The notes beneath the pieces are model-generated. The model was not told the origin of the DNA. It worked only from the letters and a program-made list of their open reading frames with translations, and ran no database searches. A stretch of DNA of 64,000 nt. Source: a virus. Every line of letters begins with the position of its first letter. Within the stretch, counting starts at the first letter, position 1. Shown here piece after piece: positions 1 to 64,000 of this stretch. The position numbers and the translations under genes are program-made. Where the stretch lies: the IMG/VR virus record IMGVR_UViG_3300023175_001502, positions 1 to 64,000 of that record; one strand, given 5' to 3'.

Positions 1-14
1 TATGGAGACTTTGT

Positions 15-362
15 ATGGACGAAAAATTAGCAAAAGCACTTGAAGCAAGTAAATTACTTGACATTATAAATCAACAAAAGAATCTTTTACAGCAACAATA
101 TCAATCAGACTTAATACATTACGAAAGCGGCTGTCAGTTTACATCCTCTAAAGAACTAATTAGTTTTTGTCAAAGTCTAGTAAGTTTAGAACAAGATCAA
201 ATTGTACTTACAGATGATAATGGCATTCCTATTCTTGTAGATGATTTACCAAGGTTTACAAATAATCTTGTAAAAACATACGCAGAAGCCTCTAACAAGT
301 ATTTCACCGAATACAATAAAATCAAAAAGCAACGATCAGTTGAAGGCATCTTTAATGAGTAA
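15..362 (+). CDS. conserved T4-like phage protein, function unknown
   Basis: 115-residue soluble, helix-rich protein with no signal peptide or membrane segment. A GGAG lies just upstream of the ATG. The layout (helical N-terminus, a central 'DDNGIPILVDDL' stretch, and a C-terminal helix ending in KKQRSVEG) resembles small conserved proteins that I recall from T4-like marine phages near tail-fibre genes; this is memory, not a search. Its end overlaps the start of the first glycosyltransferase-like gene by a few bases, so it probably heads that operon. No enzymatic motif is visible. Confidence 0.7.
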   Translation: MDEKLAKALEASKLLDIINQQKNLLQQQYQSDLIHYESGCQFTSSKELISFCQSLVSLEQDQIVLTDDNGIPILVDDLPRFTNNLVKTYAEASNKYFTEYNKIKKQRSVEGIFNE

Positions 363-1182
363 AGGTATTCTTGTTTTTGCACATAATAACAGTGAAATTG
401 ATTATGTAAAGCAAGCAGCTTTTCTTGCAAAACGTGCTGAACAATATTTGTCTATTCCTGTTTCTATAGTTACAGATAAACAGAGCATTAATGACAGGTA
501 TAAAGATGTATTTGATAAAATTATTATAAATGATATCACAGTTGAGTCCAGCAAGAAATATTTTTACAATAGTGCAAAGACACACAAAGTTTTAGATTTC
601 AAAAATGATGATAGGGTACTTGCTTTTGATCTTAGTCCGTATGATGAAACTATAGTACTAGATAGTGATTATGTTATTGCAGATAGCATATTAAAAAATG
701 CTTATGATAGTGCCTATGACTTTTTAATTTACAAAGATGCTATTGATCTAGCATCAAGAGATACAAGTGAATTTAAATTTATAAGTGAAACAAGTGTAGA
801 TTTTTATTGGGCTACTTGTGTATTTTTTAGAAAAACAGAATTAAATAGAACTTTTTTTAATTTATTAAAGCATATACAGGAAAATTATAGACACTATAGA
901 AATGTTTATAATATTGTCTCCACAACTTATAGAAACGATTATGCTTTTAGTATTGCAATTCATATAATGAACAATTTTAAGCAAGGAAATTTTGCAAAGT
1001 CAATGCCGGGTAAATTGTTTTTTACGGCGGATAGAGATTTAGTTCACAGTATTCAAGATGATAAATTTACGTTCTTACTACAAAAAGAAAATACTATTGA
1101 TCAATTTATTCCTTGTAAGTTTTTAGGAAATAGTGTGCATGTAATGAACAAATATGCATTAGAGGAAATAATAGATGCCTAA
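355..1182 (+). CDS. GT-A/GT8-like glycosyltransferase
   Basis: Probable nucleotide-sugar-dependent glycosyltransferase. The N-terminus (MSKGILVFAHNN) starts a Rossmann-like beta strand, and near residue 100 'DETIVLDSDYVI' supplies a DxD-type metal/sugar-nucleotide motif typical of GT-A folds. I chose the ATG at 355, which follows a GAAGG sequence, rather than an in-frame ATG at 340 that lies further inside the preceding gene. It is paralogous to the next gene (same FILVAQN-like start, same 'ISPYDDAIVLDTDM' region). Acceptor unknown; it probably works with the sugar genes downstream. Confidence 0.7.
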   Translation: MSKGILVFAHNNSEIDYVKQAAFLAKRAEQYLSIPVSIVTDKQSINDRYKDVFDKIIINDITVESSKKYFYNSAKTHKVLDFKNDDRVLAFDLSPYDETIVLDSDYVIADSILKNAYDSAYDFLIYKDAIDLASRDTSEFKFISETSVDFYWATCVFFRKTELNRTFFNLLKHIQENYRHYRNVYNIVSTTYRNDYAFSIAIHIMNNFKQGNFAKSMPGKLFFTADRDLVHSIQDDKFTFLLQKENTIDQFIPCKFLGNSVHVMNKYALEEIIDA

Positions 1183-2011
1183 TTTTATTCTAGTTGCACA
1201 AAATACTGAACATGTTGATTACGTGCAGCAAGCATGTGCTCTTGCTATGAGCATACACAACACTACTCCTAATTCTAAAATTAGTATTCTAACCGATAAT
1301 GTTGTGCCTGAAAAATACAAAGACCTGTTTGATAACATTATTGAAATACCATGGGGCGACTTAGCAAACAAGTATGATTGGAAAATACACAATAGATGGA
1401 AAACTTACTTTATATCTCCTTATGATGATGCAATAGTGTTAGACACAGACATGTTAGTGTTAGACGATATTACAAGTTGGATGGAAATTTTACAACCTTA
1501 TGATATGTTTCTAACGTCAACAGTTTATGATTACAGAGGTGAAAGAGTTACAGATACATTTTATAGACGTAATTTTAAAAAGTTACATTTACCTGATGTG
1601 TACATGGGTTTCCATTATTTTAAGAAAAGTGATTTTGCACTTGAATTTTACAAATGGTTAGATACTATTACTAACAATTGGCAGGATTTTTATAAGGTTA
1701 AGGGCGATAAATTAATACAAAATTTTGCAAGTATGGATTTAACGGCAGCAATGACTGTAGATATGCTTGACTGTAAGTCAAAAGTTACTAATCCTAATTT
1801 ACCTAATCCTTCATTTACACACATGAAAGCAAACATACAAGGCTGGAATGATATTCGTGAGAGTTGGCAAACGAAAGTTGGCTCATATTTTACAAATCAA
1901 GCAGAACTTTTTATTGGTAATTACAAGCAAACTGGTATTTTCCATTACACTGAAGATAGTTTCTTAACAGATGACATTTTGAGTATACTAGAAAAGAGGT
2001 TAGATATATGA
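1175..2011 (+). CDS. GT-A/GT8-like glycosyltransferase, paralogue of the preceding gene
   Basis: 278 residues. It begins MPNFILVAQN, and the stretch 'SPYDDAIVLDTDMLVL' near residue 90 carries a DTD metal-binding motif of GT-A transferases. It overlaps the preceding gene by 8 bases and the next by 4, so the three are translationally coupled. Closer to canonical GT8-like enzymes than its upstream paralogue. Sugar donor and acceptor cannot be read from sequence. Confidence 0.72.
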   Translation: MPNFILVAQNTEHVDYVQQACALAMSIHNTTPNSKISILTDNVVPEKYKDLFDNIIEIPWGDLANKYDWKIHNRWKTYFISPYDDAIVLDTDMLVLDDITSWMEILQPYDMFLTSTVYDYRGERVTDTFYRRNFKKLHLPDVYMGFHYFKKSDFALEFYKWLDTITNNWQDFYKVKGDKLIQNFASMDLTAAMTVDMLDCKSKVTNPNLPNPSFTHMKANIQGWNDIRESWQTKVGSYFTNQAELFIGNYKQTGIFHYTEDSFLTDDILSILEKRLDI

Positions 2012-2511
2012 TTGTACTACAGACACCTAAATTTGAAATCAAACATAAGGTATATTTTGATAAAGATACAGGAGATATTAAATCTATATCTAACATAGAA
2101 CAGGAATTTGAGAGCTCTTTCCCGGCACAAATTGAAGATATACGTGATTTTCTAGACGGCAACAAAAGTATAACAACGCACAAAGTTGTTTATGATGTCG
2201 GAACATCATCTTATGTAATTGTATCTAAGAATAAGAAAATTGAGTCAGATGTTAATGATAATGTGTATAAAATTATTCCAACAAATAATGCTCAAGTTAT
2301 AGTAAAATACAAAACAAAACAAAATTTGTGGAATATTTCTTTATCAGACGAGGCAAAACTAGAACTAGAAGATAAAAAAGAAAGAATAAATCAAAATTTA
2401 AGGTTTTCTGTTACGCAGAAGAATAATCCGAATATCTTGCACGAATATTTTACCACTACAGTAGAGCATTTAATCGATAATGAACTCGAGTTTAACAGCC
2501 ACTCAGTTTAA
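2008..2511 (+). CDS. hypothetical phage protein
   Basis: 167 residues, acidic and lysine-rich, with many alternating hydrophobic beta-type segments (for example 'KHKVYFDKDTGDIKSISN'). No signal peptide, no transmembrane segment, no catalytic motif I recognise. It starts with an ATGA overlap on the preceding glycosyltransferase gene. It could be a virion component or an accessory protein of the sugar genes; nothing in the sequence decides this. Confidence 0.6.
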   Translation: MIVLQTPKFEIKHKVYFDKDTGDIKSISNIEQEFESSFPAQIEDIRDFLDGNKSITTHKVVYDVGTSSYVIVSKNKKIESDVNDNVYKIIPTNNAQVIVKYKTKQNLWNISLSDEAKLELEDKKERINQNLRFSVTQKNNPNILHEYFTTTVEHLIDNELEFNSHSV

Positions 2512-2581
2512 TCTTGAAGATTTTAGTGTATATACTAATAGAAGGTTTCAGAAGTATTCTTGCGAGGTAGTAAATGAGTAA
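2480..2581 (+). CDS. possible small ORF, 33 residues
   Basis: ATG at 2480 (reading MNSSLTATQFNLEDFSV...) with a stop at 2579-2581. It overlaps the end of the 167-residue gene and the start of the next gene, and fills the only 60-base gap in this part of the operon. No convincing Shine-Dalgarno sequence. Dense gene packing makes it plausible, but chance cannot be excluded. Confidence 0.25.
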   Translation: MNSSLTATQFNLEDFSVYTNRRFQKYSCEVVNE

Positions 2582-3464
2582 AATCAAAGTCATTGATCAA
2601 GATATTATCTTTTTATCTTATGACGAACCAAATGCTGAAAAAAACTATGCAGACTTGTGTAACAAGTTGCCTTGGGCAAAGCGTGTTCATGGTGTAGACG
2701 GATCAGATGCCGCACACAAGGCATGTGCAGATCTAAGTGAAACAGAATATTTTGTCACAGTTGACGGTGACAACATAATAGACACTGAATTTTTACAGCA
2801 AGAAATTGATTTAGAAAAGTTAGGCGTCACTGAAGACTATGTTTTTAGTTGGTGTGGCAAAGTTCACGTTAACGGACTTATGTACGGCAATGGTGGATTA
2901 AAAATGTGGACTCGTAAGTTCGTCCATAATATGAAAACACATGAAAATTCAAATCCAGACGATACGAAAGGACTTGTAGAGTTTTGTTTTGACGAAAAAT
3001 ATTATCAATTTAATGATAATTATTCAGTAAGTTATACAAACGGGTCTCCATTTCAGGCTTGGAGAGCAGGATTTCGCGAAGGCGTTAAAATGAGCCTTAA
3101 CGAAGGTGCCAAAGCAACTGACATAAAAAAAGTTTGGTGGCAAAACTTAGATAGATTGCGTATATGGTGTACTGTTGGAGCAGATGTAGAGTATGGAGAT
3201 TGGAGTATACTTGGTGCAAGAATGGGCTGTTACATGACAATGTGTACAGATTGGGACTATACTAATGTAAGAGATTTTAAATACCTAACAAATTATTGGA
3301 AAGAAGAAAAAGTAAGTGAACTTGATGTTAAATCTGAAAGTTTTAAGTACGGTAATAATTTGCGTAATGAATTAGATTTAGAAATATCAGACCTAGATGC
3401 ACAAGGTAGTAGATTTTTTAAAAGTGTGTATCAAAACACACCGAGGATAATTAAGAAAAGATGA
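2574..3464 (+). CDS. GT-A-like glycosyltransferase with DGD motif
   Basis: 296 residues. An N-terminal 'IIFLSYDEPNAEKNY' strand-loop is followed near residue 65 by 'YFVTVDGDNII', a DGD motif expected to bind metal and nucleotide sugar. Further conserved pieces are 'GNGGLKMW', 'SPFQAWRAGFREG' and 'WCTVGADVEYGDW'. The same pieces recur in order in the C-terminal domain of the 558-residue protein at 9916, so the two form one family. Family assignment is by motif only; substrate unknown. The stop overlaps the start of the radical SAM gene by 4 bases. Confidence 0.6.
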   Translation: MSKIKVIDQDIIFLSYDEPNAEKNYADLCNKLPWAKRVHGVDGSDAAHKACADLSETEYFVTVDGDNIIDTEFLQQEIDLEKLGVTEDYVFSWCGKVHVNGLMYGNGGLKMWTRKFVHNMKTHENSNPDDTKGLVEFCFDEKYYQFNDNYSVSYTNGSPFQAWRAGFREGVKMSLNEGAKATDIKKVWWQNLDRLRIWCTVGADVEYGDWSILGARMGCYMTMCTDWDYTNVRDFKYLTNYWKEEKVSELDVKSESFKYGNNLRNELDLEISDLDAQGSRFFKSVYQNTPRIIKKR

Positions 3465-4837
3465 ATACTGAGCTAATCAGGATTAAAGAAATTATGCCTA
3501 AAGTAGAAAGAGAAACCTCGCCTACTTTTTGTCTAGCAAAATGGCATCATGTTACAATTTATTTACAAACAGGCGAGACACATAGTTGCTACCATCCTGC
3601 ACCTCATAAAATTCCACTCGAAGGGTTAGATGAAAATCCGAGCCAGTTACATAATACTCCACAGAAAAAACAAGAACGGTTAGCAATGCTAAATGGAGGC
3701 AAGCCCAGTGGCTGTCAATATTGCTGGAATATAGAATGTATGGGCAAGGACTATGTAAGTGACAGACATATCAAGACTACAAGCATTTATACTCCTGAAA
3801 GGATAGAAGAAATAAAAAGCAATCCTTGGGATTACGATATTAATCCAGAATATATAGAAGTAAACTTTAGTAATGAATGTAATTTTAAATGCGGTTATTG
3901 CCATCCAAAATTTAGTAGTAGATACTATAATGAAATAAAACATTACGGCCCATACAGCGACAGCACAGAACACAGAAATGACATTGACTGGTTTGAATTA
4001 TATGAAGAAGAAACTAATCCGTATGTAGATGCATGGTGGAAGTGGTGGCCTGAAGTTAGTAAAACACTAAACATATTGCGTGTTACAGGCGGTGAGCCGC
4101 TCATGCATAAGAGTACATGGCGATTGTTTGACGAATTAGAAGAAAATCCTAAACCTCATCTTAATATAGAACTTAACAGTAATATGGGCGTAAAGCCTGC
4201 AATGGTTTATAGACTTGTAGAGCGTGTTAAAGATCTTAAGGCAAAAAACTGTATTAATAGTTTTAAGTTATATACTAGTATTGACACCTGGGGACCACGT
4301 GCAGAATATACTCGTACCGGACTTGACATTGAGCTTTGGGAAAAGAATTTAGATTATTACCTAAGTAGTACAGGTTGGCCTGTAACGTTTATGGTAACAT
4401 TTAATTTGTTTGCTGTTACTAGTTTTAGTTTGCTACTAGTAAAGATTTTAGAATGGCGACAAAAGTACAATACTGATACAAATGAAACACAGTGGCAACG
4501 TGTTAGATTTGATACACCGTATCTAAAAGAACCTTTACAATTTGATATGAATATTTTGCCTAAAGAAAAGTTTATGCCATATATGGAAGACCACTTAAAC
4601 TTTATAGAGTCAAACGTAAATGACAAAGACCGTACAAAATTTAGTTCTTTAGAATATGAAAGATTTAGACGGGTTGTAGACTACATGAGAAATACAAATT
4701 ATGATGAAGAAACAATTATCAAAGGCAAACGTAATTTTTATTCTTGGTTTTCTGAATATGACAAACGTAGAGATACTAACTTAGTTGAAACATTTCCTGA
4801 GTTAGAAAACTTTTATAAGGATTGTAGTAATGTCTAA
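3461..4837 (+). CDS. radical SAM enzyme with N-terminal twitch/SPASM-like Cys cluster
   Basis: 458 residues. The radical SAM CX3CX2C motif is 'CNFKCGYC' (C140, C144, C147), followed by 'VTGGEPL' near 208-214. Ahead of it, C24, C43, C85, C88 and C93 form a second Cys cluster of the kind that binds an auxiliary Fe-S cluster in twitch/SPASM proteins, here at the N-terminus instead of the usual C-terminus. Such enzymes generate the 5'-deoxyadenosyl radical and often modify peptides or sugars. It sits between glycosyltransferase-like genes and overlaps both neighbours, suggesting one pathway. Substrate unknown. Confidence 0.82.
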   Translation: MNTELIRIKEIMPKVERETSPTFCLAKWHHVTIYLQTGETHSCYHPAPHKIPLEGLDENPSQLHNTPQKKQERLAMLNGGKPSGCQYCWNIECMGKDYVSDRHIKTTSIYTPERIEEIKSNPWDYDINPEYIEVNFSNECNFKCGYCHPKFSSRYYNEIKHYGPYSDSTEHRNDIDWFELYEEETNPYVDAWWKWWPEVSKTLNILRVTGGEPLMHKSTWRLFDELEENPKPHLNIELNSNMGVKPAMVYRLVERVKDLKAKNCINSFKLYTSIDTWGPRAEYTRTGLDIELWEKNLDYYLSSTGWPVTFMVTFNLFAVTSFSLLLVKILEWRQKYNTDTNETQWQRVRFDTPYLKEPLQFDMNILPKEKFMPYMEDHLNFIESNVNDKDRTKFSSLEYERFRRVVDYMRNTNYDEETIIKGKRNFYSWFSEYDKRRDTNLVETFPELENFYKDCSNV

Positions 4838-6104
4838 AATTTTAAGTTTTGCATACAAATGGTGCGGACCTAAATGGCCAATAACTAACAATAGAGTACC
4901 TACACTAGCAGACATAAATTATGCTATGAATGAAGGACACGTAGATGATGATGTACAAGCACCAGTAGTGTTTCAGTCATTTAAAAATAGAGAAATTATT
5001 TCTGCATTTAAAATCCCACAAGACAAAAAATACTTTTACGAATTAAATTTCACATCGTATTATTATAGAGATTGGACAAAACTTTTTAGTACTACTGACG
5101 GACCATTTGTTAATAATCCGCCTAGTTCGTTAATTAGAGACCAAATACAGAATGGTAACGGATACATACTTGTTACCATTCCATTTGAAGGTTGGGTAAC
5201 TCATAGGCACTGGGAAGTAATGACACAATTTTTTAATCATTACGAAATACCTTTAGACAAGGTTGTTTATTTTACAAATTGTGCTAACGGACAAGAGCTG
5301 TATAATAAGTGGGCAGAAAATAAACCAGGTCCTAAGATTAATGTAGAATATTTTCCTACATTTAAAATACATAGAACAAACGTGGAGCAAACACTACTCA
5401 AACAAGATCCGTATATTATTGGACCAAGAGAGAAAGATTTCTTATGTTTTCAGCGTAGGTATAGTGATCACAGACTTACATTTTTTATTAAAATGTTTAA
5501 ACTAAAACTACTTGACAAATTTTATATGAGCATGGATAGCAAGCAACCAGAGTCTGGAAGATCATTCGAAAGTAATGTTGATTATCTTATAAAACGTTAT
5601 CCTAATTTAGATATTACTAAAGATGATATTTTACCTAGTAAAAATAAACTTCCGTTAGTGCTAGATAATCCTAACTTTAACAGTTATCCTATGGAGTCAA
5701 CTGAGGAATCAATAGAGCATTATTTTAAAAATAGCCTAATAAATATTATTAGCGAAACTTTTTTCTTTACTGATGAAATACACATTACAGAAAAAACTTA
5801 TAAGCCTATTGCTTATAAGCAACCATTTATAATGATGGGTGCAAAAGGAAGTTTACAACATATAAAAGACATGGGATTCAAAACTTTTGATCACTGGTGG
5901 TCAGAAGATTATGATACTGTTGCTGATCCAGTAGAACGCATAAAACAAATTTGTGATATTGTAAACTCAATATCAAATTGGTCGGACGAACGTAAGATAA
6001 AATTTACTGAAGAAGTAGCAGGAATTGTTGAATATAATTTTCAACATTTAAAAACATTACCTGATGTTGAATTAGATTTAATAACAGAAAAATATGGGAA
6101 TTAA
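4830..6104 (+). CDS. ITEKT-family putative glycosyltransferase
   Basis: 424 residues. The C-terminal third contains 'IISETFFFTDEIHITEKTYK' followed by 'PFIMMGAKGSLQHIKDMGFK' and an aromatic, acidic stretch. This block looks like the donor-binding half of a GT-B or fucosyltransferase-like enzyme and recurs in the genes at 7058 and 8759. The N-terminal 200 residues are not recognisable. It overlaps the preceding radical SAM gene by 8 bases and abuts the GDP-mannose epimerase gene. I call it a glycosyltransferase by analogy only. Confidence 0.5.
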   Translation: MSKILSFAYKWCGPKWPITNNRVPTLADINYAMNEGHVDDDVQAPVVFQSFKNREIISAFKIPQDKKYFYELNFTSYYYRDWTKLFSTTDGPFVNNPPSSLIRDQIQNGNGYILVTIPFEGWVTHRHWEVMTQFFNHYEIPLDKVVYFTNCANGQELYNKWAENKPGPKINVEYFPTFKIHRTNVEQTLLKQDPYIIGPREKDFLCFQRRYSDHRLTFFIKMFKLKLLDKFYMSMDSKQPESGRSFESNVDYLIKRYPNLDITKDDILPSKNKLPLVLDNPNFNSYPMESTEESIEHYFKNSLINIISETFFFTDEIHITEKTYKPIAYKQPFIMMGAKGSLQHIKDMGFKTFDHWWSEDYDTVADPVERIKQICDIVNSISNWSDERKIKFTEEVAGIVEYNFQHLKTLPDVELDLITEKYGN

Positions 6105-6105
6105 G

Positions 6106-7083
6106 ATGAAAAAGAAAATATTAGTATGCGGAGCCGGCGGCTTCATAGGGCATCATCTAGTTAACGAACTAGTCGAGCAAGGAAATTATGTGATAGGTGC
6201 AGATATAAAACAACCTGCATTTGAACCTACAAGGGCACAAGAATTCTATCAAGTAGATTTGCGCAATCCTGATTTTGTAGCAGGAGTTGTCAGAAATGAT
6301 TTAGATGAAATATATCAGCTTGCAGCAGATATGGGCGGCACAGGATATATTGGAATAGGTGAGCATGATAGCGATATAATGCATAATAGTGCATTAATAA
6401 ATTTAAACGTACTACACGAAGCAACTAAAAAAGGTATCAAGAAGATTTTGTACACAAGTAGTGCATGTGTGTATCCGGAACGTAATCAATTAGATCCGGA
6501 TAATCCTTATTGCGAAGAAGTAAGTGCATATCCTGCAGAACCAGATACAGAATATGGCTGGGAAAAACTGTTTAGTGAACGTTTGTATTTAACACATAGA
6601 AAAAATTACAATATAGATGCAAAGGTTGTAAGATTACACAATGTCTTTGGCCCATACGGTAGTTGGAATGACGGCAAAGAAAAAGCACCAGCGGCACTCT
6701 GTCGTAAAGTTGCAGAAAGTAACGGAAAAGTAGATATATGGGGACCAGGTAACCAAACACGTAGTTTTTTATATATTGAAGAGTGTATCAAAGGACTTCA
6801 AAAAATTATGGCAAGTGATATCGATCAACCAGTTAACCTTGGTAGCGAAAGAATGATATCAATAAACGACTTAGCCCAATTAATTGCACAAATAGCAGGT
6901 AAGAATACATTAGAAATAAACAATGTTGACGGACCTGTAGGTGTTATGGGTCGAACTAGTCATAATAAATTAATTGAAGAACTTTTAGGTTGGAGACCTG
7001 ATGAAGACTTAGAGTATGGACTAAAGCATACCTATGCCTGGATAAAGGAACAAGTAAATGCTAATATACAGCAAAACGGGTAA
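6106..7083 (+). CDS. GDP-mannose 3,5-epimerase-like SDR enzyme
   Basis: Extended short-chain dehydrogenase. Near the N-terminus is the NAD-binding 'GAGGFIGHHL'; 'LAADMGGTGYI' follows near residue 75, then 'SSACVYPE' with catalytic Ser/Cys, and the active-site Tyr/Lys in 'YGWEKL'. 'GREKAPAALCRKV'-like and 'TRSFLYIEECI' segments match the plant GDP-mannose 3,5-epimerase pattern closely. The product would be GDP-L-galactose and/or GDP-L-gulose from GDP-mannose. I prefer the ATG at 6106, just after the upstream stop and preceded by GGGA; an in-frame ATG at 6094 is possible. It supplies a likely donor sugar for adjacent transferases. Confidence 0.85.
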   Translation: MKKKILVCGAGGFIGHHLVNELVEQGNYVIGADIKQPAFEPTRAQEFYQVDLRNPDFVAGVVRNDLDEIYQLAADMGGTGYIGIGEHDSDIMHNSALINLNVLHEATKKGIKKILYTSSACVYPERNQLDPDNPYCEEVSAYPAEPDTEYGWEKLFSERLYLTHRKNYNIDAKVVRLHNVFGPYGSWNDGKEKAPAALCRKVAESNGKVDIWGPGNQTRSFLYIEECIKGLQKIMASDIDQPVNLGSERMISINDLAQLIAQIAGKNTLEINNVDGPVGVMGRTSHNKLIEELLGWRPDEDLEYGLKHTYAWIKEQVNANIQQNG

Positions 7084-8173
7084 AAAGTGGTCACATGATC
7101 TAGAATTTTCAAATGTAGAAGATTTATCAAAAGTTGACTTAACAAGCGACAATGTAATTTATTATCATCATCCGTATGATAAGCTGATGCACAATGTACC
7201 TTTAAAAGACGCTGTCAATGATGTAAATTGGAAACATATTAAAGAAAATAAAAATGTATATCTAGTTCATGAAAATGATAGTGAAACATTTAGTATAGAG
7301 TTTGCGACAGATCTCAAAGATGCTATTTGTGAAAACAGCCTAGGCTTTAACGATATTAAAGTTATCGTAATGGATGAAAACCACAAAAGGTTTTTGCATG
7401 CTTATCTAGCACAATATGGTAGAGATTGTAATATTGTAGTTGATAACTATTTGTTAAAAGAAGTTAGTATACCTGAATCGCATGAAGCAAAAATAACACA
7501 CAAATTCAGTAGTCTTAGTCGCAATTATAGAGATTGGCGTGCCGCTTTATATCTTCAGTTACTTGATGCTAATTTATTACAAGAACATTTTAAATACAGT
7601 TTCTTTAATATTTGGCCCTATCAAAATCCACCTAAAGTATTTAAAGTTTATCAAATTGAAGAAGATGTTAAAAAGTTAGGATTTGAAATTACTAAACCAA
7701 TGTTTAGGTGGCTTAAAGAATGTCCGCATGAGCTACAAGAAAGTGGAAGCGTTTTAAACAAGTGGTCTAACATCACTTATGATACAATTTTATCTACAGA
7801 TTTTCATATTGTAATTGAAACACATTACGATCAAACTTACTATACAAATCATGATAAGTACGACCGATCATTTGCTCCTACTAGTATAACTGAAAAAACT
7901 TACAAGGCAATAGCATGTAAGAAACCTTTTATTGCATTTAGTACACCATATATGTTAAACGATTTACGTGCTTTAGGGTTTAAAACATTTGACCCTTTAA
8001 TAGATGAAAGTTATAATACACAAATTGATAACAAAGTTAGACTTAGTATGATTGTTGATGAAATAAGCAGAATTTGTAATCTACCATCCGAGGAATATCA
8101 AAAGCTCATTAGCGAATTAAAAGAACGCACTGAATATAATTATAATCTACTTATAGAGAAGCAAAATGGCTAA
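7058..8173 (+). CDS. ITEKT-family putative glycosyltransferase
   Basis: 371 residues. In the C-terminal third 'TSITEKTYKAIACKKPFIAF' is followed by 'LRALGFKTFDPL' and an acidic Tyr-containing stretch, the same block as in the genes at 4830 and 8759. The start overlaps the epimerase gene by 26 bases, with an AAGGAA sequence upstream of the ATG. The N-terminal half is unrecognised. Position between a sugar epimerase and a methyltransferase-like gene fits sugar transfer, which is inference. Confidence 0.5.
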   Translation: MLIYSKTGKKWSHDLEFSNVEDLSKVDLTSDNVIYYHHPYDKLMHNVPLKDAVNDVNWKHIKENKNVYLVHENDSETFSIEFATDLKDAICENSLGFNDIKVIVMDENHKRFLHAYLAQYGRDCNIVVDNYLLKEVSIPESHEAKITHKFSSLSRNYRDWRAALYLQLLDANLLQEHFKYSFFNIWPYQNPPKVFKVYQIEEDVKKLGFEITKPMFRWLKECPHELQESGSVLNKWSNITYDTILSTDFHIVIETHYDQTYYTNHDKYDRSFAPTSITEKTYKAIACKKPFIAFSTPYMLNDLRALGFKTFDPLIDESYNTQIDNKVRLSMIVDEISRICNLPSEEYQKLISELKERTEYNYNLLIEKQNG

Positions 8174-8759
8174 TTTTCATTTGTATGCAAAACCTTTTGT
8201 AGATAAACTAAAAGTTAACTCGTCTATTATATTAGAAATAGGAAGCGAGCGAGGCGAAGGGTCCACAGAATGGTTTAATTCTGTAGCAAACGATCATTGG
8301 GTAGATTTTTATTCAGTCGATGTAACAGATTTTGCATCTAGAACATTAAGCCATCTAAAACACACTACTTTTGTTATTACAAATTCTGGAGCCGAATGGA
8401 CAAAAAAGGAATTACCTAAATTAAAAAAACAAATTAAGATTTTGTATCTTGATAATTATGATTGGATAAGCACTATGGACAATATACGTCCTGCGGAACA
8501 AAAACTAATAGACGAATATAATGCTATGGGTGTTAAGATGTCAAATTTTGATTGCCAACGTGAGCATCTTGAACAGATGATTAATTGTATGCCATACATG
8601 CACGATCAAAGTTTAATTATATGTGACGATACACCATACAACAAAAGTGCAGGAGTATACTTTGGTAAAAATGGGCCTGTAATACCTTATGCGGTAATAC
8701 ATGGTTATAACATAGCATACAGTGGTAATAACGGTGTAATACTTACAAGAGGTATATAA
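8166..8759 (+). CDS. class I SAM-dependent methyltransferase-like protein
   Basis: 197 residues with a Rossmann-type pattern: 'ILEIGSERGEGS' (motif I-like glycine loop) near residue 22, an acidic strand end 'FYSVDVTD' (motif II), 'ILYLDNYDW' and 'LIICDDTPY' further on. The order fits small TylF/CmcI-like or class I methyltransferases acting on sugars or small molecules. No DNA-methylase catalytic motif is visible. It overlaps both ITEKT-family neighbours and is likely in the same pathway. Confidence 0.6.
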   Translation: MANFHLYAKPFVDKLKVNSSIILEIGSERGEGSTEWFNSVANDHWVDFYSVDVTDFASRTLSHLKHTTFVITNSGAEWTKKELPKLKKQIKILYLDNYDWISTMDNIRPAEQKLIDEYNAMGVKMSNFDCQREHLEQMINCMPYMHDQSLIICDDTPYNKSAGVYFGKNGPVIPYAVIHGYNIAYSGNNGVILTRGI

Positions 8760-9895
8760 TGAAGTTTCAATTTATAAGACCAGACAGATTGAATCTAGAT
8801 CATGTGCCTCAAATAAAAGAAGTACGAAAGTATAAGGACTTTATTGAAAGATATAAAATACCTGAACTAGGAATTGGCTTCGGCAAGCCAAGTACTGAAT
8901 GTATTTTTCCTATCGAAGTTTCTAAACTATCGCATCAATGGACTGGCGATGTATCAGATATTGATGGCTTTAATACACTAATAAATATTCCTATTGAAGT
9001 AATACATCTTGTACAACAAGGGAAATGTAGAATTGCAATTATAAGTATTGTAGAAGGTGATTCGTATATTAATAAAAATTGGAATTCATTTAAGGCATTA
9101 CATCATGATATGGAACAAAGGAATTTGCCAAATGGAAGTGTTTTGATTGTAAGTGGTAATTTAAAATTAAATGACGAATATCTAGTATGGTGTAAAAATG
9201 CAAATGTTTATCCTAAGTTAGAAATACAAGGCGGCATAGAATGGGACGCTAAAGAAGCCTACAATTCAGATAAGCCTTTATGCATAGAAAAAGTTCTACG
9301 CAACCATAGTAGCATAGCAAAGTTAAATAGTCTTAATAGAACAGATCGACCTCACAGAAAGCAACACATAGAATGGTGTGAAAAAAACATTATAAACTTT
9401 GTAAAAGACAACTTAATATCAGGGTATGGATACAAAGTAGATGTAGATAATAAAGTTGGCGGCTTGGGTAATGTAACAAATAGAGACATTTACAATGCAA
9501 GTCAGCTCAGTATTGTTACAGAAACGTTTTTTGAAGAACCTGGTTTGTTCATTACTGAAAAAACATTTAGATGTATTGCTATTGGACACCCGTGTATAAT
9601 ATTAGGACAACCTGGAATACTAGATTATTTTGATAATATAGGCATCAATTTAAGATTTCCTGGATTAGATACAACTTATGATAGCAAAAAAGATCACAAT
9701 GTAAGATTCTCTGAATTCCATGATACATTAGAATATTGGTATCATCTAACACCTCAGGAAAGATATCCATTATTAAAAAGTTGGGAACCTATCTTAAAAA
9801 AGAACGCACAAGTATATAGCAACATAAATTTTAAGCATGAAATTACAAGAAATATTGTAAAATCTACAGAAGAATATTTCTTGACTAGTTCTTAA
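8759..9895 (+). CDS. ITEKT-family putative glycosyltransferase
   Basis: 378 residues. Third member of the local family: 'LSIVTETFFEEPGLFITEKT' is followed by 'RCIAIGHPCIILGQPG' and an Arg/Asp-rich tail. Its ATG shares one base with the previous stop (TAATG). The last 15 bases of the gene contain the -35 element of the promoter for the next gene, so this gene probably ends the first transcription unit. Substrate unknown. Confidence 0.5.
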   Translation: MKFQFIRPDRLNLDHVPQIKEVRKYKDFIERYKIPELGIGFGKPSTECIFPIEVSKLSHQWTGDVSDIDGFNTLINIPIEVIHLVQQGKCRIAIISIVEGDSYINKNWNSFKALHHDMEQRNLPNGSVLIVSGNLKLNDEYLVWCKNANVYPKLEIQGGIEWDAKEAYNSDKPLCIEKVLRNHSSIAKLNSLNRTDRPHRKQHIEWCEKNIINFVKDNLISGYGYKVDVDNKVGGLGNVTNRDIYNASQLSIVTETFFEEPGLFITEKTFRCIAIGHPCIILGQPGILDYFDNIGINLRFPGLDTTYDSKKDHNVRFSEFHDTLEYWYHLTPQERYPLLKSWEPILKKNAQVYSNINFKHEITRNIVKSTEEYFLTSS

Positions 9896-9909
9896 AAAAG
9901 TAGTATAAT
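9881..9909 (+). promoter_or_regulatory. sigma70-like promoter for the 558-residue gene
   Basis: TTGACT at 9881-9886 and TATAAT at 9904-9909, 17 bases apart. The expected start site, about 7 bases after the -10 box, coincides with the ATG at 9916, and no Shine-Dalgarno sequence lies between. The transcript would be leaderless. Confidence 0.7.
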
Positions 9910-9915
9910 AATAAG

Positions 9916-11592
9916 ATGTATGATATCATTTATGTATCACAAAAAGGAAACAAAGCACTATACGAAAAATTGTGTAAACGATTTCCAACAGTTAAGTACG
10001 CATCAAGTTTTGAACAGGCAATGCGCAAGTCTCTTACGGATATGTTTTATGTCGTTTGGGACGATATAGAAATTGTAGATAATTTTAATTTTGACTACGA
10101 TGTTCCCGAATGGGATAAAAAGTATGTTCATACATTTCTAAATGACAAACATTTTGATGGTGTTTGTCTTGTTCCTAAAGATAAACATATATCAAAAAAA
10201 GAAATTAAACATAGATTTTTTGTTAATAAAAAAGAAATAGATATTGTAGCAAGCATGCCTTCTGTGTATGATATATTTCATATTGACAAATATGAAGATT
10301 ACGAAGAAGCATTGCAAAAGAGTCATACCGAAATGTTTTGGTGTGTTTGGAAGAATGTAGAAATTACAGAAAGTGTTATACTTTCGTCATACTTTAGTCA
10401 TCATAATAGTTATGATAGAAACGAAAATCATGTATGGCCTACATTTTGTAATGATACTATAAGTTATCATGGAGGACTGTTGTTAGCTTCTGTGAATAAG
10501 CCGTTATCAAAAAAAGAAATAGAACATAGGTTTATAATAAACAGAAAAGAAAATGAACAGCCAGTAAGTAGATTTAGATATCCTAGGCATGTAATTAGTA
10601 CATATGAAGAATATGAAAAAATTGTTGAAACAGAAACAAGTCCTCTTTTTTGGATTATTTGGGATAACGTAAAAATTACAGATCAAACAATATTTGACTT
10701 TTACTATAGTCCAACAGATGGTCGTTATGATGCTGATAGAGAAATGCATCATGTATACAAACACATGTTTAGAGGTGAGCCTACTTATCACAATGGCGTA
10801 GTTCTAAGTACAACAAAGCACAAGTTAGGCAAAAGAGAATTTAACAGTAGGTATGTAGTAACTAGAAAAGAGCATGAAGAAATTATATCAGAGCCTATAC
10901 CGTATGATGTAGTGTTTATAAGTTATAAAGAAAAAAATGCTGATAAACATTTTTCAATGATACAAGATAAAATTAGAACAAGCAATCCTTTTACTAATTT
11001 AAGATGGGTAAGAGATGTAAAAGGAATTCATAATGCACACAAAAAAGCTGCTGAACTTTGTTCTACAAATATGTTTTTTGTTGTCGACGGCGATGCCGAA
11101 TTAGTTGATGATTTTAATTTTAACTATCAAGTGCCAGTATGGGAGGAAACTACAGTTCATGTTTGGAGAAGTAAAAATCCAATTAATGACTTAGAGTACG
11201 GGTATGGTGGTGTGAAATTATTGCCTACTGAGCTTACAGCAAATGTAGATGTTAATAGTTCTGATATGACAACTAGTATTAGTGATAAATTTAAGGTTGT
11301 TGATCAACTAAGTAATTATACAGTGTTTAACACAGATCCATTTAACACATGGAAAAGTGCATTTAGAGAATGTACAAAACTTTCAAGTAAAATTATTAAA
11401 GGACAGGAAGACGAGGAAACAGAACAGCGTTTAGAAGTCTGGACCACAGTAGGAAAAGACAGTCCGTATGGGGAGTATGCTATTAAAGGTGCAATTGAAG
11501 GGCGAGAATTTGGTAGTGCTAATAAAAACAAGCCAGATGTATTAGCACTTATAAATGACTTTCAGTGGTTAGAGGAAAGATTTTATGAGTAA
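9916..11592 (+). CDS. four-unit GT-A-like protein: three degenerate repeats plus one DGD domain
   Basis: 558 residues. Three N-terminal units of about 100 residues each end with an '[SG]KKEI.HRF..N[KR]KE' signature and contain 'MFYVVWDDIEI', 'MFWCVWKNVEI' and 'LFWIIWDNVKI', where the catalytic Asp triplet appears eroded. The C-terminal unit (from about residue 330) keeps 'MFFVVDGDAEL', 'YGYGGVKLL', 'DPFNTWKSAFREC' and 'WTTVGKDSPYGEY' and matches the gene at 2574. So one intact transferase-like domain follows three non-canonical copies that may bind acceptor or partners. Transcribed from its own promoter; overlaps the next gene by 8 bases. Confidence 0.6.
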   Translation: MYDIIYVSQKGNKALYEKLCKRFPTVKYASSFEQAMRKSLTDMFYVVWDDIEIVDNFNFDYDVPEWDKKYVHTFLNDKHFDGVCLVPKDKHISKKEIKHRFFVNKKEIDIVASMPSVYDIFHIDKYEDYEEALQKSHTEMFWCVWKNVEITESVILSSYFSHHNSYDRNENHVWPTFCNDTISYHGGLLLASVNKPLSKKEIEHRFIINRKENEQPVSRFRYPRHVISTYEEYEKIVETETSPLFWIIWDNVKITDQTIFDFYYSPTDGRYDADREMHHVYKHMFRGEPTYHNGVVLSTTKHKLGKREFNSRYVVTRKEHEEIISEPIPYDVVFISYKEKNADKHFSMIQDKIRTSNPFTNLRWVRDVKGIHNAHKKAAELCSTNMFFVVDGDAELVDDFNFNYQVPVWEETTVHVWRSKNPINDLEYGYGGVKLLPTELTANVDVNSSDMTTSISDKFKVVDQLSNYTVFNTDPFNTWKSAFRECTKLSSKIIKGQEDEETEQRLEVWTTVGKDSPYGEYAIKGAIEGREFGSANKNKPDVLALINDFQWLEERFYE

Positions 11593-12568
11593 TTACGACC
11601 AAATACCTTGGCAAGATATAACAGAGTTTGGCCAACAAACGATGTTAAAGAGCCATCTTTTTAATGTTTCTTGGATATTGGCTAGATTTTGTAATTATAA
11701 CTGTTCTTATTGCTGGCCATACGCAAGATCTAGTACCCCTGATCATCAAGATTTAGAATTATACTTAAACACCATAGATAGTATAAAGACACAAGCTCGT
11801 GCAAATAACTTTACAGATTTCCACTTTAGTTTTAGTGGAGGAGAACCTACAGCGTATAAACAATTTGGTACTGTAGTAAAATATTATGCAGAGGATCCTG
11901 ATGCAGAGTATCAAAGTCTACACATGACAACAAATTTATCACCTGCACAATCTTGGTGGAACAGATTTATTAAATACACTAGTACATTACAACGCAGAAG
12001 CATTACAGCAAGTTTCCATGATGAGTTTGCTAACGAACAAGATTTTGGAGATAAATGTCTTGCACTTATGGAAGGAGGCGTTTATGTTACGATCAATCAA
12101 GTTATGGTTCCAGAAAAGTTTGAAGAGCTTTACGAGCGTTTGGAACGATTTGCCACCAGAGGTATTAACGTCACTCTCAAACCCCAGTCCGACCCTACCG
12201 CCAGCTTCGTGGTTGGAGGTTACACAGATGAGCAAATTACTAGAATGCGAACAAGATTCCCACAAACATGGAAAGGCGAACAAGTCGCACAAATCTTACT
12301 CAAAGACAATAAAGGAATAGAGTACGAATTAGATCAAGCAGAACGTTTTAATGCTTTTGGCTTTAATAAGTTTAAAGGTTGGACCTGTAATGCAGGGTAT
12401 CAAAGTTGCATTATACGTAGCAATGAAGTAAAGCGGGCATACAGTTGCCATGAAGAACCCTTAGGCACGCTTACAGACGGTTTTACGCTGTTTAAGACAC
12501 CATCTAAGTGTGTTACTAATAGTTGTGTAAGTAGTGCAGATAGCAAAATACCTAAGAGGAAAAAGTAA
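11585..12568 (+). CDS. radical SAM enzyme with C-terminal Cys-rich region
   Basis: 327 residues. 'CNYNCSYC' (C36, C40, C43) is the SAM-binding [4Fe-4S] motif and 'SGGEPT' at 84-89 the SAM-contact loop. The C-terminus has further cysteines ('WTCNAGYQSC', 'YSCHEE', 'CVTNSC') suggesting an auxiliary cluster of SPASM type. Most similar within this window to the enzyme at 16784. An internal stretch near 12140-12240 is much richer in G+C than the flanks. Substrate unknown. Confidence 0.8.
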   Translation: MSNYDQIPWQDITEFGQQTMLKSHLFNVSWILARFCNYNCSYCWPYARSSTPDHQDLELYLNTIDSIKTQARANNFTDFHFSFSGGEPTAYKQFGTVVKYYAEDPDAEYQSLHMTTNLSPAQSWWNRFIKYTSTLQRRSITASFHDEFANEQDFGDKCLALMEGGVYVTINQVMVPEKFEELYERLERFATRGINVTLKPQSDPTASFVVGGYTDEQITRMRTRFPQTWKGEQVAQILLKDNKGIEYELDQAERFNAFGFNKFKGWTCNAGYQSCIIRSNEVKRAYSCHEEPLGTLTDGFTLFKTPSKCVTNSCVSSADSKIPKRKK

Positions 12569-13278
12569 TGTTTGGCATATTAGGGTATGGATTTGTTGGC
12601 AAAGCAACCAAATTGGGATTAGGATTACCTGACGATACAGTTATACATGATATTAAATTAGGCACAGATAGAAGTGTATTAGACAATGCAGATACAGTGT
12701 TTGTATGTATACCTACTAACACAAAAGATGACATTGATGTTTTAATTAGTGAAGTAGAAAAACTCAAAGCAGACACGGTTATAATCCGTAGTACATTGCC
12801 ACTTGGTACGTGTAAAAAGATAAACAAATCATGCTTAATATACATGCCGGAGTTTTTACGTGAAAGACATTGGAAAAAAGACTGTCTTAATCGTCCTTTG
12901 GTTGTAGGATGTGATAGTGATATTCCGACATGGCTTAGATATGATGAAGACATAATAGTATGTTCTACAGCAGAAGCAGAGCTTGTAAAAATGTTTTCAA
13001 ATAATCTTGCTGTAATCCGTATAGCGTTTGCAAATATATTTTACGATCTAGCAAATAGTGTTGATGCAGACTATAATAATATAAAAGATATGTTTCTTGC
13101 TGTGCAACCAAAACAATCATATTTAGATGTACCAGGGCATGATGGTACTAGAGGATTTGACGGTAAATGTTTGCCAAAAGATTTAGACTTCTTAATATCT
13201 ACATTAAATACACACGAAATAAATTCAAATGTTTTTGAGCAGATAAAAGAACTAAACAAAGGTTGGCGCAATGTATAA
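12568..13278 (+). CDS. short nucleotide-sugar 6-dehydrogenase (UDP-glucose/GDP-mannose type), C-terminally truncated
   Basis: 236 residues. N-terminal 'GILGYGFVGKA' NAD-binding loop, 'VFVCIPTN' and 'IIRSTLPLGT' typical of the family, and the catalytic segment 'GFDGKCLPKD' with the nucleophilic Cys. The family is normally about 390-440 residues; here the C-terminal nucleotide-sugar-binding domain is missing and the protein ends shortly after the central helix. The catalytic Cys is kept, so it may still act on a nucleotide sugar, possibly with a partner, or as a changed oxidoreductase. Shares one base with the preceding stop (TAATG). Confidence 0.75.
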   Translation: MFGILGYGFVGKATKLGLGLPDDTVIHDIKLGTDRSVLDNADTVFVCIPTNTKDDIDVLISEVEKLKADTVIIRSTLPLGTCKKINKSCLIYMPEFLRERHWKKDCLNRPLVVGCDSDIPTWLRYDEDIIVCSTAEAELVKMFSNNLAVIRIAFANIFYDLANSVDADYNNIKDMFLAVQPKQSYLDVPGHDGTRGFDGKCLPKDLDFLISTLNTHEINSNVFEQIKELNKGWRNV

Positions 13279-14257
13279 GTTGGATCAAATAAGAGACATA
13301 CATCTAGAAGTTACTTCACGATGTCAAGCACGTTGCCCGATGTGTCCAAGACGTATGCAAGGCGGTCCTATGATGCCATATGTAACATTAGATGATATTA
13401 CCTTAGAAACATTCAAAGAATGGTTTTCAGTTAGTTTTATACAACAACTTGACAAACTTAATATGTGTGGTAACTTAGGTGATCCTATTATTAATACTGA
13501 AACACTTGACATATACAAATACTTGCGTGAAGTAAATCCTAACATTAATTTACAAATGCATACAAATGGTAGTGCAAGGAATAGTACATGGTGGCAAGAA
13601 CTTGCTAGTGTAGATGTAACTGTAGTATTTGGAATAGACGGACTAGAAGATACACATTCTCGCTATAGAATAAACACAGACTTTCACACTATACTAGAAA
13701 ATGCAAAAACGTTTATTAATGCAGGCGGCAATGCTAGATGGGATATGTTAGTGTTCCGTCACAACAAACATCAAGTAGATGAATGTAGACAACTTGCAAG
13801 TGAATTAGGCTTTAGTGATTTTAAGTACAAAAATTCTAGTAGATTTAAAAATGGCCAATTTAATGTTTTAGATGATACTGGAAAAACAATTGATATTTTG
13901 TACCCTACAGAAACAAGTGAAAGTTTTATAAAAATAGTAGAAGAAGCAAAACAAGAAATAAGCCCAACAATAACTTGCAAAGCACAAAACTCTCAATCTA
14001 TATATGTTGCTGCTAACGGTAACATTGCACCCTGTTGTTGGTTAGATTTAGAATGGCTACCACCAGTAAGTGAAAGTAGAATTGATTACATGGATAAAAT
14101 AGGAAATTTTCCTAATCTTAATAACCATACTTTGCAAGAAATATTTGACAGTAACTTTTTTAGTAGTATCGAAAACACATGGTCAAACGGTTGTTTAAAA
14201 GAATGTCAAAAACAATGCGGCAAGTTTGATAAACTAGGAGCTCAATTTGAAAGTTGA
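13271..14257 (+). CDS. radical SAM/SPASM enzyme
   Basis: 328 residues. 'CQARCPMCPRR' (C18, C22, C25) near the N-terminus; the usual GGEP loop is replaced by 'CGNLGDP'. The C-terminus has the SPASM pattern: 'CKAQNSQSIYVAANGNIAPCC' region, then 'TLQEIF' and 'CLKECQKQC'. SPASM enzymes typically carry two auxiliary Fe-S clusters and modify ribosomal peptides or small molecules. It overlaps both neighbours and is followed by a methyltransferase, a common pairing in modification pathways. Confidence 0.82.
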   Translation: MYKLDQIRDIHLEVTSRCQARCPMCPRRMQGGPMMPYVTLDDITLETFKEWFSVSFIQQLDKLNMCGNLGDPIINTETLDIYKYLREVNPNINLQMHTNGSARNSTWWQELASVDVTVVFGIDGLEDTHSRYRINTDFHTILENAKTFINAGGNARWDMLVFRHNKHQVDECRQLASELGFSDFKYKNSSRFKNGQFNVLDDTGKTIDILYPTETSESFIKIVEEAKQEISPTITCKAQNSQSIYVAANGNIAPCCWLDLEWLPPVSESRIDYMDKIGNFPNLNNHTLQEIFDSNFFSSIENTWSNGCLKECQKQCGKFDKLGAQFES

Positions 14258-14846
14258 TATTGAAGATGTACTGTTTTGGATGGACGCAATTCGTAACAGC
14301 GAAAATCGATATCGTACACTAGAAAGTTTTTGGAAAGGCCAAGTACACAGTAAACTTTGGTTAATAGAACAAATGCAAGAATATAAACTTCAAGGTAATG
14401 TTGCTATTTACGGTGGCTGGAATGGAGTACTTGCAAGTTTACTCTTTAATAGTGATCTTGCAATACCTGAAATAGAAAGCATAGATATTGATCCTGTTTG
14501 TAAAACTATTGCAGAAACTATTAACATGCGTTATCACATGGACGGAAGATTTACTGCCACAACAGCAGATATGTGCGAGTACACTACAGATGCAGATGTT
14601 GCTATTAACACTAGTTGCGAGCATTTAACACAAGAGCAATATGACAAATGGTTAAGTAATATTCAACCAGGTACAAAGGTAGTACTACAAAGTAATAACT
14701 ATGTTGACCTTGATGAACACGTAAGATGTGCAAAAAGTATGGAAGACTTTGTACAGCAATCAAAAGTATATGTTGCATATGTAGGAGAATTTAAAACACC
14801 TAAGTACACAAGATATATGATTATAGGACATAAATTTAATGGGTAA
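14247..14846 (+). CDS. class I SAM-dependent methyltransferase-like protein, TTG start
   Basis: 199 residues. 'VAIYGGWNGVLASLL' (modified motif I) near residue 55, 'ESIDIDPVC' as the acidic motif II, 'DVAINTSCEHL' and 'VVLQSNN' as later strand ends. Start: a TTG at 14247 preceded at good distance by AGGAG (14236-14240); the first ATG would be 33 bases further in and lacks such a signal. Overlaps the radical SAM genes on both sides. Confidence 0.7.
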   Translation: MKVDIEDVLFWMDAIRNSENRYRTLESFWKGQVHSKLWLIEQMQEYKLQGNVAIYGGWNGVLASLLFNSDLAIPEIESIDIDPVCKTIAETINMRYHMDGRFTATTADMCEYTTDADVAINTSCEHLTQEQYDKWLSNIQPGTKVVLQSNNYVDLDEHVRCAKSMEDFVQQSKVYVAYVGEFKTPKYTRYMIIGHKFNG

Positions 14847-16134
14847 AACATTCTGCCCCTTGCCATGGATACATTTGGCAACTAGACCAAATGGCGATGT
14901 AAGAGTTTGTTGTACAGCAAACGCTAGTGGCGCAGGCAAGACTGACAACAAGGAAGTAGGACTTGTTAAACAAGATGGTGTTAACATGAATCTACGTGAT
15001 CATACTATCGAAGAAGTTTGGAATAGTGAGCAAATGCGTAATACTAGATTGCAAATGCTTAATGATGAAATTCCTTTAAGTTGTAAAAAATGTTTTGAAG
15101 AAGAGGCAAAAGGTATAAAAAGCAAAAGGAATTGGGAAACCGAGGTATGGAATGAAAGGATCAATGTACAAGAAATTGTTGATCAAACACAAGAAGATGG
15201 CACGTTGCCTGTAAACATACCTTACTTTGATTTAAGATTAGGTAACCTATGTAATTTAAAATGCATTATGTGTAGTCCGCATGATAGCTCAAAGTGGATT
15301 AAAGATTGGAAATTACAATATCCAAAATATGAACTTATAGATTTGAAACAAGATCAAGGCTGGGATCCTAGTTTTGATTATGTATGGTACAAGAAAAGTA
15401 GTTTCTTAGACTCTGTAAAAAATCAAGCACACTATATAAAAGAATTATATTTTGCTGGCGGAGAACCATTGCTCATACCGGAACATTATGCAATACTACA
15501 ATTTATGATAGACGAAGGTTATGCAAAAGATTGTATACTTAGATATAATAGTAATGCTACAGACATATCACAAAGATTGCTTGATATGTGGGAATATTTT
15601 AAAGAAGTAAAATTTAACTTTAGTGTTGACAGTGTTGGCGAAAAAAATGATTACATAAGACATCCGAGTAAGTGGGATAGTATTGTAGAGAATATGCATT
15701 TACTTGATAATACATCAGATCATATAACTGTTAATCTTGCTTGCGCCGTACAACTTCTTAATGTACACAGTTTAGTAGAACTTGCACAATGGAAGTTAGA
15801 TCAAAACTTTAAAAAAATAAATCGTGCGCCATATGGCGGAGGTATAATAGGGTTACATTTAGTGTACTTACCGTCCTACTTAAATGTGCGAGTACTACCT
15901 CAAGACTTAAAAGCCCAAGCCGCAGATACGATAAGTAAGTTTGCTAATAGTATTAACACACATGAATTTATTAATAATGCTTATGGCAAAATGCGTTGGT
16001 TAGGTTTAGTTGATTACATGAATTCAGAAGATTGGTCACATAAACTTCCGGCGGCTGTACAATACTTAGAAATATGCGACAAAACAAGAGAATTAAACTT
16101 TAGAAATACGTTTAAAGAATTGAGAGATATATGA
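14839..16134 (+). CDS. radical SAM enzyme with N-terminal twitch/SPASM-like domain
   Basis: 431 residues. The N-terminal 90 residues look like a SPASM/twitch module moved to the front: 'FCPLPWIHL', 'GDVRVCC', 'TIEEVWNSEQMR' and 'SCKKCFEEE' (C6, C24, C25, C82, C85). The radical SAM core follows with 'CNLKCIMC' (C138, C142, C145) and 'AGGEPLL'. Same architecture as the proteins at 3461 and 20444. The following gene is a dioxygenase-like gene overlapping by 4 bases. Likely a peptide- or sugar-modifying enzyme; substrate unknown. Confidence 0.82.
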   Translation: MGKTFCPLPWIHLATRPNGDVRVCCTANASGAGKTDNKEVGLVKQDGVNMNLRDHTIEEVWNSEQMRNTRLQMLNDEIPLSCKKCFEEEAKGIKSKRNWETEVWNERINVQEIVDQTQEDGTLPVNIPYFDLRLGNLCNLKCIMCSPHDSSKWIKDWKLQYPKYELIDLKQDQGWDPSFDYVWYKKSSFLDSVKNQAHYIKELYFAGGEPLLIPEHYAILQFMIDEGYAKDCILRYNSNATDISQRLLDMWEYFKEVKFNFSVDSVGEKNDYIRHPSKWDSIVENMHLLDNTSDHITVNLACAVQLLNVHSLVELAQWKLDQNFKKINRAPYGGGIIGLHLVYLPSYLNVRVLPQDLKAQAADTISKFANSINTHEFINNAYGKMRWLGLVDYMNSEDWSHKLPAAVQYLEICDKTRELNFRNTFKELRDI

Positions 16135-16787
16135 CACCTGAAGAAATTGAAAGAGGACTACGTTGGCAAAGTTTAGTCAACTTAGGTAACCAAGTAAAAC
16201 TTAAATGGCATATTGACCATCACCAAGTTGAACAACAATTAGAACAGTTTAAAGATAATTGGTGTCCGTACAATGCTAAAAAAGACACTCACAATAATCG
16301 CTGGGGGTTACCAGTAACAAGTCACACCGGTGATGTTATGGACAATTACCATTTGAATAGTTTTGGTCATATGCAGAAATACCATGACATAGAAATGAAG
16401 GAAGAAAACTTTAACACACCAACAGAGGTGTATAATAATATTCCTGAGCTTGCAAAACTAGTAGATGTTTTTGCACCAGATATTGGTCGTGTACATTTAT
16501 TGCGTGTTGACCAAGGAGGCTTCTTTCCTCCGCACAGAGACTTTCACGGTGTAAGTCCAGAATATTTTAGATTGCTAGTAGTGTTTGGACGTTGTAGTCC
16601 TGAAAATTATGTACAAATGGTAGACGGCAAGCCATTATACCCAGAACCTGGATTTGTTTACTTTACAAACTTTCAATTAGATCACAGTGTGTTTAGTTTT
16701 AGTGATAATCTGTATTCATTAATTTTAACAGTAAAATTAAATGAACGTACACAACAACTAATTTTAAATAACACAATGGCAGAATGA
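16131..16787 (+). CDS. 2-oxoglutarate/Fe(II)-dependent oxygenase-like protein
   Basis: 218 residues. The double-stranded beta-helix iron site can be read as H135-x-D137 ('PPHRDFHG') and a distal H185 ('LDHSVFSF'). The pattern fits aspartyl/asparaginyl hydroxylase-like or other Fe(II)/2OG oxygenases. It sits between two radical SAM genes with 4-base overlaps on both sides. Hydroxylation of an amino-acid or sugar product of the neighbouring enzymes is a reasonable inference. Confidence 0.7.
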   Translation: MTPEEIERGLRWQSLVNLGNQVKLKWHIDHHQVEQQLEQFKDNWCPYNAKKDTHNNRWGLPVTSHTGDVMDNYHLNSFGHMQKYHDIEMKEENFNTPTEVYNNIPELAKLVDVFAPDIGRVHLLRVDQGGFFPPHRDFHGVSPEYFRLLVVFGRCSPENYVQMVDGKPLYPEPGFVYFTNFQLDHSVFSFSDNLYSLILTVKLNERTQQLILNNTMAE

Positions 16788-17707
16788 AACTTTCTTACAA
16801 AGACCCTGCAAAAGAAGATTGGTTTTTAGTTAGTTGGACACTATCTAATAAATGCAATTACCGTTGTTCTTATTGTCCAAGCAGACTTCATGACGGAAGT
16901 ACAGGCCATAAAAAATGGGACACGGTTAAAAATTTTGTAGAAAACTTTGATGCTAATGGCAAACAAATTTGCTATAGGATTTCAGGCGGCGAACCTACTT
17001 ATTGGAAACATTTTATTGACATGGCTAAACTTGTAAAACAACAAGGCCAATACTTTAGTTTTCTAACCAACGCAAGTCAAAAAGTAGAATACTTCGCAGA
17101 GATAACAGAACACACTGACGGAATGATTATCAGTTATCATCCTGAATTTGCTAATATTGATCATATAATAGAAGTTATAAAAGTAATGACTTGTCCTGTT
17201 GCTGTTAATCTTATGATGTTACCTGATAGTTTTGATGAACTATTAGATATTGCAGAACGTTTATTTAATTGTAGCGACAATGTAATGATATGGCCAAAGG
17301 TAATTTTAGATAAACAAGAAATTGAAGGATATCCTACTAACGAAGTTAGTGCATACTCAACATCACAGCAAAACATTATTACTAATTGGCCTTATACACG
17401 TAAATTAGATGATACAAAGTTACACAGAGGCGGCCTACTATTAAATGGTAAAGATATTAATGCAAATGACTTAATAGTTAATGAGCTTAATGCACACAAA
17501 GGTTGGAAATGCTGGGCAGGATTAGATATGATTAGTATTGATATGTGGGGAGACATATACCGTGCCGAGTGTCAGCAAGGCGGCAAAATAGGTAATTTAG
17601 AAAAATATACTTTACCTAATAGTACAATTACATGCGGTAAAGATAAATGTTACTGTTTGAGTGATATATATCTACGCAAAGAGTTGATAGCTACCCAGCA
17701 AATTTAA
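16784..17707 (+). CDS. radical SAM enzyme with C-terminal Cys cluster
   Basis: 307 residues. 'CNYRCSYC' (C24, C28, C31) and 'SGGEPTYW' near 77. C-terminal 'WKCWAG', 'AECQQGGKIGNL' and 'CGKDKCYC' suggest an auxiliary cluster. Paralogous to the enzyme at 11585. Last gene of the first + strand block; its last 36 bases overlap, tail to tail, the end of the beta-propeller gene on the other strand. Confidence 0.8.
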   Translation: MKLSYKDPAKEDWFLVSWTLSNKCNYRCSYCPSRLHDGSTGHKKWDTVKNFVENFDANGKQICYRISGGEPTYWKHFIDMAKLVKQQGQYFSFLTNASQKVEYFAEITEHTDGMIISYHPEFANIDHIIEVIKVMTCPVAVNLMMLPDSFDELLDIAERLFNCSDNVMIWPKVILDKQEIEGYPTNEVSAYSTSQQNIITNWPYTRKLDDTKLHRGGLLLNGKDINANDLIVNELNAHKGWKCWAGLDMISIDMWGDIYRAECQQGGKIGNLEKYTLPNSTITCGKDKCYCLSDIYLRKELIATQQI

Positions 17708-18814
17708 TTCGCTATCAAATATTAACATAAAGTGTTGTCTATCGGCTTTTCTATATGACATACAGCATATTAAATTATTTTTTACATACGGACGACCTAA
17801 CATATAATCAGTAAGATATAATGTTTTTATATTTGTATTTTCATCTACACTCATTATAGGACAACTAGGTGTACCAGATGGAAAAAATATTGCTTTGTTG
17901 TCTAGTGCTACACCACAACGATATCTGTACTTGCCACCAAAGTTAAGACCAATATCAAAAACTTTACTTTCTTTCGTGTCAGTATCAAAAACTACACCCC
18001 AATTACTATCTTGGCTATATTCGTCACCATATGGTAATGCAATTATTTTATTATTAACTAAAACGCCACAATTATATTTTTTAGCAAAGTCATTAGTTAG
18101 TGTTAAATTATGATATATTGCTCTATTAGTAGTTGTATCAAATTCTACGATTTCTGTCATACCAGGCGTTTCGCCGAAAGGCAAACTGTAAAGTGTATTG
18201 TCTTTTACTATTATATCACTAAACTTTCTAGTAATATTACTATTGATGTCTAACTCAAAACTTTCAAAATTATTACCGTCGAAACTTAGTAGTTTGTTAT
18301 ACCCGGGATTATCACCTCTCGGCATACTCCAATATCTGCCATTGCAATATACAGTACCCATATGTAATTTTTTGCCTTCGTAGGGTAGTTTGTGTTCGCT
18401 AACTTTACCTTCGTTAATATACAGTCCGTAGTTAGTATCTTCGTATCCTAAAGGAAAACTAAACGCAGATGTACCGTTTGATGCAATACTGTAAAATTGC
18501 CCTTTGCCTGCAAACGATAATTTGTGATACACTACATCGTTGTCTTTAATTTGTACTACAATATTAAGTTCGTCGTATATGCCGTATGGTATAAGCCATA
18601 AATCGTTATCTAAAACAATAGGAGCATTAGTTTTACTAGTAGCAGGAGGTAGATCTAATTTGATAATATCTTTTTTAAAACGCCAAACATCTGCATACTC
18701 TTTACATTGTTCAGTAGCAAATGGCGGACTTGTTAATATACCATTCCAGTCAAGGAGTAATAAGTGCTTTATGTTTTCTTCTTTGTAGAAATCTTCAAAT
18801 GCTTTATACATCAT
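17672..18814 (-). CDS. beta-propeller repeat protein
   Basis: 380 residues. After an N-terminal segment, about six or seven repeats of 40-50 residues each carry a '[AFM]P[RYF]G[DE]'-type turn (e.g. 'LIPYGI', 'SMPRGDNPG', 'SLPFGETPG', 'ALPYGDEYS', 'FFPSGTPS') followed by a strand with an Asp ('VVFDTDT'). This is the pattern of a kelch/NHL-like propeller. No signal peptide or enzymatic motif. Propellers usually bind ligands or glycans; here it could be a receptor-binding or scaffold protein. Paralogous to the next gene, which lies upstream on the same strand. Confidence 0.6.
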   Translation of the reverse strand: MMYKAFEDFYKEENIKHLLLLDWNGILTSPPFATEQCKEYADVWRFKKDIIKLDLPPATSKTNAPIVLDNDLWLIPYGIYDELNIVVQIKDNDVVYHKLSFAGKGQFYSIASNGTSAFSFPLGYEDTNYGLYINEGKVSEHKLPYEGKKLHMGTVYCNGRYWSMPRGDNPGYNKLLSFDGNNFESFELDINSNITRKFSDIIVKDNTLYSLPFGETPGMTEIVEFDTTTNRAIYHNLTLTNDFAKKYNCGVLVNNKIIALPYGDEYSQDSNWGVVFDTDTKESKVFDIGLNFGGKYRYRCGVALDNKAIFFPSGTPSCPIMSVDENTNIKTLYLTDYMLGRPYVKNNLICCMSYRKADRQHFMLIFDSELNLLGSYQLFA

Positions 18815-20039
18815 TTAAATCTATTGTCCTTATAACTTTTTCAACTTTTGTATCAAATACTAGTACAGTTTGAAAACTCTCACTTTCTCCGTATGGAAAG
18901 GCATATATGATATCGTTAATAATTACACATTGGTTATACTTTTCAATAGTAGTATTATCTGTAAAATATTTACTTACGTCTATGGTATAATGCTCTTCTG
19001 TGTTTGTGTCAATAACTAATATTTCTGCTAAGTCACCTTGGCTTTTCCATGTATCCTCTGGCTCGCAAACACATCCTCCTCTAGGGATATAGTATAACTT
19101 TCCTTTACTGTTCTCAACTCCGGCAAAATATTTTTTACTTTCTTTTCCAATGCCTAAATCTTTAACATACCATTCATCTGTCATACTGTTTATAACAAGC
19201 ATTTCGCTCCAGTCCTCATCGTGGCCTGCTGGCGGAAAAAATATTTTACCATTTTTTGTTACAGTGTGTGAAAAATATTTTCTGCTAGTGCCTGTTTGTT
19301 TGGTTTGTATATATTCCCAACCTTCTTTTCTAATTGCAAGAAGGTCAAATTCTTTATGTTCACAATACGGTGCTGCATACAATTTATCATTTGCTTTTGC
19401 AAGTGTTGTCCATTTTTTATTAGCATGTCTTACGTCTTTATAATCATATAGTATAGGCAACATATCTATTAATTTATAAGTACGATTAAAACAGTCGTAT
19501 TCTATCCTTGAATTAAATGTATTTCCTAAGTTTTCTCCTCGAGGTAAACCGTAAATTATACCATCTAACATTTGGGTAGTATGCCATCTTTTTGTTTCAT
19601 CAGGCAACGCTAAGTGTCTAGTAGTTACATTGTTAGTACGCATATCAATGTCTAGTACATAATTAAATGGTTCGTGCTCGCCGTACGGTAATGCTATAAT
19701 GTGTCTGCCGTATATGTGACCTTGAATATATTTTCCTTGTCCTTTCTTTTCTAAATTTAAGTATTCTATGCTATCGTCATTAGTATCTAATACCAATATA
19801 TTGCTTTCATTGTATGGTAGGAAGTAAATTTTGTTTCTATGTACAATACCCTTTTGCCACTTTTCGGTAGTTGAGTCAACTAATAATGGTATTTTAGTAA
19901 TTGAATGATTAGTTGGATTGTACTTAATCATGTAGTCAACAGATTCAGTAAGGCCGTATGGCGCACAATAAATCATGTTGTTATTTCCAACAGTCGGGTA
20001 ACTAAATGCTTGAGGGGTCAAATTTATCTCCAAATGCAC
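18804..20039 (-). CDS. beta-propeller repeat protein, paralogue of the neighbouring gene
   Basis: 411 residues built of repeats with the same '[YA].[LA]P[YR]GE' turns ('CAPYGLTES', 'ALPYGEHEP', 'GLPRGENLG', 'YIPRGGC', 'AFPYGESES') and 'VLDTNDD' or 'VIDTNTE' strands. Six to seven blades are expected. It overlaps the 380-residue paralogue by 11 bases and the kinase-like gene by 38 bases, so the four - strand genes here form one operon. No export signal; role unknown. Confidence 0.6.
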   Translation of the reverse strand: MHLEINLTPQAFSYPTVGNNNMIYCAPYGLTESVDYMIKYNPTNHSITKIPLLVDSTTEKWQKGIVHRNKIYFLPYNESNILVLDTNDDSIEYLNLEKKGQGKYIQGHIYGRHIIALPYGEHEPFNYVLDIDMRTNNVTTRHLALPDETKRWHTTQMLDGIIYGLPRGENLGNTFNSRIEYDCFNRTYKLIDMLPILYDYKDVRHANKKWTTLAKANDKLYAAPYCEHKEFDLLAIRKEGWEYIQTKQTGTSRKYFSHTVTKNGKIFFPPAGHDEDWSEMLVINSMTDEWYVKDLGIGKESKKYFAGVENSKGKLYYIPRGGCVCEPEDTWKSQGDLAEILVIDTNTEEHYTIDVSKYFTDNTTIEKYNQCVIINDIIYAFPYGESESFQTVLVFDTKVEKVIRTIDLNDV

Positions 20040-20457
20040 TACGTAAGTCTTTTTGCATTTTTTCTATAACTATATGTTTAGGATATACATTGCAATTATC
20101 CCAATCGACCATATACATGTTTTCACCGTTAACAATTATATTACTTAATACCCAGTCGCCATGTACATAGGGTAAAGTCTGCTCAATATTTTCTAAACAA
20201 AATTTATATACTCTTTTTATAAATTCAGGTGTGTGTTCTAGTGTACTTGCTGGAACTCCATCTATTTCTTTTGTGTCTAACCACATAGAATCTTCGTTAT
20301 GTCCGTAGTCTACAACATAGTTAGGAACAATACTGTTTAGCATTTTTACATGTTCATCTAGCCATATCATATCTACAAAATGCCATAGTTTTCTATAGTA
20401 ACCATCGCCTTTGTAAACACTTCGCTTTTTTTGTTTATTTGTTTTAATTAAGTCCAT
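20002..20457 (-). CDS. mini aminoglycoside-phosphotransferase/choline-kinase-like protein
   Basis: 151 residues. The motif 'YVHGDWVLSNIIV' is a Brenner-type HxDxxxxN catalytic loop, and 'MYMVDWDN' supplies the metal-binding Asp of the APH/choline/LPS kinase families. The usual N-terminal lobe is nearly absent, so the protein is about half the family size. Fold could be completed by a partner, or the phage may use a minimal kinase. Sits between the radical SAM gene and the propeller genes. Confidence 0.55.
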   Translation of the reverse strand: MDLIKTNKQKKRSVYKGDGYYRKLWHFVDMIWLDEHVKMLNSIVPNYVVDYGHNEDSMWLDTKEIDGVPASTLEHTPEFIKRVYKFCLENIEQTLPYVHGDWVLSNIIVNGENMYMVDWDNCNVYPKHIVIEKMQKDLRSAFGDKFDPSSI

Positions 20458-21478
20458 ATGCTTTTGCTACCGGAGGTAGGTAATCCTTTATATACATTTT
20501 ACGCCAGCTGTCTAACTTATTAATATTATATTTAAATTCTTCTTGTTTAAGTAGATTAGCAGGTTCATTCATCCATTTATCTACACCTTGAAATTGTGCT
20601 TTCAATTCGTCGGGTGCATTCTTAACATGTAACCAGTCGGGTGTCATGAGTAAATTTTCAAAGACGCTCCAATTACGCTTGTCTGCATATTCTTTTATAT
20701 CATCATAGAACCATGCATTTAAAATACTAATAGTTGGACTTATATCAACCTTACAAAAATCAGCCCAACGTTTTGCATTTTCTTCTGCTTCTTTCCATTT
20801 GGTGCCGTGCCTAATATAGTTTATGCGATCGTCAGTCGCATCTAAACTAAAACTCATAATTACCATATTAAATTTCCTAAGTAATTTTTCTAATTTAGGA
20901 TTCCAAATTGTACAGTTAGTATTAAACCGTATAATTGTTTCTGGACTTAACCTTTCTAAAAAGCGTGGCAAATGTTTTACCATCATAGGTTCGCCGCCGG
21001 TCATATATACTTCGTGTATTGGTAGATCAAGTAATTTATCAAATGCTTTGTCGTCAGCCCAATTAAAGTGTGGAACGTCTAATACGCCATGCAATGGTGT
21101 AACACCTGCTTGGTGCATAGCAACGGCTTCTTCTGCTATTGAACTAGAGCTCATGTGCCAGCAACTAATACATTTTAAATTACAACTATTGCCTAAACGT
21201 AAGTCTAAATGGCTAAGTCCTGGACCGTATCTTCTTTCTTTTTGACGTTGACTTTGTAATCCGTGTTCTTCCATTTCTTTACAACGTCTACAAGCATCAG
21301 GCCATTCACCTCTAGCCATTTGCTCTCTGATACCTCTATGGAATTCACTGTTGTGCCATTCTTGTGGTGTATGTGTTTTGATATTGTATTCGCCTTCGGG
21401 TTCTAAGCTCATACAGCATAATCTATATGATCCGTTGGTGCCAACATTGATTTGATTATCAAGATATTTGCATCTCAC
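20444..21478 (-). CDS. radical SAM enzyme with N-terminal twitch/SPASM-like domain, GTG start
   Basis: 344 residues. N-terminal cluster C3, C21, C22, C63, C66 with 'TPQEWHNSEFHRGIR', then 'CNLKCISC' (C99, C103, C106) and 'TGGEPMM'. Same order as in the proteins at 3461 and 14839. The start is a GTG at 21478; AAGGAG lies 11 bases upstream (21490-21495). First gene of the four-gene - strand operon with the kinase-like protein and two propellers, suggesting these act on the same target. Confidence 0.8.
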   Translation of the reverse strand: MRCKYLDNQINVGTNGSYRLCCMSLEPEGEYNIKTHTPQEWHNSEFHRGIREQMARGEWPDACRRCKEMEEHGLQSQRQKERRYGPGLSHLDLRLGNSCNLKCISCWHMSSSSIAEEAVAMHQAGVTPLHGVLDVPHFNWADDKAFDKLLDLPIHEVYMTGGEPMMVKHLPRFLERLSPETIIRFNTNCTIWNPKLEKLLRKFNMVIMSFSLDATDDRINYIRHGTKWKEAEENAKRWADFCKVDISPTISILNAWFYDDIKEYADKRNWSVFENLLMTPDWLHVKNAPDELKAQFQGVDKWMNEPANLLKQEEFKYNINKLDSWRKMYIKDYLPPVAKAYGLN

Positions 21479-21546
21479 GACTAAACATACTCCTTAAAAA
21501 CTAGCATAAGTATATTTAACAACACGGGGTAAAGAAAAAAGTAAAC
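21479..21546. promoter_or_regulatory. divergent intergenic region, probable promoter(s)
   Basis: 68 bases between the divergent gene starts at 21478 (-) and 21547 (+). On the - strand GTTAAATA (21513-21520) resembles the T4-like late box, about 25 bases before AAGGAG. No clear promoter for the + strand was found. Confidence 0.4.
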
Positions 21547-22245
21547 ATGAATGCTGAATTAGAGAAATATTTGTCCGAAAATGATAAGCAAATAGACATA
21601 ATATATCCAGAACAATTCGATCCTAAATGGGTTGTAATGGAAAGCGGCTGGCCGTGTTTTAGATTAAGTGCATTAGATAATCAACCTTGGAAAGAAATGT
21701 ATGCAGAAGCAGAAGCACTTGTAGATAAGTTTCATGTACACAGAGATGAATACGGCGAAGGCTGGAAAAGTCTAACACTACACGGACTAAATGAAGACAC
21801 CCAAACATTGAATAGTTATGGTGATAGACAAGAATCAATTAAACAGTTAGATTGGACTTGGGTAGCAGATGAATGTCCAGTAACAAAAAAGTTTTTAACT
21901 GATGTATGGCCAGCGGAATTTTTAAATCGTGTAAGGTTTATGTTACTCGAACCAGGTGGATATATTCTTCCACACCAAGATAGAGCAGATGAAGAAAAGC
22001 GTTTAAGTGTTTGTAATATTAGTTTGAACAATCCTGAAGGTTGTAGATTTGTTTTTAAAGATCATGGCAGAGTTCCATTTGATAATAATGGTAGTGCATT
22101 CCTAATGGATATATCTAATGTACATGCTGTATATAATAACAGCGATAAGCCAAGAATACATATGATCATACACTATGAACTTGGCAGACGCATTAGAGAT
22201 TTTTTCTATGTCTTAAGAGAAAGTTACTATACTAATAGAGGGTAA
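21547..22245 (+). CDS. aspartyl/asparaginyl hydroxylase-like Fe(II)/2OG oxygenase
   Basis: 232 residues. Iron triad H143-x-D145 ('LPHQDRAD') and H193 ('NVHAVYNNS'), with 'PRIHMIIH' providing the Arg (R203) that usually binds 2-oxoglutarate. The order matches the aspartyl/asparaginyl beta-hydroxylase family (PF05118-like). It opens a + strand run of oxygenase genes; the next gene starts 2 bases after its stop. Confidence 0.75.
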   Translation: MNAELEKYLSENDKQIDIIYPEQFDPKWVVMESGWPCFRLSALDNQPWKEMYAEAEALVDKFHVHRDEYGEGWKSLTLHGLNEDTQTLNSYGDRQESIKQLDWTWVADECPVTKKFLTDVWPAEFLNRVRFMLLEPGGYILPHQDRADEEKRLSVCNISLNNPEGCRFVFKDHGRVPFDNNGSAFLMDISNVHAVYNNSDKPRIHMIIHYELGRRIRDFFYVLRESYYTNRG

Positions 22246-22246
22246 A

Positions 22247-23716
22247 ATGAAAGACTGGAATAGTATTACTATTGATCGTTATTACGAAGATCTAAAAATT
22301 GATAACAGAGTAGGAATTGGCATACTCAATATTAATCGTGACATAGATAATAAGTGGTTACAAAAAAGATGTTTTGATATGACCTATTTTTATATTAATC
22401 GTATGATTAAAATGGGCATGTGTAGTTATGTAGGATTTCATAAAACTGTTGAAGAAATATTAGAACAAAGTCTTCAAAAAGATAAAGAATTTGCAATGAT
22501 TGCATGTCAAGGACTACTTTTATTTAGAGGCCCTAGTTTAATAACTCAAAGTTTAAATTACTATGATAACAATAAAGACTTCTTTGCAATAGGTCATATA
22601 ATGGACAAAGAAGCACAAACAGGAATTCAAGGTTCGTATCCTGGGTTACATAGACAATATCTATTTGTTAATTTACAAAAATGGGTAGAACTTGGCAAGC
22701 CGAAGTTTGATGAAATGGGCGTATTTAAGGATAGAAAGCCTTTACTACAAAATTACAAACTTAGTGAAAATACAGTACACAGTCATTATACTCCTGAATG
22801 GATAGGTCCTGCAGACAACGCACAAGAAAGCCATATTGAAATTACAGCAGATGGAAGCAACTGGATAGATATTGCTATACGAGCAGGCATAAGAATAGAT
22901 AATTTAACAAATGACATGCGTGATTGTAAAGTATTTTTATATCCATATGAGAATACACAGCAACTTGCAAATGCATGGCTTAACAAAGATCAAGATGATG
23001 GACTAAACCAAAGTCAAGCGGCTTGGATACGCAAACTTGGCTATCAAGAATTTATAGAAAAGGATAGAGTATACGCATTTAACACAGAAACACTATCAGG
23101 TGAAGGTGTAAGAACAGATGGTAAATTAATTGATCATTTGTTTAGTGCAGCCGCTGGATTTAAGCCACTTGCTATACTAAACTCGAACGGTTTTCATAAA
23201 GACACTACAGTAAATTATTTTGATTGGTGTGAAGCAAGTTTAAATTACAAAAAACATTTGCTAGAAACTTGGGATGGATATGATTTAGACAAATGGTTAT
23301 TAGAGCATGATCTCAGTTATAACTTTAGTAGTACTTACAGAGGAAACTATAAAAAGTTTTGGGAACAAGAAGTTAAAGAACATGGGGGTAGAGAAGCGTT
23401 TAAAGAGTTATGGGATAGATACAGACAACTAAAACATACCTTTAACGTAGTAGACATAGTGACCCAACCTAACCAGTTATTTGAGCTAATAAATACTGTA
23501 CAAGGAACAAAAGTACTGTGGACTACAAACATTTGGTCAAGCGAAATGCTACAATGGAATGTAGAACCAGAACAACTTGAACAGCATTGGTTTAAATTTG
23601 AAGAAATGATTCCGGAAGACTTAGTGCTATATGGGCATGACTATGTCGCAATGGATATGAGAGAAAGGTTAAGAAATGGAAAACGCACAACACACCCAAG
23701 ATTCGAGAATAATTAA
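22247..23716 (+). CDS. large hypothetical protein of the modification island
   Basis: 489 residues that I do not recognise. Between residues 100 and 150, 'FFAIGHIMDKEAQTG' and 'YPGLHRQYLFVNLQKWVELG' faintly resemble GT-A-like transferases. The C-terminal half is helical and rich in Trp and Asn, with no membrane segment. It lies between two oxygenase genes and its last 41 bases overlap the next gene. Confidence 0.55.
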   Translation: MKDWNSITIDRYYEDLKIDNRVGIGILNINRDIDNKWLQKRCFDMTYFYINRMIKMGMCSYVGFHKTVEEILEQSLQKDKEFAMIACQGLLLFRGPSLITQSLNYYDNNKDFFAIGHIMDKEAQTGIQGSYPGLHRQYLFVNLQKWVELGKPKFDEMGVFKDRKPLLQNYKLSENTVHSHYTPEWIGPADNAQESHIEITADGSNWIDIAIRAGIRIDNLTNDMRDCKVFLYPYENTQQLANAWLNKDQDDGLNQSQAAWIRKLGYQEFIEKDRVYAFNTETLSGEGVRTDGKLIDHLFSAAAGFKPLAILNSNGFHKDTTVNYFDWCEASLNYKKHLLETWDGYDLDKWLLEHDLSYNFSSTYRGNYKKFWEQEVKEHGGREAFKELWDRYRQLKHTFNVVDIVTQPNQLFELINTVQGTKVLWTTNIWSSEMLQWNVEPEQLEQHWFKFEEMIPEDLVLYGHDYVAMDMRERLRNGKRTTHPRFENN

Positions 23717-24425
23717 AAACTACGATCCTGATAATCATGGCTTAACGCACGACTTCTTATATAATAGTAACGATTGGGATATAATTGAACTAAATTATAA
23801 CGTAGATGTCGAAAGTCTAAAAGCATGGTGGACTGACGTTAAAGAAAATTTTGATTACATGTTGTTTAACTTTAACAAGATGTCCGAAAAACTTAATTTA
23901 GAAAAAAGTAAAGAAATGGTAGAGCAAGGGTATTGCGGTTACTATTGCGGACCAATTGATGGTGTAACTTTAGCATGGCCTATAGAACGTTACGAAGCAC
24001 TGCCTCCTCCAGCACAGTGTAATGCTGAAATGTATCCTGAAGTAGATTATGATAACTTTATTAACGATGCAAAAATTATGCCTAAATTACAATTTGGCTA
24101 TTTCAAACAGTTAGTAGAAGAATTAGGATCAGATGCATTTAGACAAGCGATTGTTACTAGACATCATCCAGGTATGTATATACGTCAACATATAGATAGT
24201 AAAGTACTTAAATTACATATTCCAATAGAAAGCAACAAAAACAGTTTTTTCCATTTCGGAGAAAATAAAGAACGTTCGTATCATATGAAAGAAGGTAAAG
24301 CATATATTCTTAACACTGGAGATTGGCATGGAACTACTAACGAAAGTGACGACTATAGATCTCATATAATTACAAGGGTAACAGAAGACCATATTTTAAA
24401 TGTAATAGGAATGACTAATGGATAA
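23676..24425 (+). CDS. Fe(II)/2OG oxygenase-like protein (local family)
   Basis: 249 residues. H172-x-D174 ('RQHIDSK'), H218 ('GDWHGTT') and R228 form a complete jelly-roll iron/2OG site. The C-terminal pattern 'LHIPI..N...F.F......Y.M.EG.AY..N....H' is shared with the genes at 24418, 25158, 26208 (twice) and 30427. It overlaps the following paralogue by 8 bases. Substrate unknown; prolyl/asparaginyl hydroxylase-like chemistry is the likeliest. Confidence 0.7.
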   Translation: MENAQHTQDSRIIKNYDPDNHGLTHDFLYNSNDWDIIELNYNVDVESLKAWWTDVKENFDYMLFNFNKMSEKLNLEKSKEMVEQGYCGYYCGPIDGVTLAWPIERYEALPPPAQCNAEMYPEVDYDNFINDAKIMPKLQFGYFKQLVEELGSDAFRQAIVTRHHPGMYIRQHIDSKVLKLHIPIESNKNSFFHFGENKERSYHMKEGKAYILNTGDWHGTTNESDDYRSHIITRVTEDHILNVIGMTNG

Positions 24426-25161
24426 AGTTCTAAAACCTTCTCAAGTTGACCTGTCAGTTTTAGAAAGTTTAGAATGGGACATTATTATATTAGATAAAAA
24501 AATAGCTATAAAAAATTTACAATATTGGTATAATATTGTTACATCTAACTTAGATTATTTAAAATTTAATTTTCAAACATGTTCTGAGTACATAAAAGAA
24601 TCTGTCAATAATAAATTTACTACCGATACAAATGATTACGAATGGGAACGTAACAAAACATATGAAGCATTAATTAACTCGTGGACATTAACTTGGCCAA
24701 CTCACAGAGATGTACCCCTTCCGCCTCCTTGGGCTGCTGACGTAGAATTTTTTACAGAATTAAAAAGTTACTTTGATAATGACGGTAATGTTGTAAAAGA
24801 TTTTGATTATAATGATAATACATATCTTACCCAATATAATTTTGGAGAATGGAAATCTATAGTAGAAGAAATAGGCAACTATATTTACAATCCACGAATA
24901 ACGCAACACATGCCTGAGCATATACTTCATCCGCATACAGACGGATACTGTGCTAGATTACATATTCCTATGACATATGACAATAGTAAATTTTATTGGG
25001 GAGAAAAATGGAATAGAGAATATAACTTTGAACCAGGAAATGTTTATATTATAAATTCAAGAGTTACACATTCTACTACAAACTTTAGTCCAACAGCAAG
25101 GGCAAATATTATTTCAGATATACGCAATGATAAATTTATGGATTTAGTTAATTGGAAATGA
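24418..25161 (+). CDS. Fe(II)/2OG oxygenase-like protein (local family)
   Basis: 247 residues. H173-x-D175 ('HPHTDGY'), H218 ('RVTHSTT') and R228, at nearly the same positions as in the preceding paralogue. The N-terminal half has diverged strongly, which suggests different substrates after duplication. Overlaps the next gene as ATGA. Confidence 0.7.
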   Translation: MDKVLKPSQVDLSVLESLEWDIIILDKKIAIKNLQYWYNIVTSNLDYLKFNFQTCSEYIKESVNNKFTTDTNDYEWERNKTYEALINSWTLTWPTHRDVPLPPPWAADVEFFTELKSYFDNDGNVVKDFDYNDNTYLTQYNFGEWKSIVEEIGNYIYNPRITQHMPEHILHPHTDGYCARLHIPMTYDNSKFYWGEKWNREYNFEPGNVYIINSRVTHSTTNFSPTARANIISDIRNDKFMDLVNWK

Positions 25162-25805
25162 AGAGATATATAGAAGAGCATCAAACAGTTGATCTAGGAT
25201 TTGACGTTAAACGTATATTTTGTGTTGATGTCAAAAAGTTACAGGATTGGTATAATGATCTACAAGAAAATTATAAAGATTGGAAATTTGTTGTAGGAGA
25301 AAATCATCATGTGTGGCAGTTTCCAATTAGTGACCCTACTGGGGAGACTGGACATATTATACCAGACGAAACTGGTTATTATACGTTATGCTGGAATAGT
25401 GACGAAGAAGGTCCTAAACCTTTTGAGCAAGGTTGTGCAAAACCGGAGTATAGGGATAATGATAATGATGAATTAAATCCTAGAAAATGTTTTACAGGAT
25501 ACGGATTAGAGCTTGTTAAAAGTCTACCCTTTCGTAGTAAAAAATGGTTAGTAACTGAGCATGTAACTGGAACTAAATTAATTACACATCAAGACAGTCC
25601 AGATAAAATTAGGGTACATATTCCTATACACACTAACAAAGATAGTAATTGGATTATAAACGGTAAAGAATATCACATGGAACCAGGTTGGGCATATCTT
25701 GTAAACACAACACTTCCTCATAGTGTTGAAAACAAAGGTACAACAGACAGAGTACATCTTTATGGTAAAGTGTGGATCGAGGACGTAAAAGCATGGTTAA
25801 TGTAA
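25158..25805 (+). CDS. Fe(II)/2OG oxygenase-like protein (local family)
   Basis: 215 residues. H144-x-D146 ('ITHQDSP'), H188 ('LPHSVEN') and R198 ('TDRVHLY'). I chose the ATG at 25158, which forms an ATGA junction with the previous stop; an in-frame TTG at 25152 is less likely. Shorter N-terminus than its neighbours. The following phosphatase-like gene overlaps its end by 13 bases. Confidence 0.7.
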   Translation: MKRYIEEHQTVDLGFDVKRIFCVDVKKLQDWYNDLQENYKDWKFVVGENHHVWQFPISDPTGETGHIIPDETGYYTLCWNSDEEGPKPFEQGCAKPEYRDNDNDELNPRKCFTGYGLELVKSLPFRSKKWLVTEHVTGTKLITHQDSPDKIRVHIPIHTNKDSNWIINGKEYHMEPGWAYLVNTTLPHSVENKGTTDRVHLYGKVWIEDVKAWLM

Positions 25806-26218
25806 AAACATATGCAATGAAAGATATGCACCCTATACCTAACAACGAATATCTTATTGGTATACACAGTAATGGTAATTGGATACATTCTGAGCCTGTT
25901 ATGGCAGATGCAGATAATGTTTTAAATTTAAAATTTGAAGATGTTGAAAAAACAGGATTAAAAGCAATACAATGGTACAATAACACACAACGAATAATAC
26001 ATGCCACAGCATGTAGCGATAAACAAGCAGAACAAATTATAAGTTTTATACGCAAAATACCAGAGGGTGCTACATTACATGTATATTGTGCAAAAGGACA
26101 ATCGAGAAGTGTTGCTGTTGCCAACTATGTTAAAAAGTATTATAATAACGAAACAATAGATGACAGAGGTCATAACAAACATGTTTATAGTCTATTAGAA
26201 AGGTATCATGATGTTTGA
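25793..26218 (+). CDS. dual-specificity/tyrosine phosphatase-like protein
   Basis: 141 residues. 'LHVYCAKGQSRSVAVANYV' contains a full CX5R phosphate-binding loop (C99, R105) followed by the usual helix. An Asp acting as general acid cannot be assigned. The start at 25793 follows AGGA at a suitable distance; a GTG at 25772 in frame is less likely. It lies inside the oxygenase array, overlapping both flanking genes, so it is probably part of the same pathway. A sugar or RNA phosphatase role is as possible as a protein phosphatase. Confidence 0.65.
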   Translation: MVNVKTYAMKDMHPIPNNEYLIGIHSNGNWIHSEPVMADADNVLNLKFEDVEKTGLKAIQWYNNTQRIIHATACSDKQAEQIISFIRKIPEGATLHVYCAKGQSRSVAVANYVKKYYNNETIDDRGHNKHVYSLLERYHDV

Positions 26219-27383
26219 TTTTGATATTAAAGAATTACCTAACTTTAAATTTTCGTTGCAAGAACTAAAAGACTATTATGCTAAAGTATCTCAGTATGAC
26301 AACTTAAAGTGGCAACCAGATAGTACAAATACATTAGATCACAAAGTAAACAATGTATACAGTTGGGCTATACAAAGTAATTTAAAAGACACTACAAAGC
26401 CTTGTCCGCCATATGACATTAAACATGACAGTGAAGTATTAGGTACGTTTGATAATCCTACTGAGCTTGTATTTGGGTTTGGCAAGTATATTGTAGATGC
26501 AATACCTGATATTAGACAAACAGTTATAAGTGCCCACCCACCTGATACAGTTATACAACAACATATAGATAATACTGAGTTTGTAAAAGTGCATATACCT
26601 ATACAAACGAATAATCAAAGTTATTTTGTATTTGGTGATTCAAAGTATAATTTGCAAGAAGGTAAAGCATATCTTATTAATACTACTAATCAACATGGTA
26701 CAATTAATCAAGGCGACACAGACAGAGTACATTTAATATTTAAAATACCTGTAGACAATGTAGATGAATTACTTAATACAGAGTGGATATTAGATCCAGC
26801 TCAAATAAATTTTGATTGCAAAAAAATAGAAAATGTAAAATTTAATTTTGATGAACTTAAAGAATACTATAATGACCTTGTAGATAATTTTGATTACCTA
26901 AAATGGACAATGCCCGAAGTTCCAGGAACTAATCTAAAAGGATTATACGGATACGCTATATTAACTAATTGCGAAAATGTAGACGAACGTCCATTGCCTC
27001 CAGGTATGCGTAAAGACAAGAAAGCATTTGATCCTATTATAAAGCCTACTAAGATGCTCAAAGGTTTTGCTAAAAAACTATACGATCAGATTCCTTATAT
27101 AGAAGAATTAGTTATTACTGGGCATCCTGAAAATTCTGGAATACCGCCTCACGCAGATAAAGACGAGCATGTAAGAGTACATATTCCGTTGTATGCTAAT
27201 AACGATTCGCATTTTATTATTGATCAACACCCGTATGTATTAGAACCTAATAATGTTTACATTGTAAATACAAAACGTATACACACTACGATTAACAAAG
27301 GTTCTACAGATAGAATCCATTTACATTTTAAAATACCCATAGGAAAAATAAATATTTTTTTAAGGACACAAATAAACGTATGA
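26208..27383 (+). CDS. tandem two-domain Fe(II)/2OG oxygenase-like protein
   Basis: 391 residues made of two copies of the local oxygenase domain. Domain 1: H119-x-D121, H163, R173. Domain 2: H315-x-D317, H359, R369. Both keep all iron and 2-oxoglutarate residues that I can identify, and both contain 'STDRIHL'/'DTDRVHL'-like C-terminal strands. The duplication is in frame and joined by a short linker around 185-205. The fusion suggests two sequential hydroxylations or a built-in pseudo-dimer. Overlaps the halogenase-like gene by 4 bases. Confidence 0.72.
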   Translation: MMFDFDIKELPNFKFSLQELKDYYAKVSQYDNLKWQPDSTNTLDHKVNNVYSWAIQSNLKDTTKPCPPYDIKHDSEVLGTFDNPTELVFGFGKYIVDAIPDIRQTVISAHPPDTVIQQHIDNTEFVKVHIPIQTNNQSYFVFGDSKYNLQEGKAYLINTTNQHGTINQGDTDRVHLIFKIPVDNVDELLNTEWILDPAQINFDCKKIENVKFNFDELKEYYNDLVDNFDYLKWTMPEVPGTNLKGLYGYAILTNCENVDERPLPPGMRKDKKAFDPIIKPTKMLKGFAKKLYDQIPYIEELVITGHPENSGIPPHADKDEHVRVHIPLYANNDSHFIIDQHPYVLEPNNVYIVNTKRIHTTINKGSTDRIHLHFKIPIGKINIFLRTQINV

Positions 27384-28486
27384 ATATAATTATTGTAGGC
27401 GGCGGAACAGCAGGTTGGATGACAGCCTCATATCTTTCTAAAAAGACCGACTGGGATATTACAGTTATCCAAAGTCAAGATATACCTATAATAGGTGTAG
27501 GTGAAAGTACACTGCCTAGCATGTATGACTTTATACATGATTGCGGATTAACTGAGCAAGACTTATTTGATAATTGTGATGCGGTTCGTAAGTATACAAT
27601 TAAACATAAAAATTGGCACGGCGAAAGTTGGTTTCATCATTTTTGTTTTGATGAAACAGAACACGACGAGCAAATGCATTGGATGGAAAACTACGAGTTA
27701 CCAGATAAAAAATGGCGTCATGCATATCATATAGATGCAAATAAATTTGGTATTATGTTGCGTGATAAAGTAGCATTGCCAAATGGTGTTAAATTAGAAA
27801 CACGTACATTAGATACTATTGATGATTTACAAGCTGACTTAATTATTAATTGTACAGGATTTAATAAATTATTTCCTAAAAGAGAAATGGTTAGTACACG
27901 CCTTAAAAATAATTGTGCTGTAGTAGCACCTAGTTATGATAAAGAGCTAAAGTACTATACAGAAACAACTGCCATGAGTAATGGTTGGATGTGGAACATT
28001 TATTTACAAAACCGCATTGGTAATGGTTACGTGTTTAGCACTGAACATCAAACAGTTGAAGATGCTAAACGCGAGTTTATCGAAAAGTGTCCGTATACTC
28101 TTGAATTAGACAAAATGCGAGTATTACATTGGGAAAGTAAATATTGTCCAACACCATATCAAGATAATATACTAAACATAGGGTTAAGTGCTGGATTTAT
28201 TGAACCTTTAGAAGCACAAGCAATTTGGTTAATACAGTATCAAATTGAAATGCTAGTTAAATTATATGGTAAACAAAAAGTTTACAATAGACAATATGTT
28301 AAGGTTGTAAAACATATTGAAGATTTTCTTGCACTACATTATGAAGCAACAAGTAAGAATACGCCCTATTGGCAAAATCAAGTAAAAGAAATTGAGATTA
28401 AAAAGAAACCTTTTACTATCTTTGATGAATATAGTTTTAGGTGTTTAGCGAACGGCTACGCTCTTCCATATACTTTGAAACATTAA
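27380..28486 (+). CDS. flavin-dependent tryptophan halogenase-like protein
   Basis: 368 residues. N-terminal FAD loop 'GGGTAGWMTA', then 'VGESTLPSM', a Lys in 'RKYTIKHKNW' aligning with the catalytic Lys of PrnA-type halogenases, 'GWMWNI' (the W.W.I flavin-halogenase signature), and 'GFIEPLEAQAI', where the usual ES pair reads EA. It is shorter than the 500-540 residues of typical tryptophan halogenases. Activity may be halogenation or another flavin oxidation. Its last 50 bases overlap, tail to tail, the GNAT-like gene on the opposite strand. Confidence 0.75.
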   Translation: MNIIIVGGGTAGWMTASYLSKKTDWDITVIQSQDIPIIGVGESTLPSMYDFIHDCGLTEQDLFDNCDAVRKYTIKHKNWHGESWFHHFCFDETEHDEQMHWMENYELPDKKWRHAYHIDANKFGIMLRDKVALPNGVKLETRTLDTIDDLQADLIINCTGFNKLFPKREMVSTRLKNNCAVVAPSYDKELKYYTETTAMSNGWMWNIYLQNRIGNGYVFSTEHQTVEDAKREFIEKCPYTLELDKMRVLHWESKYCPTPYQDNILNIGLSAGFIEPLEAQAIWLIQYQIEMLVKLYGKQKVYNRQYVKVVKHIEDFLALHYEATSKNTPYWQNQVKEIEIKKKPFTIFDEYSFRCLANGYALPYTLKH

Positions 28487-28982
28487 TACGCCACAAGTTC
28501 TGCGGAACATTGTACAACTCCATCTTACGATCTAAAGTCCAAATTCCTGTTTTAGCAAGCATTGGCATAATAGTATTATTCATACGTTGGCTTTTGCCAC
28601 CGTCGTTGTTGATGTTAGTACTAATATAAAGTTGTGCGTTAGGATTTTTAGTTGCCCAATCAATCTGTATAGGCAATAGATAACTTAAATGTATTCCAGT
28701 TTTAAATATATTTCTACCAGTGCCTAACGTGTAGCCTGGTAATTGTGCGCCTCTAAATAATAGTCTATAGGCATTAGGTGATACTTCAGGAAGTTCGTGT
28801 GCGCCAGCAATACTTACAATACGTTCTTGGTCAAATGCTGCACACCAAAACGGGCACCAGTCCCATTTCATTTTTTCTAAAGAAGTGTTGTTGCTATAAG
28901 ACTGAGAATTACAAAATATCTCAACAGCATCTCTGTCATTTTTAGATAATGTTCTAAACGTCAGTCTTCCAAGTTTTTCCAT
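28437..28982 (-). CDS. possible GNAT-type acyltransferase
   Basis: 181 residues. N-terminal 'LGRLTFRTLSKNDRDAVEIF' resembles the first GNAT strand-helix, a central beta part ('IVSIAGAHEL') follows, and 'RLLFRGAQLPGYTLGTGRNI' could form the pyrophosphate-binding loop, though it lacks the canonical Q/RxxGxG/A. 'YISTNINNDGGKSQRMNN' looks like the strand-helix that ends GNAT folds. The gene overlaps the adenylation-domain gene by 29 bases on the same strand. Moderate confidence in the fold, low in the substrate. Confidence 0.45.
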   Translation of the reverse strand: MEKLGRLTFRTLSKNDRDAVEIFCNSQSYSNNTSLEKMKWDWCPFWCAAFDQERIVSIAGAHELPEVSPNAYRLLFRGAQLPGYTLGTGRNIFKTGIHLSYLLPIQIDWATKNPNAQLYISTNINNDGGKSQRMNNTIMPMLAKTGIWTLDRKMELYNVPQNLWRINVSKYMEERSRSLNT

Positions 28983-29622
28983 TTGCTTCTTTTCTTCTAT
29001 GCGAGAATGTCATTGTTTGTGTGTCAAAGATATCACCTGTAGACCTACCGTTTATTATTGCTTCACCTAAATTAGATGTAGCAGATACAGGGTGAAACAT
29101 TATATGATCATCAGTTGGTCGATTGTACAAGTCAAAACTAGGACTGTCATACCCTATAAGAATAGGTGGCGGAAACTCTGTCATACCATACCAGTTTGCT
29201 ACACACTGTACACCTCTATTTTTAAATGCATTTATAAAGTCTTGATCTATTTTATTACTACCTGTTACCATGTAACGTACACAACTCATATCTAAGTCTT
29301 TAAAGCCTTTTGTACTTTGTAAAAGCTCTAAATGACGCGGTATAAGCGCAATATAAGACGGTTGTAAGCGTTTAAATGCTTGTATGTATGTATATGGCGT
29401 AAAGTTGCTACAAACGTACTGTGCGCCGCTTAAAACGCTAGGATACGCTGTTATAGTCCAATGTGCAATAGTATTAGCAGGAAACACATCTAGTACAACA
29501 TCCTTGCTGGTTAGTTGTATTTCTTTAGCACTACGTCTAGCACATTCATTAATGTATTTCCAAGAATGTGTTATTTGTTTAGGTTCGTCTGTACTACCTG
29601 ATGTATAAAGTGTTATGCTCAT
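28954..29622 (-). CDS. minimal AMP-forming adenylation (ANL) core protein
   Basis: 222 residues. Starts directly at the ATP loop 'LYTSGSTDEPKQITHS' (core A3), then 'NWYGMTEF' (A5, near 144-151) and 'STGDIFD' (A7). The usual N-terminal 150-200 residues and the C-terminal lid domain are absent, so it is under half of a normal acyl-CoA ligase or NRPS A domain. The neighbours are an SGNH-like protein and a GNAT-like protein. It might load a carboxylic acid onto a carrier or transfer it directly. Confidence 0.7.
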   Translation of the reverse strand: MSITLYTSGSTDEPKQITHSWKYINECARRSAKEIQLTSKDVVLDVFPANTIAHWTITAYPSVLSGAQYVCSNFTPYTYIQAFKRLQPSYIALIPRHLELLQSTKGFKDLDMSCVRYMVTGSNKIDQDFINAFKNRGVQCVANWYGMTEFPPPILIGYDSPSFDLYNRPTDDHIMFHPVSATSNLGEAIINGRSTGDIFDTQTMTFSHRRKEANGKTWKTDV

Positions 29623-30434
29623 AGTAGTCTATCCTTTAATACATCTGCTGTATGTCTATGTACACCTATACCTGGATGGCCTGATATAGTACCGTTTTGT
29701 TTACAAATGTCTCTAGCAAATTTTTCATTATTATCTTCGATACCTAGTAGATCAATATTAATACGTATAATAGGCAAAGTAGTAGGAAAGTAACTAAACA
29801 TAGTTAATGGTATGTTGTTAGTCTTACAAAATACTTCTAACATGTTTACATATATTTCTGCTTCGTTTTGTAAGAAGTCAGTACGTTCTAGTAATTCATA
29901 AGGTTCTACATAATTGCATTTAGGCCTATGACTGCCAGTAAACGTAAAAGCAAAATGATCTGTAAAAAATGTATATCCGTGTGCAGGCGGAAATTCAAAA
30001 CATGCACTTTTTGGAGCACCGTGTAAGTTTACATAATTAAAAAATGATATAACTTGTAGTTTAGTGCTATATGTAGGACCAGCATAACTTAGCATAGGTG
30101 TGTCTAGTTCTTTAGACAATATATCAGTGTATCTATCTTTCTCGTCCACACCAATACCTAAAGTATAACTTGTGCCACTAAAATAAATTAAGTCTTTGGT
30201 TAAATCTACTTCATTAGACATACGTAATCCTAAACTGTTGAAGTTGTAATTAATCTCTTTGTTATTGTATATCCAACTACTATCTTGATATTTTTTGTTA
30301 CGCTCGTGTAGTCTTTCGTTATCAGGTCCGTAGTAATTAGAACTTGTATTAGGAATCATGCTGTCGTGTTGATATGGCCAGTCAGTCTTTTTGTAAAGAA
30401 TAGAAGTATTTAATCTTGTTTTAATGTTAGCCAT
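29619..30434 (-). CDS. SGNH-hydrolase-like protein
   Basis: 271 residues. 'LIYFSGTSYTLGIGV' fits block I of GDSL/SGNH hydrolases with GTS in place of GDS, keeping the nucleophilic Ser; 'LSYAGPTYSTKLQ' fits the Gly block; 'GHPGIGVHRHTADVL' fits block V with a catalytic His, although the expected Asp is not obvious. In phage islands such proteins may remove or transfer acyl groups on sugars. The gene overlaps the oxygenase gene upstream by 8 bases and the adenylation gene by 4. Confidence 0.55.
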   Translation of the reverse strand: MANIKTRLNTSILYKKTDWPYQHDSMIPNTSSNYYGPDNERLHERNKKYQDSSWIYNNKEINYNFNSLGLRMSNEVDLTKDLIYFSGTSYTLGIGVDEKDRYTDILSKELDTPMLSYAGPTYSTKLQVISFFNYVNLHGAPKSACFEFPPAHGYTFFTDHFAFTFTGSHRPKCNYVEPYELLERTDFLQNEAEIYVNMLEVFCKTNNIPLTMFSYFPTTLPIIRINIDLLGIEDNNEKFARDICKQNGTISGHPGIGVHRHTADVLKDRLL

Positions 30435-31197
30435 TGTATGTAATATGAGTCTCGCTTTTTAACAATCTATCTACAGCGTCATTTGATGGGTCAGAGTGTA
30501 ACAATATCCATTCTTCATCTCCGTGATTTACAGGAGCATGTACATTGCTCACATTAACTAGGTAAACTTCACCAGGCTTAGGATTATAACTTGCACGTTC
30601 GTATTGCCAAGTATCAGCAGGTGTTTCTCCTAACTGTGAAAAGAAATGCCATGATGAATTTTCGTTAGTTTGCAAGTTAACGTGTAATCGAATCATATGT
30701 TCTGACATGTCTTCACCGTCGTGATCTCTATGTGGCCCAATGCCACATTCCTTAGCACAGTTCATAGCTCTACCCCATGTCCACGCATCTTCTCCTAATT
30801 GATCTATCATACTCTTGTACGCACCAAAATAATATTGTTCAAGATGGTTGTCCATTTTATTTTCCCATGTTTCGTCTAACATTTCTGGAAATTTTTCTTT
30901 ATTACAAAAGAATGGAGTAGGTATAGCATCACGTCTTTGTATAGGCCACTGTAATGCCCAAAATCCTGCATCACCTACACATATGCCGTTCATTCTAGGA
31001 TGATCGAGTAAATGCGATTCAAATAAGTCTTTTTGAGAAAATAAAAATAAACTTTCGGGAGAAGTAGTTTTTACAGTTTCAAACCATTCTAGCAAAGGCT
31101 TAGGATCTACAGTAACATTTAACTTTACCATATCCCAGTCTAAGTTTCTTAAGTCTTCTCTAGTATAGTTTTGGGGATCTGTAATTAATTTAGTCAT
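30427..31197 (-). CDS. Fe(II)/2OG oxygenase-like protein (local family)
   Basis: 256 residues. H156-x-D158 ('GPHRDHDG') and H220 ('SNVHAPVNHG') complete the iron triad; the Arg is less certain. N-terminal 'RNLDWDMVKLNVTVD' matches the start of the proteins at 23676 and 24418, so it belongs to the same family although on the other strand. Its ribosome-binding site lies in the 3' arm of the hairpin at 31200-31242, so its expression may depend on how that hairpin folds. First gene of the - strand part of the island. Confidence 0.7.
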   Translation of the reverse strand: MTKLITDPQNYTREDLRNLDWDMVKLNVTVDPKPLLEWFETVKTTSPESLFLFSQKDLFESHLLDHPRMNGICVGDAGFWALQWPIQRRDAIPTPFFCNKEKFPEMLDETWENKMDNHLEQYYFGAYKSMIDQLGEDAWTWGRAMNCAKECGIGPHRDHDGEDMSEHMIRLHVNLQTNENSSWHFFSQLGETPADTWQYERASYNPKPGEVYLVNVSNVHAPVNHGDEEWILLHSDPSNDAVDRLLKSETHITYNG

Positions 31198-31199
31198 AA

Positions 31200-31242
31200 A
31201 AAAACTCCTTCTGTAGTATTTAACCTACATTTAGGAGTTTTT
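31200..31242 (-). terminator. hairpin/terminator overlapping a Shine-Dalgarno sequence
   Basis: Read on the - strand, AAAAACTCCT (31242-31233) pairs with AGGAGTTTTT (31209-31200), and an inner TGTAG/CTACA pair (31229-31225 with 31216-31212) extends the stem. Seven T follow before the ATG of the oxygenase gene at 31197. The 3' arm includes AAGGAG (31210-31205), the ribosome-binding site of that gene. It can act as an intrinsic terminator for the tail gene, a translational mask, or both. A GTTAAATA late-like box lies in the loop. Confidence 0.65.
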
Positions 31243-31254
31243 AAAGTAATGTGA

Positions 31255-32340
31255 TTAGTTTAAGTCTACCCAAGCACTACCTGTGTAGCCTTGGAATTTA
31301 GTGTTTGTAGTGTTAAAGATTATCATTCCTGCTGCTGGTGCTGTAACAGCTGCATCTCTTGCTGCATCGTCTGCATATACACCTGGTTGTAATACTGGAG
31401 ATTGGAATACACCAACATTATCAAATGTTGCTTTTGCAGCATCTGCTACGTTCGGACCATTAAGAACAGCAAATACTAATTTACCAAGTGCTAATGTACT
31501 TACACCATCACTTTCTTGTGTTAATTCTGCTCTAATGACACACGGAGCAAGTGATACAGAACTCCCACCCGGAATTGTTATTAAGCCACCAAAGTCAAGT
31601 CTTCCTAAGCTATCACCAACTTGTAATGCTGTTTGGTTTTCGTATGTTCCGTTATGATTGTAAAAACCTAAATTTGCACCAGTTCCTTCACTTGCACCAG
31701 TCTGACTAGTAACTTCTAAGCCAGGAACGTTTGCATTAGATATTATCTTTATACCTATATCAGATATTAAATCATCAGCTCTTGTGTCAAATATAGCATT
31801 TTGTGTAGTTTCAATAGTACCTTTGAATTTACCATCAGTACCATCAATAACTAATGTAGAATCATCAGCGTATACACTACCTGAAACATCGCCTGCAATG
31901 TTAATGTTGTAAGTTGCACCTGCTACTAAACCACTTTGTGCATCGTCGTCATTAGGAACAAATGCACTTCCGTTCCATTTAAGAACTTGTCCTACACCTG
32001 GAGGATTAGATGCTAAGTCTACGTCTTGCAAATCATTTAATGATTTATTATCTAGAACAGTAGGATCACCTGGCTGGAATTCTTCGTCAACAGCATTCCA
32101 TACTAGGCTCTGGCCACCTGTTGGAGGTGTAGATGTAATATCAACATCGCTTAATGCATCAATACTTAAATCGGAGTTAGCAACGTCAACAGCAATACCA
32201 CCTGCTGTAGAACCATCGCCTACATAAAGTTTTTTAGTATCTGTTGTATATATTAATTCGCCTTCAGCTGGCACTGGTAAGGAAACACCGTCTAGTGTTT
32301 GTCTTTGTGCATCTGTGCCTCTTCTTAATCGCAATGCCAT
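31255..32340 (-). CDS. tail-fibre/receptor-binding-like structural protein
   Basis: 361 residues. The N-terminus 'MALRLRRGTDAQRQTL' followed by 'PAEGELIYTTDTKKLYVGDG' is the motif I associate with virion attachment domains related to the MTD N-terminus. Two repeats then appear: 'SDVDITSTPPTGGQSLVWN' and 'QDVDLASNPPGVGQVLKWN'. The C-terminal half is Gly/Ala/Thr-rich and ends 'WVDLN'. It has a GATAAATA late-type box upstream and a hairpin downstream, so it is likely a monocistronic late virion gene. Possible target of the neighbouring modification island. Confidence 0.7.
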   Translation of the reverse strand: MALRLRRGTDAQRQTLDGVSLPVPAEGELIYTTDTKKLYVGDGSTAGGIAVDVANSDLSIDALSDVDITSTPPTGGQSLVWNAVDEEFQPGDPTVLDNKSLNDLQDVDLASNPPGVGQVLKWNGSAFVPNDDDAQSGLVAGATYNINIAGDVSGSVYADDSTLVIDGTDGKFKGTIETTQNAIFDTRADDLISDIGIKIISNANVPGLEVTSQTGASEGTGANLGFYNHNGTYENQTALQVGDSLGRLDFGGLITIPGGSSVSLAPCVIRAELTQESDGVSTLALGKLVFAVLNGPNVADAAKATFDNVGVFQSPVLQPGVYADDAARDAAVTAPAAGMIIFNTTNTKFQGYTGSAWVDLN

Positions 32341-32377
32341 TTTTTTATAACTCCTTAATGATTTAAGTCTACATATA

Positions 32378-32385
32378 TATTTATC
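32378..32385 (-). promoter_or_regulatory. T4-late-like promoter box GATAAATA
   Basis: GATAAATA on the - strand, 38 bases before the tail-fibre-like gene, which has AAGGAG in its leader. The T4 late consensus is TATAAATA. Confidence 0.55.
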
Positions 32386-32394
32386 ATAAAAGTG

Positions 32395-32712
32395 TTATTT
32401 CTTTTTCTTCATAAAGATTTTTGTACGCTTGGTAATGTCCTTTTTTACCCGTTCCATATCTACTACAAAGTTAACACTCTGCAAAACATCCTCGTATTCC
32501 GCCATTAAATCTTCCATACTTTGTTCAAATGCTTCAGCATTTGATTGGATGCTACGGTTAGGATCATTTTCAATAATCCACACTTTTCCGTCGGTAAAGG
32601 TTACTTCAACAGCCTTAATGTACTCAGTAGGTACGACTTTGATGTCGATATTACCGAGTACTTCAGGCCATTTGTCTATTACTTCTTTGCTTAGTTTATT
32701 CTTTCTAGGCAC
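32395..32712 (-). CDS. conserved T4-like phage protein, function unknown
   Basis: 105 residues, basic at both ends ('MPRKNKLSK' and 'IFMKKKK') with an acidic centre. 'VEVTFTDGKVWIIEND' is beta-type and is followed by a long helix. No enzymatic motif. It overlaps the upstream gene by 8 bases. I recall similar small proteins next to VWA and AAA genes in T4-like marine phages; not verified. Confidence 0.6.
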   Translation of the reverse strand: MPRKNKLSKEVIDKWPEVLGNIDIKVVPTEYIKAVEVTFTDGKVWIIENDPNRSIQSNAEAFEQSMEDLMAEYEDVLQSVNFVVDMERVKKDITKRTKIFMKKKK

Positions 32713-33295
32713 TTTGGGCGGACTTCTTGCTACGCTTGGTAGGAACCAATTCTTCCGCTTGTTCTCTTAAACGCTTTGCTTCTTTAAACATAGCATCTGC
32801 TTGAGAACGATATTGAGCCGCTAAATCTTCATCGCTAAGAACACCAGTGTCTTGTCCTAAGTCTGTAACTTCGGGTTGTACAGCAGGTTGTTCTGCAGGC
32901 TTATTTGTAGATTTTGCTGGTTGCAGAGCAAGATCAGCAACAGTTACGCCTTTTTGTTCGGCAATAATTTTATTAAGCTCGCTAAGAACAACGGTGCTTT
33001 GCATATCTGGTGTCATTTCGATCTGGCTTGTAGGCATCTTAGTAAGTTTGCCTGTACCACTAAATGCTACCAACATGTTTCTTCCATCTGGTAAAACAGC
33101 TCTGTTCATTGCTTCTGCAAGTTCATATGCTGTCTGACCTGCGTTTGATTCTATTAAGTTCATTAATGAATCGTGTGCATCAGACTCTAAACTATCAGTA
33201 AAAACAACTAAACAGTTATCTGGATCATTAGGAATTACACGGTATGCTACAGCACAACGTCTCTTAGGATTAATTTGTCTTCCAATATGTTTCAT
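32705..33295 (-). CDS. conserved phage protein with C-terminal coiled coil
   Basis: 196 residues. N-terminal globular part ('CAVAYRVIPNDPDNCLVVFT', 'SGTGKLTKMP'), a Pro/Gln/Thr-rich linker, then a charged C-terminal helix ('AMFKEAKRLREQAEELV'). I use the ATG at 33295, preceded by AAGGAG; the longer frame to 33361 would run back into the preceding gene. No catalytic motif. Confidence 0.65.
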   Translation of the reverse strand: MKHIGRQINPKRRCAVAYRVIPNDPDNCLVVFTDSLESDAHDSLMNLIESNAGQTAYELAEAMNRAVLPDGRNMLVAFSGTGKLTKMPTSQIEMTPDMQSTVVLSELNKIIAEQKGVTVADLALQPAKSTNKPAEQPAVQPEVTDLGQDTGVLSDEDLAAQYRSQADAMFKEAKRLREQAEELVPTKRSKKSAQSA

Positions 33296-33296
33296 A

Positions 33297-33545
33297 TTAT
33301 TCTCCTTTAGGAGCCTCTTTTTGTGCTTCTTGTTGAGCTTCTTGTTGAGCTGCAACAGCACCTAAAAATGCTTCTAATTTGCTATAAACAGTACCTACAG
33401 TAGTCATTTCGTTAGGCTTAAATGCGCCTCTACTACTTGCTACATCAATGATAGTTCTCATTGCTGTTAGATCTTGCACAGTAAGATCTGGTGCAGGTGC
33501 TTGCTCAGGAGCAGGTTGTGCTTCAGTTTTATTTTCATCGCTCAT
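33297..33545 (-). CDS. small conserved phage protein, Gln/Ala/Glu-rich
   Basis: 82 residues. Low-complexity Glu/Ala/Pro N-terminus and Gln/Glu/Ala-rich C-terminus around a central helical core ('AMRTIIDVASSRGAFKPNEM'). A GGAG precedes the ATG. I recall small proteins with this core in T4-like cyanophages. Function unknown. Confidence 0.65.
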   Translation of the reverse strand: MSDENKTEAQPAPEQAPAPDLTVQDLTAMRTIIDVASSRGAFKPNEMTTVGTVYSKLEAFLGAVAAQQEAQQEAQKEAPKGE

Positions 33546-33583
33546 ATTTTAATCTCCTATAATAATATATATGCGTACTTTAT

Positions 33584-33853
33584 TTATTTGTACTTCAAAT
33601 GTGGACACGCCAACATGAAATAACTTGCTTCTTTTGGATCCTCAAAACCTACTTTTAAAGAATTAGACTTATGTGTATAAGAGTTATCTTTTGCAATAAA
33701 GTATCTCTTTTTAAGATTCTCAGAAATCCATCTAGTAATACTAGGCTCCATATTGTATGTCTGATCAACGGTAATAACTTCAAAATGCTTTGGGCAAAAA
33801 TGAGTTTTTCTTACATTGAAAAAATTTAATGGATTAGGCTGCTTGAGCTTCAT
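33584..33853 (-). CDS. small conserved phage protein
   Basis: 89 residues, basic, with paired cysteines and histidines ('THFCPKHFEV', 'ACPHLKY') that could bind a metal. Its start overlaps the end of the VWA/metallopeptidase gene by 20 bases, so it is probably co-expressed. An AATAAATA sequence (33581-33588) overlaps its stop and may serve as a late-type promoter for the following gene. Function unknown. Confidence 0.55.
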   Translation of the reverse strand: MKLKQPNPLNFFNVRKTHFCPKHFEVITVDQTYNMEPSITRWISENLKKRYFIAKDNSYTHKSNSLKVGFEDPKEASYFMLACPHLKYK

Positions 33854-35126
33854 AGTGTGCTGTTACTCCAAACGGTGCTTGCAAGTTTTTGTCATGGTTG
33901 CTGTGAATAATAAAGACTGTTTCACAGTAATCTTCATCGCCCCAACTACCCCAAGGATAGCCGTCTGTGAACATAATAAACTTTTTAGGTTGAATATCGT
34001 TTTCTCGCATGTAAGTCCAGTTAGCATCGAAGTCAGTGCCGCCGCCGCCTAAGATTTCGTAATCTAGTAATTCAGTACCGTTATCTGATGTAAAGTCTTG
34101 CTCGTTATATACAGCGGTATCAAAGCACCATAATTTAATTGCATAGTCTTTGTATTCGTCCATAATGCCTTTAACTTCACTTAAAAAGTCTTGTGCTTGA
34201 TGATCACCAATACTTCCGCTCATATCAATACCGATTGCAATATCAATAGTATTTTCAAAGTTCATACCCGGAAGTACAGCACCAGTGTGCCAGCCTTTAC
34301 GTGAAGGACGCATAAATGTGTAATCACTTTTAATTGTACTTTGAATTTGCTGACGTAGTAATTCACGCCAGTTAATTTTAGGTTCAGTTAAATCTTTAAT
34401 TAAACGATCTACACCTTTTGGAATATTGCCTGCGCCTGCACTCTGTGCGGCAGTGATCATATTCTCTTTAATTTCGTCACGTATCTTTTTAAGTTCTTCT
34501 TTTGAATATGAAGGACGACCATTACCTTTACCGTCTTTACCGCTGTCGCCGTCCTGACCTTCACCTGCACCTTCTGTCCAATCTAAATGCTCATCGAGCA
34601 ATTCACCTAAAGCTTCTAGCTCTTGGTTGTCATACTTTTCAAAAAGGTCATCATAAACTTCTTCAGAAGTCCAACTCTCATATTTGAAGTCTTGAAAACA
34701 GTCAACTAATTTAGGTTTTGTGCCAATGTTGTCACGTACCAAAATATTGTTCACAATATAATCCTGTGCAATATTACTAATCATAGGATCTAGGTTACGA
34801 TCCTGCCATGTACGGCGTTCTAAGTGATCAAATACACAGTGTAAAATTTCGTGTGCAATAACAAACTCAATTTCTTTATTATCCATTGCATTAAAGAACT
34901 GAGTGTTAAAATAAAGATTACGTCCATCTACGGCCGCTGTAGGAATCCAATCATCTGCGGCTTGGATTTTTAAACGTGTTGCCATGTTGCCAAAGAAAGG
35001 ATGCTTAAGAAGCAAACCTACACGAGCTACAATAATGCGATCAAGTACTTCTTCACGCATAACAGCAAGTTCTTGTTCAGTTAAGTCTGGATTAGGTTGC
35101 CAGTGTTTTTTACCTTCTACGCTCAT
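33834..35126 (-). CDS. VWA-domain/metallopeptidase-like protein, partner of the MoxR ATPase
   Basis: 430 residues. N-terminal zincin-like motif 'HEILH' (92-96) with a third His at 101, a charged linker, and a C-terminal VWA domain with the MIDAS motif 'IDMSGSIGDH' (DxSxS). The pairing of an HExxH-containing DUF2201-like region with VWA is known in bacterial proteins next to MoxR AAA+ ATPases. Such pairs act as chaperones that remodel or activate proteins or insert metals. The gene has its own sigma70-like promoter and follows a terminator. Confidence 0.75.
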   Translation of the reverse strand: MSVEGKKHWQPNPDLTEQELAVMREEVLDRIIVARVGLLLKHPFFGNMATRLKIQAADDWIPTAAVDGRNLYFNTQFFNAMDNKEIEFVIAHEILHCVFDHLERRTWQDRNLDPMISNIAQDYIVNNILVRDNIGTKPKLVDCFQDFKYESWTSEEVYDDLFEKYDNQELEALGELLDEHLDWTEGAGEGQDGDSGKDGKGNGRPSYSKEELKKIRDEIKENMITAAQSAGAGNIPKGVDRLIKDLTEPKINWRELLRQQIQSTIKSDYTFMRPSRKGWHTGAVLPGMNFENTIDIAIGIDMSGSIGDHQAQDFLSEVKGIMDEYKDYAIKLWCFDTAVYNEQDFTSDNGTELLDYEILGGGGTDFDANWTYMRENDIQPKKFIMFTDGYPWGSWGDEDYCETVFIIHSNHDKNLQAPFGVTAHYEAQAA

Positions 35127-35157
35127 GTGTGCTATGTCCTTTCTAATTTATATGTAT

Positions 35158-35186
35158 ATTATACTAATATTTAACTGTTTTGTCAA
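35158..35186 (-). promoter_or_regulatory. sigma70-like promoter for the VWA gene
   Basis: On the - strand, TTGACA (35186-35181), 17 bases, TATAAT (35163-35158). Start site expected near 35151, leader about 25 bases, with AAGGA before the ATG at 35126. Confidence 0.75.
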
Positions 35187-35197
35187 CCAGAAAAGGT

Positions 35198-35226
35198 GAT
35201 AGGGTGAACACGAAGTCCACCCTATC
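35198..35226 (-). terminator. intrinsic-type terminator downstream of the MoxR gene
   Basis: Perfect 9-base stem GATAGGGTG/CACCCTATC (35226-35218 and 35206-35198 read on the - strand) with an 11-base loop, followed by a short T run (CCTTTTC). It lies 5 bases after the MoxR stop and directly before the promoter of the VWA gene. Confidence 0.6.
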
Positions 35227-35230
35227 TAGT

Positions 35231-36316
35231 TTAAGAACTCTGTGCTGCTTTAATGTATTTTCCATAACGATCATGGAACTCATCAAAACACTCTACAGCG
35301 TCCGGGTCGATTGGAAGTCCGTACTGTGTAAGTGCGAGCTTAATACCCATAACTACTAGTTCAGTATCGAAGTTATCCATCGAAAAGCGCAGGAAGTTGT
35401 TGACTTTCTTATCGAAGTCTTTGTCACGTTTCTTATCAGCTTCTTGAAGCTCATAACACAATGACACAGTGAGGGAATACATAGCACTGATTTCTTTACT
35501 GGTCATCTCCGTGACCTTACCTGCTAGAATATCAGTTGGATTAGGCATTTGTGAAGCAACCTTACGGTGTGCCATAAATTTGACAGCCAGGCCTTCGCCA
35601 ACTGAGCCACTTACCAAATCGGTTGTAGTGGTTTCATCTAGGTCGTCTTCTAGTAGTTCAGATACAAACGACCAAGAACGGGGTGTTGCAAAAGAACGAC
35701 TTGGGCTTTTAGGATCAAAGTCATACAAGTCTTTCTTTGCAAAAGTTAAGTAACCTACAACGTCTTTATGGATATTGTTTGATACAGCCCATGAGAACCA
35801 ATCATCAAACGAAACAGCCATCTCTAAGTGAACAAAACGATTAGCAAGCGGAGCAGGCATACGGTACGTTACACCTTTGTCTGCTTCACGGTTACCTGCC
35901 GCAATAATCACAACGTTGTCAGGTAGTACATAAGTACCAACCTTACGGTTAAGAATAAGTTGATAAGCTGCAGCCTGTACAGCAGGTGCAGCAGAATTCA
36001 TTTCATCTAAGAATAGAATGATAAGTTTATGTTTCGCAGCCAGTTCTTCGTTTGGAAGTTCTGCAGGCGCCGCCCAAACCATTGCATTGTCGTTTGCAGA
36101 GTAATAAGGAATACCTTTAATGTCTGTAGGTTCCCAAAGTGACAAACGAACGTCAATGACATGTGCCTCTAGTGTTTCACCAATTTGGTGAACAATATCA
36201 GACTTACCAATACCTGGAGGACCCCAAATAAAGATAGGACGTTGTTTCTTGATAGCATGTGTGATGCTTGTTTTTGCGCTGTTAGGCGAAACTGTTCTTG
36301 TGATAGCGTTTTCCAT
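35231..36316 (-). CDS. MoxR-type AAA+ ATPase
   Basis: 361 residues. Walker A 'WGPPGIGKSD' (31-40), Walker B 'LIILFLDEMNSA', sensor 1 'AAGNREADKG', and an arginine-finger region 'PAPLANRFVHLEM'. The pattern fits MoxR/RavA-type chaperone ATPases, which work with VWA proteins, one of which is encoded next. The two genes have separate promoters and a terminator between them, so their ratio can be set independently. Target in the infected cell unknown. Confidence 0.82.
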   Translation of the reverse strand: MENAITRTVSPNSAKTSITHAIKKQRPIFIWGPPGIGKSDIVHQIGETLEAHVIDVRLSLWEPTDIKGIPYYSANDNAMVWAAPAELPNEELAAKHKLIILFLDEMNSAAPAVQAAAYQLILNRKVGTYVLPDNVVIIAAGNREADKGVTYRMPAPLANRFVHLEMAVSFDDWFSWAVSNNIHKDVVGYLTFAKKDLYDFDPKSPSRSFATPRSWSFVSELLEDDLDETTTTDLVSGSVGEGLAVKFMAHRKVASQMPNPTDILAGKVTEMTSKEISAMYSLTVSLCYELQEADKKRDKDFDKKVNNFLRFSMDNFDTELVVMGIKLALTQYGLPIDPDAVECFDEFHDRYGKYIKAAQSS

Positions 36317-36366
36317 GTATTACCTCTCTTAGTAAGTTATCAGTGCTAATTTCTAACTATACATAT

Positions 36367-36394
36367 AGTATAGCATCTACAAGATAAAAGTCAA
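36367..36394 (-). promoter_or_regulatory. sigma70-like promoter for the MoxR gene
   Basis: On the - strand, TTGACT (36394-36389), 16 bases, TATACT (36372-36367). The leader of about 40 bases ends in AGAGAGGT before the ATG at 36316. Confidence 0.6.
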
Positions 36395-36401
36395 CCTTTT
36401 T

Positions 36402-36794
36402 TTAATCTTTTTCTGAATTATTTTGTCTTGATAACGCTTTAGTAATCCCGTATTTCCTAATATCACCTGAAAATAGGCTAAGTTCTACGGCTTTTTTTTG
36501 GTTTGTTACAAGGATAGATTTAGGTCCAATATAATAGGGACAGTCAATAAATTTGTCTAAGAATATCAATATTTGAGTAGTCATTGGCATATCGTGAGGA
36601 TATGTAATATCGTAAGTTGCAATATCTATTTTGCTTAACATATCTAATCCTGCTTCTGTAAGTCGCAATCCACCTTCGTCTTTATTCCTAGTGTTTTGCC
36701 ACCATAGAGGCATATATTCCTTCATAGCCGTTTGATTGTAACTATGACCTAACTCTTTAAGGAATATTTTAGTATAGGTTTCTTTCCAGTTCAT
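36402..36794 (-). CDS. conserved phage protein, function unknown
   Basis: 130 residues, mostly helical, with Trp-rich N-terminus ('YMPLWWQNTRN') and no enzymatic motif. Overlaps the upstream small gene by 4 bases. I have no functional assignment. Confidence 0.6.
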   Translation of the reverse strand: MNWKETYTKIFLKELGHSYNQTAMKEYMPLWWQNTRNKDEGGLRLTEAGLDMLSKIDIATYDITYPHDMPMTTQILIFLDKFIDCPYYIGPKSILVTNQKKAVELSLFSGDIRKYGITKALSRQNNSEKD

Positions 36795-37078
36795 TCTGTA
36801 ACAATTTCACCTGTCTCTAATTTATATACTTTGAAATCGTCACATGCAAAAAGTTCATTTAATTTTTGTGCTAGATTGTGTGCATGTCCTGGATTAGAAA
36901 AACTTGTTTTCTTGTATTTAGGCCCAGGATAATTTGTTAAGGCGTTTGAACTTTTAAGATTGAAAGGTTTTTCTTTATAGAAGACAGCCCAGATAGCATC
37001 AGCATCTAGTACTTGTTCACATCTATAATTTTTTTTGTTAATATGTTCTAATAGAACACTTGGCTTTGGTCTACTCAT
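36791..37078 (-). CDS. small conserved phage protein
   Basis: 95 residues with 'IWAVFYKEKPFNLK' and 'NPGHAHNLAQKLNELF'. A likely alpha/beta single domain without catalytic residues that I can name. A GATAAATA box lies about 29 bases upstream of its start. Confidence 0.6.
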   Translation of the reverse strand: MSRPKPSVLLEHINKKNYRCEQVLDADAIWAVFYKEKPFNLKSSNALTNYPGPKYKKTSFSNPGHAHNLAQKLNELFACDDFKVYKLETGEIVTE

Positions 37079-37106
37079 ATACGTAATCCTTAGTTAACTA
37101 CGTATA

Positions 37107-37114
37107 TATTTATC
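37107..37114 (-). promoter_or_regulatory. T4-late-like promoter box GATAAATA
   Basis: GATAAATA on the - strand in the gap 37079-37137. The flank (GATAAATATATACGTAG) is nearly the same as at 32378 (GATAAATATATATGTAG), which supports a real motif. Confidence 0.55.
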
Positions 37115-37137
37115 TCTTTTTTGTATTAAGTGCGTGG

Positions 37138-37395
37138 TTATTTCCAGTCAGATCCACCGTCTAATTGAACCTCTACAGGCTCATTTTCTATATTAGACAT
37201 GTGTTCTTTAATAAACGCTTCCATATCACCGTTGAGTCGAGCCATTACTTCGCCTAGAGTAAATGCTAATCTTTTTGCTTCGTTTATATCCAAACGAATT
37301 TCTTTTGCTCTACTATTGTCGGCACTTTTTACAGTTTGTATAAACTGTTGCACTGGAAAAGTGTTTATTGGATCAAGATTCTTTTTTGTTTGCAT
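37138..37395 (-). CDS. small conserved phage protein
   Basis: 85 residues with a helical core ('EIRLDINEAKRLAFTLGEVM') and an acidic C-terminus. Overlaps the upstream gene by 23 bases. I recall similar small proteins in T4-like cyanophages beside RNase H; no function known to me. Confidence 0.6.
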   Translation of the reverse strand: MQTKKNLDPINTFPVQQFIQTVKSADNSRAKEIRLDINEAKRLAFTLGEVMARLNGDMEAFIKEHMSNIENEPVEVQLDGGSDWK

Positions 37396-37843
37396 TAGAT
37401 AATTCCTGACGCATTGTCATTTCGTTTTTAAAAGGACCATGATATTCATATCGTTCTAGTGTAATTAGTTTTGGACAAAAACTTTTAACCCAACCCTTTT
37501 CAAAACGAATAATATAATATCCTGCACAATACAAGCTCTTGCTTTTTAAACTTTTAGTAAAAAGTGCAAACTTACGATGTACATCATAAATTACATTGTA
37601 AGGAGTTGTGCTAGTAGGATATCCATATATTTCTTTTGTAACTTCTATTTTTGCGGTTGGCTCCCTATCAAATATAGTGCTACCTAGCTTTTTTTCAACA
37701 GCTTTCTTTGTATTAAAAAAAGATACACCGCCTGAAGAACTAAGCATAAACCTTTCATCGTTGTAACTTAGTGTACCAATTTTTTCGCCGGATTCTTCTA
37801 CAATCCAAAATTTATTTTTTAAAATAGTTTTTGCTTTTATCAT
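37373..37843 (-). CDS. conserved phage protein, function unknown
   Basis: 156 residues, beta-rich and basic ('FWIVEESGEKIGTLSYND' at the start). Overlaps the RNase H gene by 4 bases (ATGA) and is therefore translationally coupled to it. No signal peptide or membrane segment; no motif recognised. Confidence 0.6.
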   Translation of the reverse strand: MIKAKTILKNKFWIVEESGEKIGTLSYNDERFMLSSSGGVSFFNTKKAVEKKLGSTIFDREPTAKIEVTKEIYGYPTSTTPYNVIYDVHRKFALFTKSLKSKSLYCAGYYIIRFEKGWVKSFCPKLITLERYEYHGPFKNEMTMRQELSNANKKES

Positions 37844-38832
37844 TGAGGATACCTCGCTTGTAATGGTTCTGCGAAATAACTAACTTGATCAGCTATTCGT
37901 TGCATATCCCATTTAGCACAGAACTTCATAAGACGTACACCTACTTGTGATATGTTCTTAGGATTTTCTGTTGCATTGTTAATTACATCATTAATCATTA
38001 CTCTTATATCGTTAGGTTGTGCTGTCAAGTCACATAATGTAACATTACGATTATAGTCATCTAGCACACGATGTTCAACACCTTCATGATCTACCCAACG
38101 TTGTAACATCATGTTATTCCAGTTGTAACCTTTTGTAGCCTTATCTTCAAATGCTTCAATAAGTCCGACTTTATTCTTAGTGCCTTTTTTGCGTACACCT
38201 GGATAAGCACTAAACACATTATCACTTGTATCTCCACGCATACACTTTTCAAATAACATAAATGCAGGATCAGGTGCAGGCTTCGGCTCGCCTGTTTTCT
38301 TGTCTATAACAGGCTGTCGCTTCTTGTCATCAAAGTACCCTTCGTGTGTAATAATAGTGTTGCTTACACCATTGTATTGCTTTACGTTAGGTGCAATTAG
38401 TTGTGCAAAGTCGCCATCTGTACTAACAATAATATGATTATCGTTAGGGTGATTCTGTACCCAACCTGCAATAAGATCATCTGCTTCTAGTTGCGGATGT
38501 TGCATAACAGTACAGTTTGTCTTTTCACTAACAAAGTTTTTAAACTCGTCAAAGATTTCCCAAAACACTTTATCTTCTTCTGCTTGTACAGGAGACATAG
38601 CATCGCGAGTTTCTTGACGGTTACGCTTGTAAGGCTCGTAAAAGTCCTTACGCCAGCTGCGACCTTCTAAGCAGAATACAACATGATCTGCATCAAAGTC
38701 TTGCCACGCTTTCTTAACACTATTAAAAGTAATGTGTAAAGCCATACCGACTTTAGTATCTACATCGCCACGTACTACATGACGAGCTCTAAAGAAAGTA
38801 TTTGCTGTATCAACTAGTATATAAGTTGCCAT
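37840..38832 (-). CDS. rnh: T4-type RNase H / 5'-3' exonuclease
   Basis: 330 residues. FEN-like metal ligands appear in order: 'ILVDTANTFFRAR' (D8), 'VVFCLEGRSWRKDFYEPYK', 'LEADDLIAGW' and 'IIVSTDGDFAQL'. A later 'MRGDTSDNVFSAYPGV' matches the second metal-binding/H3TH part. The T4 enzyme (305 residues) removes RNA primers and trims flaps. The start overlaps the glycosylase-like gene by 23 bases. It belongs to the replication set with gp43 and gp45 further right. Confidence 0.85.
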   Translation of the reverse strand: MATYILVDTANTFFRARHVVRGDVDTKVGMALHITFNSVKKAWQDFDADHVVFCLEGRSWRKDFYEPYKRNRQETRDAMSPVQAEEDKVFWEIFDEFKNFVSEKTNCTVMQHPQLEADDLIAGWVQNHPNDNHIIVSTDGDFAQLIAPNVKQYNGVSNTIITHEGYFDDKKRQPVIDKKTGEPKPAPDPAFMLFEKCMRGDTSDNVFSAYPGVRKKGTKNKVGLIEAFEDKATKGYNWNNMMLQRWVDHEGVEHRVLDDYNRNVTLCDLTAQPNDIRVMINDVINNATENPKNISQVGVRLMKFCAKWDMQRIADQVSYFAEPLQARYPQ

Positions 38833-39217
38833 TTAGTTCTTCCTGTACATAACGTTTCAATTCATGGTCGCTGATGTTGTCAGGTATCTCATTTTTGTAA
38901 AACAATCGATAACTGTCACTACCGTATTTCCCAATTCCATATAACATTGTAGCATCATTTCCGTCCCATGTCAAGTAATCTTCTGACATCTTACGTAGTC
39001 TTTTTTCACGAACATTTACCATACCTAACGGTTTAATAATATTTTTTATTGTTTCAGAAGTAGTATTAAGTAAATGTATTGGAGTAGGACATGCTGTAAA
39101 GAGAGCAGGAAGAACTCTTTTTACTTGTTTACGGTTTGTTTGATTTAAACAAATAACACCTACCATATGTTGCCATACAGTAGATACTTGCTGTTGCACC
39201 ATTAAATCATCACGCAT
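38810..39217 (-). CDS. MBD4-like HhH DNA glycosylase
   Basis: 135 residues. 'IKPLGMVNVREKRLRKMSED', then the helix-hairpin-helix 'LYGIGKYGSDSYRLF' (92-106) and 'NISDHELKRY' with an Asp (D117) in the position of the catalytic Asp of human MBD4. The match to the MBD4 glycosylase domain (PLG...R.K....S..YL, GIGKYGNDSYR, DHKLNKY) is striking by eye. MBD4 removes T or U opposite G. I use the ATG at 39217; longer starts would overlap the cupin gene further. No Fe-S cluster cysteines. Confidence 0.7.
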   Translation of the reverse strand: MRDDLMVQQQVSTVWQHMVGVICLNQTNRKQVKRVLPALFTACPTPIHLLNTTSETIKNIIKPLGMVNVREKRLRKMSEDYLTWDGNDATMLYGIGKYGSDSYRLFYKNEIPDNISDHELKRYVQEELNGNLYTS

Positions 39218-39542
39218 AGCGTTTCCCATCAAACACACAAATAAATTCTAACCAAAATGGTCCATCTGTATTATAGACTTTATGAAATACATTGTCTTCT
39301 ATTAAAACAACGTCTCCCTCTTTTACATCAAATATTTTATGATCAAGTTCCATTTGTCCTTGACCTTTTGTAAAGATGTATACTTCTTCTTGACCAGCAT
39401 GTCTATGACCGTTAGTAGACTGACCTGCTCGTAATTTAGTTTTACTTACTACAAGATTTTTTAAACTAGTGTTATCAAATAGTTGATATTGCTCATTATC
39501 TTTTACTAATTTTCCACCAATATCGTCTATGTTGTATAACAT
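39210..39542 (-). CDS. cupin-domain protein
   Basis: 110 residues. Cupin motif 1 'GHRHAGQEEVYIFTKGQG' (HxHx4E) and motif 2 with 'FHKVYNTDG' make a complete small metal-binding barrel. Such phage cupins may be sugar isomerase-like or dioxygenase-like. The stop overlaps the upstream end by one base (TAATG-type) and the glycosylase gene start by a few. Substrate unknown. Confidence 0.75.
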   Translation of the reverse strand: MLYNIDDIGGKLVKDNEQYQLFDNTSLKNLVVSKTKLRAGQSTNGHRHAGQEEVYIFTKGQGQMELDHKIFDVKEGDVVLIEDNVFHKVYNTDGPFWLEFICVFDGKRYA

Positions 39543-39937
39543 TATGACACCTCTGACTTTCCTTTATCAATAGGAACTACATTAATATAGCCCATATCTC
39601 TATCAGTGCTTTGGCCTTCTTCGCCTAGCATTTGTCGCACTAAAGATTGAAACCATTGATCAACAATTTGCTCATTTGTTTCTCCTTTGTATCCTGCATC
39701 AAGTAACTGTTCAATAAACTCATTGTTCCAATCAAGTTCAAAGAAACCGTTTCGAATGTTATCAGGATTAACTTGCGTATCTAGTACCGCTACCCAAGGC
39801 TCTCCTTTTTTTGTAGCCTGTGCCTTTTCTTCTTCCAGTGCCGCCCTACGTATATCTTCAGGGGTCTTTTCTTCAACAGGTGTATCAATTTTAGATTGTA
39901 TACCTGCATCACGTATTAATTTTTTCCACCATCCCAT
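39542..39937 (-). CDS. conserved T4-like phage protein, function unknown
   Basis: 131 residues. 'GEPWVAVLDTQVNPDNIRNG' and 'FFELDWNNEFIEQLLDAGYK' are segments I recall as highly conserved in T4-like cyanophages, without known function. Single-base overlaps with both neighbouring genes point to strong coupling. Confidence 0.7.
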   Translation of the reverse strand: MGWWKKLIRDAGIQSKIDTPVEEKTPEDIRRAALEEEKAQATKKGEPWVAVLDTQVNPDNIRNGFFELDWNNEFIEQLLDAGYKGETNEQIVDQWFQSLVRQMLGEEGQSTDRDMGYINVVPIDKGKSEVS

Positions 39938-40056
39938 TATAGTCCTGCCTCCCTAGCACGAGTTTCTAAGTCGTTTACTTTTTCCACTTTACGCTCACGC
40001 TGTTCTTGTTTAATAAAATCATCTGGATCAAAAGCATTCTCAAGTCCCCCACGCAT
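39937..40056 (-). CDS. small acidic/basic helical protein, 39 residues
   Basis: Begins 'MRGGLENAFDPDDFIKQEQR' and continues as a charged helix ending 'ETRAREAGL'. A longer frame reaching to 40458 exists, but it runs through queE and its translation there looks like a shadow; I therefore use the ATG at 40056. It overlaps the end of queE by 17 bases and shares one base with the next gene. Function unknown. Confidence 0.5.
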   Translation of the reverse strand: MRGGLENAFDPDDFIKQEQRERKVEKVNDLETRAREAGL

Positions 40057-40924
40057 TTCCGAATAAGTCGATGTGGAGTCTTGGAGTGAAGCGCCATCCT
40101 TTTTCCATACAGAGTTCAGCCACTTCTTGAATGTTGAGCTTGTATTCTTCGCTCCTTCCACCCAGCGGCATAAGATATACCGGACATTCCACCCCGGCGT
40201 TTCTATAACTCTCCACAGCCCTGCCAGCTTCAATAACATCAGTTTCGTCAGCGACAACAAACTTAAAGTAAAGGTCACTACCGTCAACATCGATATACTG
40301 ACTAGCAATATCAGGCTTAATAGCATCTTCCCAGCGTTCTCCGCTAACTGAAAGTTTTGGGGAACAACTCCAAGTAACTCTAAATCTGTCTTGATTGCTG
40401 AGATACTCTTTGAAATCGTCTCGTAAGTTTTGTGTAGTGTTTGTTTCAAATGTAACATTTTTCAAATCCTGCATACGTGGATGTTCTAATAAATCAGCAT
40501 AAAACCTTTGCCATCCTAACAAAGGCTCGCCGCCTGTAAATATTAAATGGATATCTTGTCCATTGTCCATTGTCCACTTGCCTTCTGGAGTAAGTGACAA
40601 TAAATGTTCAACAACTTCATCTACAGTTCTATCCATCATAAACTTTTTAAACTCAGGATAGATACTTGCATATGTATCACAACCTGTATGTATTACAGGC
40701 AAGTCCTCAAACTTTTCAACAGTGTTGATAATATTACTATCTAGTAATTTTTTTACTTCTGGATTATGTTTTACACCATCTGCTCTTGCAGGTGTTCCAC
40801 GTTCTAATCCAAAGTTCATACAACGAAAGTTACAACCAAATGTACGTAGGAACACACTAGGTACTCCTACAAACTTTCCTTCACCTTGTACACTATAAAA
40901 TGCTTCTGAATAACGTAGTTTCAT
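40040..40924 (-). CDS. queE: 7-carboxy-7-deazaguanine synthase (QueE) with a long loop between cluster cysteines
   Basis: 294 residues, radical SAM. 'FYSVQGEGKFVGVPSVFLRT' is the QueE N-terminal signature. The cluster cysteines are C31 and C35 ('GCNFRC') and C82 ('GCDTYAS'), a CX3CX46C spacing where ordinary QueE has CX3CX2C or CX14CX2C; the CDTYAS part aligns with the normal third Cys. 'FTGGEPLLGW' follows. It converts 6-carboxytetrahydropterin to CDG in the preQ0 pathway. FolE is encoded immediately upstream (6-base gap). Confidence 0.85.
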   Translation of the reverse strand: MKLRYSEAFYSVQGEGKFVGVPSVFLRTFGCNFRCMNFGLERGTPARADGVKHNPEVKKLLDSNIINTVEKFEDLPVIHTGCDTYASIYPEFKKFMMDRTVDEVVEHLLSLTPEGKWTMDNGQDIHLIFTGGEPLLGWQRFYADLLEHPRMQDLKNVTFETNTTQNLRDDFKEYLSNQDRFRVTWSCSPKLSVSGERWEDAIKPDIASQYIDVDGSDLYFKFVVADETDVIEAGRAVESYRNAGVECPVYLMPLGGRSEEYKLNIQEVAELCMEKGWRFTPRLHIDLFGNAWGT

Positions 40925-40930
40925 ATCTAC

Positions 40931-41620
40931 CTACTTTCCACAACTAAATTCTTGTTGTAATTTAATATTGTCAAAGAACTCTTTCTTTGTACCAGGATCA
41001 TTCTTAAATGCACCTTTTAGTACAGTAGTCTGTGTCAATGAACTAGTTGCCATTATGCCTCTATTCTCACAACAACCGTGTGTTGCTTGAATATAAACAC
41101 CTAAGTGATCTGCATTAGTTGCAAGTTGAATTTGTTTTGCAATTTCATTTGCAAGTTCTTCTTGTAGTGTACCACGTCTAGCACACCACTGTGCAATACG
41201 TGTATACTTTGAAAGACCGATAAGTTTTGCACTTGCAATAATACCAATATACGCTACACCGCTTACTGGTTGATGATGATGCGAACATACACTTTTAAGT
41301 TCGCTACGTACAACTAGCATACCTTCGTAGCGTTCATCGCTATCGTTCGGAAACGCTGTTGCACTAGGAATAGTATCATAACGTCCAGCCATTAGTTCAT
41401 TAAAGTACATTTTAGCAAGACGTCTTGCTGTACCTTGTGAATTAGGATCGTTATGTCTATCAATTAGCAACGTATCTAAAACATTTTCAAATGCTACAGT
41501 TGCTTCTTCAATAAGTTCTTCTTTGTCGCCTTTCTGAAATACTTCTGAAATGTTGTCACCTGCCCAATAGCGGATACCAGCATCTTTAAGACGTACAGTT
41601 AATTCTTTACTTTTGCTCAT
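40931..41620 (-). CDS. folE: GTP cyclohydrolase I
   Basis: 229 residues. 'SVCSHHHQPVSGVAYIGI' and 'LIGLSKYTRIAQW' are family signatures; zinc ligands are the Cys and His of CSHH and the Cys in 'THGCCENRG'. It makes dihydroneopterin triphosphate from GTP, the first step to both folate and preQ0. In a phage with QueD-like and QueE proteins the latter is likelier. It has its own perfect sigma70-like promoter. Confidence 0.88.
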   Translation of the reverse strand: MSKSKELTVRLKDAGIRYWAGDNISEVFQKGDKEELIEEATVAFENVLDTLLIDRHNDPNSQGTARRLAKMYFNELMAGRYDTIPSATAFPNDSDERYEGMLVVRSELKSVCSHHHQPVSGVAYIGIIASAKLIGLSKYTRIAQWCARRGTLQEELANEIAKQIQLATNADHLGVYIQATHGCCENRGIMATSSLTQTTVLKGAFKNDPGTKKEFFDNIKLQQEFSCGK

Positions 41621-41662
41621 TTAATTCTCCGAGTTATAGACGAGGATGTCTATTAATTGTAT

Positions 41663-41691
41663 ATTATATACTTTATTTAGGTTTTTGTCAA
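41663..41691 (-). promoter_or_regulatory. sigma70-like promoter for folE-queE
   Basis: On the - strand, TTGACA (41691-41686), 17 bases, TATAAT (41668-41663): both consensus hexamers. The leader has a short TAGAC/GTCTA hairpin and CGGAGA before the ATG at 41620. Confidence 0.8.
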
Positions 41692-41708
41692 GTATATTAT
41701 CTATGGTT

Positions 41709-41915
41709 TTAACCAAAATACTTTTCCAACATTTCTAAACGGTCATTTGCCGTAGCCATTGCATCTAGTTCTTTCTGTATCGTTTCAACAATATCAGAGT
41801 GTTCGCCGATGCCTACTACTTTTTGCATATAGACTTCAATGTTAGTTTTGTGCAATTCAATCTCCGCCTCTGCGTGTTTCTTTGCCGCATTAATTAAGTT
41901 TTCTCTCAACTCCAT
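41709..41915 (-). CDS. small conserved T4-like phage protein
   Basis: 68 residues, nearly all helical, with 'AAKKHAEAEIELHKTNIEVY' and 'GEHSDIVETIQKEL'. I recall almost the same core in T4-like cyanophage genomes; function unknown. It lies 9 bases after the HIT gene and upstream of the folE promoter, so it probably ends that operon. Confidence 0.7.
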   Translation of the reverse strand: MELRENLINAAKKHAEAEIELHKTNIEVYMQKVVGIGEHSDIVETIQKELDAMATANDRLEMLEKYFG

Positions 41916-41925
41916 TTTCCTTTCC

Positions 41926-42303
41926 TTATTTTTTGTAGTTGCCTTTGCCCGGTATTACATTACGTACACCACCAACAGGGTCCGGACAATCCCCATCTCT
42001 ACGGAATATTAAATGTACGTGTGGATACATGCATGTTTGTCCTGCACTAGTACCTATATTTAGACCAATGTTGAACCCTGTAATGTTATTACTGGCTTCT
42101 ACATTTTGTTGTCCCATAGCAAGTGCAAACTTAAAACATTTTAGTAAATTTTCTTCTGTAGATTCCTTAGGTACAACAAGAGTATGCCCGTCTGTAACAG
42201 GAAACCCATCTTCATAAACAACAAAGTCTCTTGTGTTTAAAGAAACAGTAGACCATGGTGCTCTATTTTCTTGTTGTGCTAGTTCTAAGTTATCTACTTT
42301 CAT
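41926..42303 (-). CDS. HIT-family nucleotide hydrolase/transferase
   Basis: 125 residues. 'DGHTLVVPKEST' and 'FNIGLNIGTSAGQTCMYPHV' lead to 'YPHVHLIFRRDGD', the HIT site. The central catalytic His is kept, while the first His of HxHxH is replaced by Tyr. Family members hydrolyse dinucleoside polyphosphates or AMP derivatives. The start at 42303 forms an ATGA overlap with the phosphoribosyltransferase gene. Confidence 0.78.
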   Translation of the reverse strand: MKVDNLELAQQENRAPWSTVSLNTRDFVVYEDGFPVTDGHTLVVPKESTEENLLKCFKFALAMGQQNVEASNNITGFNIGLNIGTSAGQTCMYPHVHLIFRRDGDCPDPVGGVRNVIPGKGNYKK

Positions 42304-42857
42304 TGTCCTACATTCTCCCACGGATAAACTAGCCAAACATCTTCTTCTGCTTTATTAACTTCGTGTACACTGTAGTCTACTGTGCCCTTAAACTCACTAG
42401 AAAGATTATCAGTAATAACCGCAAATCGAACATTACGATGCCATACACTATCCCATCCACTTGTTTCTTGCGGTAGACAACTACTCATCCAATCTTGTTT
42501 GATCCAATTTAATGTTGCACCTGTGTCATTGATGTCGTCTACAATAAGAATGTTTTTACGTTTGTTTAAGTCCCAACGACTTTTAAGAATTTTACGTTCT
42601 TCTTCATCTACATAACCAAATGCATCTTCACTCATCCAACAGTTAGATTCGCATTCGCTATCATCGTCACGCAAACTAACTTTAAGTGCTTCGCAACGTA
42701 TACCTAACATATGTGATAATATAGTAGCGGGAATATTGCCGCCACGTGTAATGCCTACGATGTAATCAGGCTTCCAATTGTCATTGTACATTTGCAATGC
42801 AATACTTAAACATGCACGTTCAATATCTGCCCAATCATAATACTGTTTTTTAACCAC
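42300..42857 (-). CDS. purine-type phosphoribosyltransferase
   Basis: 185 residues. PRPP loop 'ILIVDDINDTGATL', substrate strand 'DYIVGITRGGNIPATIL', and a C-terminal 'VWLVYPWE' typical of xanthine/guanine-type phosphoribosyltransferases. I prefer a GTG at 42857, which has GAGAGGT 6 bases upstream; the ATG at 42872 lacks one. Guanine salvage would feed GTP to FolE; this link is inference. Confidence 0.78.
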   Translation of the reverse strand: MVKKQYYDWADIERACLSIALQMYNDNWKPDYIVGITRGGNIPATILSHMLGIRCEALKVSLRDDDSECESNCWMSEDAFGYVDEEERKILKSRWDLNKRKNILIVDDINDTGATLNWIKQDWMSSCLPQETSGWDSVWHRNVRFAVITDNLSSEFKGTVDYSVHEVNKAEEDVWLVYPWENVGQ

Positions 42858-43122
42858 GCTGTGACCTCTCATAATTTTGTAGTAATTCTTCAGTTTTTAT
42901 CTTGCTTCCAAGAACTCTTTTTCTTCCATCTGAACATGTACGATGTATTAGTCCACTGTTATATTCAATATCAATAACACTTCCGTTTTCTGTATCTTCA
43001 GGAAAATTATCGTAATGCATAGAATCTATTCTATGTGCATGAATTGCTTTTACAGTGTTAGCCCATTCCTCTGCAGCTAGTTGTAAACGTCTCCTTTCTA
43101 CTAAATCATCATACTGGCCCAT
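42850..43122 (-). CDS. small conserved phage protein
   Basis: 90 residues; an Arg-rich N-terminal helix and a beta-type C-terminal part ('VIDIEYNSGLIHRTCSDGRK'). Overlaps the phosphoribosyltransferase gene start slightly. No motif recognised. Confidence 0.55.
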   Translation of the reverse strand: MGQYDDLVERRRLQLAAEEWANTVKAIHAHRIDSMHYDNFPEDTENGSVIDIEYNSGLIHRTCSDGRKRVLGSKIKTEELLQNYERSQRG

Positions 43123-43123
43123 A

Positions 43124-43603
43124 TTACTCCTTATATAAATATTTTTTATGGTTTACCCATCTGTAACCTTGTGTTGCTACAAAAGGAAGAAAGCCCCAAT
43201 CTTGTGCTTTCTTGCCCATGTAGAATAAACTCCAACAAGGTATTTCATTTCCGTTCTCATCTTTTTCAAGTTCAAGCCAATGTAGATCATCTGCTTTTCT
43301 AAAACGAAAGTGTCCAGGTCCTCTCCAAACTCGAGTTGCACCTACTACAAAACCTTCTTGAGATCGAATAGGAATATGCTCCCAATAACCACCTTTAATA
43401 ATAAATGTTGCATAGTTCCATGGATGATCGTGTAAAACTTTTTCATCGCTTTTTAAAACTTTATGTAATGTTATATTAAAAGGAAAGTTTTTTCTGTCCT
43501 TAAGAAACAAATAAAATCTAATCAAGTAAGGTTCATTACTGTCTCTATCTGTAATTACTCGACGTCTACCGAGTTTGTCCATAATCTTAGAAAGGAAGGT
43601 CAT
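43124..43603 (-). CDS. cupin-like protein with HDHPW motif
   Basis: 159 residues. 'VLHDHPWNYATFIIKGGYWE' and 'HFRFRKADDLHWLEL' give the His/Glu pattern of a small cupin-like barrel as in cysteine-dioxygenase-like phage proteins. Overlaps the upstream gene by 17 bases. Substrate unknown. Confidence 0.6.
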   Translation of the reverse strand: MTFLSKIMDKLGRRRVITDRDSNEPYLIRFYLFLKDRKNFPFNITLHKVLKSDEKVLHDHPWNYATFIIKGGYWEHIPIRSQEGFVVGATRVWRGPGHFRFRKADDLHWLELEKDENGNEIPCWSLFYMGKKAQDWGFLPFVATQGYRWVNHKKYLYKE

Positions 43604-43925
43604 CTACTTCTCCTGACTTTTTCTTGCCTTCGTAATCCTGCTTACACATATCGTAAACACTTTTGAAGTTACGCCATACCTTTTCTAATGCAGGATATTG
43701 CATGCACATTCTTTCAACTTCACTAGGTGAAATACTATTACTATCCCAACTAGTTGTAATGTTATCTAAATTAAATGAATATGTGCTTGAGTCTGTATCA
43801 TACGTATATGTTGTATCAGCTGTTGTGTTAATTGTTATAGTTGAATCAGCTGAAGAAGTAAATAAACTGTTTGCATCTAATGTAAAACTAAATGTGTTAT
43901 CAGTGTATTGATCATTACTAGCCAT
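43587..43925 (-). CDS. conserved phage protein with Thr/Ser-rich N-terminus
   Basis: 112 residues. The N-terminal 65 residues are beta-type, rich in Thr, Ser and Asp; the C-terminus 'MCMQYPALEKVWRNFKSVYD' and 'GEVDDLPF' is a helical module I recall in several T4-like cyanophage proteins. I use the ATG at 43925 with AGGA 7 bases upstream. Function unknown. Confidence 0.6.
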   Translation of the reverse strand: MASNDQYTDNTFSFTLDANSLFTSSADSTITINTTADTTYTYDTDSSTYSFNLDNITTSWDSNSISPSEVERMCMQYPALEKVWRNFKSVYDMCKQDYEGKKKSGEVDDLPF

Positions 43926-44964
43926 GTTTAATCCTATTATAAATTGCTTCACCTGAGAAAAACTCTTTATTAAGTTTTCTTCTTTGTTTTTCTAAACTTA
44001 CAAGATAATCGTTGTAGTTTTCCATGTAATGACGAATCTTATCAACTAGCAAACCTCTGTACTTTCTATAAGCAAAGTAATCTTCAGTCCATTCACTTGG
44101 ATACTTAAACTCACCTAGTGCCATTTCACTGTAGCTCAGTCTATCAGGCACCATAGGAATAGCATCTACAAGAGCACCTTCATACCAACTAATGCCAAGT
44201 GTTTCTTGTAAGTTAGCACTGAACACCATTTTTGCTTCACCTAGCAAATTATGATAATCATTTTTAGTAAGTGTCTGTTCTTGACATACAACAAATTCGT
44301 ATTCTGGAAGTTGGGTTTTTAGATCATGGAAAATTTCTACTTGCTTCTCGGGAGCAATACGATGCGGGAAAAGTATAAGATTTTGCTTCTCCATACCTTT
44401 ATAACTATCTAAACTGTTCTTTAGATACTCCATAGGCCAACCAACACGGTGTGTTTTGCTGTCATTAATATCTAAACTTTCAGCAAAAAGATCTATATGA
44501 AAATCACTTGCATAAAAGTTATCATCAAAGCATTCGTACATTGATTGCTCTGCATGACGTACCCAAGGTTTATCACCAATTAACCTACCCAAGAAATCGT
44601 GAGGATCATAAGAACCAGCATGCCATAAGCCACCGACTCTAATGTCCACGCCCAAGAGCTCAGCCATGTATTTAAGTTGGATAACAGTTGGATTCCACGC
44701 ATCCGTATATAAGAAATAATCTCCATTTTTAATTTTACCTTTGCAAAACATTTCACCAATCTGCTCGAGTTGTTTACTCTTATACACATTAGTACCGCCA
44801 AAGTTTAGAAATGCCCCAGGCGTTGTAGCCTGAGGCGTTTCTCCACCACTGATAACTTCGACACTTACATTTGTAGCACGACGAAGCTGATTAGGAAGAT
44901 GTTCCTTCCACTGTTTAGTATAACGTGTGTCTACAGCTTCAATGTCTACAATGTATACAGTCAT
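43918..44964 (-). CDS. GT-B glycosyltransferase (GT4-like)
   Basis: 348 residues. 'LILFPHRIAPEKQVEIFHDL' starts the C-terminal Rossmann half and 'LQETLGISWYEGALVDAIPM' holds the EX7E-type donor site of GT4-like enzymes. Its place beside FolE/QueE and QueD/TGT genes, rather than in the left-hand sugar island, makes glycosylation of a modified DNA base a possibility, as with T4 glucosyltransferases; this is inference. Shares its first base with the preceding gene end. Confidence 0.72.
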   Translation of the reverse strand: MTVYIVDIEAVDTRYTKQWKEHLPNQLRRATNVSVEVISGGETPQATTPGAFLNFGGTNVYKSKQLEQIGEMFCKGKIKNGDYFLYTDAWNPTVIQLKYMAELLGVDIRVGGLWHAGSYDPHDFLGRLIGDKPWVRHAEQSMYECFDDNFYASDFHIDLFAESLDINDSKTHRVGWPMEYLKNSLDSYKGMEKQNLILFPHRIAPEKQVEIFHDLKTQLPEYEFVVCQEQTLTKNDYHNLLGEAKMVFSANLQETLGISWYEGALVDAIPMVPDRLSYSEMALGEFKYPSEWTEDYFAYRKYRGLLVDKIRHYMENYNDYLVSLEKQRRKLNKEFFSGEAIYNRIKHG

Positions 44965-45194
44965 TAGTTTCTCCTTTGGTTAACACTCTTACCAAGTTTG
45001 CGGCTTTTTGCTTTTAAATGATTCACGTGCCGTTGATAAGCTCTCCATGCATATGACTTTTCGTCATATAAATTTTTTTCATCAAAGACAAATGCAACAT
45101 TTTTTGCATCACCAGTAAATCTACAGAAATCTTTAAAGTTTTCCAAATCTCTAAAGATTTTGTCATAAGCGGGCTTATTGAATTGAATAGCCAT
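44964..45194 (-). CDS. small basic phage protein
   Basis: 76 residues: 'MAIQFNKPAYDKIFRDL' followed by a Lys/Arg-rich C-terminus ('LKAKSRKLGKSVNQRRN'), possibly nucleic-acid binding. The ATG at 45194 follows AAAGGAAAA; a longer frame to 45269 would run into the QueD-like gene. Confidence 0.55.
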   Translation of the reverse strand: MAIQFNKPAYDKIFRDLENFKDFCRFTGDAKNVAFVFDEKNLYDEKSYAWRAYQRHVNHLKAKSRKLGKSVNQRRN

Positions 45195-45216
45195 AGTGTG
45201 TTTTCCTTTTGTCTCA

Positions 45217-45669
45217 CTAGCTCTTAGGATAAAAGATTGAACAGCCGTTTTCGTTGTCTTCAGCGACACTAATCTCTACAAATCGGCCGGGATACTTTGT
45301 AGAAATTTCTTGATACAAGTCATCTGCGATCATCTCACAGCTCTTGTGATTTAACTCTAGTACGCCTTCGACGTCATAGAGTCGTTGCATCCAGCGTTTA
45401 AACTGAATGAATTCAATGTCGCGGTCGTTATGAAATACTTCAATACGAACACGAAAATGAAAAATATGACGATGTGGAACACCGAGGAAACTTACATCAT
45501 CCCAATCGCCAGTTGCTAATTTAGGGTCAGTGTCAGCACCTGGGTACATATGTACACCTTCTTTTGAAAAGGTTACCCAAATACTACGTTCTGCATTTTT
45601 TATTCTGTCATTCATACTTTCTTCTCTTAATCTACGACCCATGTAGTCGTGATAGGATTCTCGTTGCAT
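45217..45669 (-). CDS. queD: 6-carboxytetrahydropterin synthase/PTPS-like protein (QueD-like)
   Basis: 150 residues. 'GVPHRHIFHFRVRIEVFHND' holds the paired zinc-binding His (H66, H68), followed by 'LELNHKSCEMIADDL' and 'AEDNENGCSIFY'. The fold resembles QueD/PTPS proteins of T4-like cyanophages, though not all canonical QueD catalytic residues are identifiable. Operon context (FolE, QueE, TGT) supports the preQ0 pathway. The promoter would make the 45669 ATG leaderless; an ATG at 45615 (MNDRIKNAERS) is a real alternative. Confidence 0.6.
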   Translation of the reverse strand: MQRESYHDYMGRRLREESMNDRIKNAERSIWVTFSKEGVHMYPGADTDPKLATGDWDDVSFLGVPHRHIFHFRVRIEVFHNDRDIEFIQFKRWMQRLYDVEGVLELNHKSCEMIADDLYQEISTKYPGRFVEISVAEDNENGCSIFYPKS

Positions 45670-45676
45670 TGTTTAT

Positions 45677-45705
45677 ATAATACTTTCATTCAATAACTTT
45701 GTCAA
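45677..45705 (-). promoter_or_regulatory. sigma70-like promoter for queD
   Basis: On the - strand, TTGACA (45705-45700), 17 bases, TATTAT (45682-45677). The -35 box lies in the last codons of the upstream gene (stop at 45686-45688). Confidence 0.7.
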
Positions 45706-46228
45706 GTCCATATTTGCTCCAATCTGTAAATTTTTCTCTATCTAACAGATCGTGTAAACTATGACACCAAACACCTGGGTTAGTTGCCTTAAAATCTACA
45801 TCATCAATCTTAATCATTGTGTTGTAGTTCCAAAGTTTCGTGTAAGGCAATGGAACACGAATTTGCGGAATAAAGTTATCTTTTTCACATAGTCCGCCGT
45901 CGTGGAACGTACCTTGTGCTGCACTAAGAGGAATATCAAGTGTGCAAAGAATGTCTTTATTTAAGAAGTATTCGATCATGTCTTCCCATTTACGATAGTA
46001 ATCGTATAAACTTTCGTCATTACACGGATCTTCAGGGTTAAAACTGTGATTAGCACCAAAGAAGATATGTTCGCACTGTTCTTTTTCGTACCAAAATTCA
46101 ATTTCATCTACAGGTTGTACATCTGTAACAAACAGTGTACGCATACCGTAGGCAGGAGTTTTTTCAACTTCAGTACCTACAAAGTATTTTACATTTTCCT
46201 GTACGCCGGTTTCGTAATCTCTTTTCAT
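45686..46228 (-). CDS. conserved phage protein, function unknown
   Basis: 180 residues, acidic and aromatic-rich ('VDEIEFWYEKEQCEHIFFGA', 'GANHSFNPEDPCND'). No QueC signature (SGG.DS and zinc cysteines) is present. It lies between the TGT-like genes and queD, so a role in DNA modification is possible but unproven. Starts with an ATGA overlap. Confidence 0.6.
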   Translation of the reverse strand: MKRDYETGVQENVKYFVGTEVEKTPAYGMRTLFVTDVQPVDEIEFWYEKEQCEHIFFGANHSFNPEDPCNDESLYDYYRKWEDMIEYFLNKDILCTLDIPLSAAQGTFHDGGLCEKDNFIPQIRVPLPYTKLWNYNTMIKIDDVDFKATNPGVWCHSLHDLLDREKFTDWSKYGLDKVIE

Positions 46229-46410
46229 CCTTGTTGTGCCTTATGCTGTGCAACACCTGCCGCTTTAGAAAGTTCTGAAAAACGATCAGCAACCTGTCGC
46301 ATTTCACTTTCCATAGTTTTATCACGCTCGCCCATTTGTCGAGCCATGTTGTGTAGCAATACAACCATATCGCCGTCTGTTAATGGGGTTCTTCCTTCTG
46401 GTAATGGCAT
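46225..46410 (-). CDS. small helical phage protein
   Basis: 61 residues: 'MPLPEGRTPLTDGDMVVLLH' then a charged helix rich in Glu, Met and Arg. AAGGA lies 10 bases before the ATG. Overlaps the next gene as ATGA and shares a base with the one before. Function unknown. Confidence 0.6.
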   Translation of the reverse strand: MPLPEGRTPLTDGDMVVLLHNMARQMGERDKTMESEMRQVADRFSELSKAAGVAQHKAQQG

Positions 46411-46613
46411 TATCCTAGGTCCTTCAATTCTGTTTCAAGCCTGTGTATTTCATCTTTGAGCCAAAGTTTTTTAGTTTTTTTACGGTTAATCTCTCCATCA
46501 TTTGCAAACTTATTGTACAACTCTTTTATTTCGTCGTCAAGTAATCTGTGACGTTTATACAACTCTTGCAAATAATTTGCAATTTTATTGTGCTTCTCCG
46601 TGAAGTTGCTCAT
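46410..46613 (-). CDS. small coiled-coil phage protein
   Basis: 67 residues, a nearly continuous charged helix ('NYLQELYKRHRLLDDEIKEL'), likely a coiled coil. The ATG at 46613 has GAGGT upstream. It overlaps the end of the preceding gene. Function unknown. Confidence 0.6.
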   Translation of the reverse strand: MSNFTEKHNKIANYLQELYKRHRLLDDEIKELYNKFANDGEINRKKTKKLWLKDEIHRLETELKDLG

Positions 46614-47163
46614 CTTCAAGTACCTCTAATTTTGATTCGTCTAGCTCTTCATCTTCAGTTGAAACAGTAGGTTCAACTTCAAATAAACTATCAAAGTATG
46701 TACTAGAGTTGACAGTCTTCTTACCAACAGCACCTCTAGTACCTATAATAGACATCCAAAAACGGCTAAATTCTTCTATTACCGCTTCTGCTTCATCTCT
46801 GTTGTCAGTTGCAAATATTGCTTCCACAACATCTCTAAAAAATACCCTGTCAAAGCGTTCTTCAACAAGCATTGCCGGTATAATTCCATTGTCGTACTGT
46901 CTATTTGCTTCTTGTACAGCATTAATATGACTCCAAACATTATGGCCCATTTGAATAGCATATGAAAAACTATCCCAGGAGGTCTTTCCTTCTTTACCTA
47001 TTTTGTTTAAATCACCAGGTGCATATGTACATACATCTGATACCTTAAGTCCAGTAGTTAACGGACTATCTTCGAAGTTAGCAAAAATACCATCTTGTAA
47101 TACAGCATCTCTAAATAATCTGCTGTCAGTTGCATACTTTTTATTATCAACAGACGGAACCAT
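46585..47163 (-). CDS. C-terminal part of the TGT/DpdA-like transferase, out of frame with the N-terminal part
   Basis: About 192 residues from 'MVPSVDNKKYATD', with 'APGDLNKIGKEGKTSWDSFS' and 'MGHNVWSHINAVQEANRQ', segments that read as a continuation of the TGT-like protein rather than a separate enzyme. This frame is open from 47250, but no Shine-Dalgarno sequence precedes a usable ATG. It ends with an acidic tail. Either a +1/-2 frame change joins the two parts, or the gene is broken by a small indel, or it is an assembly error. Confidence 0.6.
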   Translation of the reverse strand: MVPSVDNKKYATDSRLFRDAVLQDGIFANFEDSPLTTGLKVSDVCTYAPGDLNKIGKEGKTSWDSFSYAIQMGHNVWSHINAVQEANRQYDNGIIPAMLVEERFDRVFFRDVVEAIFATDNRDEAEAVIEEFSRFWMSIIGTRGAVGKKTVNSSTYFDSLFEVEPTVSTEDEELDESKLEVLEDEQLHGEAQ

Positions 47164-48124
47164 TATAAACCCATTTGCTTCTATCTTGGGTTTCATTTTG
47201 AATATAAATCTGTCCGTTTGCTGTAGCAAGAAACGGTGAAGCACAATCAAATGTAATTTGGAAGTTTGGATTGTGATACTTACGAACAGCTCGTTGAACG
47301 TCTGTTAGTAATGTAGCCCATTCTAGTTTCGAAGTACCTAAGAAGTGCATTACGTCATGCACACCCTTTTCCAATAGTCCGTCAAACCTCAATGCAACTA
47401 GACGTTTAAGAACCAAATGAATGTCGCACATGTTCTGTCCACCCATTGACCAACCGTTAAAATGGTCAGTATATTTTTTAGGATCACAGTAGTCTTTCAT
47501 TTGCTGATACCAATCCTCTGCATCAGCATGATTTTCACCTTGTAAAACATTTAAGAACTTACAAGCACCTGTTCTATGCTTCATCCAATAGTCGTTATTA
47601 ATACGTGTAGCATTTACAGCATCTTGATAAGTGCTAATACCTGTTGCTTTTGCACCTGCAGGTGAACGTGAAACCCAAGCAGGAATATCAAGTATCATAC
47701 CGTAATCCATATAAGCATCCATCCAACGGAGAACGCCGTCACGTTTCTTTTGTGCTTTTGGACAGTTTGGATCTTTCCAGTCACCTTCCCATACACCTTT
47801 ACCAATTTGGAAGCCACCCGAGTCGCCCAGTAGCCAAGTATTTTCTCTATCTCTGTTTCGCACCATATCTTCTTTAGGTGCGTGTTTGTTGATGTCTAAT
47901 TCAGCGTGTCCTGCTGAATACAGTGTCCATTTGTATTGGAATTGACCTTCTTGTTTGTTAAGATAGTTTAAACTCTCTACACCGTTAGCAAAGTTGCTAG
48001 GAATACGTGACTTATCTACATATTCATCAAAACGTTGCTTACCTACATAAGTTGCATAGAAACCACTTAGTGCAGGAAGAAAGATCGCATAATCGTTTTG
48101 TGTTGCTGTTAAGTCTTTATTCAT
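47147..48124 (-). CDS. TGT/DpdA-like transglycosylase, N-terminal and catalytic part
   Basis: 325 residues. 'LLGDSGGFQIGKG' is the tRNA-guanine transglycosylase signature including the catalytic Asp of the DSGGFQ motif; 'MILDIPAWVSRS', 'GWSMGGQNM' and 'FDCASPFLATANGQIY' are further TGT-type pieces. Phage DpdA proteins of this family insert preQ0 or derivatives into DNA. The reading frame stops soon after 'SKWVYN', with the expected continuation in another frame (46585-47163). With FolE, QueD-like and QueE proteins it forms a DNA 7-deazaguanine module. Confidence 0.75.
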   Translation of the reverse strand: MNKDLTATQNDYAIFLPALSGFYATYVGKQRFDEYVDKSRIPSNFANGVESLNYLNKQEGQFQYKWTLYSAGHAELDINKHAPKEDMVRNRDRENTWLLGDSGGFQIGKGVWEGDWKDPNCPKAQKKRDGVLRWMDAYMDYGMILDIPAWVSRSPAGAKATGISTYQDAVNATRINNDYWMKHRTGACKFLNVLQGENHADAEDWYQQMKDYCDPKKYTDHFNGWSMGGQNMCDIHLVLKRLVALRFDGLLEKGVHDVMHFLGTSKLEWATLLTDVQRAVRKYHNPNFQITFDCASPFLATANGQIYIQNETQDRSKWVYNGSVC

Positions 48125-48127
48125 TCG

Positions 48128-48856
48128 TTACTTGCTCTGTGCTGGAAGAATGTAATCGTATTTTACCATGCCGCTATCTACTGAAATCATCATAGCACCT
48201 TGATCCGAAATGCTCATAGTAATATCACCATCTAGATTAAGAATACTTTGAACTTGTGCTACTGGCCAACTCCAAGTGTGTTGAAGACTACCTTCTACAC
48301 CGTGCTGGAAAACAAACTCACCTGCGTGTGTGCTTGCATCACCAAAGCTAAACACTAGATTATTATCCTTAGTAGTAACATTAAATGTAGGCTCTTCACT
48401 GTGTGCCGCACTCATTAGTTTCATACGTGCAATACTTGCAACACTAGGACTAAATGTTACATTCCATGATGCACCTTTGAACTTAACAGTTTTAAGTTTT
48501 TCCTCAATAATTGCTTTGTTCATAAAGCGGTAATCATTTTGGAAATCGCCTGCAGCGTTTTCAAAGTGAATGTGTGTAGGAACAACTTCACCGTTACGTT
48601 CTGCTTCAACTACTTCTAGTTTAGCATCTTTTTGGTATTCAGGATTTTTTAAATGCAATGCAAGTTTATCCAAATTAGGCATACCAAACGTGCCTTTAAA
48701 TTCTGCTACAGGTGCATTTGTTTCACCTGATAAGATAACAGATCTATCATCTGCCATGCTTTCAACTGATGTACCTTCATCACTATTAATTTTAACTAGA
48801 TTCAAAAAACCTAGTGCATGTGTATGAGCTACAATGTCTTGTAAAATATCTTTCAT
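48128..48856 (-). CDS. 45: DNA polymerase sliding clamp (gp45-like)
   Basis: 242 residues, somewhat longer than T4 gp45 (228). It has the clamp pattern of repeated beta-alpha-beta halves, with 'HLKNPEYQKDAKLEV' and a C-terminal 'MVKYDYILPAQSK', and resembles cyanophage gp45. A trimeric ring holding gp43 on DNA is expected. A perfect sigma70-like promoter precedes it with an 18-base leader. The clamp-loader genes are not in the window. Confidence 0.8.
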   Translation of the reverse strand: MKDILQDIVAHTHALGFLNLVKINSDEGTSVESMADDRSVILSGETNAPVAEFKGTFGMPNLDKLALHLKNPEYQKDAKLEVVEAERNGEVVPTHIHFENAAGDFQNDYRFMNKAIIEEKLKTVKFKGASWNVTFSPSVASIARMKLMSAAHSEEPTFNVTTKDNNLVFSFGDASTHAGEFVFQHGVEGSLQHTWSWPVAQVQSILNLDGDITMSISDQGAMMISVDSGMVKYDYILPAQSK

Positions 48857-49620
48857 AAGGGTTCTCCATTTGTAATGTTTATTATATTATCGTTGCCTTG
48901 CTTTGTCAAGAAGTTTTCTACCGTGTATTTAGGTTTCCAACCAAGGGCCTTAATTTTTTCTGTGTTTGCGCAAGTAAACTCACGCTCTCCAGGGGTATTT
49001 AGACGAATGGGTAGTCCAGGTGCTAGGTCTTGAATCCTAACTGGAACACCAGTTCCTATATCTATTATACCTTTGACGTATTCTGCTTTGATTAATATTT
49101 CAATAGCATCGAGTACATCGTTTAAATGAACAAAATCTCTATAGTGTTTTGTTACATATTCTAAAGTTCCGTCTCTTAGTTTTTTAAAAAACATATTTTC
49201 TCTTGTACATGTATCCGAATAAACTGTATGAAAACGCATACCTAATGTGTTAGGATAACGTTCTGCTAATTCTTCTAAACAATACTTAGAAGCAGCATAA
49301 GGGTTTAGGTCAGGCTCATATGCACTAGAGCTACTTGCGTAAAGAATGCGTGTATCTTCAAACTTTTCAAAAAGACGTCTGCTTGCTTCTATATTATTCA
49401 TCCAATAGCCTGCTGGATCTTTTAAACTTTCACGTACACCACTTTTACCTGCAAGATGTATTACAAGATCGACACGTTCCGGCCATTTATCAAAGTATAA
49501 AAGATCTTGATCGGCACCATCAGCAATGTCTATTGTATAAACTATATGCTTTTTACGTTGTAACCGTTTCAGCAACATTGAACCAATGAAGCCTTTATGT
49601 CCAGTTAAAAGAATTTTCAT
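48853..49620 (-). CDS. NAD-dependent nucleotide-sugar epimerase/dehydratase (extended SDR)
   Basis: 255 residues, short for the family. 'LLTGHKGFIGSMLL' is the NAD loop, 'LVIHLAGKSGV' and 'YASSSSAYEP' follow, and 'NPYAASKYCLEEL' has the catalytic YxxxK. It probably interconverts a nucleotide sugar. Overlaps the nucleotidyltransferase gene by 4 bases, a natural pair for making an activated sugar. Confidence 0.78.
   Translation of the reverse strand: MKILLTGHKGFIGSMLLKRLQRKKHIVYTIDIADGADQDLLYFDKWPERVDLVIHLAGKSGVRESLKDPAGYWMNNIEASRRLFEKFEDTRILYASSSSAYEPDLNPYAASKYCLEELAERYPNTLGMRFHTVYSDTCTRENMFFKKLRDGTLEYVTKHYRDFVHLNDVLDAIEILIKAEYVKGIIDIGTGVPVRIQDLAPGLPIRLNTPGEREFTCANTEKIKALGWKPKYTVENFLTKQGNDNIINITNGEPL
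48881..48909 (-). promoter_or_regulatory. sigma70-like promoter for the sliding clamp gene
   Basis: On the - strand, TTGACA (48909-48904), 17 bases, TATAAT (48886-48881), inside the 3' end of the epimerase gene. GGAG is present in the short leader. Confidence 0.78.
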
Positions 49621-50033
49621 TTGTTTTCTCTTTCTACAACACTTTTTCTTAGTCCACTTGAACTAAATCTATGATCTCGTTTGTTAAAATATAGTTCTAT
49701 GTCTCGTTGACGACAAATATCTTTACCAGTAAAATCTTTATCTCTATATTCTTCTCCAAGTATGCGAACGTGTATCTTATAAAGTTGTAGAATGTCTTCT
49801 AAATCTTGTTCTGTTCCGTATGGAATAATTTCATCAACATAACCTACAGCCTTTAGTTGTGTATAACGTTCAACAATAGTTTGAATCGGAGGGTTCTTAT
49901 TAGGTCTATCGACACTAGGATCCATTTGTAAACCTACCATTAAGTAATCACATTGATCTTTTGCTTCCCTAAGCATTTGGACATGCCCAGAATGTAGTAG
50001 ATCAAATGTACTACATGTAAATCCTACCTTCAT
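49617..50033 (-). CDS. cytidylyltransferase-like nucleotidyltransferase (TagD/HldE-like)
   Basis: 138 residues. 'GFTCSTFDLLHSGHVQML' contains the HxGH motif, and 'RFSSSGLRKS' the C-terminal ISxTxxR-like motif of the nucleotidyltransferase superfamily. Likely substrate is glycerol-3-phosphate or a heptose-phosphate-like compound. The ATG at 50033 sits 4-5 bases after a strong AGAGGAGGT, which decides the start over an upstream in-frame ATG. Confidence 0.78.
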   Translation of the reverse strand: MKVGFTCSTFDLLHSGHVQMLREAKDQCDYLMVGLQMDPSVDRPNKNPPIQTIVERYTQLKAVGYVDEIIPYGTEQDLEDILQLYKIHVRILGEEYRDKDFTGKDICRQRDIELYFNKRDHRFSSSGLRKSVVERENK

Positions 50034-50064
50034 GTTACCTCCTCTTACAGCCATTTTCCTGTAA

Positions 50065-50259
50065 TCATGTTTTTAAACTCTCATATCTTATACATACCGC
50101 CTGAGTACCTATTGGAAAATACTCATCCTTAGCACCTTTCTCAAGTGCTAATTTTTCTCTAGCAATAAAACACTCATTGACAGTGTCAAAACGACCATAC
50201 TCTTTTGCAATAGGGTGTCCGTGTGCTGTTAATGCAATGTAAACTAAAACCCATTCCAT
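50065..50259 (-). CDS. small conserved T4-like phage protein
   Basis: 64 residues. The hydrophobic N-terminus ('MEWVLVYIALTAHG') might be membrane-associated or a buried strand; 'ECFIAREKLALEKG' and 'IGTQAVCIRY' are conserved-looking. I recall near relatives in cyanophages. Its ATG overlaps the stop of the 37-residue gene (TAATG). Confidence 0.65.
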   Translation of the reverse strand: MEWVLVYIALTAHGHPIAKEYGRFDTVNECFIAREKLALEKGAKDEYFPIGTQAVCIRYESLKT

Positions 50260-50372
50260 TAGTCTACCTCATAGTTTTCTGCTAAAGCTCTTAGCATTTC
50301 TATAAGCTCTCGTATAGTTGCTAGATCTTGATCTCTTTCTGTATCAATTTCTATTTCCATTTTTACTTTCAT
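50259..50372 (-). CDS. small acidic helical protein, 37 residues
   Basis: ATG at 50372 preceded by GGAG; reads MKVKMEIEIDTERDQDLATI and continues as an acidic helix to a stop at 50261-50259. It fills the gap between DNA polymerase and the 64-residue gene, with a TAATG junction to the latter. Coding is supported by spacing and ribosome-binding site. Function unknown. Confidence 0.6.
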   Translation of the reverse strand: MKVKMEIEIDTERDQDLATIRELIEMLRALAENYEVD

Positions 50373-50373
50373 A

Positions 50374-53043
50374 TTACTCTCCAAAGTCAAACAAACTGTT
50401 AAATGTATTGTGTTGCTTTGTATCTTCTAGCGGATAGTCTAACACACCAATTAAGTTTCCAAGTTTGTTATCGATAATTGTTTCTGCCATTGCTGAATCA
50501 TCAAATGGCAGTTCTTTAAACCATTCAGGAATACGCAGCTCATCTGTTGGATAAGCGACACTTGTATAACCTAAAGGATTCTGTTTTAATTTGCATACAA
50601 TAACTTTCATACCATCTACAATTTCTTGCGAATACTTGTCACCGTTCATACGTTTTAGTGTATTCCAGTTGATGCTTGCTCGTACGTGGCCTGGCATATT
50701 TGCCTTGCCTTGTTTTTGCTCTAGTCTCTGATAGTGTCCAATCTTGTTTGCACGTTTAGGCGAACCTTTCTCCCAACCTGGACGATTTTCAAACTCTTTT
50801 CTAAATACAGTTATACGTTCAAGTACTTCTTCTTGTGGAACATCTGTAAGCACCATAAGAAGAATTTCACTTAGAAACTCTTGCATAAACACAGGAGTAT
50901 CTGAACGCCTCAAGTCTAAGCCCATTGCTTTTACTTTGCCTGGTTTTCCATCTGTGTCTGTTCTAAAGCCTTCGTTATCATAAACTAGTGCCGCATAACG
51001 CTTCTTAGTAATATACAGTCCGCTTTGTGCTACAATTTCTCTACCAGCGGCAATAACTTCTGCACGACTTTTTGGACAATGAAATGCTTCACCCATAAAG
51101 TCTGAAAATGTAGTATTAGCCGCTTCGCAAACTTGATCATACAGTGTTACCACAGTATCTTTATCAAAAGGAATTTTTCCTTCGTCAATATCATCTTTTA
51201 ATACAGGATATGCACTAAAGTAAACCGAGTCTGTATCACCGTATATAATTGCTTTGCCTACATGATCGTATTCACCTGTAATTACTTTGTTTACTTCTGC
51301 ACTCATATGTTTAACAATAGTACGACCAGTAAGTGTAGTTGATTGTCCTATCCTTTTGTCAAAAAATCTGCAACCAGGATTAAGAATGGCCCCGTAAAGA
51401 GAGTTAAGATTAATTTTCTTAACAAGTTGCCGTTTGTCCCAAAATGCAATTTCAGTTTCATTGCCTGCGTCTTTTGCTTTTTTGAGCATACCTTGTAGTT
51501 CTTTACGTTCTGCATACCACCTCTTTAGTAGTCCGGGAATAACTCCTTCGAACTCAGTTGTAAATATTGTACCATTAGATGAAAGCATCCAAGGTTGATT
51601 ACTATCGAAAATTAGTTTATATAATTCAGCACCGCTTAATACATCGCTGGTTCCGTTTTCCCAATCCACAGTTAGTGCAACATCACGCTTCTGTTCCATA
51701 ACAGCTTCATATTCTTCTGTGCTAAATCGTCCTTCCCAACTACCTGCAAATGACTTCTTTTTAAGTGTCATATCTTCGTGTACACGGGCTTCTGATATCT
51801 CTGGACGTATTTGTCCTATGATTGTTTCTGGAGCCATGTTCAGCGCACGAATCACACTAGGATATAGACTGTTCAAGTCCATTGACCCAATCCATTTATG
51901 CAAGCCTTTTTTAGGAAACGCAACATATGCACCTGCGGCTTGTGTGTTCTCATCATCACGTCTAGGACGATTAGGAACTTGTAAGCCTCTGTTATGTGCT
52001 TCGTTTACAATCGCTTGCTCTGTAACAGCAACAGCACCCATTGTAGTTTGTAGTAGTACAGTATTTGCATGAGCAAGTTCATTGCTAAGATCAATAAAGC
52101 GTAGCTTCTTGTCTAGTTTGTCTAGTAGTGCGGTATCTTGTATGTTATATTCGATAAATTTGCGGAAGTCATTGTTGTATAATTGATCTAATGTACCTTC
52201 ATATGGTACTTTGTTTTCGCCTACTTCAATCTCACCAATAGCATCCAATCGATATGAGTGTCGTTCTTCGTATGTGTACTTACGATATAGTTCTAGACTG
52301 TCTAAATGCACACGACCTACTAAGTCAAATGTTTCTGCTTGCTTCCCATATTTTTCATATTCACGCTTCTTAGGAAGTTGTCCCCACAAACAAAAACGTC
52401 TTGTATCATCTTTGCTGAGTACACGACTTGTTCTGTTTACAGTGTAAGGAATATCATAACCCTCACTGTTCCAACCTGACAAAATATCAGCATCTTCAAT
52501 CAGCGTTAAGAACGTGTCGATCATATCACCTTCACGTTCAAACAGCATTACATTTTCGATACCTTCAAGTTCTTTCTTTGCCTGCTCCATTGTAAGTGTC
52601 TTAGGCGGAACAGCAAGACAAACCATAGTTTCCATCCATTGCAAGTATACAGATATGGATGTAATGGGCATAAACGGATCACTAGGATCAGCAAAGCCTC
52701 GCTCCGGGTCAAAGTCTGTTTCAATATCGAAAAACGCAATGTTTAGTTTAGGAGCATCTTGGTTGAGATAATTCTCACTTAGACATTGAAAGATCGGATT
52801 AATATCGCTTTCAAAAAGTTCTTTGTTTTTATTGATGGCAACTTCTTTGCGGAAGTCTTTTGTGTTTTTACAAACAATACGTGTTAGGGGATCTCCGTAC
52901 ACACTTTTGTACTTACCACGCTCGTCTTTGTAGTAGAATGTGTACTTTGCTTGATACTCGTGAAAGTGTCTCTTTCCATCTTTACGCTCTACAACTCTGA
53001 TGATATCAGAATCGCGATCAAACATAGCGTCAACGTAACTCAT
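50374..53043 (-). CDS. 43: family B DNA polymerase (gp43-like)
   Basis: 889 residues, near T4 gp43 (898). Exonuclease motifs: Exo I 'IAFFDIETD' (D106, E108), Exo II 'LSGWNSEGYDIPY', Exo III 'YNIQDTALLD'. Polymerase motifs: A 'SMDLNSLYPSVI', B 'KKINLNSLYGAILN', C 'IIYGDTDSVYFSA'. The C-terminus may hold the clamp-binding peptide ('NTFNSLFDFGE'). No intron or intein. CGAAGGAG precedes the ATG, and a hairpin (53086-53105) lies in the leader. Confidence 0.93.
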   Translation of the reverse strand: MSYVDAMFDRDSDIIRVVERKDGKRHFHEYQAKYTFYYKDERGKYKSVYGDPLTRIVCKNTKDFRKEVAINKNKELFESDINPIFQCLSENYLNQDAPKLNIAFFDIETDFDPERGFADPSDPFMPITSISVYLQWMETMVCLAVPPKTLTMEQAKKELEGIENVMLFEREGDMIDTFLTLIEDADILSGWNSEGYDIPYTVNRTSRVLSKDDTRRFCLWGQLPKKREYEKYGKQAETFDLVGRVHLDSLELYRKYTYEERHSYRLDAIGEIEVGENKVPYEGTLDQLYNNDFRKFIEYNIQDTALLDKLDKKLRFIDLSNELAHANTVLLQTTMGAVAVTEQAIVNEAHNRGLQVPNRPRRDDENTQAAGAYVAFPKKGLHKWIGSMDLNSLYPSVIRALNMAPETIIGQIRPEISEARVHEDMTLKKKSFAGSWEGRFSTEEYEAVMEQKRDVALTVDWENGTSDVLSGAELYKLIFDSNQPWMLSSNGTIFTTEFEGVIPGLLKRWYAERKELQGMLKKAKDAGNETEIAFWDKRQLVKKINLNSLYGAILNPGCRFFDKRIGQSTTLTGRTIVKHMSAEVNKVITGEYDHVGKAIIYGDTDSVYFSAYPVLKDDIDEGKIPFDKDTVVTLYDQVCEAANTTFSDFMGEAFHCPKSRAEVIAAGREIVAQSGLYITKKRYAALVYDNEGFRTDTDGKPGKVKAMGLDLRRSDTPVFMQEFLSEILLMVLTDVPQEEVLERITVFRKEFENRPGWEKGSPKRANKIGHYQRLEQKQGKANMPGHVRASINWNTLKRMNGDKYSQEIVDGMKVIVCKLKQNPLGYTSVAYPTDELRIPEWFKELPFDDSAMAETIIDNKLGNLIGVLDYPLEDTKQHNTFNSLFDFGE

Positions 53044-53085
53044 TTATTCTCCTTCGTTGCTTGTGGCCAACTTAACCTTCTACTT

Positions 53086-53105
53086 GCCAGGCAATTGCCT
53101 TTGGC
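53086..53105 (-). other. hairpin in the leader of DNA polymerase mRNA
   Basis: Read on the - strand, GCCA pairs with TGGC around an inner GGC-AATT-GCC stem with a small bulge (a near-palindromic 20 bases). It ends 43 bases before the gp43 ATG and has no T run, so it is not a classical terminator. T4-type polymerases regulate their own mRNA through a leader hairpin, which makes this a candidate operator. Confidence 0.4.
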
Positions 53106-53106
53106 G

Positions 53107-53385
53107 TTATAAAATATATAGTCTAGATAGGGCGATACTGTTCATAATTATGAACCATCCAGTTAGTATTAATACCCAAGGTAACTTACGTCTATATGCA
53201 CCATAAAAACTTGCACAACTACCTACAAAGTAAAAGGGTAAAAATATATCTGGTCTAGGCACAAGTACAGTATATGTAAGTATAGCACTACCTATTATAA
53301 CAGATATTGCACCTACCATTTCTGCATAGTGTGCAATCGGATCAGAATTCAAACTTTCTAACCAAAATTCCCTAATACTTTGCAC
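53107..53385 (-). CDS. small membrane protein, three predicted helices
   Basis: 92 residues with three hydrophobic stretches: about 22-42 ('VGAISVIIGSAILTYTVL'), 47-65, and 70-88 ('WVLILTGWFIIMNSIAL'). No signal peptidase site. Shares one base with the preceding DsbA-like gene end. Possibly a phage-encoded inner membrane or transporter-like protein; function unknown. Confidence 0.6.
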   Translation of the reverse strand: MQSIREFWLESLNSDPIAHYAEMVGAISVIIGSAILTYTVLVPRPDIFLPFYFVGSCASFYGAYRRKLPWVLILTGWFIIMNSIALSRLYIL

Positions 53386-53645
53386 TACTTGTCCTTACCG
53401 ACTGTGACAACTAGTGTTTCTAAGTCATCAAATTCGTCAGACACTCTTTCCCAATCACCTTTTTGTGCAATTTTAATTGCTTTATTAATTAAACTTGGCT
53501 TGATATCAAGTTCTTCTGCTACGGCTTTTACAGTATCTTTTAAACCTAACTGTAAATCTTCTACTTCCTGTAGTACTGTAACACCTTCATTTACTAGTCT
53601 TTCTAGTTTGGCCTTTTCATCGGCACCGAAAACACGACTTCCCAT
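53385..53645 (-). CDS. DsbA-like dsDNA-binding/late transcription protein
   Basis: 86 residues; the pattern 'LKDTVKAVAEELDIKPSLIN' then 'GDWERVSDEFDDLETLVVTV' resembles T4 DsbA (89 residues), a double-stranded DNA-binding protein linked to late transcription. The match is by eye and short. AAGGAG precedes the ATG and a perfect sigma70-like promoter lies upstream. Confidence 0.6.
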   Translation of the reverse strand: MGSRVFGADEKAKLERLVNEGVTVLQEVEDLQLGLKDTVKAVAEELDIKPSLINKAIKIAQKGDWERVSDEFDDLETLVVTVGKDK

Positions 53646-53671
53646 AAGGATCTCCTTTAAATTTAAACACT

Positions 53672-53700
53672 ATTATATTATATTATTGAGGTCTTGTCAA
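53672..53700 (-). promoter_or_regulatory. sigma70-like promoter for the DsbA-like gene
   Basis: On the - strand, TTGACA (53700-53695), 17 bases, TATAAT (53677-53672). The -35 box overlaps the stop codon of the preceding gene. Confidence 0.78.
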
Positions 53701-54539
53701 GAGCTTTTTTCGGCTAATTTGCGATAAAGCATTTCTTTGATAGATTCTTGAGAAAAGTCTTTCTTGTATTTCTCTTTGCGAGGAATGACTTTGGTTTTGT
53801 CACCGTGTGATCCAGCTGCACCACTTTTACGTAATGCTTCCATATCACGCCAATTAGGATCTCTAGCCTTTATAACTGGTTTCTTATTTTTCTTTGCCTC
53901 TTTTTTAGTTTCTGCCTTTTTAATTAAATCTAATAGTTCTTTCTTTAACATCGGATCTGCTAAAATTTTGTTTAGTGTATCCGAATATTTGTCTAATTCT
54001 TTGTTAAAATAACTTTGCTTCTTTACTACTGTTTTTGTTGTTTTAGGTTTAGGATCTTTTTTACCTTTACCTGTAAACACATTACTAATACCCTTAGTTA
54101 GTGCGTCTGGACCTAGTGCTCCACCAGGTTGTACTGATTTGTAACCTTGCTGGAAAGCATCTAATGGGCCTTCTTCTATGTTATTGTCTAAACTATCACC
54201 TACTAGTTTATTTCTAGCAGGATGTGGACTTTCGTTACCACCCGGCTTAGAGCTTTTTGTAAATGCATCTTTGCCTTTAAGTTGGCCTGCACTACCTTTC
54301 TTTTGTCCTTCTGTAAGAGTAACACCTGCTAGTTTAGCAAAGTCACTTATACTGTATTCTCTGTCAACAGGCATAGTTCCTTCTGGAACTTCCACACTTT
54401 CCTGCACGTAATTTTTGGTATTTTCCACACTTTTCTGCGGCAAAGAATCATTTGCTTGTGCTTGTAACTTAGCAAGATCTTCTGCAGGGTTAGTTGGTTC
54501 TATATTAAATAATGTATGTTGAAGTTTATGAAAATCCAT
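53697..54539 (-). CDS. conserved marine T4-like phage protein, low complexity
   Basis: 280 residues, Lys/Gly/Pro-rich and probably flexible, with a short 'YSISDFAKLAGVTLTEGQK' module and a Lys-rich helical region ('LLDLIKKAETKKEAKK'). The SDFA-AGV type module also occurs in scaffold or structural proteins of cyanophages as I recall. No catalytic motif. The next gene starts 3 bases upstream. Confidence 0.6.
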   Translation of the reverse strand: MDFHKLQHTLFNIEPTNPAEDLAKLQAQANDSLPQKSVENTKNYVQESVEVPEGTMPVDREYSISDFAKLAGVTLTEGQKKGSAGQLKGKDAFTKSSKPGGNESPHPARNKLVGDSLDNNIEEGPLDAFQQGYKSVQPGGALGPDALTKGISNVFTGKGKKDPKPKTTKTVVKKQSYFNKELDKYSDTLNKILADPMLKKELLDLIKKAETKKEAKKNKKPVIKARDPNWRDMEALRKSGAAGSHGDKTKVIPRKEKYKKDFSQESIKEMLYRKLAEKSS

Positions 54540-54541
54540 AA

Positions 54542-55381
54542 CTACATCTTTACACAGTTATCAACGGTCTTACCGCCTTTTTTCTTGGTGCCCATACGCT
54601 TGTAGCCTTTCCAGCATACTTTACCGTCAACACCTTTTTGCTTTTCTTCTTTTACGTTACGCCAGTTTGGGTATCCGCAATCTGAACATAAGTTTTCAAC
54701 TTTCTTTGGTAAACCCTTATGCTTTGTTGCGGCAAAATCTTTAGCATCTTTCTTACTAATGTCTTTTGCTACTTTTGCAACTTCTGGACTTGCTGGCTCT
54801 TCTCCTTTTTTAGCGGAGTAAACCATACCCATAAATTTTTGTTGTGCTTGTGATTTAGCTTTTTCTACTAAACTTTTTTTTTGACTTAAATTTTCTGAAA
54901 GTTTATCTGATAAAGACTCTTTATAGCCTTTTTCTTTCTTAGCAATAGCAATAGCAGCCTTTTGTTTGTTGCTTTTGCCTTTGCCTTCGCTTACAGCATT
55001 ACAATTACAATACTTACATGTTGGAGGACATGTGCAATCTTCAGCTTTAACATCAGAACCACAGCACTTGTCTGAACAATAAGTATCTTTGCCTTCGCCG
55101 ATAGGAGCCATATCGTCTTGTGCTTCTTGATAGTCGAGATGATGATATACAGAACTTAGATAATCTGCAGCTTTAGTGATTTTAGATTGTACCCAACCTT
55201 CTAGCCCTTCAGCTTCGCTTACACCTTTGAGCATCTCATGTAACTTAATTGAATACTTAGCGGCTTTGTACAACTCGGCACGTGCCATTTGTACTTCGTG
55301 ATCTTTCTCTGCTCTGTCTGCAAGATCAGCTAATCCTTCTTTTACAAGTTGGTCTTTATTTTTTAGTTCTGCTTCTCTCAT
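54542..55381 (-). CDS. modular Cys-rich phage protein with DUF3008-like segment
   Basis: 279 residues. N-terminal helical module ('ELYKAAKYSIKLHEML'); a Cys-rich knot at about 105-130 ('YCSDKCCGSD', 'CTCPPTCKYCNC') that may bind zinc; then 'QQKFMGMVYSAKKGEEPASP' and 'SKKDAKDFAATKHKGLPKKV', matching the DUF3008 pattern; a 'CSDCGYPNW' zinc-ribbon-like turn; and the C-terminal 'CWKGYKRMGTKKKGG' module. It looks like a mosaic of modules shared by cyanophage proteins. Possibly a virion or internal head protein. Confidence 0.6.
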   Translation of the reverse strand: MREAELKNKDQLVKEGLADLADRAEKDHEVQMARAELYKAAKYSIKLHEMLKGVSEAEGLEGWVQSKITKAADYLSSVYHHLDYQEAQDDMAPIGEGKDTYCSDKCCGSDVKAEDCTCPPTCKYCNCNAVSEGKGKSNKQKAAIAIAKKEKGYKESLSDKLSENLSQKKSLVEKAKSQAQQKFMGMVYSAKKGEEPASPEVAKVAKDISKKDAKDFAATKHKGLPKKVENLCSDCGYPNWRNVKEEKQKGVDGKVCWKGYKRMGTKKKGGKTVDNCVKM

Positions 55382-55400
55382 TAGTAACTCCTACTAAGTA

Positions 55401-55408
55401 TATTTATC
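55401..55408 (-). promoter_or_regulatory. T4-late-like promoter box GATAAATA
   Basis: GATAAATA on the - strand, overlapping the stop codon (TAA) of the 72-residue gene and 20 bases before the start of the 279-residue gene. Confidence 0.5.
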
Positions 55409-55622
55409 TCTTTGCTACTTTGCCGCCCATCAAATTGTTTTTGATATCAAGTGCATTTTTTGCTGTTCCGTCTGAATTCTTTGCTTGCGGCGCTTCAGGA
55501 GCACCGTATTTGCCTTTTTTCTTTCCTTTTGCATATGCATATGTAGGATTTACGACACTTGCAATACTACCTGCTGAACTTGCACCTGCACTAGCGGCTT
55601 CTGTAATATCTTTTATTTTCAT
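55404..55622 (-). CDS. small Ala/Gly/Lys-rich phage protein
   Basis: 72 residues beginning 'MKIKDITEAASAGASSAGSI', with a Lys-rich middle and ending 'GGKVAKR'. The start of this protein (MKI..I.EAASAGA..AG.IA) is one I recall in several T4-like cyanophages. Probably virion-related; function unknown. Overlaps the ParB-like gene by 4 bases. Confidence 0.6.
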   Translation of the reverse strand: MKIKDITEAASAGASSAGSIASVVNPTYAYAKGKKKGKYGAPEAPQAKNSDGTAKNALDIKNNLMGGKVAKR

Positions 55623-57190
55623 TTTTTACCACCCTTCATGTTTGCACACCAGTGATACATCTTACCTCGTTCACCACTATACTTTTTTGCTTTTTTACGT
55701 AAACTAGTTACACTTCCGCTACAACTAGCACCTGCCTTTTTGACTCTGCCTGGGCGACTCTTGCCTTTCACTTTACCGTCTGCAAAGTTTTCTGCAAGTT
55801 CGGCAACTTCATCTGGTACTTCAAATTGCCATACAGTTGCTTTACCGTCTTTTGCCATCATTGCTGTAAGTCTTGTGTTTCCGCCAATTAATTCTTTATA
55901 ACCGTCGCTGTAAACAGCAACAATAGGCATTTCAACTGAACCTTTTTCTAATTGTGCTAACGCTCTTTTTTGTTTGTTTTTATCTAAACTTTTAAATGAA
56001 TTAATATCTGCGGCATCTGTATTGTTGATATCACTTGCATCTGTAATAGTTATTTCTTTACCCTTTTTTGCAAGTTCTATCCATGCTTGTTTTCCAATCT
56101 TGCGAAACTCAGGATAACGCTCTGCTTCGTCCCATTCTACATCTAGTTGTGGTTTTACAAAGTTTTCTGCTATCATTTCTTCTAATGAAGTGTCAATCAT
56201 CCTAACAGTTGCAAATTCTTCGCCCATAAGTCTTAGTGCATCAAATCTATGATGTCCGTTTACTATACGTCCTTTAGGATCAATAGTTAATGGACTATAG
56301 TTACCGTCTTTAACCTTACTTAGTTGTTTTTCTAACTTACGTAAATCTCTGTTTCTTTGTACACTTTTAAGTTTACTAACTTTAATTTTACCTAGTTTGC
56401 CTTGATTCTTTATTTGTGGAGGTGCTTCACCACCTGTAGGCTCATCATCAAAATGTGCATCTTGATAACCAGACGCATCTTGAACATCGTATCCTATACG
56501 TGCAAGTTGCTTCATTAGATACTTCGTTTCTTTTTCGCCAGCATACGGTGCAATAACAACATCAGGTTCGTCTACATTAGAACCTGCTGGCATTGACTTT
56601 AGATTTGCTAAATTTGTACCAATTTTATAGTGATCATATGCTGTGTCAGACTTTGCTAAGAATGTGTTCTTAGGGTTAGGTATTGCTTTTCCTTCGCTGT
56701 ACTTTGCTTTACGCTTTGCAATGGTTTTCTTACGCTTCATTTGCGGAGTTTCTAATGCTGCAATTACTTCGTTATAACCTTTAAGCATACTCATAAAGGC
56801 ATCATAGCCTGTACCACTTAGAACTTTTTCTACACCGTCTGCATTGTAATCTAAGTTATCAATAAAACCTTCTAGTCTTTGTTTTAATCTATTTTTAAGA
56901 CCATTTAGTGTATATACACCTACGCCTTTAACCCATACTTCTAAGTTATCTGGGTCAAAGTCTTTAACATCATGTATGTCAGCATACTTGCCTTCGGCAA
57001 GTCCTAAATTAAATAGTACATTAGTTGACTTACCTTTTACTTTACTACTAAGTGTAGGAGGATTGCCACCCTTGTCAACCTTGTTACCAAACTTTCCTGC
57101 TTCTTTAGGTATTTGATTTACATCCACATCTACTGTAGTGTTTACACCTTTTACAATTCTACCATCTTCTGCAAGTTCTTTAAACTTCAT
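55619..57190 (-). CDS. large modular protein with two ParB/Srx-like motifs
   Basis: 523 residues. Two ParB-N-like cores: 'KGRIVNGHHRFDALRLMG' in the middle and 'GYKELIGGNTRLTAMMA' towards the C-terminus; the Asn-Gly-His-His-Arg and Gly-Asn-Thr-Arg parts suggest nucleotide-dependent binding or nuclease activity. The C-terminus 'CSGSVTSLRKKAKKYSGERG' plus 'YHWCANMK' is a module shared by other cyanophage proteins. The ATG at 57190 (ATGA with the preceding stop, AGAGGA upstream) is preferred over one 54 bases earlier. Confidence 0.65.
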   Translation of the reverse strand: MKFKELAEDGRIVKGVNTTVDVDVNQIPKEAGKFGNKVDKGGNPPTLSSKVKGKSTNVLFNLGLAEGKYADIHDVKDFDPDNLEVWVKGVGVYTLNGLKNRLKQRLEGFIDNLDYNADGVEKVLSGTGYDAFMSMLKGYNEVIAALETPQMKRKKTIAKRKAKYSEGKAIPNPKNTFLAKSDTAYDHYKIGTNLANLKSMPAGSNVDEPDVVIAPYAGEKETKYLMKQLARIGYDVQDASGYQDAHFDDEPTGGEAPPQIKNQGKLGKIKVSKLKSVQRNRDLRKLEKQLSKVKDGNYSPLTIDPKGRIVNGHHRFDALRLMGEEFATVRMIDTSLEEMIAENFVKPQLDVEWDEAERYPEFRKIGKQAWIELAKKGKEITITDASDINNTDAADINSFKSLDKNKQKRALAQLEKGSVEMPIVAVYSDGYKELIGGNTRLTAMMAKDGKATVWQFEVPDEVAELAENFADGKVKGKSRPGRVKKAGASCSGSVTSLRKKAKKYSGERGKMYHWCANMKGGKK

Positions 57191-57402
57191 TTCTTGCGTC
57201 CTCTGAATTGTACTGGTCCAGTCATGTACGGTTTTGAAAACCATAACTTAAACCATTCTGCATCACCAGGTTTTACACCTAGTTTCTTTTCTTTCTTTTT
57301 TAGTTCTGCGGCTGTGATAGATGGATTTTCATCTATCTTGTATTCTGAGTAGCCTTTGAATTCGTTTATGCCTGCTAACTTTTTGAGAACTTCGATGTCC
57401 AT
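57187..57402 (-). CDS. small conserved phage protein
   Basis: 71 residues: 'MDIEVLKKLAGINEFKGYSE', then a Lys-rich helix ('ELKKKEKKLGVKPGDAEWFK') and 'LWFSKPYMTGPVQF'. I recall the 'EWFKLWFS.PY.TG' ending in cyanophages. Function unknown. Overlaps genes on both sides. Confidence 0.6.
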   Translation of the reverse strand: MDIEVLKKLAGINEFKGYSEYKIDENPSITAAELKKKEKKLGVKPGDAEWFKLWFSKPYMTGPVQFRGRKK

Positions 57403-58454
57403 GCGTCTTTATCTCCTTTAGCGGCTGCCTTTCTTCTAGCGGCTATTTTATCTTTAACAGAATCTTCTTCTGGTGGTCTTTTCTTTGTTACAGTTGTACG
57501 TTTAGGTGTCTTTGTAACAAAACCTAGTATTTCATTTATATCTTCATCAGTAATAGTATATGCTCTATCACCTCTAGTTTTAATTTCTTTACCTACAAGC
57601 ATTTTAAGAACACGTGATAGTTTATCTATATCTTCTTCTTTTTCAATAGCGTCTTGTATCATTTTAGTAAGAAATGATCTTAATGATGCTTTATTAACAA
57701 CTAAATCACCTTCGTCTATATCTTTACCTTTAGCACGTTGATCGTCGACCCAGTCTTCATATTCTCGAGCACTTTGTACTTTGTCTGAATCTGGATCATA
57801 ACCCATTGCTATAAGTTCTTCTGAGCTTTTGTTAGGTTTTTCAGGACGTATGCCTTCTGTTGCTGGCTCTTTATCTTTGATACCCATACCGTTACGCACA
57901 GCATCGTACATTGTTTGTGCTAGTTTAGGATCTGGTACACCTTGTGTAAATGCTTCTAGATTACCCTCAGCGGCAGCAAGTCTCATCTTGCTTGCACTCA
58001 TTCCTTCGGCACCTTCTGCATCTGGGTCACGTGCTCCTGCACTTACAACTTTCAGTGTGTTAAATTCAAATGGTATTTTGCCTGATTTATCTGGCTTGCC
58101 ATTGTATGTATCGAACATAGTTTGGAAGCCTTCTACTCTGTCGCTACCTGCAACAAATATAAGATCAGTATATCCTAAACCTTGGAGCATTTCTAATGCT
58201 TGCACTGGTGTACGAACACTTTGGTGCCCTACATTAATACCAGGAAAAAACTTTTTGGCAAACTTTAATTTAGTAGCAAAATCTAATGGATCTGTTTTTG
58301 GCTTTTGTGTTTGCGACAAGAACAAATAATGATCGCCGTCGTGCTTTTTTATTTGATCCACAAGTTTGCTATGACCAATTGTTGGAGGATTAAGTCGACC
58401 AAAAGCAAGAACTGCCTTTTTTGCTGGTGCTTCAAACAGTTCTCGGAGAAACAT
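57375..58454 (-). CDS. nucleotidyltransferase-like protein (cytidylyl/NMN adenylyl type)
   Basis: 359 residues. 'VLAFGRLNPPTIGHSKLV' has the (H/T)xGH motif of the cytidylyltransferase superfamily; 'FVAGSDRVEGF' and 'GMSASKMRLAA' (ISxTxxR-like) complete the active site. The C-terminal half is a Lys/Asp-rich helical extension with no known domain, perhaps for virion assembly. An NAD or phospholipid role cannot be distinguished. It shares one base with the next gene. Confidence 0.72.
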   Translation of the reverse strand: MFLRELFEAPAKKAVLAFGRLNPPTIGHSKLVDQIKKHDGDHYLFLSQTQKPKTDPLDFATKLKFAKKFFPGINVGHQSVRTPVQALEMLQGLGYTDLIFVAGSDRVEGFQTMFDTYNGKPDKSGKIPFEFNTLKVVSAGARDPDAEGAEGMSASKMRLAAAEGNLEAFTQGVPDPKLAQTMYDAVRNGMGIKDKEPATEGIRPEKPNKSSEELIAMGYDPDSDKVQSAREYEDWVDDQRAKGKDIDEGDLVVNKASLRSFLTKMIQDAIEKEEDIDKLSRVLKMLVGKEIKTRGDRAYTITDEDINEILGFVTKTPKRTTVTKKRPPEEDSVKDKIAARRKAAAKGDKDAWTSKFSKS

Positions 58455-58783
58455 TAGTATTCCCCTTCTTCTATGTTCTTAATTTCCTCAGACTTAATAC
58501 GTTCGATAATTGACTCTTGATCTACATCAGTAAACACACTTTGTGGAGGATCTAAATCATACTTTTTACAGTATGATTCCATTGCTGATTTTACTAAAGG
58601 CAAAAGAGCTTCATTAAAATTAATATCTTCACCAGCTCTAAACTTATCTGAAAGTAATGACATTACAGGATAGTATTCTTTTCTGTAAAACATGGGGTCG
58701 TTTTTCATATAACATTGGCAATCTTGTGCAACGTCATATGGTAAAGTAAATTCGTCTTTTTTATCTAGTTCAAAAAGTTTCAT
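58454..58783 (-). CDS. small phage protein, function unknown
   Basis: 109 residues starting 'MKLFELDKKDEFTLPYDVAQ', helical, ending in an acidic tail. The ATG at 58783 follows AGGA by 10 bases; a longer frame to 58855 overlaps the preceding gene and is less likely. Confidence 0.55.
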   Translation of the reverse strand: MKLFELDKKDEFTLPYDVAQDCQCYMKNDPMFYRKEYYPVMSLLSDKFRAGEDINFNEALLPLVKSAMESYCKKYDLDPPQSVFTDVDQESIIERIKSEEIKNIEEGEY

Positions 58784-58784
58784 A

Positions 58785-59348
58785 TTACCACTTCCTACAT
58801 GACCAGTAACGTGCCTTAGTTCTTGGACCCGGGTTATCACAGTTGTGTCTAGCACGGAATGAACGTCTACGTGCTGGATTTGACTTTTTAATCTTCATGT
58901 TAGGATCGCCAAAATTAACTTTCTTTACATTCTTGGTCTTTGGGTCCTTAACATATACTTTGAACTTCTTAACATCACCACGCATTGGCTTGCCTAGCGG
59001 AACCTTACGTCCTTGATATTCTGCTTCGTCAATAATATCGTCATCATTATACCACATAACGCCATATTCTTCAAAAAAGTCATCACCGTCATATGTTTCT
59101 TCTGTAACAACAGCATCACCATCAGTAGATATTTCAATATCAAAATCTTCATACCCTTCACTGAACATAAGATTTGCTAGTCTATTAGCATACTCGTCTG
59201 CTTCATCTTCTTCTAGCAATCTTGGTAAGGGAATTTCAATTACTGTAGCACCTTGCTCACTTTCGTATATCTCTTGACTAGGAAAAATAGACTCGTCTAA
59301 TCTATTAACTTCTTGTTTTTCCATTACTATTCTTACAAAATGTTCCAT
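58785..59348 (-). CDS. conserved phage virion-type protein with basic C-terminal module
   Basis: 187 residues. Acidic N-terminal two-thirds ('LPRLLEEDEADEYANRL', 'YDGDDFFEEYG'); the basic C-terminus 'KKFKVYVKDPKTKNVKKVNF' followed by 'NPARRRSFRARHNCDNPGPR' and 'YWSCRKW'. The last module is one I recall in many T4-like marine phages near head genes. Possibly a head or scaffold-associated protein. AAGGT precedes the ATG. Confidence 0.65.
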   Translation of the reverse strand: MEHFVRIVMEKQEVNRLDESIFPSQEIYESEQGATVIEIPLPRLLEEDEADEYANRLANLMFSEGYEDFDIEISTDGDAVVTEETYDGDDFFEEYGVMWYNDDDIIDEAEYQGRKVPLGKPMRGDVKKFKVYVKDPKTKNVKKVNFGDPNMKIKKSNPARRRSFRARHNCDNPGPRTKARYWSCRKW

Positions 59349-59357
59349 GTTGTTACC

Positions 59358-59723
59358 TTAATGATTTAAATTAATACTATTTACAGTGCCATCAGTCCAA
59401 TTACTAACATAAGCTCTTACCCAAACATAGTTGCCTGTAAAGTTATATATGTGTGAGCCTGTATTATAAACACCGCTATCGTCGGTGCTAGTAAGTTCTG
59501 TATTTGAAATAGTAAACCAATCATCTGCGCCAGGATCAACAGCAAGTGTACCCTGCATTTGTATAGTTCCTTGGAACCCGCTCACTGTATATTGTACAGT
59601 GTGAAGACCATCACTACGACTATAGTAACCGTCCCCTTTATATTTGTCACCAGTATGGGTCTGTACGCTACTATCCCCTACGTGTGTTTGTGTTGATAAA
59701 ATTGTTTCACTATTGCTCGGCAT
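59358..59723 (-). CDS. beta-rich virion structural protein
   Basis: 121 residues, Thr/Ser/Gly-rich, with 'YTVSGFQGTIQMQGTLAVDP' and 'YNFTGNYVWVRAYVSNWTDG', the pattern of a jelly-roll domain that I recall in cyanophage virion proteins. It ends 'NSINLNH', the same ending that can be read in the remnant before the tail-fibre-like gene. No Shine-Dalgarno sequence; a GATAAATA box is only 5 bases before the ATG. Confidence 0.65.
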   Translation of the reverse strand: MPSNSETILSTQTHVGDSSVQTHTGDKYKGDGYYSRSDGLHTVQYTVSGFQGTIQMQGTLAVDPGADDWFTISNTELTSTDDSGVYNTGSHIYNFTGNYVWVRAYVSNWTDGTVNSINLNH

Positions 59724-59727
59724 ATAG

Positions 59728-60396
59728 TTATTTATCTATATTTTGCGTACTGATAACTCTTTGGACAGATTGGAAATTATGTCCAACAAGTAGACTGATA
59801 AGTTGTAAAACTTTTTCATCTCTAACATACATATACAAGTTGGGGGCAAATCCCTTTTTTACTTCTTCTAACGCTATTCTACCAATTTTTACTTTGTCCG
59901 AGTTGCGTGTAATCCAATTATGAAAGTTCTCATCTATAGTTCTTGCATTAAAATAAACTTTATATTCGTAATCAAACGGTCCGTTGACTAATAAAACATT
60001 TTTTTCAAGCAAGTTTAAGTGCTTTAAATTTGGTTGCCATAGTTCGTCTATCGTGATTTTACTACAAACATTATTAATAACACTATTACTGTTAGTATAT
60101 AAGCACATATCATTGCGCTCTATACGTAGTTTATACTCGTCGTGATCAAAATGCGAAAATAGGTTTAGTAAGATTTTTGCATCATCAAAATGCCTACGGT
60201 CAATATAACTTGTCCTATTAAACCCCCAAGTTTTAACAATTTGATGCTTATCGTCTACCATTTGCTGTAGTAGATCTATTTCTTTGCGAGCATAATTTAG
60301 ATTTTTATCTCTAAAAATAACAGCAAGCTGGTTGTGTATTACCAGCTTGTACAGGTACTTGTTATAGAAAAGTTTTTTAGTTTCAAAGTTCAACAA
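59728..60396 (-). CDS. hypothetical phage protein
   Basis: 222 residues, basic, alpha/beta, rich in Asn, Tyr and Leu ('FYNKYLYKLVIHNQLAVIFR' near the start). No motif recognised. It overlaps the clpA gene end by 14 bases. Function unknown. Confidence 0.55.
   Translation of the reverse strand: MLNFETKKLFYNKYLYKLVIHNQLAVIFRDKNLNYARKEIDLLQQMVDDKHQIVKTWGFNRTSYIDRRHFDDAKILLNLFSHFDHDEYKLRIERNDMCLYTNSNSVINNVCSKITIDELWQPNLKHLNLLEKNVLLVNGPFDYEYKVYFNARTIDENFHNWITRNSDKVKIGRIALEEVKKGFAPNLYMYVRDEKVLQLISLLVGHNFQSVQRVISTQNIDK
59729..59736 (-). promoter_or_regulatory. T4-late-like promoter box GATAAATA
   Basis: GATAAATA on the - strand ends 5 bases before the ATG at 59723 and overlaps the stop codon of the 222-residue gene. 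A start site a few bases downstream would give a leaderless message. Confidence 0.5.
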
Positions 60397-62623
60397 GTGA
60401 TTCCCCTAAACTTTCCAAGTATAGGCTTTCATCATCTTCGTTGAATTTAATTGTTACACTACCGCCAGATTTTAAATTACCAAAGAGTAATTCTTTTGAT
60501 AGTGGACGTTTGATTTCATTATCAATTACTCTTGCTAACGGTCTTGCACCCATTTTAGGATCGAAACCTTTATCTACAAGATAGTCTAATGCTTCAGAAT
60601 CAACTTCGATCTTGACTCCTTTATCTTTTACCATGTCTTTAAGTTCAACTAAGAACTTACCAACTATCTTCAACATAATTTCTTTAGAAAGTTTCTTGAA
60701 TATAATAGTTGCATCAAGTCTGTTACGGAATTCTGGAGCAAAGAATTTCTTAAGTGCTTTATCTTCATATTCTAATTCAAACTCGTCGTTGAATCCAATT
60801 AGATTTTTCTCTGCATCACTTGCACCTAGGTTAGTTGTAAGGATAAGAACACAATTACGTGCATCTGCTTCTTTACTGTTACTACCTGTAACTTTACCAT
60901 TATCCATTAACTGTAGTAATATTTGTGAAACATCTGGGTGTGCCTTTTCGATTTCATCTAACAGTAACACACAGTTTGGATTTTCTTGTAGTTTTGTAAT
61001 TAACTGGCCAGCATCTTCTTCGTAACCTACATAACCTGGAGGCGACCCAATTAGTTTAGCAACACTGTGCTTCTCTTGATATTCACTCATATCAAAACGG
61101 ACTAGTTTTACACCTAGTTGTTCTGCTAGTTGCTTGGCTGTTTCTGTTTTACCTGTACCGGTTGGCCCCATAAAGATAAAACTACCAATTGGCTTATCGT
61201 CAGGTTTAAGACCTGCTTGTGCAACAAGAATTTTATCAACAATTTTATCAATTGCTTCGTCTTGTCCATACACCGCTTTTTTCATGTTGGTTTCTAGATG
61301 TGCTAGATTACTTGTTTCTTTCTCTGCAATATTTTCAACAGGCATGTTAATCATCTTAGCAAGTTCAAATTGAATTTCTTCCTCTGTTACTAGTTTTTCA
61401 ACTTCAGGATCTTTCAAATTAAATCTACTACATGCTACATCAATTAAGTCAATAGCCTTATCAGGAAGTTTTTTATCTGTTTGATACTTTACACTTAATT
61501 TTACAGCAGCTTCAATTGCTTGCTCTGTGATTTGTGTTTTGTGATAGTCCTCATAGTACTTTTTAATACCACGTAGAATATCTTTTGCTACTTCTGCATT
61601 TGGCTCGTCAACTGTAACACGTTGGAAACGGCGCATCAATGCACGATCTTTTTCAAAGCTCTTACGGAATTCTTCCCAAGTAGTTGAAGCAACAACTTTT
61701 AAGTTACCTTTTGCAAGTGCTGGCTTTAACATATTAGCCAAATCGTTTGATTTGTCTTGCCCGCCTGCTCCTGCTCCGCTCATCATATGAGCTTCGTCGA
61801 TAAACATTACAGTTTTGCCTTTTTTCTGTAGTCCTTTGATGACTAACTTTAGACGTTCTTCAAAGTCTCCACGATATTTAGAGCCAGCGAGCATAGCACC
61901 AATATCTAGATTGTATACTTCATACTCTTTTAGGAATTCTGGTACATCGTCATTTACAATTTTAAATGCTAAACCTTCTGCAATAGCGGTTTTACCAACA
62001 CCTGGATCACCAACTAAAAGTACATTATTTTTTTGACGGCGTCCTAGTGCAAGAGCAATAGCATCTAGTTCTTCTGAACGTCCGATAATAGGATCTACAC
62101 GTTGTTTTCTTACTTCGTCGTTTAGATTAGAAGTAAATGCACGAAGTGCTTTTGCGGCTGCACCGCTTAATTCTTCATCATCAAAGTCTTCATGCTCATT
62201 CGAAATGTAATCTGCAAATCTGTCTTTAGAAATGCCTGCTTTTTCTATCCAATATGTAGCAATAGATTTCTTTTCATTTAGTATACTAATGAATACATCG
62301 CTTAGTTCTATTTGATTACGACCGCTAAATAGAACTTGAGTAAACGCTCTGTTTAGAACACGTTCAACAGCCTGTGTTTTTTTAGGCTTGTGCTTTGTTC
62401 CGTCAACTTTAATATCATCTAAAGCGGTTTTTAAATGATTTTCTAAATTAGATTTTATAAAGGCAGGGTCAGCACCATAACCTGTAACTATGTTTTCAAA
62501 GTTTTCTTCGCAAAGCATAGCGAATAGAATATGTTCAACTGTAACATACTCGTGTTGAAGTTTTCTAGCATCTGCGATTGCTTTTTCAAATACTAATTGT
62601 AGTTCTTTGCTTGGTTCAACCAT
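60383..62623 (-). CDS. clpA: ClpA-like AAA+ unfoldase
   Basis: 746 residues, near E. coli ClpA (758). N-terminal Clp repeats (1-140); first AAA+ domain with Walker A 'GDPGVGKTA' (205-213) and Walker B 'VMFIDEAH'; second with 'GPTGTGKTE' (486-494) and 'LLLDEIEKAH'; then 'FAPEFRNRLD' with an arginine-finger region. An 'LIGF' loop at 608-611 sits where ClpA has its IGL ClpP-docking loop and matches the IGF form of ClpX. Could recruit host ClpP; no clpP is in the window. Confidence 0.88.
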   Translation of the reverse strand: MVEPSKELQLVFEKAIADARKLQHEYVTVEHILFAMLCEENFENIVTGYGADPAFIKSNLENHLKTALDDIKVDGTKHKPKKTQAVERVLNRAFTQVLFSGRNQIELSDVFISILNEKKSIATYWIEKAGISKDRFADYISNEHEDFDDEELSGAAAKALRAFTSNLNDEVRKQRVDPIIGRSEELDAIALALGRRQKNNVLLVGDPGVGKTAIAEGLAFKIVNDDVPEFLKEYEVYNLDIGAMLAGSKYRGDFEERLKLVIKGLQKKGKTVMFIDEAHMMSGAGAGGQDKSNDLANMLKPALAKGNLKVVASTTWEEFRKSFEKDRALMRRFQRVTVDEPNAEVAKDILRGIKKYYEDYHKTQITEQAIEAAVKLSVKYQTDKKLPDKAIDLIDVACSRFNLKDPEVEKLVTEEEIQFELAKMINMPVENIAEKETSNLAHLETNMKKAVYGQDEAIDKIVDKILVAQAGLKPDDKPIGSFIFMGPTGTGKTETAKQLAEQLGVKLVRFDMSEYQEKHSVAKLIGSPPGYVGYEEDAGQLITKLQENPNCVLLLDEIEKAHPDVSQILLQLMDNGKVTGSNSKEADARNCVLILTTNLGASDAEKNLIGFNDEFELEYEDKALKKFFAPEFRNRLDATIIFKKLSKEIMLKIVGKFLVELKDMVKDKGVKIEVDSEALDYLVDKGFDPKMGARPLARVIDNEIKRPLSKELLFGNLKSGGSVTIKFNEDDESLYLESLGESLVEL

Positions 62624-63122
62624 GTGGATATTTTTTCCTTAATTTTATTTGCTTCTTTCTTGCCATATCAAGTTTAAGGCGAGATACACGACTAGTAAAT
62701 TCGATACCCTGTAAGTGATCGTATTCATGTAAAAAACATCTTGCATCTATATCGTATAATTCTATTATACATTCTTTTTGCTGTGTGTCAAGATATTTTA
62801 CAACAATACCTCTAGGTCTACTAACCTTTAAAAACAAATTTGGATGACTTAAACACCCTTCTGGCATAGATTCTGCGTTTACTGTTACTTGCTCTATGCT
62901 TGGGTTAATAATTGTAAGTGGACTATTATCTTCTAGCAAATGCGGCTTCATAACAAAAATTTGTCCATTGAACCCAACTTGATTTGCACTCAATCCTATT
63001 CCGCCTTCTTGCTCCATAATTTCAAGCATTTCTTTGGAAATTTGTTCGGCATCGTGCTTTTCGAAATCAAAAGGATCTACAACCTTTTCTAACCACGGAT
63101 CTGGAGATTTAATCAGTTTCAT
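62616..63122 (-). CDS. def: peptide deformylase
   Basis: 168 residues. Motif 1 'GIGLSANQVG' (41-50), motif 2 'EGCLSHP' (C90), motif 3 'HEYDHLQG' (H132, E133, H136): a complete metal site. Removes the N-formyl group from nascent peptides. Marine phage deformylases are known and are thought to help photosystem or coat protein turnover. Overlaps dnaJ by 14 bases and clpA by 8. Confidence 0.9.
   Translation of the reverse strand: MKLIKSPDPWLEKVVDPFDFEKHDAEQISKEMLEIMEQEGGIGLSANQVGFNGQIFVMKPHLLEDNSPLTIINPSIEQVTVNAESMPEGCLSHPNLFLKVSRPRGIVVKYLDTQQKECIIELYDIDARCFLHEYDHLQGIEFTSRVSRLKLDMARKKQIKLRKKYPHG
62764..62791 (-). promoter_or_regulatory. internal sigma70-like promoter for clpA within the deformylase gene
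   Basis: On the - strand, TTGACA (62791-62786), 16 bases, TATAAT (62769-62764). It lies in codons for 'LDTQQKECII' of the deformylase; leader to the clpA ATG about 130 bases. Confidence 0.5.
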
Positions 63123-63948
63123 TGTTTATTATCTTTTTCATACTTTTTATATACTCTAACACCTGTGGGTTATCTATTTGTGGTATATGAGCATTTATTA
63201 TTATATATGCGTTTCCACGCACACCATTACGTCTGTCTGGTAAGCCATGTTGTGCTATATTAAATCTACATCCTACCTTCGTTCCTTTAGGTATTTTAAG
63301 ATCTAACTGTCTTCCTTCAAGTGTATCTACTATTATACTAGTTCCTGTAATTAAGTCAAGAGCATTTACAGAATATTCTCTATAAAGATTTATACCATCT
63401 CTTTGCCAATCTGTGTGAGGTAGAATTTGTATTTTAACATGTAAATCTCCTCTAGCAAATTGTAAGAAATCATCTCCTAAGCCTCCATATCTTATAGTAT
63501 CACCATCTCTAATACCAGGAGGTATGTTTATCTCAACTGTTTCGGTGTTGCCGCTTCTTAATTTATAACTTGCAATTAGATTCTTACCTTTGAGAACATC
63601 TTCAAGTGTTACTTTAGCGGCAATAGTAATATCCTTGTTTCTACGAGGAGGTGGTCTAAACGGGTCTGTACCGTTTCTAAACATTTGACCAAACAAGTCC
63701 TGTATGTCAGGATTGACATTGTTAAAATCAAATCCTCTCTGATACTGTCCAAATTGGGGTTGAGGATTATCGTACTCAGCTCTCTTTTGCGGATCAATTA
63801 AAGTTTCATATGCATCTTTAATTTGCACAAACTTTTTACTATCACCGCCTTTGTCAGGATGATGCTTTGCCGCTAATTTTCTAAAAGCGGTTTTAATTTC
63901 TTTATCGGTAGCTGTTTTAGATACGCCTAGTACGGAATAGTGGTCCAT
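63109..63948 (-). CDS. dnaJ: DnaJ-type co-chaperone (type II, no zinc finger)
   Basis: 279 residues. J-domain with 'HPDKGGD' (HPD 30-32), a Gly/Phe region around 60-95 ('FGQYQRGFDFNN'), then two beta-rich substrate-binding C-terminal domains. The four-Cys zinc finger of classical DnaJ is missing, so it is CbpA-like. Expected to direct host DnaK to phage proteins. No clear Shine-Dalgarno sequence before the ATG at 63948. Confidence 0.85.
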   Translation of the reverse strand: MDHYSVLGVSKTATDKEIKTAFRKLAAKHHPDKGGDSKKFVQIKDAYETLIDPQKRAEYDNPQPQFGQYQRGFDFNNVNPDIQDLFGQMFRNGTDPFRPPPRRNKDITIAAKVTLEDVLKGKNLIASYKLRSGNTETVEINIPPGIRDGDTIRYGGLGDDFLQFARGDLHVKIQILPHTDWQRDGINLYREYSVNALDLITGTSIIVDTLEGRQLDLKIPKGTKVGCRFNIAQHGLPDRRNGVRGNAYIIINAHIPQIDNPQVLEYIKSMKKIINNETD

Positions 63949-64000
63949 ACTATTACTTATTGATTATGCTGTTACTTTTTACTAGTTCCGGTGTATAAAC

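Follow-up and report, generated by a model that had tools for sequence, protein, structure and literature searches.

The late promoters of bacteriophage T4 consist of a single 8-bp TATA box that begins at -13, roughly one turn of the helix ahead of the transcription start, and a late-promoter variant at -13/-12 is reported for phage Aeh1 (both in the available text of PMC2988020); the late motif of S-PM2 is given as NATAAATA in the available part of PMC2984593. In the established switch of T4 gene e, the Shine-Dalgarno sequence (SD) is masked in the long early RNA, and late promoters just upstream yield an open RNA; lysozyme synthesis from the long RNA is reduced about 100-fold, and the genes e, soc, 49 and I-TevI are described as sharing this mechanism of SD hiding and late promotion (PMC3014915, available text). 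The leaders of I-TevI, I-TevII, I-TevIII, segB and Aeh1 mobE are built alike, as a hairpin hides the ribosome-binding site (RBS) and late transcripts lack enough of that hairpin (available text of PMC2988022).

The window considered here, meaning the whole stretch of DNA that was analysed, is 64 kb of a virus record of 118,904 bases. On its minus strand a hairpin lies between a tail gene and a probable oxygenase gene; this hairpin is genuine and conserved, and it is considered to be a late-expression lock of the T4 gene e type with a probability of about 0.75. As described for gene e in the text available, read-through RNA would hide the SD, and a late promoter within the hairpin region would give RNA without the 5' arm; the same fold test applied to the gene e leader yields -14.9 kcal/mol, with the TAAATA core of the late promoter in the loop. 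Gene e has the consensus TATAAATA (two promoters), no T run and a lysis enzyme as its product, whereas the element of the window has GTTAAATA, a two-part stem of 5+10 bp, seven T, a probable auxiliary oxygenase downstream and a tail gene upstream. The homing endonuclease leaders differ from it in their genes and hosts, and no terminator-like tract is described for them in the available text of PMC2988022. Within the accessible portions of the T4-review literature, the mechanism was not found described for the leader of an auxiliary oxygenase gene or for contigs of uncultured T4-like phages.

The hairpin and its flanking genes

Fifty-seven bases of the minus strand (31254-31198) separate the tail gene from the ATG of a gene for a 256-aa protein, and they contain a two-part hairpin with a 10 bp outer stem, a 5 bp inner stem and GTTAAATA as the loop (Table 1). 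The original prediction had described the 10-base stem, the inner stem and the seven T running up to the ATG, and on the minus strand both sequence and fold agree with that description. It had also placed AAGGAG in the 3' arm with the T run as spacer; the SD core AGGAG is entirely base-paired and the T run is the spacer, but the first A of AAGGAG is unpaired and five of the seven T themselves pair with the A tract. The 50-nt element folds at -17.5 kcal/mol (z -5.0), and none of 200 dinucleotide shuffles, with a mean of -6.3, is as stable; the contrast is smaller in longer folding contexts, where shuffles are as good in 6/200 (107 nt), 3/200 (128 nt) and 11/200 (151 nt) cases. The pattern CTCC-N3..18-TAAATA-N4..16-GGAG has one match in the 118,904-base record, and its backward reading has none. 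An Rfam search of the window gave no match at the gathering score, and a tRNA search of the window found none.

Table 1. Features of the junction and of the region upstream, with the basis of each assignment
Feature	Position	Strand	Basis
Composite early/late promoter-like site TTGACA-17-TATAAT with GTTAAATA in the spacer	35158..35186	-	12/12 box match
GATAAATA, probable late promoter of the tail gene	32378..32385	-	Sequence and motif census
Upstream tail gene, 361 aa, Mtd_N domain	31255..32340	-	phrog_677 E 2.1e-14; PF18454 E 3.3e-11
5' outer arm, anti-SD (AAAAACTCCT)	31233..31242	-	Pairs with 31209-31200
5' inner arm TGTAG	31225..31229	-	Co-varies with partner arm in relatives
Loop GTTAAATA, predicted late promoter (-13 to -6)	31217..31224	-	Invariant TAAATA core and promoter census
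3' inner arm CTACA	31212..31216	-	Fold
Predicted late transcription start, G	31211	-	First base of the octamer set at -13, T4 geometry (PMC2988020, available text)
Shine-Dalgarno AAGGAG	31205..31210	-	Sequence, computed accessibility
3' outer arm with AGGAG	31200..31209	-	Unchanged in aligned relatives
Seven T: SD-to-ATG spacer, possible terminator U tract	31198..31204	-	Invariant in relatives
Locked gene, 256-aa protein, probable 2-oxoglutarate-type hydroxylase	30427..31197 (ATG 31197-31195)	-	Homology to window paralog

The PHROG family matched by the tail protein is the baseplate wedge / tail fibre connector family. The 256-aa protein has no direct Pfam or PHROG match, and its structure prediction (mean pLDDT 34.6) gives no usable model; because a homologue encoded in the window (29% identity, E 5e-24) matches PF05118, aspartyl/asparaginyl beta-hydroxylase, the name oxygenase chosen in the original prediction is reasonable. 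Three PF05118-matching proteins are encoded on the plus strand of the window, and the plus-strand run (end 28486) converges with the minus-strand unit of the hairpin (end 28437). The oxygenase island also contains a tryptophan-halogenase-like gene (PF04820, E 3.6e-72) at 27380-28486 on the plus strand, and an AMP-binding enzyme domain is found at 28957-29622 on the minus strand. The record encodes a T4-type DNA polymerase (phrog_262) that, among named phages, best matches Sinorhizobium phage Phosso (50.5% identity) and Agrobacterium phage Atu_ph07 (46.3%); in a phage collection, 24 kb of this DNA had no match by megablast and the oxygenase had none by tblastn.

Conservation of the pairing and of the loop core

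The hairpin is present in all 11 contigs found to hold a whole relative of the downstream gene; it persists in L004, L005 and L011 even though these diverge in the spacer and at the end of the tail gene. A twelfth contig, L232, has a more distant tail gene and keeps the hairpin with its inner stem rewritten. L232 is IMGVR_UViG_3300009496_002242, in which the body of the oxygenase is mostly deleted and the hairpin and the first and last codons remain. A wider search with the oxygenase alignment added one further record, L359, which is the same contig as L232. In eight related records searched the element occurs once each, with one looser pattern match elsewhere in G003 and one in G008.

The inner stem was compared in an ungapped alignment of five rows, four of them distinct. 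Four of its five pairs are changed on both sides and still pair, with 95% of cells paired, and the covariation score was matched by 1 of 500 shuffles over these four distinct rows; as a control, the partner was shifted by one, two or three columns, which gave 0 to 0.33 vs 0.90 in register. Three of the double changes are unique to L232 and the fourth is common to L004 and L232, and covariation without L232, in the first alignment, is not significant (136/500 shuffles). The pairing thus appears to have been kept by compensatory change among relatives, mostly through L232 and over four distinct rows. The loop core TAAATA is invariant across the four distinct aligned variants, the stem around it changing yet pairing; in the 5' outer arm, two A to G changes in L004 give G-U pairs.

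The predicted late promoter and the terminator question

The loop octamer GTTAAATA differs from the T4 consensus TATAAATA at two positions, and in the window both it and GATAAATA tend to precede minus-strand genes. All four copies of GATAAATA and three of the five copies of GTTAAATA in the window lie 12-48 nt, counted from the first base of the core to the start codon, before a gene on the same strand; the other two copies of GTTAAATA are inside or against genes. A stricter rule of 10-50 nt places 6/9 of these octamers upstream of a same-strand gene, and one GATAAATA, near 59735, lies too near the adjoining start to serve it. Of the 56 cases of TAAATA in the window, 10 lie upstream of genes against 3.2% expected (p 1.1e-5), and AT-rich control hexamers are likewise raised before genes (ATAAAT 11/90, TTAAAA 14/159, AATATA 10/108). 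The heptamer ATAAATA is depleted in the window (10 vs 38.7 expected), and every one of the five copies on the minus strand stands just before a gene; this depletion is not specific, because TTAAATA is depleted too (23 vs 46.1 expected).

The tail and downstream proteins of the window recur with 100% identity in contig G001, which also encodes a late sigma factor resembling gp55 (phrog_234, E 8.8e-23); no gp55 match was found in G000, the record of the window itself, which is possibly a fragment. A factor of the gp55 type is likewise encoded by Phosso (E 6e-21), where the open frame as read is interrupted by a stop. The original prediction had proposed a late-type promoter in the loop, and the invariant TAAATA core, the motif census and the sigma factor of G001 are consistent with such a promoter. 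The octamer GTTAAATA is sited so that a late transcript from this predicted promoter would lack the 5' arm.

A second composite early/late promoter-like site, which matches TTGACA-17-TATAAT in 12/12 positions and has the late-type core CCTAAATA in its spacer, is found at 41663-41691 on the minus strand. In relatives NNTAAATA recurs, flanked by TTGACA and TATAAT-like boxes, at what seems to be the place matching the composite site of Table 1. The combination TTGAC-TAAATA has 23 distinct matches, not all with a TATAAT box, compared with between 4 and 12 when six scrambled hexamers were tried, and the sigma-70-like promoter scan overall is at chance (84 vs 83.1).

In the proposed switch, RNA entering from the tail gene or from farther upstream would fold the hairpin, so that the SD of the oxygenase gene would be paired and hardly translated. 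Late RNA polymerase would start at about 31211 from the loop promoter GTTAAATA, immediately before AAGGAG; the resulting late RNA, with a 14-nt leader and without the 5' arm, would have its SD free. Opening the stretch from SD to AUG is computed to cost 13.2 or 12.7 kcal/mol in read-through RNA vs 2.0 kcal/mol in RNA from 31211. Oxygenase synthesis would then depend solely on the gene's own late promoter and not on how much the tail gene is transcribed, and the T run might also end part of the incoming transcripts. Early transcripts running through the tail gene and the junction could originate at the composite site of Table 1; such read-through is plausible because the 12/12 TTGACA-17-TATAAT match of that site lies upstream on the same strand (35186-35158). 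That folding would hide the RBS had been foreseen, and sequence and comparison support it; the alternative of another switch in place of a loop promoter is not needed.

The tail stop codon is 12 nt ahead of the 5' arm, which raises translational coupling as another explanation: ribosomes finishing the tail gene would melt the hairpin, and the oxygenase would be translated only alongside the tail gene. A ribosome terminating at that stop codon would extend roughly to the foot of the stem and hardly into the part of the arm that pairs with the SD, and the promoter-like loop is left unexplained, which makes coupling very improbable.

Termination is a separate matter, as the hairpin had been introduced as a terminator. 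A d'Aubenton-Carafa-type score is about +2.9 in the best framing and negative in three others; a standard terminator scan of 24000-43999 does not list the hairpin, probably since the internal loop breaks the rule of the tool, and that scan as a whole is at chance (12 vs 9.9). Among the matches listed of a sample not selected for T runs, TTTT follows AGGAG directly in 0/25 strong forward-only hairpins and stands anywhere before the start in 5/25. The wording of the original prediction is therefore weakened by the marginal score and by the 0/25 count: termination at the T run is only possible. The further step, by which the hairpin is a plain intrinsic terminator of the tail gene, with the SD in its 3' arm by chance and an incidental loop sequence, is unlikely. 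An A tract, a stem and seven T do lie in the 3' region of the tail gene and are kept across variants, and strong A-tract/T-run hairpins directly follow the tail gene in L023 and L053; however, the score is marginal, a plain terminator has no need for an invariant TAAATA loop core or for an SD-bearing arm, the core stays despite a rewritten stem, and all 25 strong hairpins before other genes, among the matches listed, are without TTTT after AGGAG.

Related elements in environmental contigs and cultured phages

Viral contigs were scanned with the pattern CTCCT-TAAATA-AGGAGTTTT, which gave 115 stretches, 75 of them distinct; an open frame with a start is found forward only in 49, backward only in 7, on both sides in 1 and on neither in 18. 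Over the same 75 contexts a 40-codon rule gives 48 forward and 8 backward, and allowing open contig ends gives 50 and 8. Divergent gene pairs, recognised as a confounder via T4, are separated by these forward and backward counts. With the same arms and the scrambled loop ATTAAA, a control of one hexamer only, 24 stretches were found, 20 of them distinct (4 forward, 4 backward, 1 both, 11 neither). At 12 or more pairs the TAAATA set has 27 forward vs 2 backward and the scrambled control 3 vs 0; the control is thus also forward-biased, and strong hairpins differ in number, not in direction. Six of the 75 distinct elements, L232 included, are the own family of the oxygenase hairpin locus.

Ten downstream proteins were picked for a family search, of which two had no match and eight did: baseplate hub/tail lysozyme, two head-tail adaptor (neck) families, terminase, tail protein, cytidyltransferase, nucleotide kinase, and an eighth labelled NAD synthetase that also matches homing endonucleases. 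The broad generalisation, in which one hairpin would terminate one gene and supply the next with both a translational lock and a late promoter, recurring between same-direction genes of environmental T4-like phages (baseplate hub, neck, terminase and auxiliary enzymes) with overlapping 3' and 5' transcript ends, is tentative and rather doubtful.

For the oxygenase junction itself, a reading that extends the lock would have the hairpin end a real share of transcripts and the loop restart them, the ends overlapping by about 14 nt; this is given somewhat less than an even chance. Every letter needed is present and kept in relatives, Phosso shares the layout (15-bp stem, GTAAATA loop, T run, ATG), and a same-strand open frame ends at most 120 nt upstream in 35 of the 46 T-run cases that could be tested, 3 further cases being too near a contig end. 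Against these points stand the marginal terminator score and the origin of the T runs, since TTTT is imposed by the pattern of the 115-stretch scan; among the matches listed of at least 120 stretches not selected for a T run, only L118 and L177 recur in the TTTT scan.

A general rule was examined at loci L013-L092, which were picked by their tail gene and not by a hairpin. The SD is paired upstream at 21/61 NATAAATA sites vs 16.1 from shuffles, at 12/19 NTTAAATA sites vs 8.9 (four of those listed being the own family of the oxygenase locus) and at 5/14 NSTAAATA sites vs 5.7, and in the window at 3/8 vs 1.7; the null is lenient in that shuffling retains the dinucleotides of the arm. An SD-hiding hairpin as the general rule at late promoters is therefore unsupported, the unselected loci having only a weak excess. 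Hairpins of this SD-hiding TAAATA kind recur and are no general rule. Other hairpins at tail genes were seen in the same contigs: in L032 (2793) and L043 (4001) an RBS-hiding hairpin of -25.3 and -27.8 kcal/mol, respectively, with CATAAATA inside, precedes the tail gene itself, and the A-tract/T-run hairpins after 5224 in L023 and after 5458 in L053 have no TAAATA loop.

A looser arm pattern was applied to nine records; it matched once in the record of the window, in 2 places in T4 and in 3 in Phosso, and had no match in 6 of the 8 cultured phages, the pattern being insensitive because it misses T4 gene e. The T4 places (NC_000866 77344-77379 and 116435-116473) hold the opposed SDs of divergent genes, a shared TATAAATA region and CTCCT...AGGAG arms, which poses the question of whether two RBSs could pair in a long RNA. 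Both T4 matches lie between divergent genes (4/53 and 26/51) whose opposed SDs are the arms, and this favours regarding such a repeat as a DNA-level inverted repeat (a protein operator) or as the chance pairing of two facing ribosome sites. At the junction of the window either origin is extremely improbable, as the tail gene and the oxygenase gene have the same direction and the G-U pairs of L004 fit RNA and not a DNA palindrome.

The match at 129907-129935 of Phosso (PV764938.1) resembles the element of the window in having an SD-hiding hairpin of 15 bp (-24.9 kcal/mol), the loop GTAAATA, a T run and a same-strand upstream gene, and it precedes the start codon of the CDS at 129946 as the oxygenase hairpin precedes its ATG; the fold of the Phosso match at 453204 is no more stable than expected by chance. 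The Phosso element differs in that a hypothetical protein lies downstream, and the feature table lists no element there. Phosso is thus a cultured phage that carries such an element and can be used for testing.

The anti-SD arm, the TAAATA loop and the SD arm form a simple signature by which late starts could be sought in phages without transcript data. If the late-expression lock is correct, an uncultured T4-like phage would keep a probable auxiliary oxygenase under strict late control, with the dose of this enzyme separate from that of the structural genes, and a form of control for which T4 lysozyme and homing endonucleases are the main known examples would also guard structural genes in uncultured relatives.

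Follow-up and report, generated by a model that had tools for sequence, protein, structure and literature searches.

Does this phage record carry a TGT/DpdA-like gene that is truly divided between two reading frames, or a single gene whose frame has been broken? The window, that is, the whole stretch of DNA that was analysed, comprises positions 1 to 64,000 of the 118,904-bp IMG/VR record IMGVR_UViG_3300023175_001502. The split between two frames described in the first-pass annotation is confirmed in the sequence, and the gene is on the minus strand, a detail missing from that annotation. The catalytic frame (frame 1) runs from an ATG at 48124 to a stop at 47147 and encodes 325 amino acids ending in DRSKWVYNGSVC, with the stop five codons past SKWVY. 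Frame 2, on the same strand, spans 47250 to 46585 as an open frame, with MVPSVDNKKY encoded from 47163. The overlap between the frames is 104 bases (47147-47250), against the 100 first reported, and the reported lack of a ribosome-binding site is borne out: none of the five candidate starts of frame 2 (TTG 47250, GTG 47244, TTG 47229, ATG 47196, and ATG 47163) has a convincing Shine-Dalgarno sequence.

Comparison of the query protein with IMG/VR identified at least 598 stretches encoding relatives, and in the best 80 of these at least 598, which were kept, the gene is in a single frame wherever the contig reaches the junction. Relatives align to frame 1 through residue 320 and then to frame 2 from its residue 28, as one uninterrupted protein; frame 2 is open up to 47250, yet the relatives match it only from 47163, and the breakpoint is at 47163/47164. 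At the junction, 78 relatives have W[VT]YRM, then one of V, Q, S or L, and finally PS. Since relatives match both frames as one protein, MVPSVDNKKY is the true continuation of the catalytic frame, as had been expected, and a chance juxtaposition of unrelated open reading frames is rejected. The parts of the gene are as follows:

47147 to 48124, minus strand: 5' part of the TGT/DpdA-like gene; residues 1-320 are genuine, and the final five residues and the stop are out of frame.
47824 to 47807 (DSGGFQ), 47551 to 47531 (NVLQGEN), 47347 to 47330 (HFLGTS) and 47254 to 47231 (TFDCASPF), minus strand: motifs of the 5' part.
46585 to 47163, minus strand: 3' part of the gene, in the other frame; a C-terminal, mostly helical region and a low-confidence tail.

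A further scan, for which a member with 76% identity served as query, and two MAG contigs enlarged the sample to 161 viral or MAG loci. A single open frame is present in 157 of them (118 distinct sequences), the other four being cut by contig ends, and a split gene occurs in none of the 157 assessable loci (118 distinct sequences). The alignment of relatives that had been proposed in the first-pass annotation thus returns one frame in 157/157 assessable loci, and two separate proteins, the arrangement that it had raised for the relatives, are not what they show. More distant homologues, at 30-38% identity, in Pseudomonas phage PA5oct, Sinorhizobium phage Phosso and Vibrio phage 2.275.O are likewise all single long genes; they are annotated only as hypothetical proteins, and those phages are much larger. 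Scans of viral contigs found no relatives of the PA5oct and Vibrio phage 2.275.O proteins. The same TGT/DpdA-like gene is found on contigs L196 (PBPT01000016.1) and L197 (PAOW01000007.1), binned in a Neomarinimicrobiota MAG and a Euryarchaeota MAG, respectively. Both are probably phage contigs, and their binning is possibly a hint at the host.

Near-identical contigs were found with a gapped pattern able to match the junction in its short as well as its long form. All four contigs detected (metagenomes 3300023108, 3300023119, 3300023178, and 3300018426) have the long form and none has the short. They are 99.75-99.94% identical to the window over the compared stretch, where the sole length difference is at the junction, the window being 2 nt shorter. 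The four are separate assemblies that possibly belong to one sampling series, so the populations are perhaps not fully independent. Because both the relatives and the near-identical copies are intact, we read the locus as a single gene. We are fairly confident that it is one continuous TGT/DpdA-like phage gene of ~513 codons, split by a 2-nt deletion that is private to this record and is most likely an assembly or consensus error. On the evidence of the compared sequences, the split does not reflect the biology of the gene.

Programmed ribosomal frameshifting (+1 or -2) would fuse the two frames into one protein, and it would account for the overlap of 104 bases and for a joined product that is the full-length enzyme. 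Inspection of the junction by eye revealed neither a slippery sequence nor a stimulatory element. The shift is absent from all relatives, that is, from 157 single-frame loci that include 99.9%-identical genomes, and with the frame change conserved in 0/157 loci and the near-identical copies intact, we consider frameshifting refuted and give it almost no weight. A false candidate for programmed frameshifting is thereby eliminated. The chance that the enzyme consists of two subunits made from separate cistrons is similarly negligible: the second frame does contain start codons, but it lacks a convincing ribosome-binding site, a two-protein arrangement is seen in no relative, and the predicted structural model places the junction within a single chain, between strands 305-309 and 321-324. 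The same intact relatives and near-identical copies refute this arrangement. Among the four options offered in the first-pass annotation, the programmed shift and the two-subunit protein are therefore contradicted (157/157 single frames, four 99.9%-identical contigs intact), whereas a recent mutation and an assembly error remain, with the assembly error favoured.

The longest sister contig, G004 (3300018426), is 151,964 bp in length and aligns with ~109.8 kb of the record. Over this distance there are only two indels, both of them 2-nt deletions private to the record and both frame-breaking. SNPs relative to G004 comprise six clustered between 45229 and 45313, one at 47214, and six at the extreme end of G004. 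The features in question are:

47163 to 47164: 2-nt deletion private to the record (at 47164 in the G004 comparison), with the long form in the four near-identical contigs and in all relatives.
2501 to 2502: second private 2-nt deletion, which truncates the gene starting at 2008 (2008-2511); this gene is intact in G004 and in contig L104.
45229 to 45313: cluster of six SNPs in 85 bases, differing from all four sister contigs, with flanks otherwise identical.

The continuation of the gene at 2008 past 2501/2502 sits in another frame of the window, and L104, which is otherwise identical across 2,849 bases, does not have the deletion. A strain bubble or a small patch of recombination probably accounts for the SNP cluster, which also fits consensus errors in this contig.

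A baseline was obtained from 14 pairs of relatives that are nearly identical; over 96,346 aligned bases they differ by 129 SNPs and 6 indels, or ~20 SNPs per indel, and 12/14 pairs have no indel at all. The record, with two frame-breaking 2-nt deletions and almost no SNPs, is the reverse of this baseline, and we therefore favour an assembly or consensus error. The consensus of this contig would have dropped two letters at 47163/47164, which would make a one-piece gene look split, and we infer an origin of the deletion in assembly, not in a virion. A genuine 2-nt deletion of recent origin, carried by a fraction of the virus population and truncating the enzyme after residue 320 with loss of the C-terminal region and probable inactivation, is an unlikely though credible alternative. 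A private change in a near-clonal genome does look like a recent mutation, and the truncation would leave the catalytic motifs while removing a conserved C-terminal region in which W384, D385, N396, and V397 are invariant (40/40 aligned members). A recent mutation would, however, require two independent frame-breaking 2-nt deletions in ~110 kb where SNPs are almost absent, contrary to the ratio seen in near-identical relatives, and in a strongly conserved gene whose frame is uninterrupted in every relative. As a point against an error in assembly or consensus, the two deletions (47164 and 2501/2502) share one short local context, a possible sign of a systematic cause; modified DNA that misleads sequencing would be one such cause, a speculation drawn from two sites. 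Since this record has two or more private frame-breaking deletions of 2 nt, further genes in it that are claimed to be split or truncated should be compared with the sister contigs.

Pfam, PHROGs, NCBIfam and PADLOC contain no model that matches the joined protein, PF01702 hits neither the window's record nor G004 at E ≤ 1, and sequence searches of the PDB gave chance matches only. Although those models miss the protein, fold and profile comparisons support the TGT/DpdA-like label of the first-pass annotation, which holds at superfamily level as judged from a predicted structure and from alignment. An intact copy is carried by contig L002 (99.9% identical); modelled with AlphaFold2 on 37 relatives (pLDDT 75, pTM 0.79), it has a predicted TGT-type (beta/alpha) barrel fold. 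Five PDB fold matches were found at E ≤ 0.001, and these are only TGT, DpdA (7ui4), and archaeosine TGT; Foldseek matches in BFVD are phage TGT-like proteins, including the DpdA2 protein of Vibrio phage nt-1 and annotated queuine transferases. TM-scores are modest (0.3-0.5). D101-Q106 (DSGG[FL]Q) and D293 (I[TS][FY]D) are invariant in a 40-member alignment and are aligned with DpdA2; by analogy with TGTs, these residues would be catalytic.

The best PDB fold matches are bacterial TGT (4q4p, 2z1x) and archaeosine TGT (1j2b), with E values of 2.6e-5 to 1.7e-4. The window protein has in common with them DSGGFQ and the conserved Asp in TFDCASPF, but it has no PF01702 match, and the CxCx2C-type cysteine cluster is absent from the intact protein. 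DpdA, the DNA preQ0 insertase (PDB 7ui4), is a fold match at E 9.1e-5, but its TM-scores are low (0.32/0.38), identity is 14%, and it is unrecognisable by sequence. DpdA2 was defined from phage nt-1 and reported to be undetectable by PSI-BLAST starting from the DpdA of phage 9g (PMC6884629). The nt-1 DpdA2 protein (YP_008125322, phrog_10773) shares the TGT-type fold (R9TGF0, Foldseek E 5.4e-9), and the profile of a DpdA2 alignment matches that of the window family with 94.9% probability and an E value of 4.6e-8 over 202 columns, spanning the DSGG[FL]Q, QG[EN]N, H-LG, and I[TS][FY]D motifs. In contrast, the nt-1 protein has no BLAST similarity to the window protein (BLASTP E 0.70), and the window family has no PHROG match, so that the kinship with DpdA2 is at profile and fold level only. 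The intact gene is worth annotating as a member of a common viral TGT/DpdA-like family that has no model in the libraries searched.

The window and the remainder of the record also encode steps of 7-deazaguanine synthesis, and two further genes lie near the TGT/DpdA-like gene:

40931 to 41620, minus strand: FolE (GTP cyclohydrolase I), the first enzyme of 7-deazaguanine synthesis.
40040 to 40924, minus strand: QueE-like radical SAM protein (phrog_2076, E 3.3e-50).
111,629 to 111,994 of the record: QueD-like match.
48128 to 48856: phrog_12062 protein (function unknown in PHROGs), preceding the TGT/DpdA-like gene.
50374 to 53043: DNA polymerase gene.

The phrog_12062 neighbour is present in 79 of the loci searched for it. 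A weak match to the nt-1 QueD at 30141-30284 (E 0.047) was dropped, having no PHROG support. Neither the window's record nor G004, both of which are possibly incomplete, yielded QueC or QueF. FolE is present in both nt-1 and the window's phage, whereas QueC is present in nt-1 and was not found in the latter. The homologue in Vibrio phage 2.275.O is followed, two genes downstream, by a gene for 7-cyano-7-deazaguanine reductase.

The intact enzyme is probably part of a pathway that modifies DNA with 7-deazaguanine; it would replace guanine in the DNA of the phage itself by a 7-deazaguanine supplied by FolE, QueD, and QueE. Tentatively, and with some doubt, we suggest that the intact gene represents a widespread phage subfamily, undescribed by Pfam, PHROGs, NCBIfam and PADLOC and distinct from DpdA and DpdA2, that may place 7-deazaguanine in phage DNA. 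Because FolE, QueD, and QueE are present and QueC was not found, the base would perhaps be 7-carboxy-7-deazaguanine or one of its derivatives; alternatively, the last step would perhaps fall to the host. Close to folE and queE, a phosphoribosyltransferase-domain protein is encoded at 42300-42872. The first 21 kb of the window contain six radical SAM domain matches (3860-21043), which is dense for a phage.
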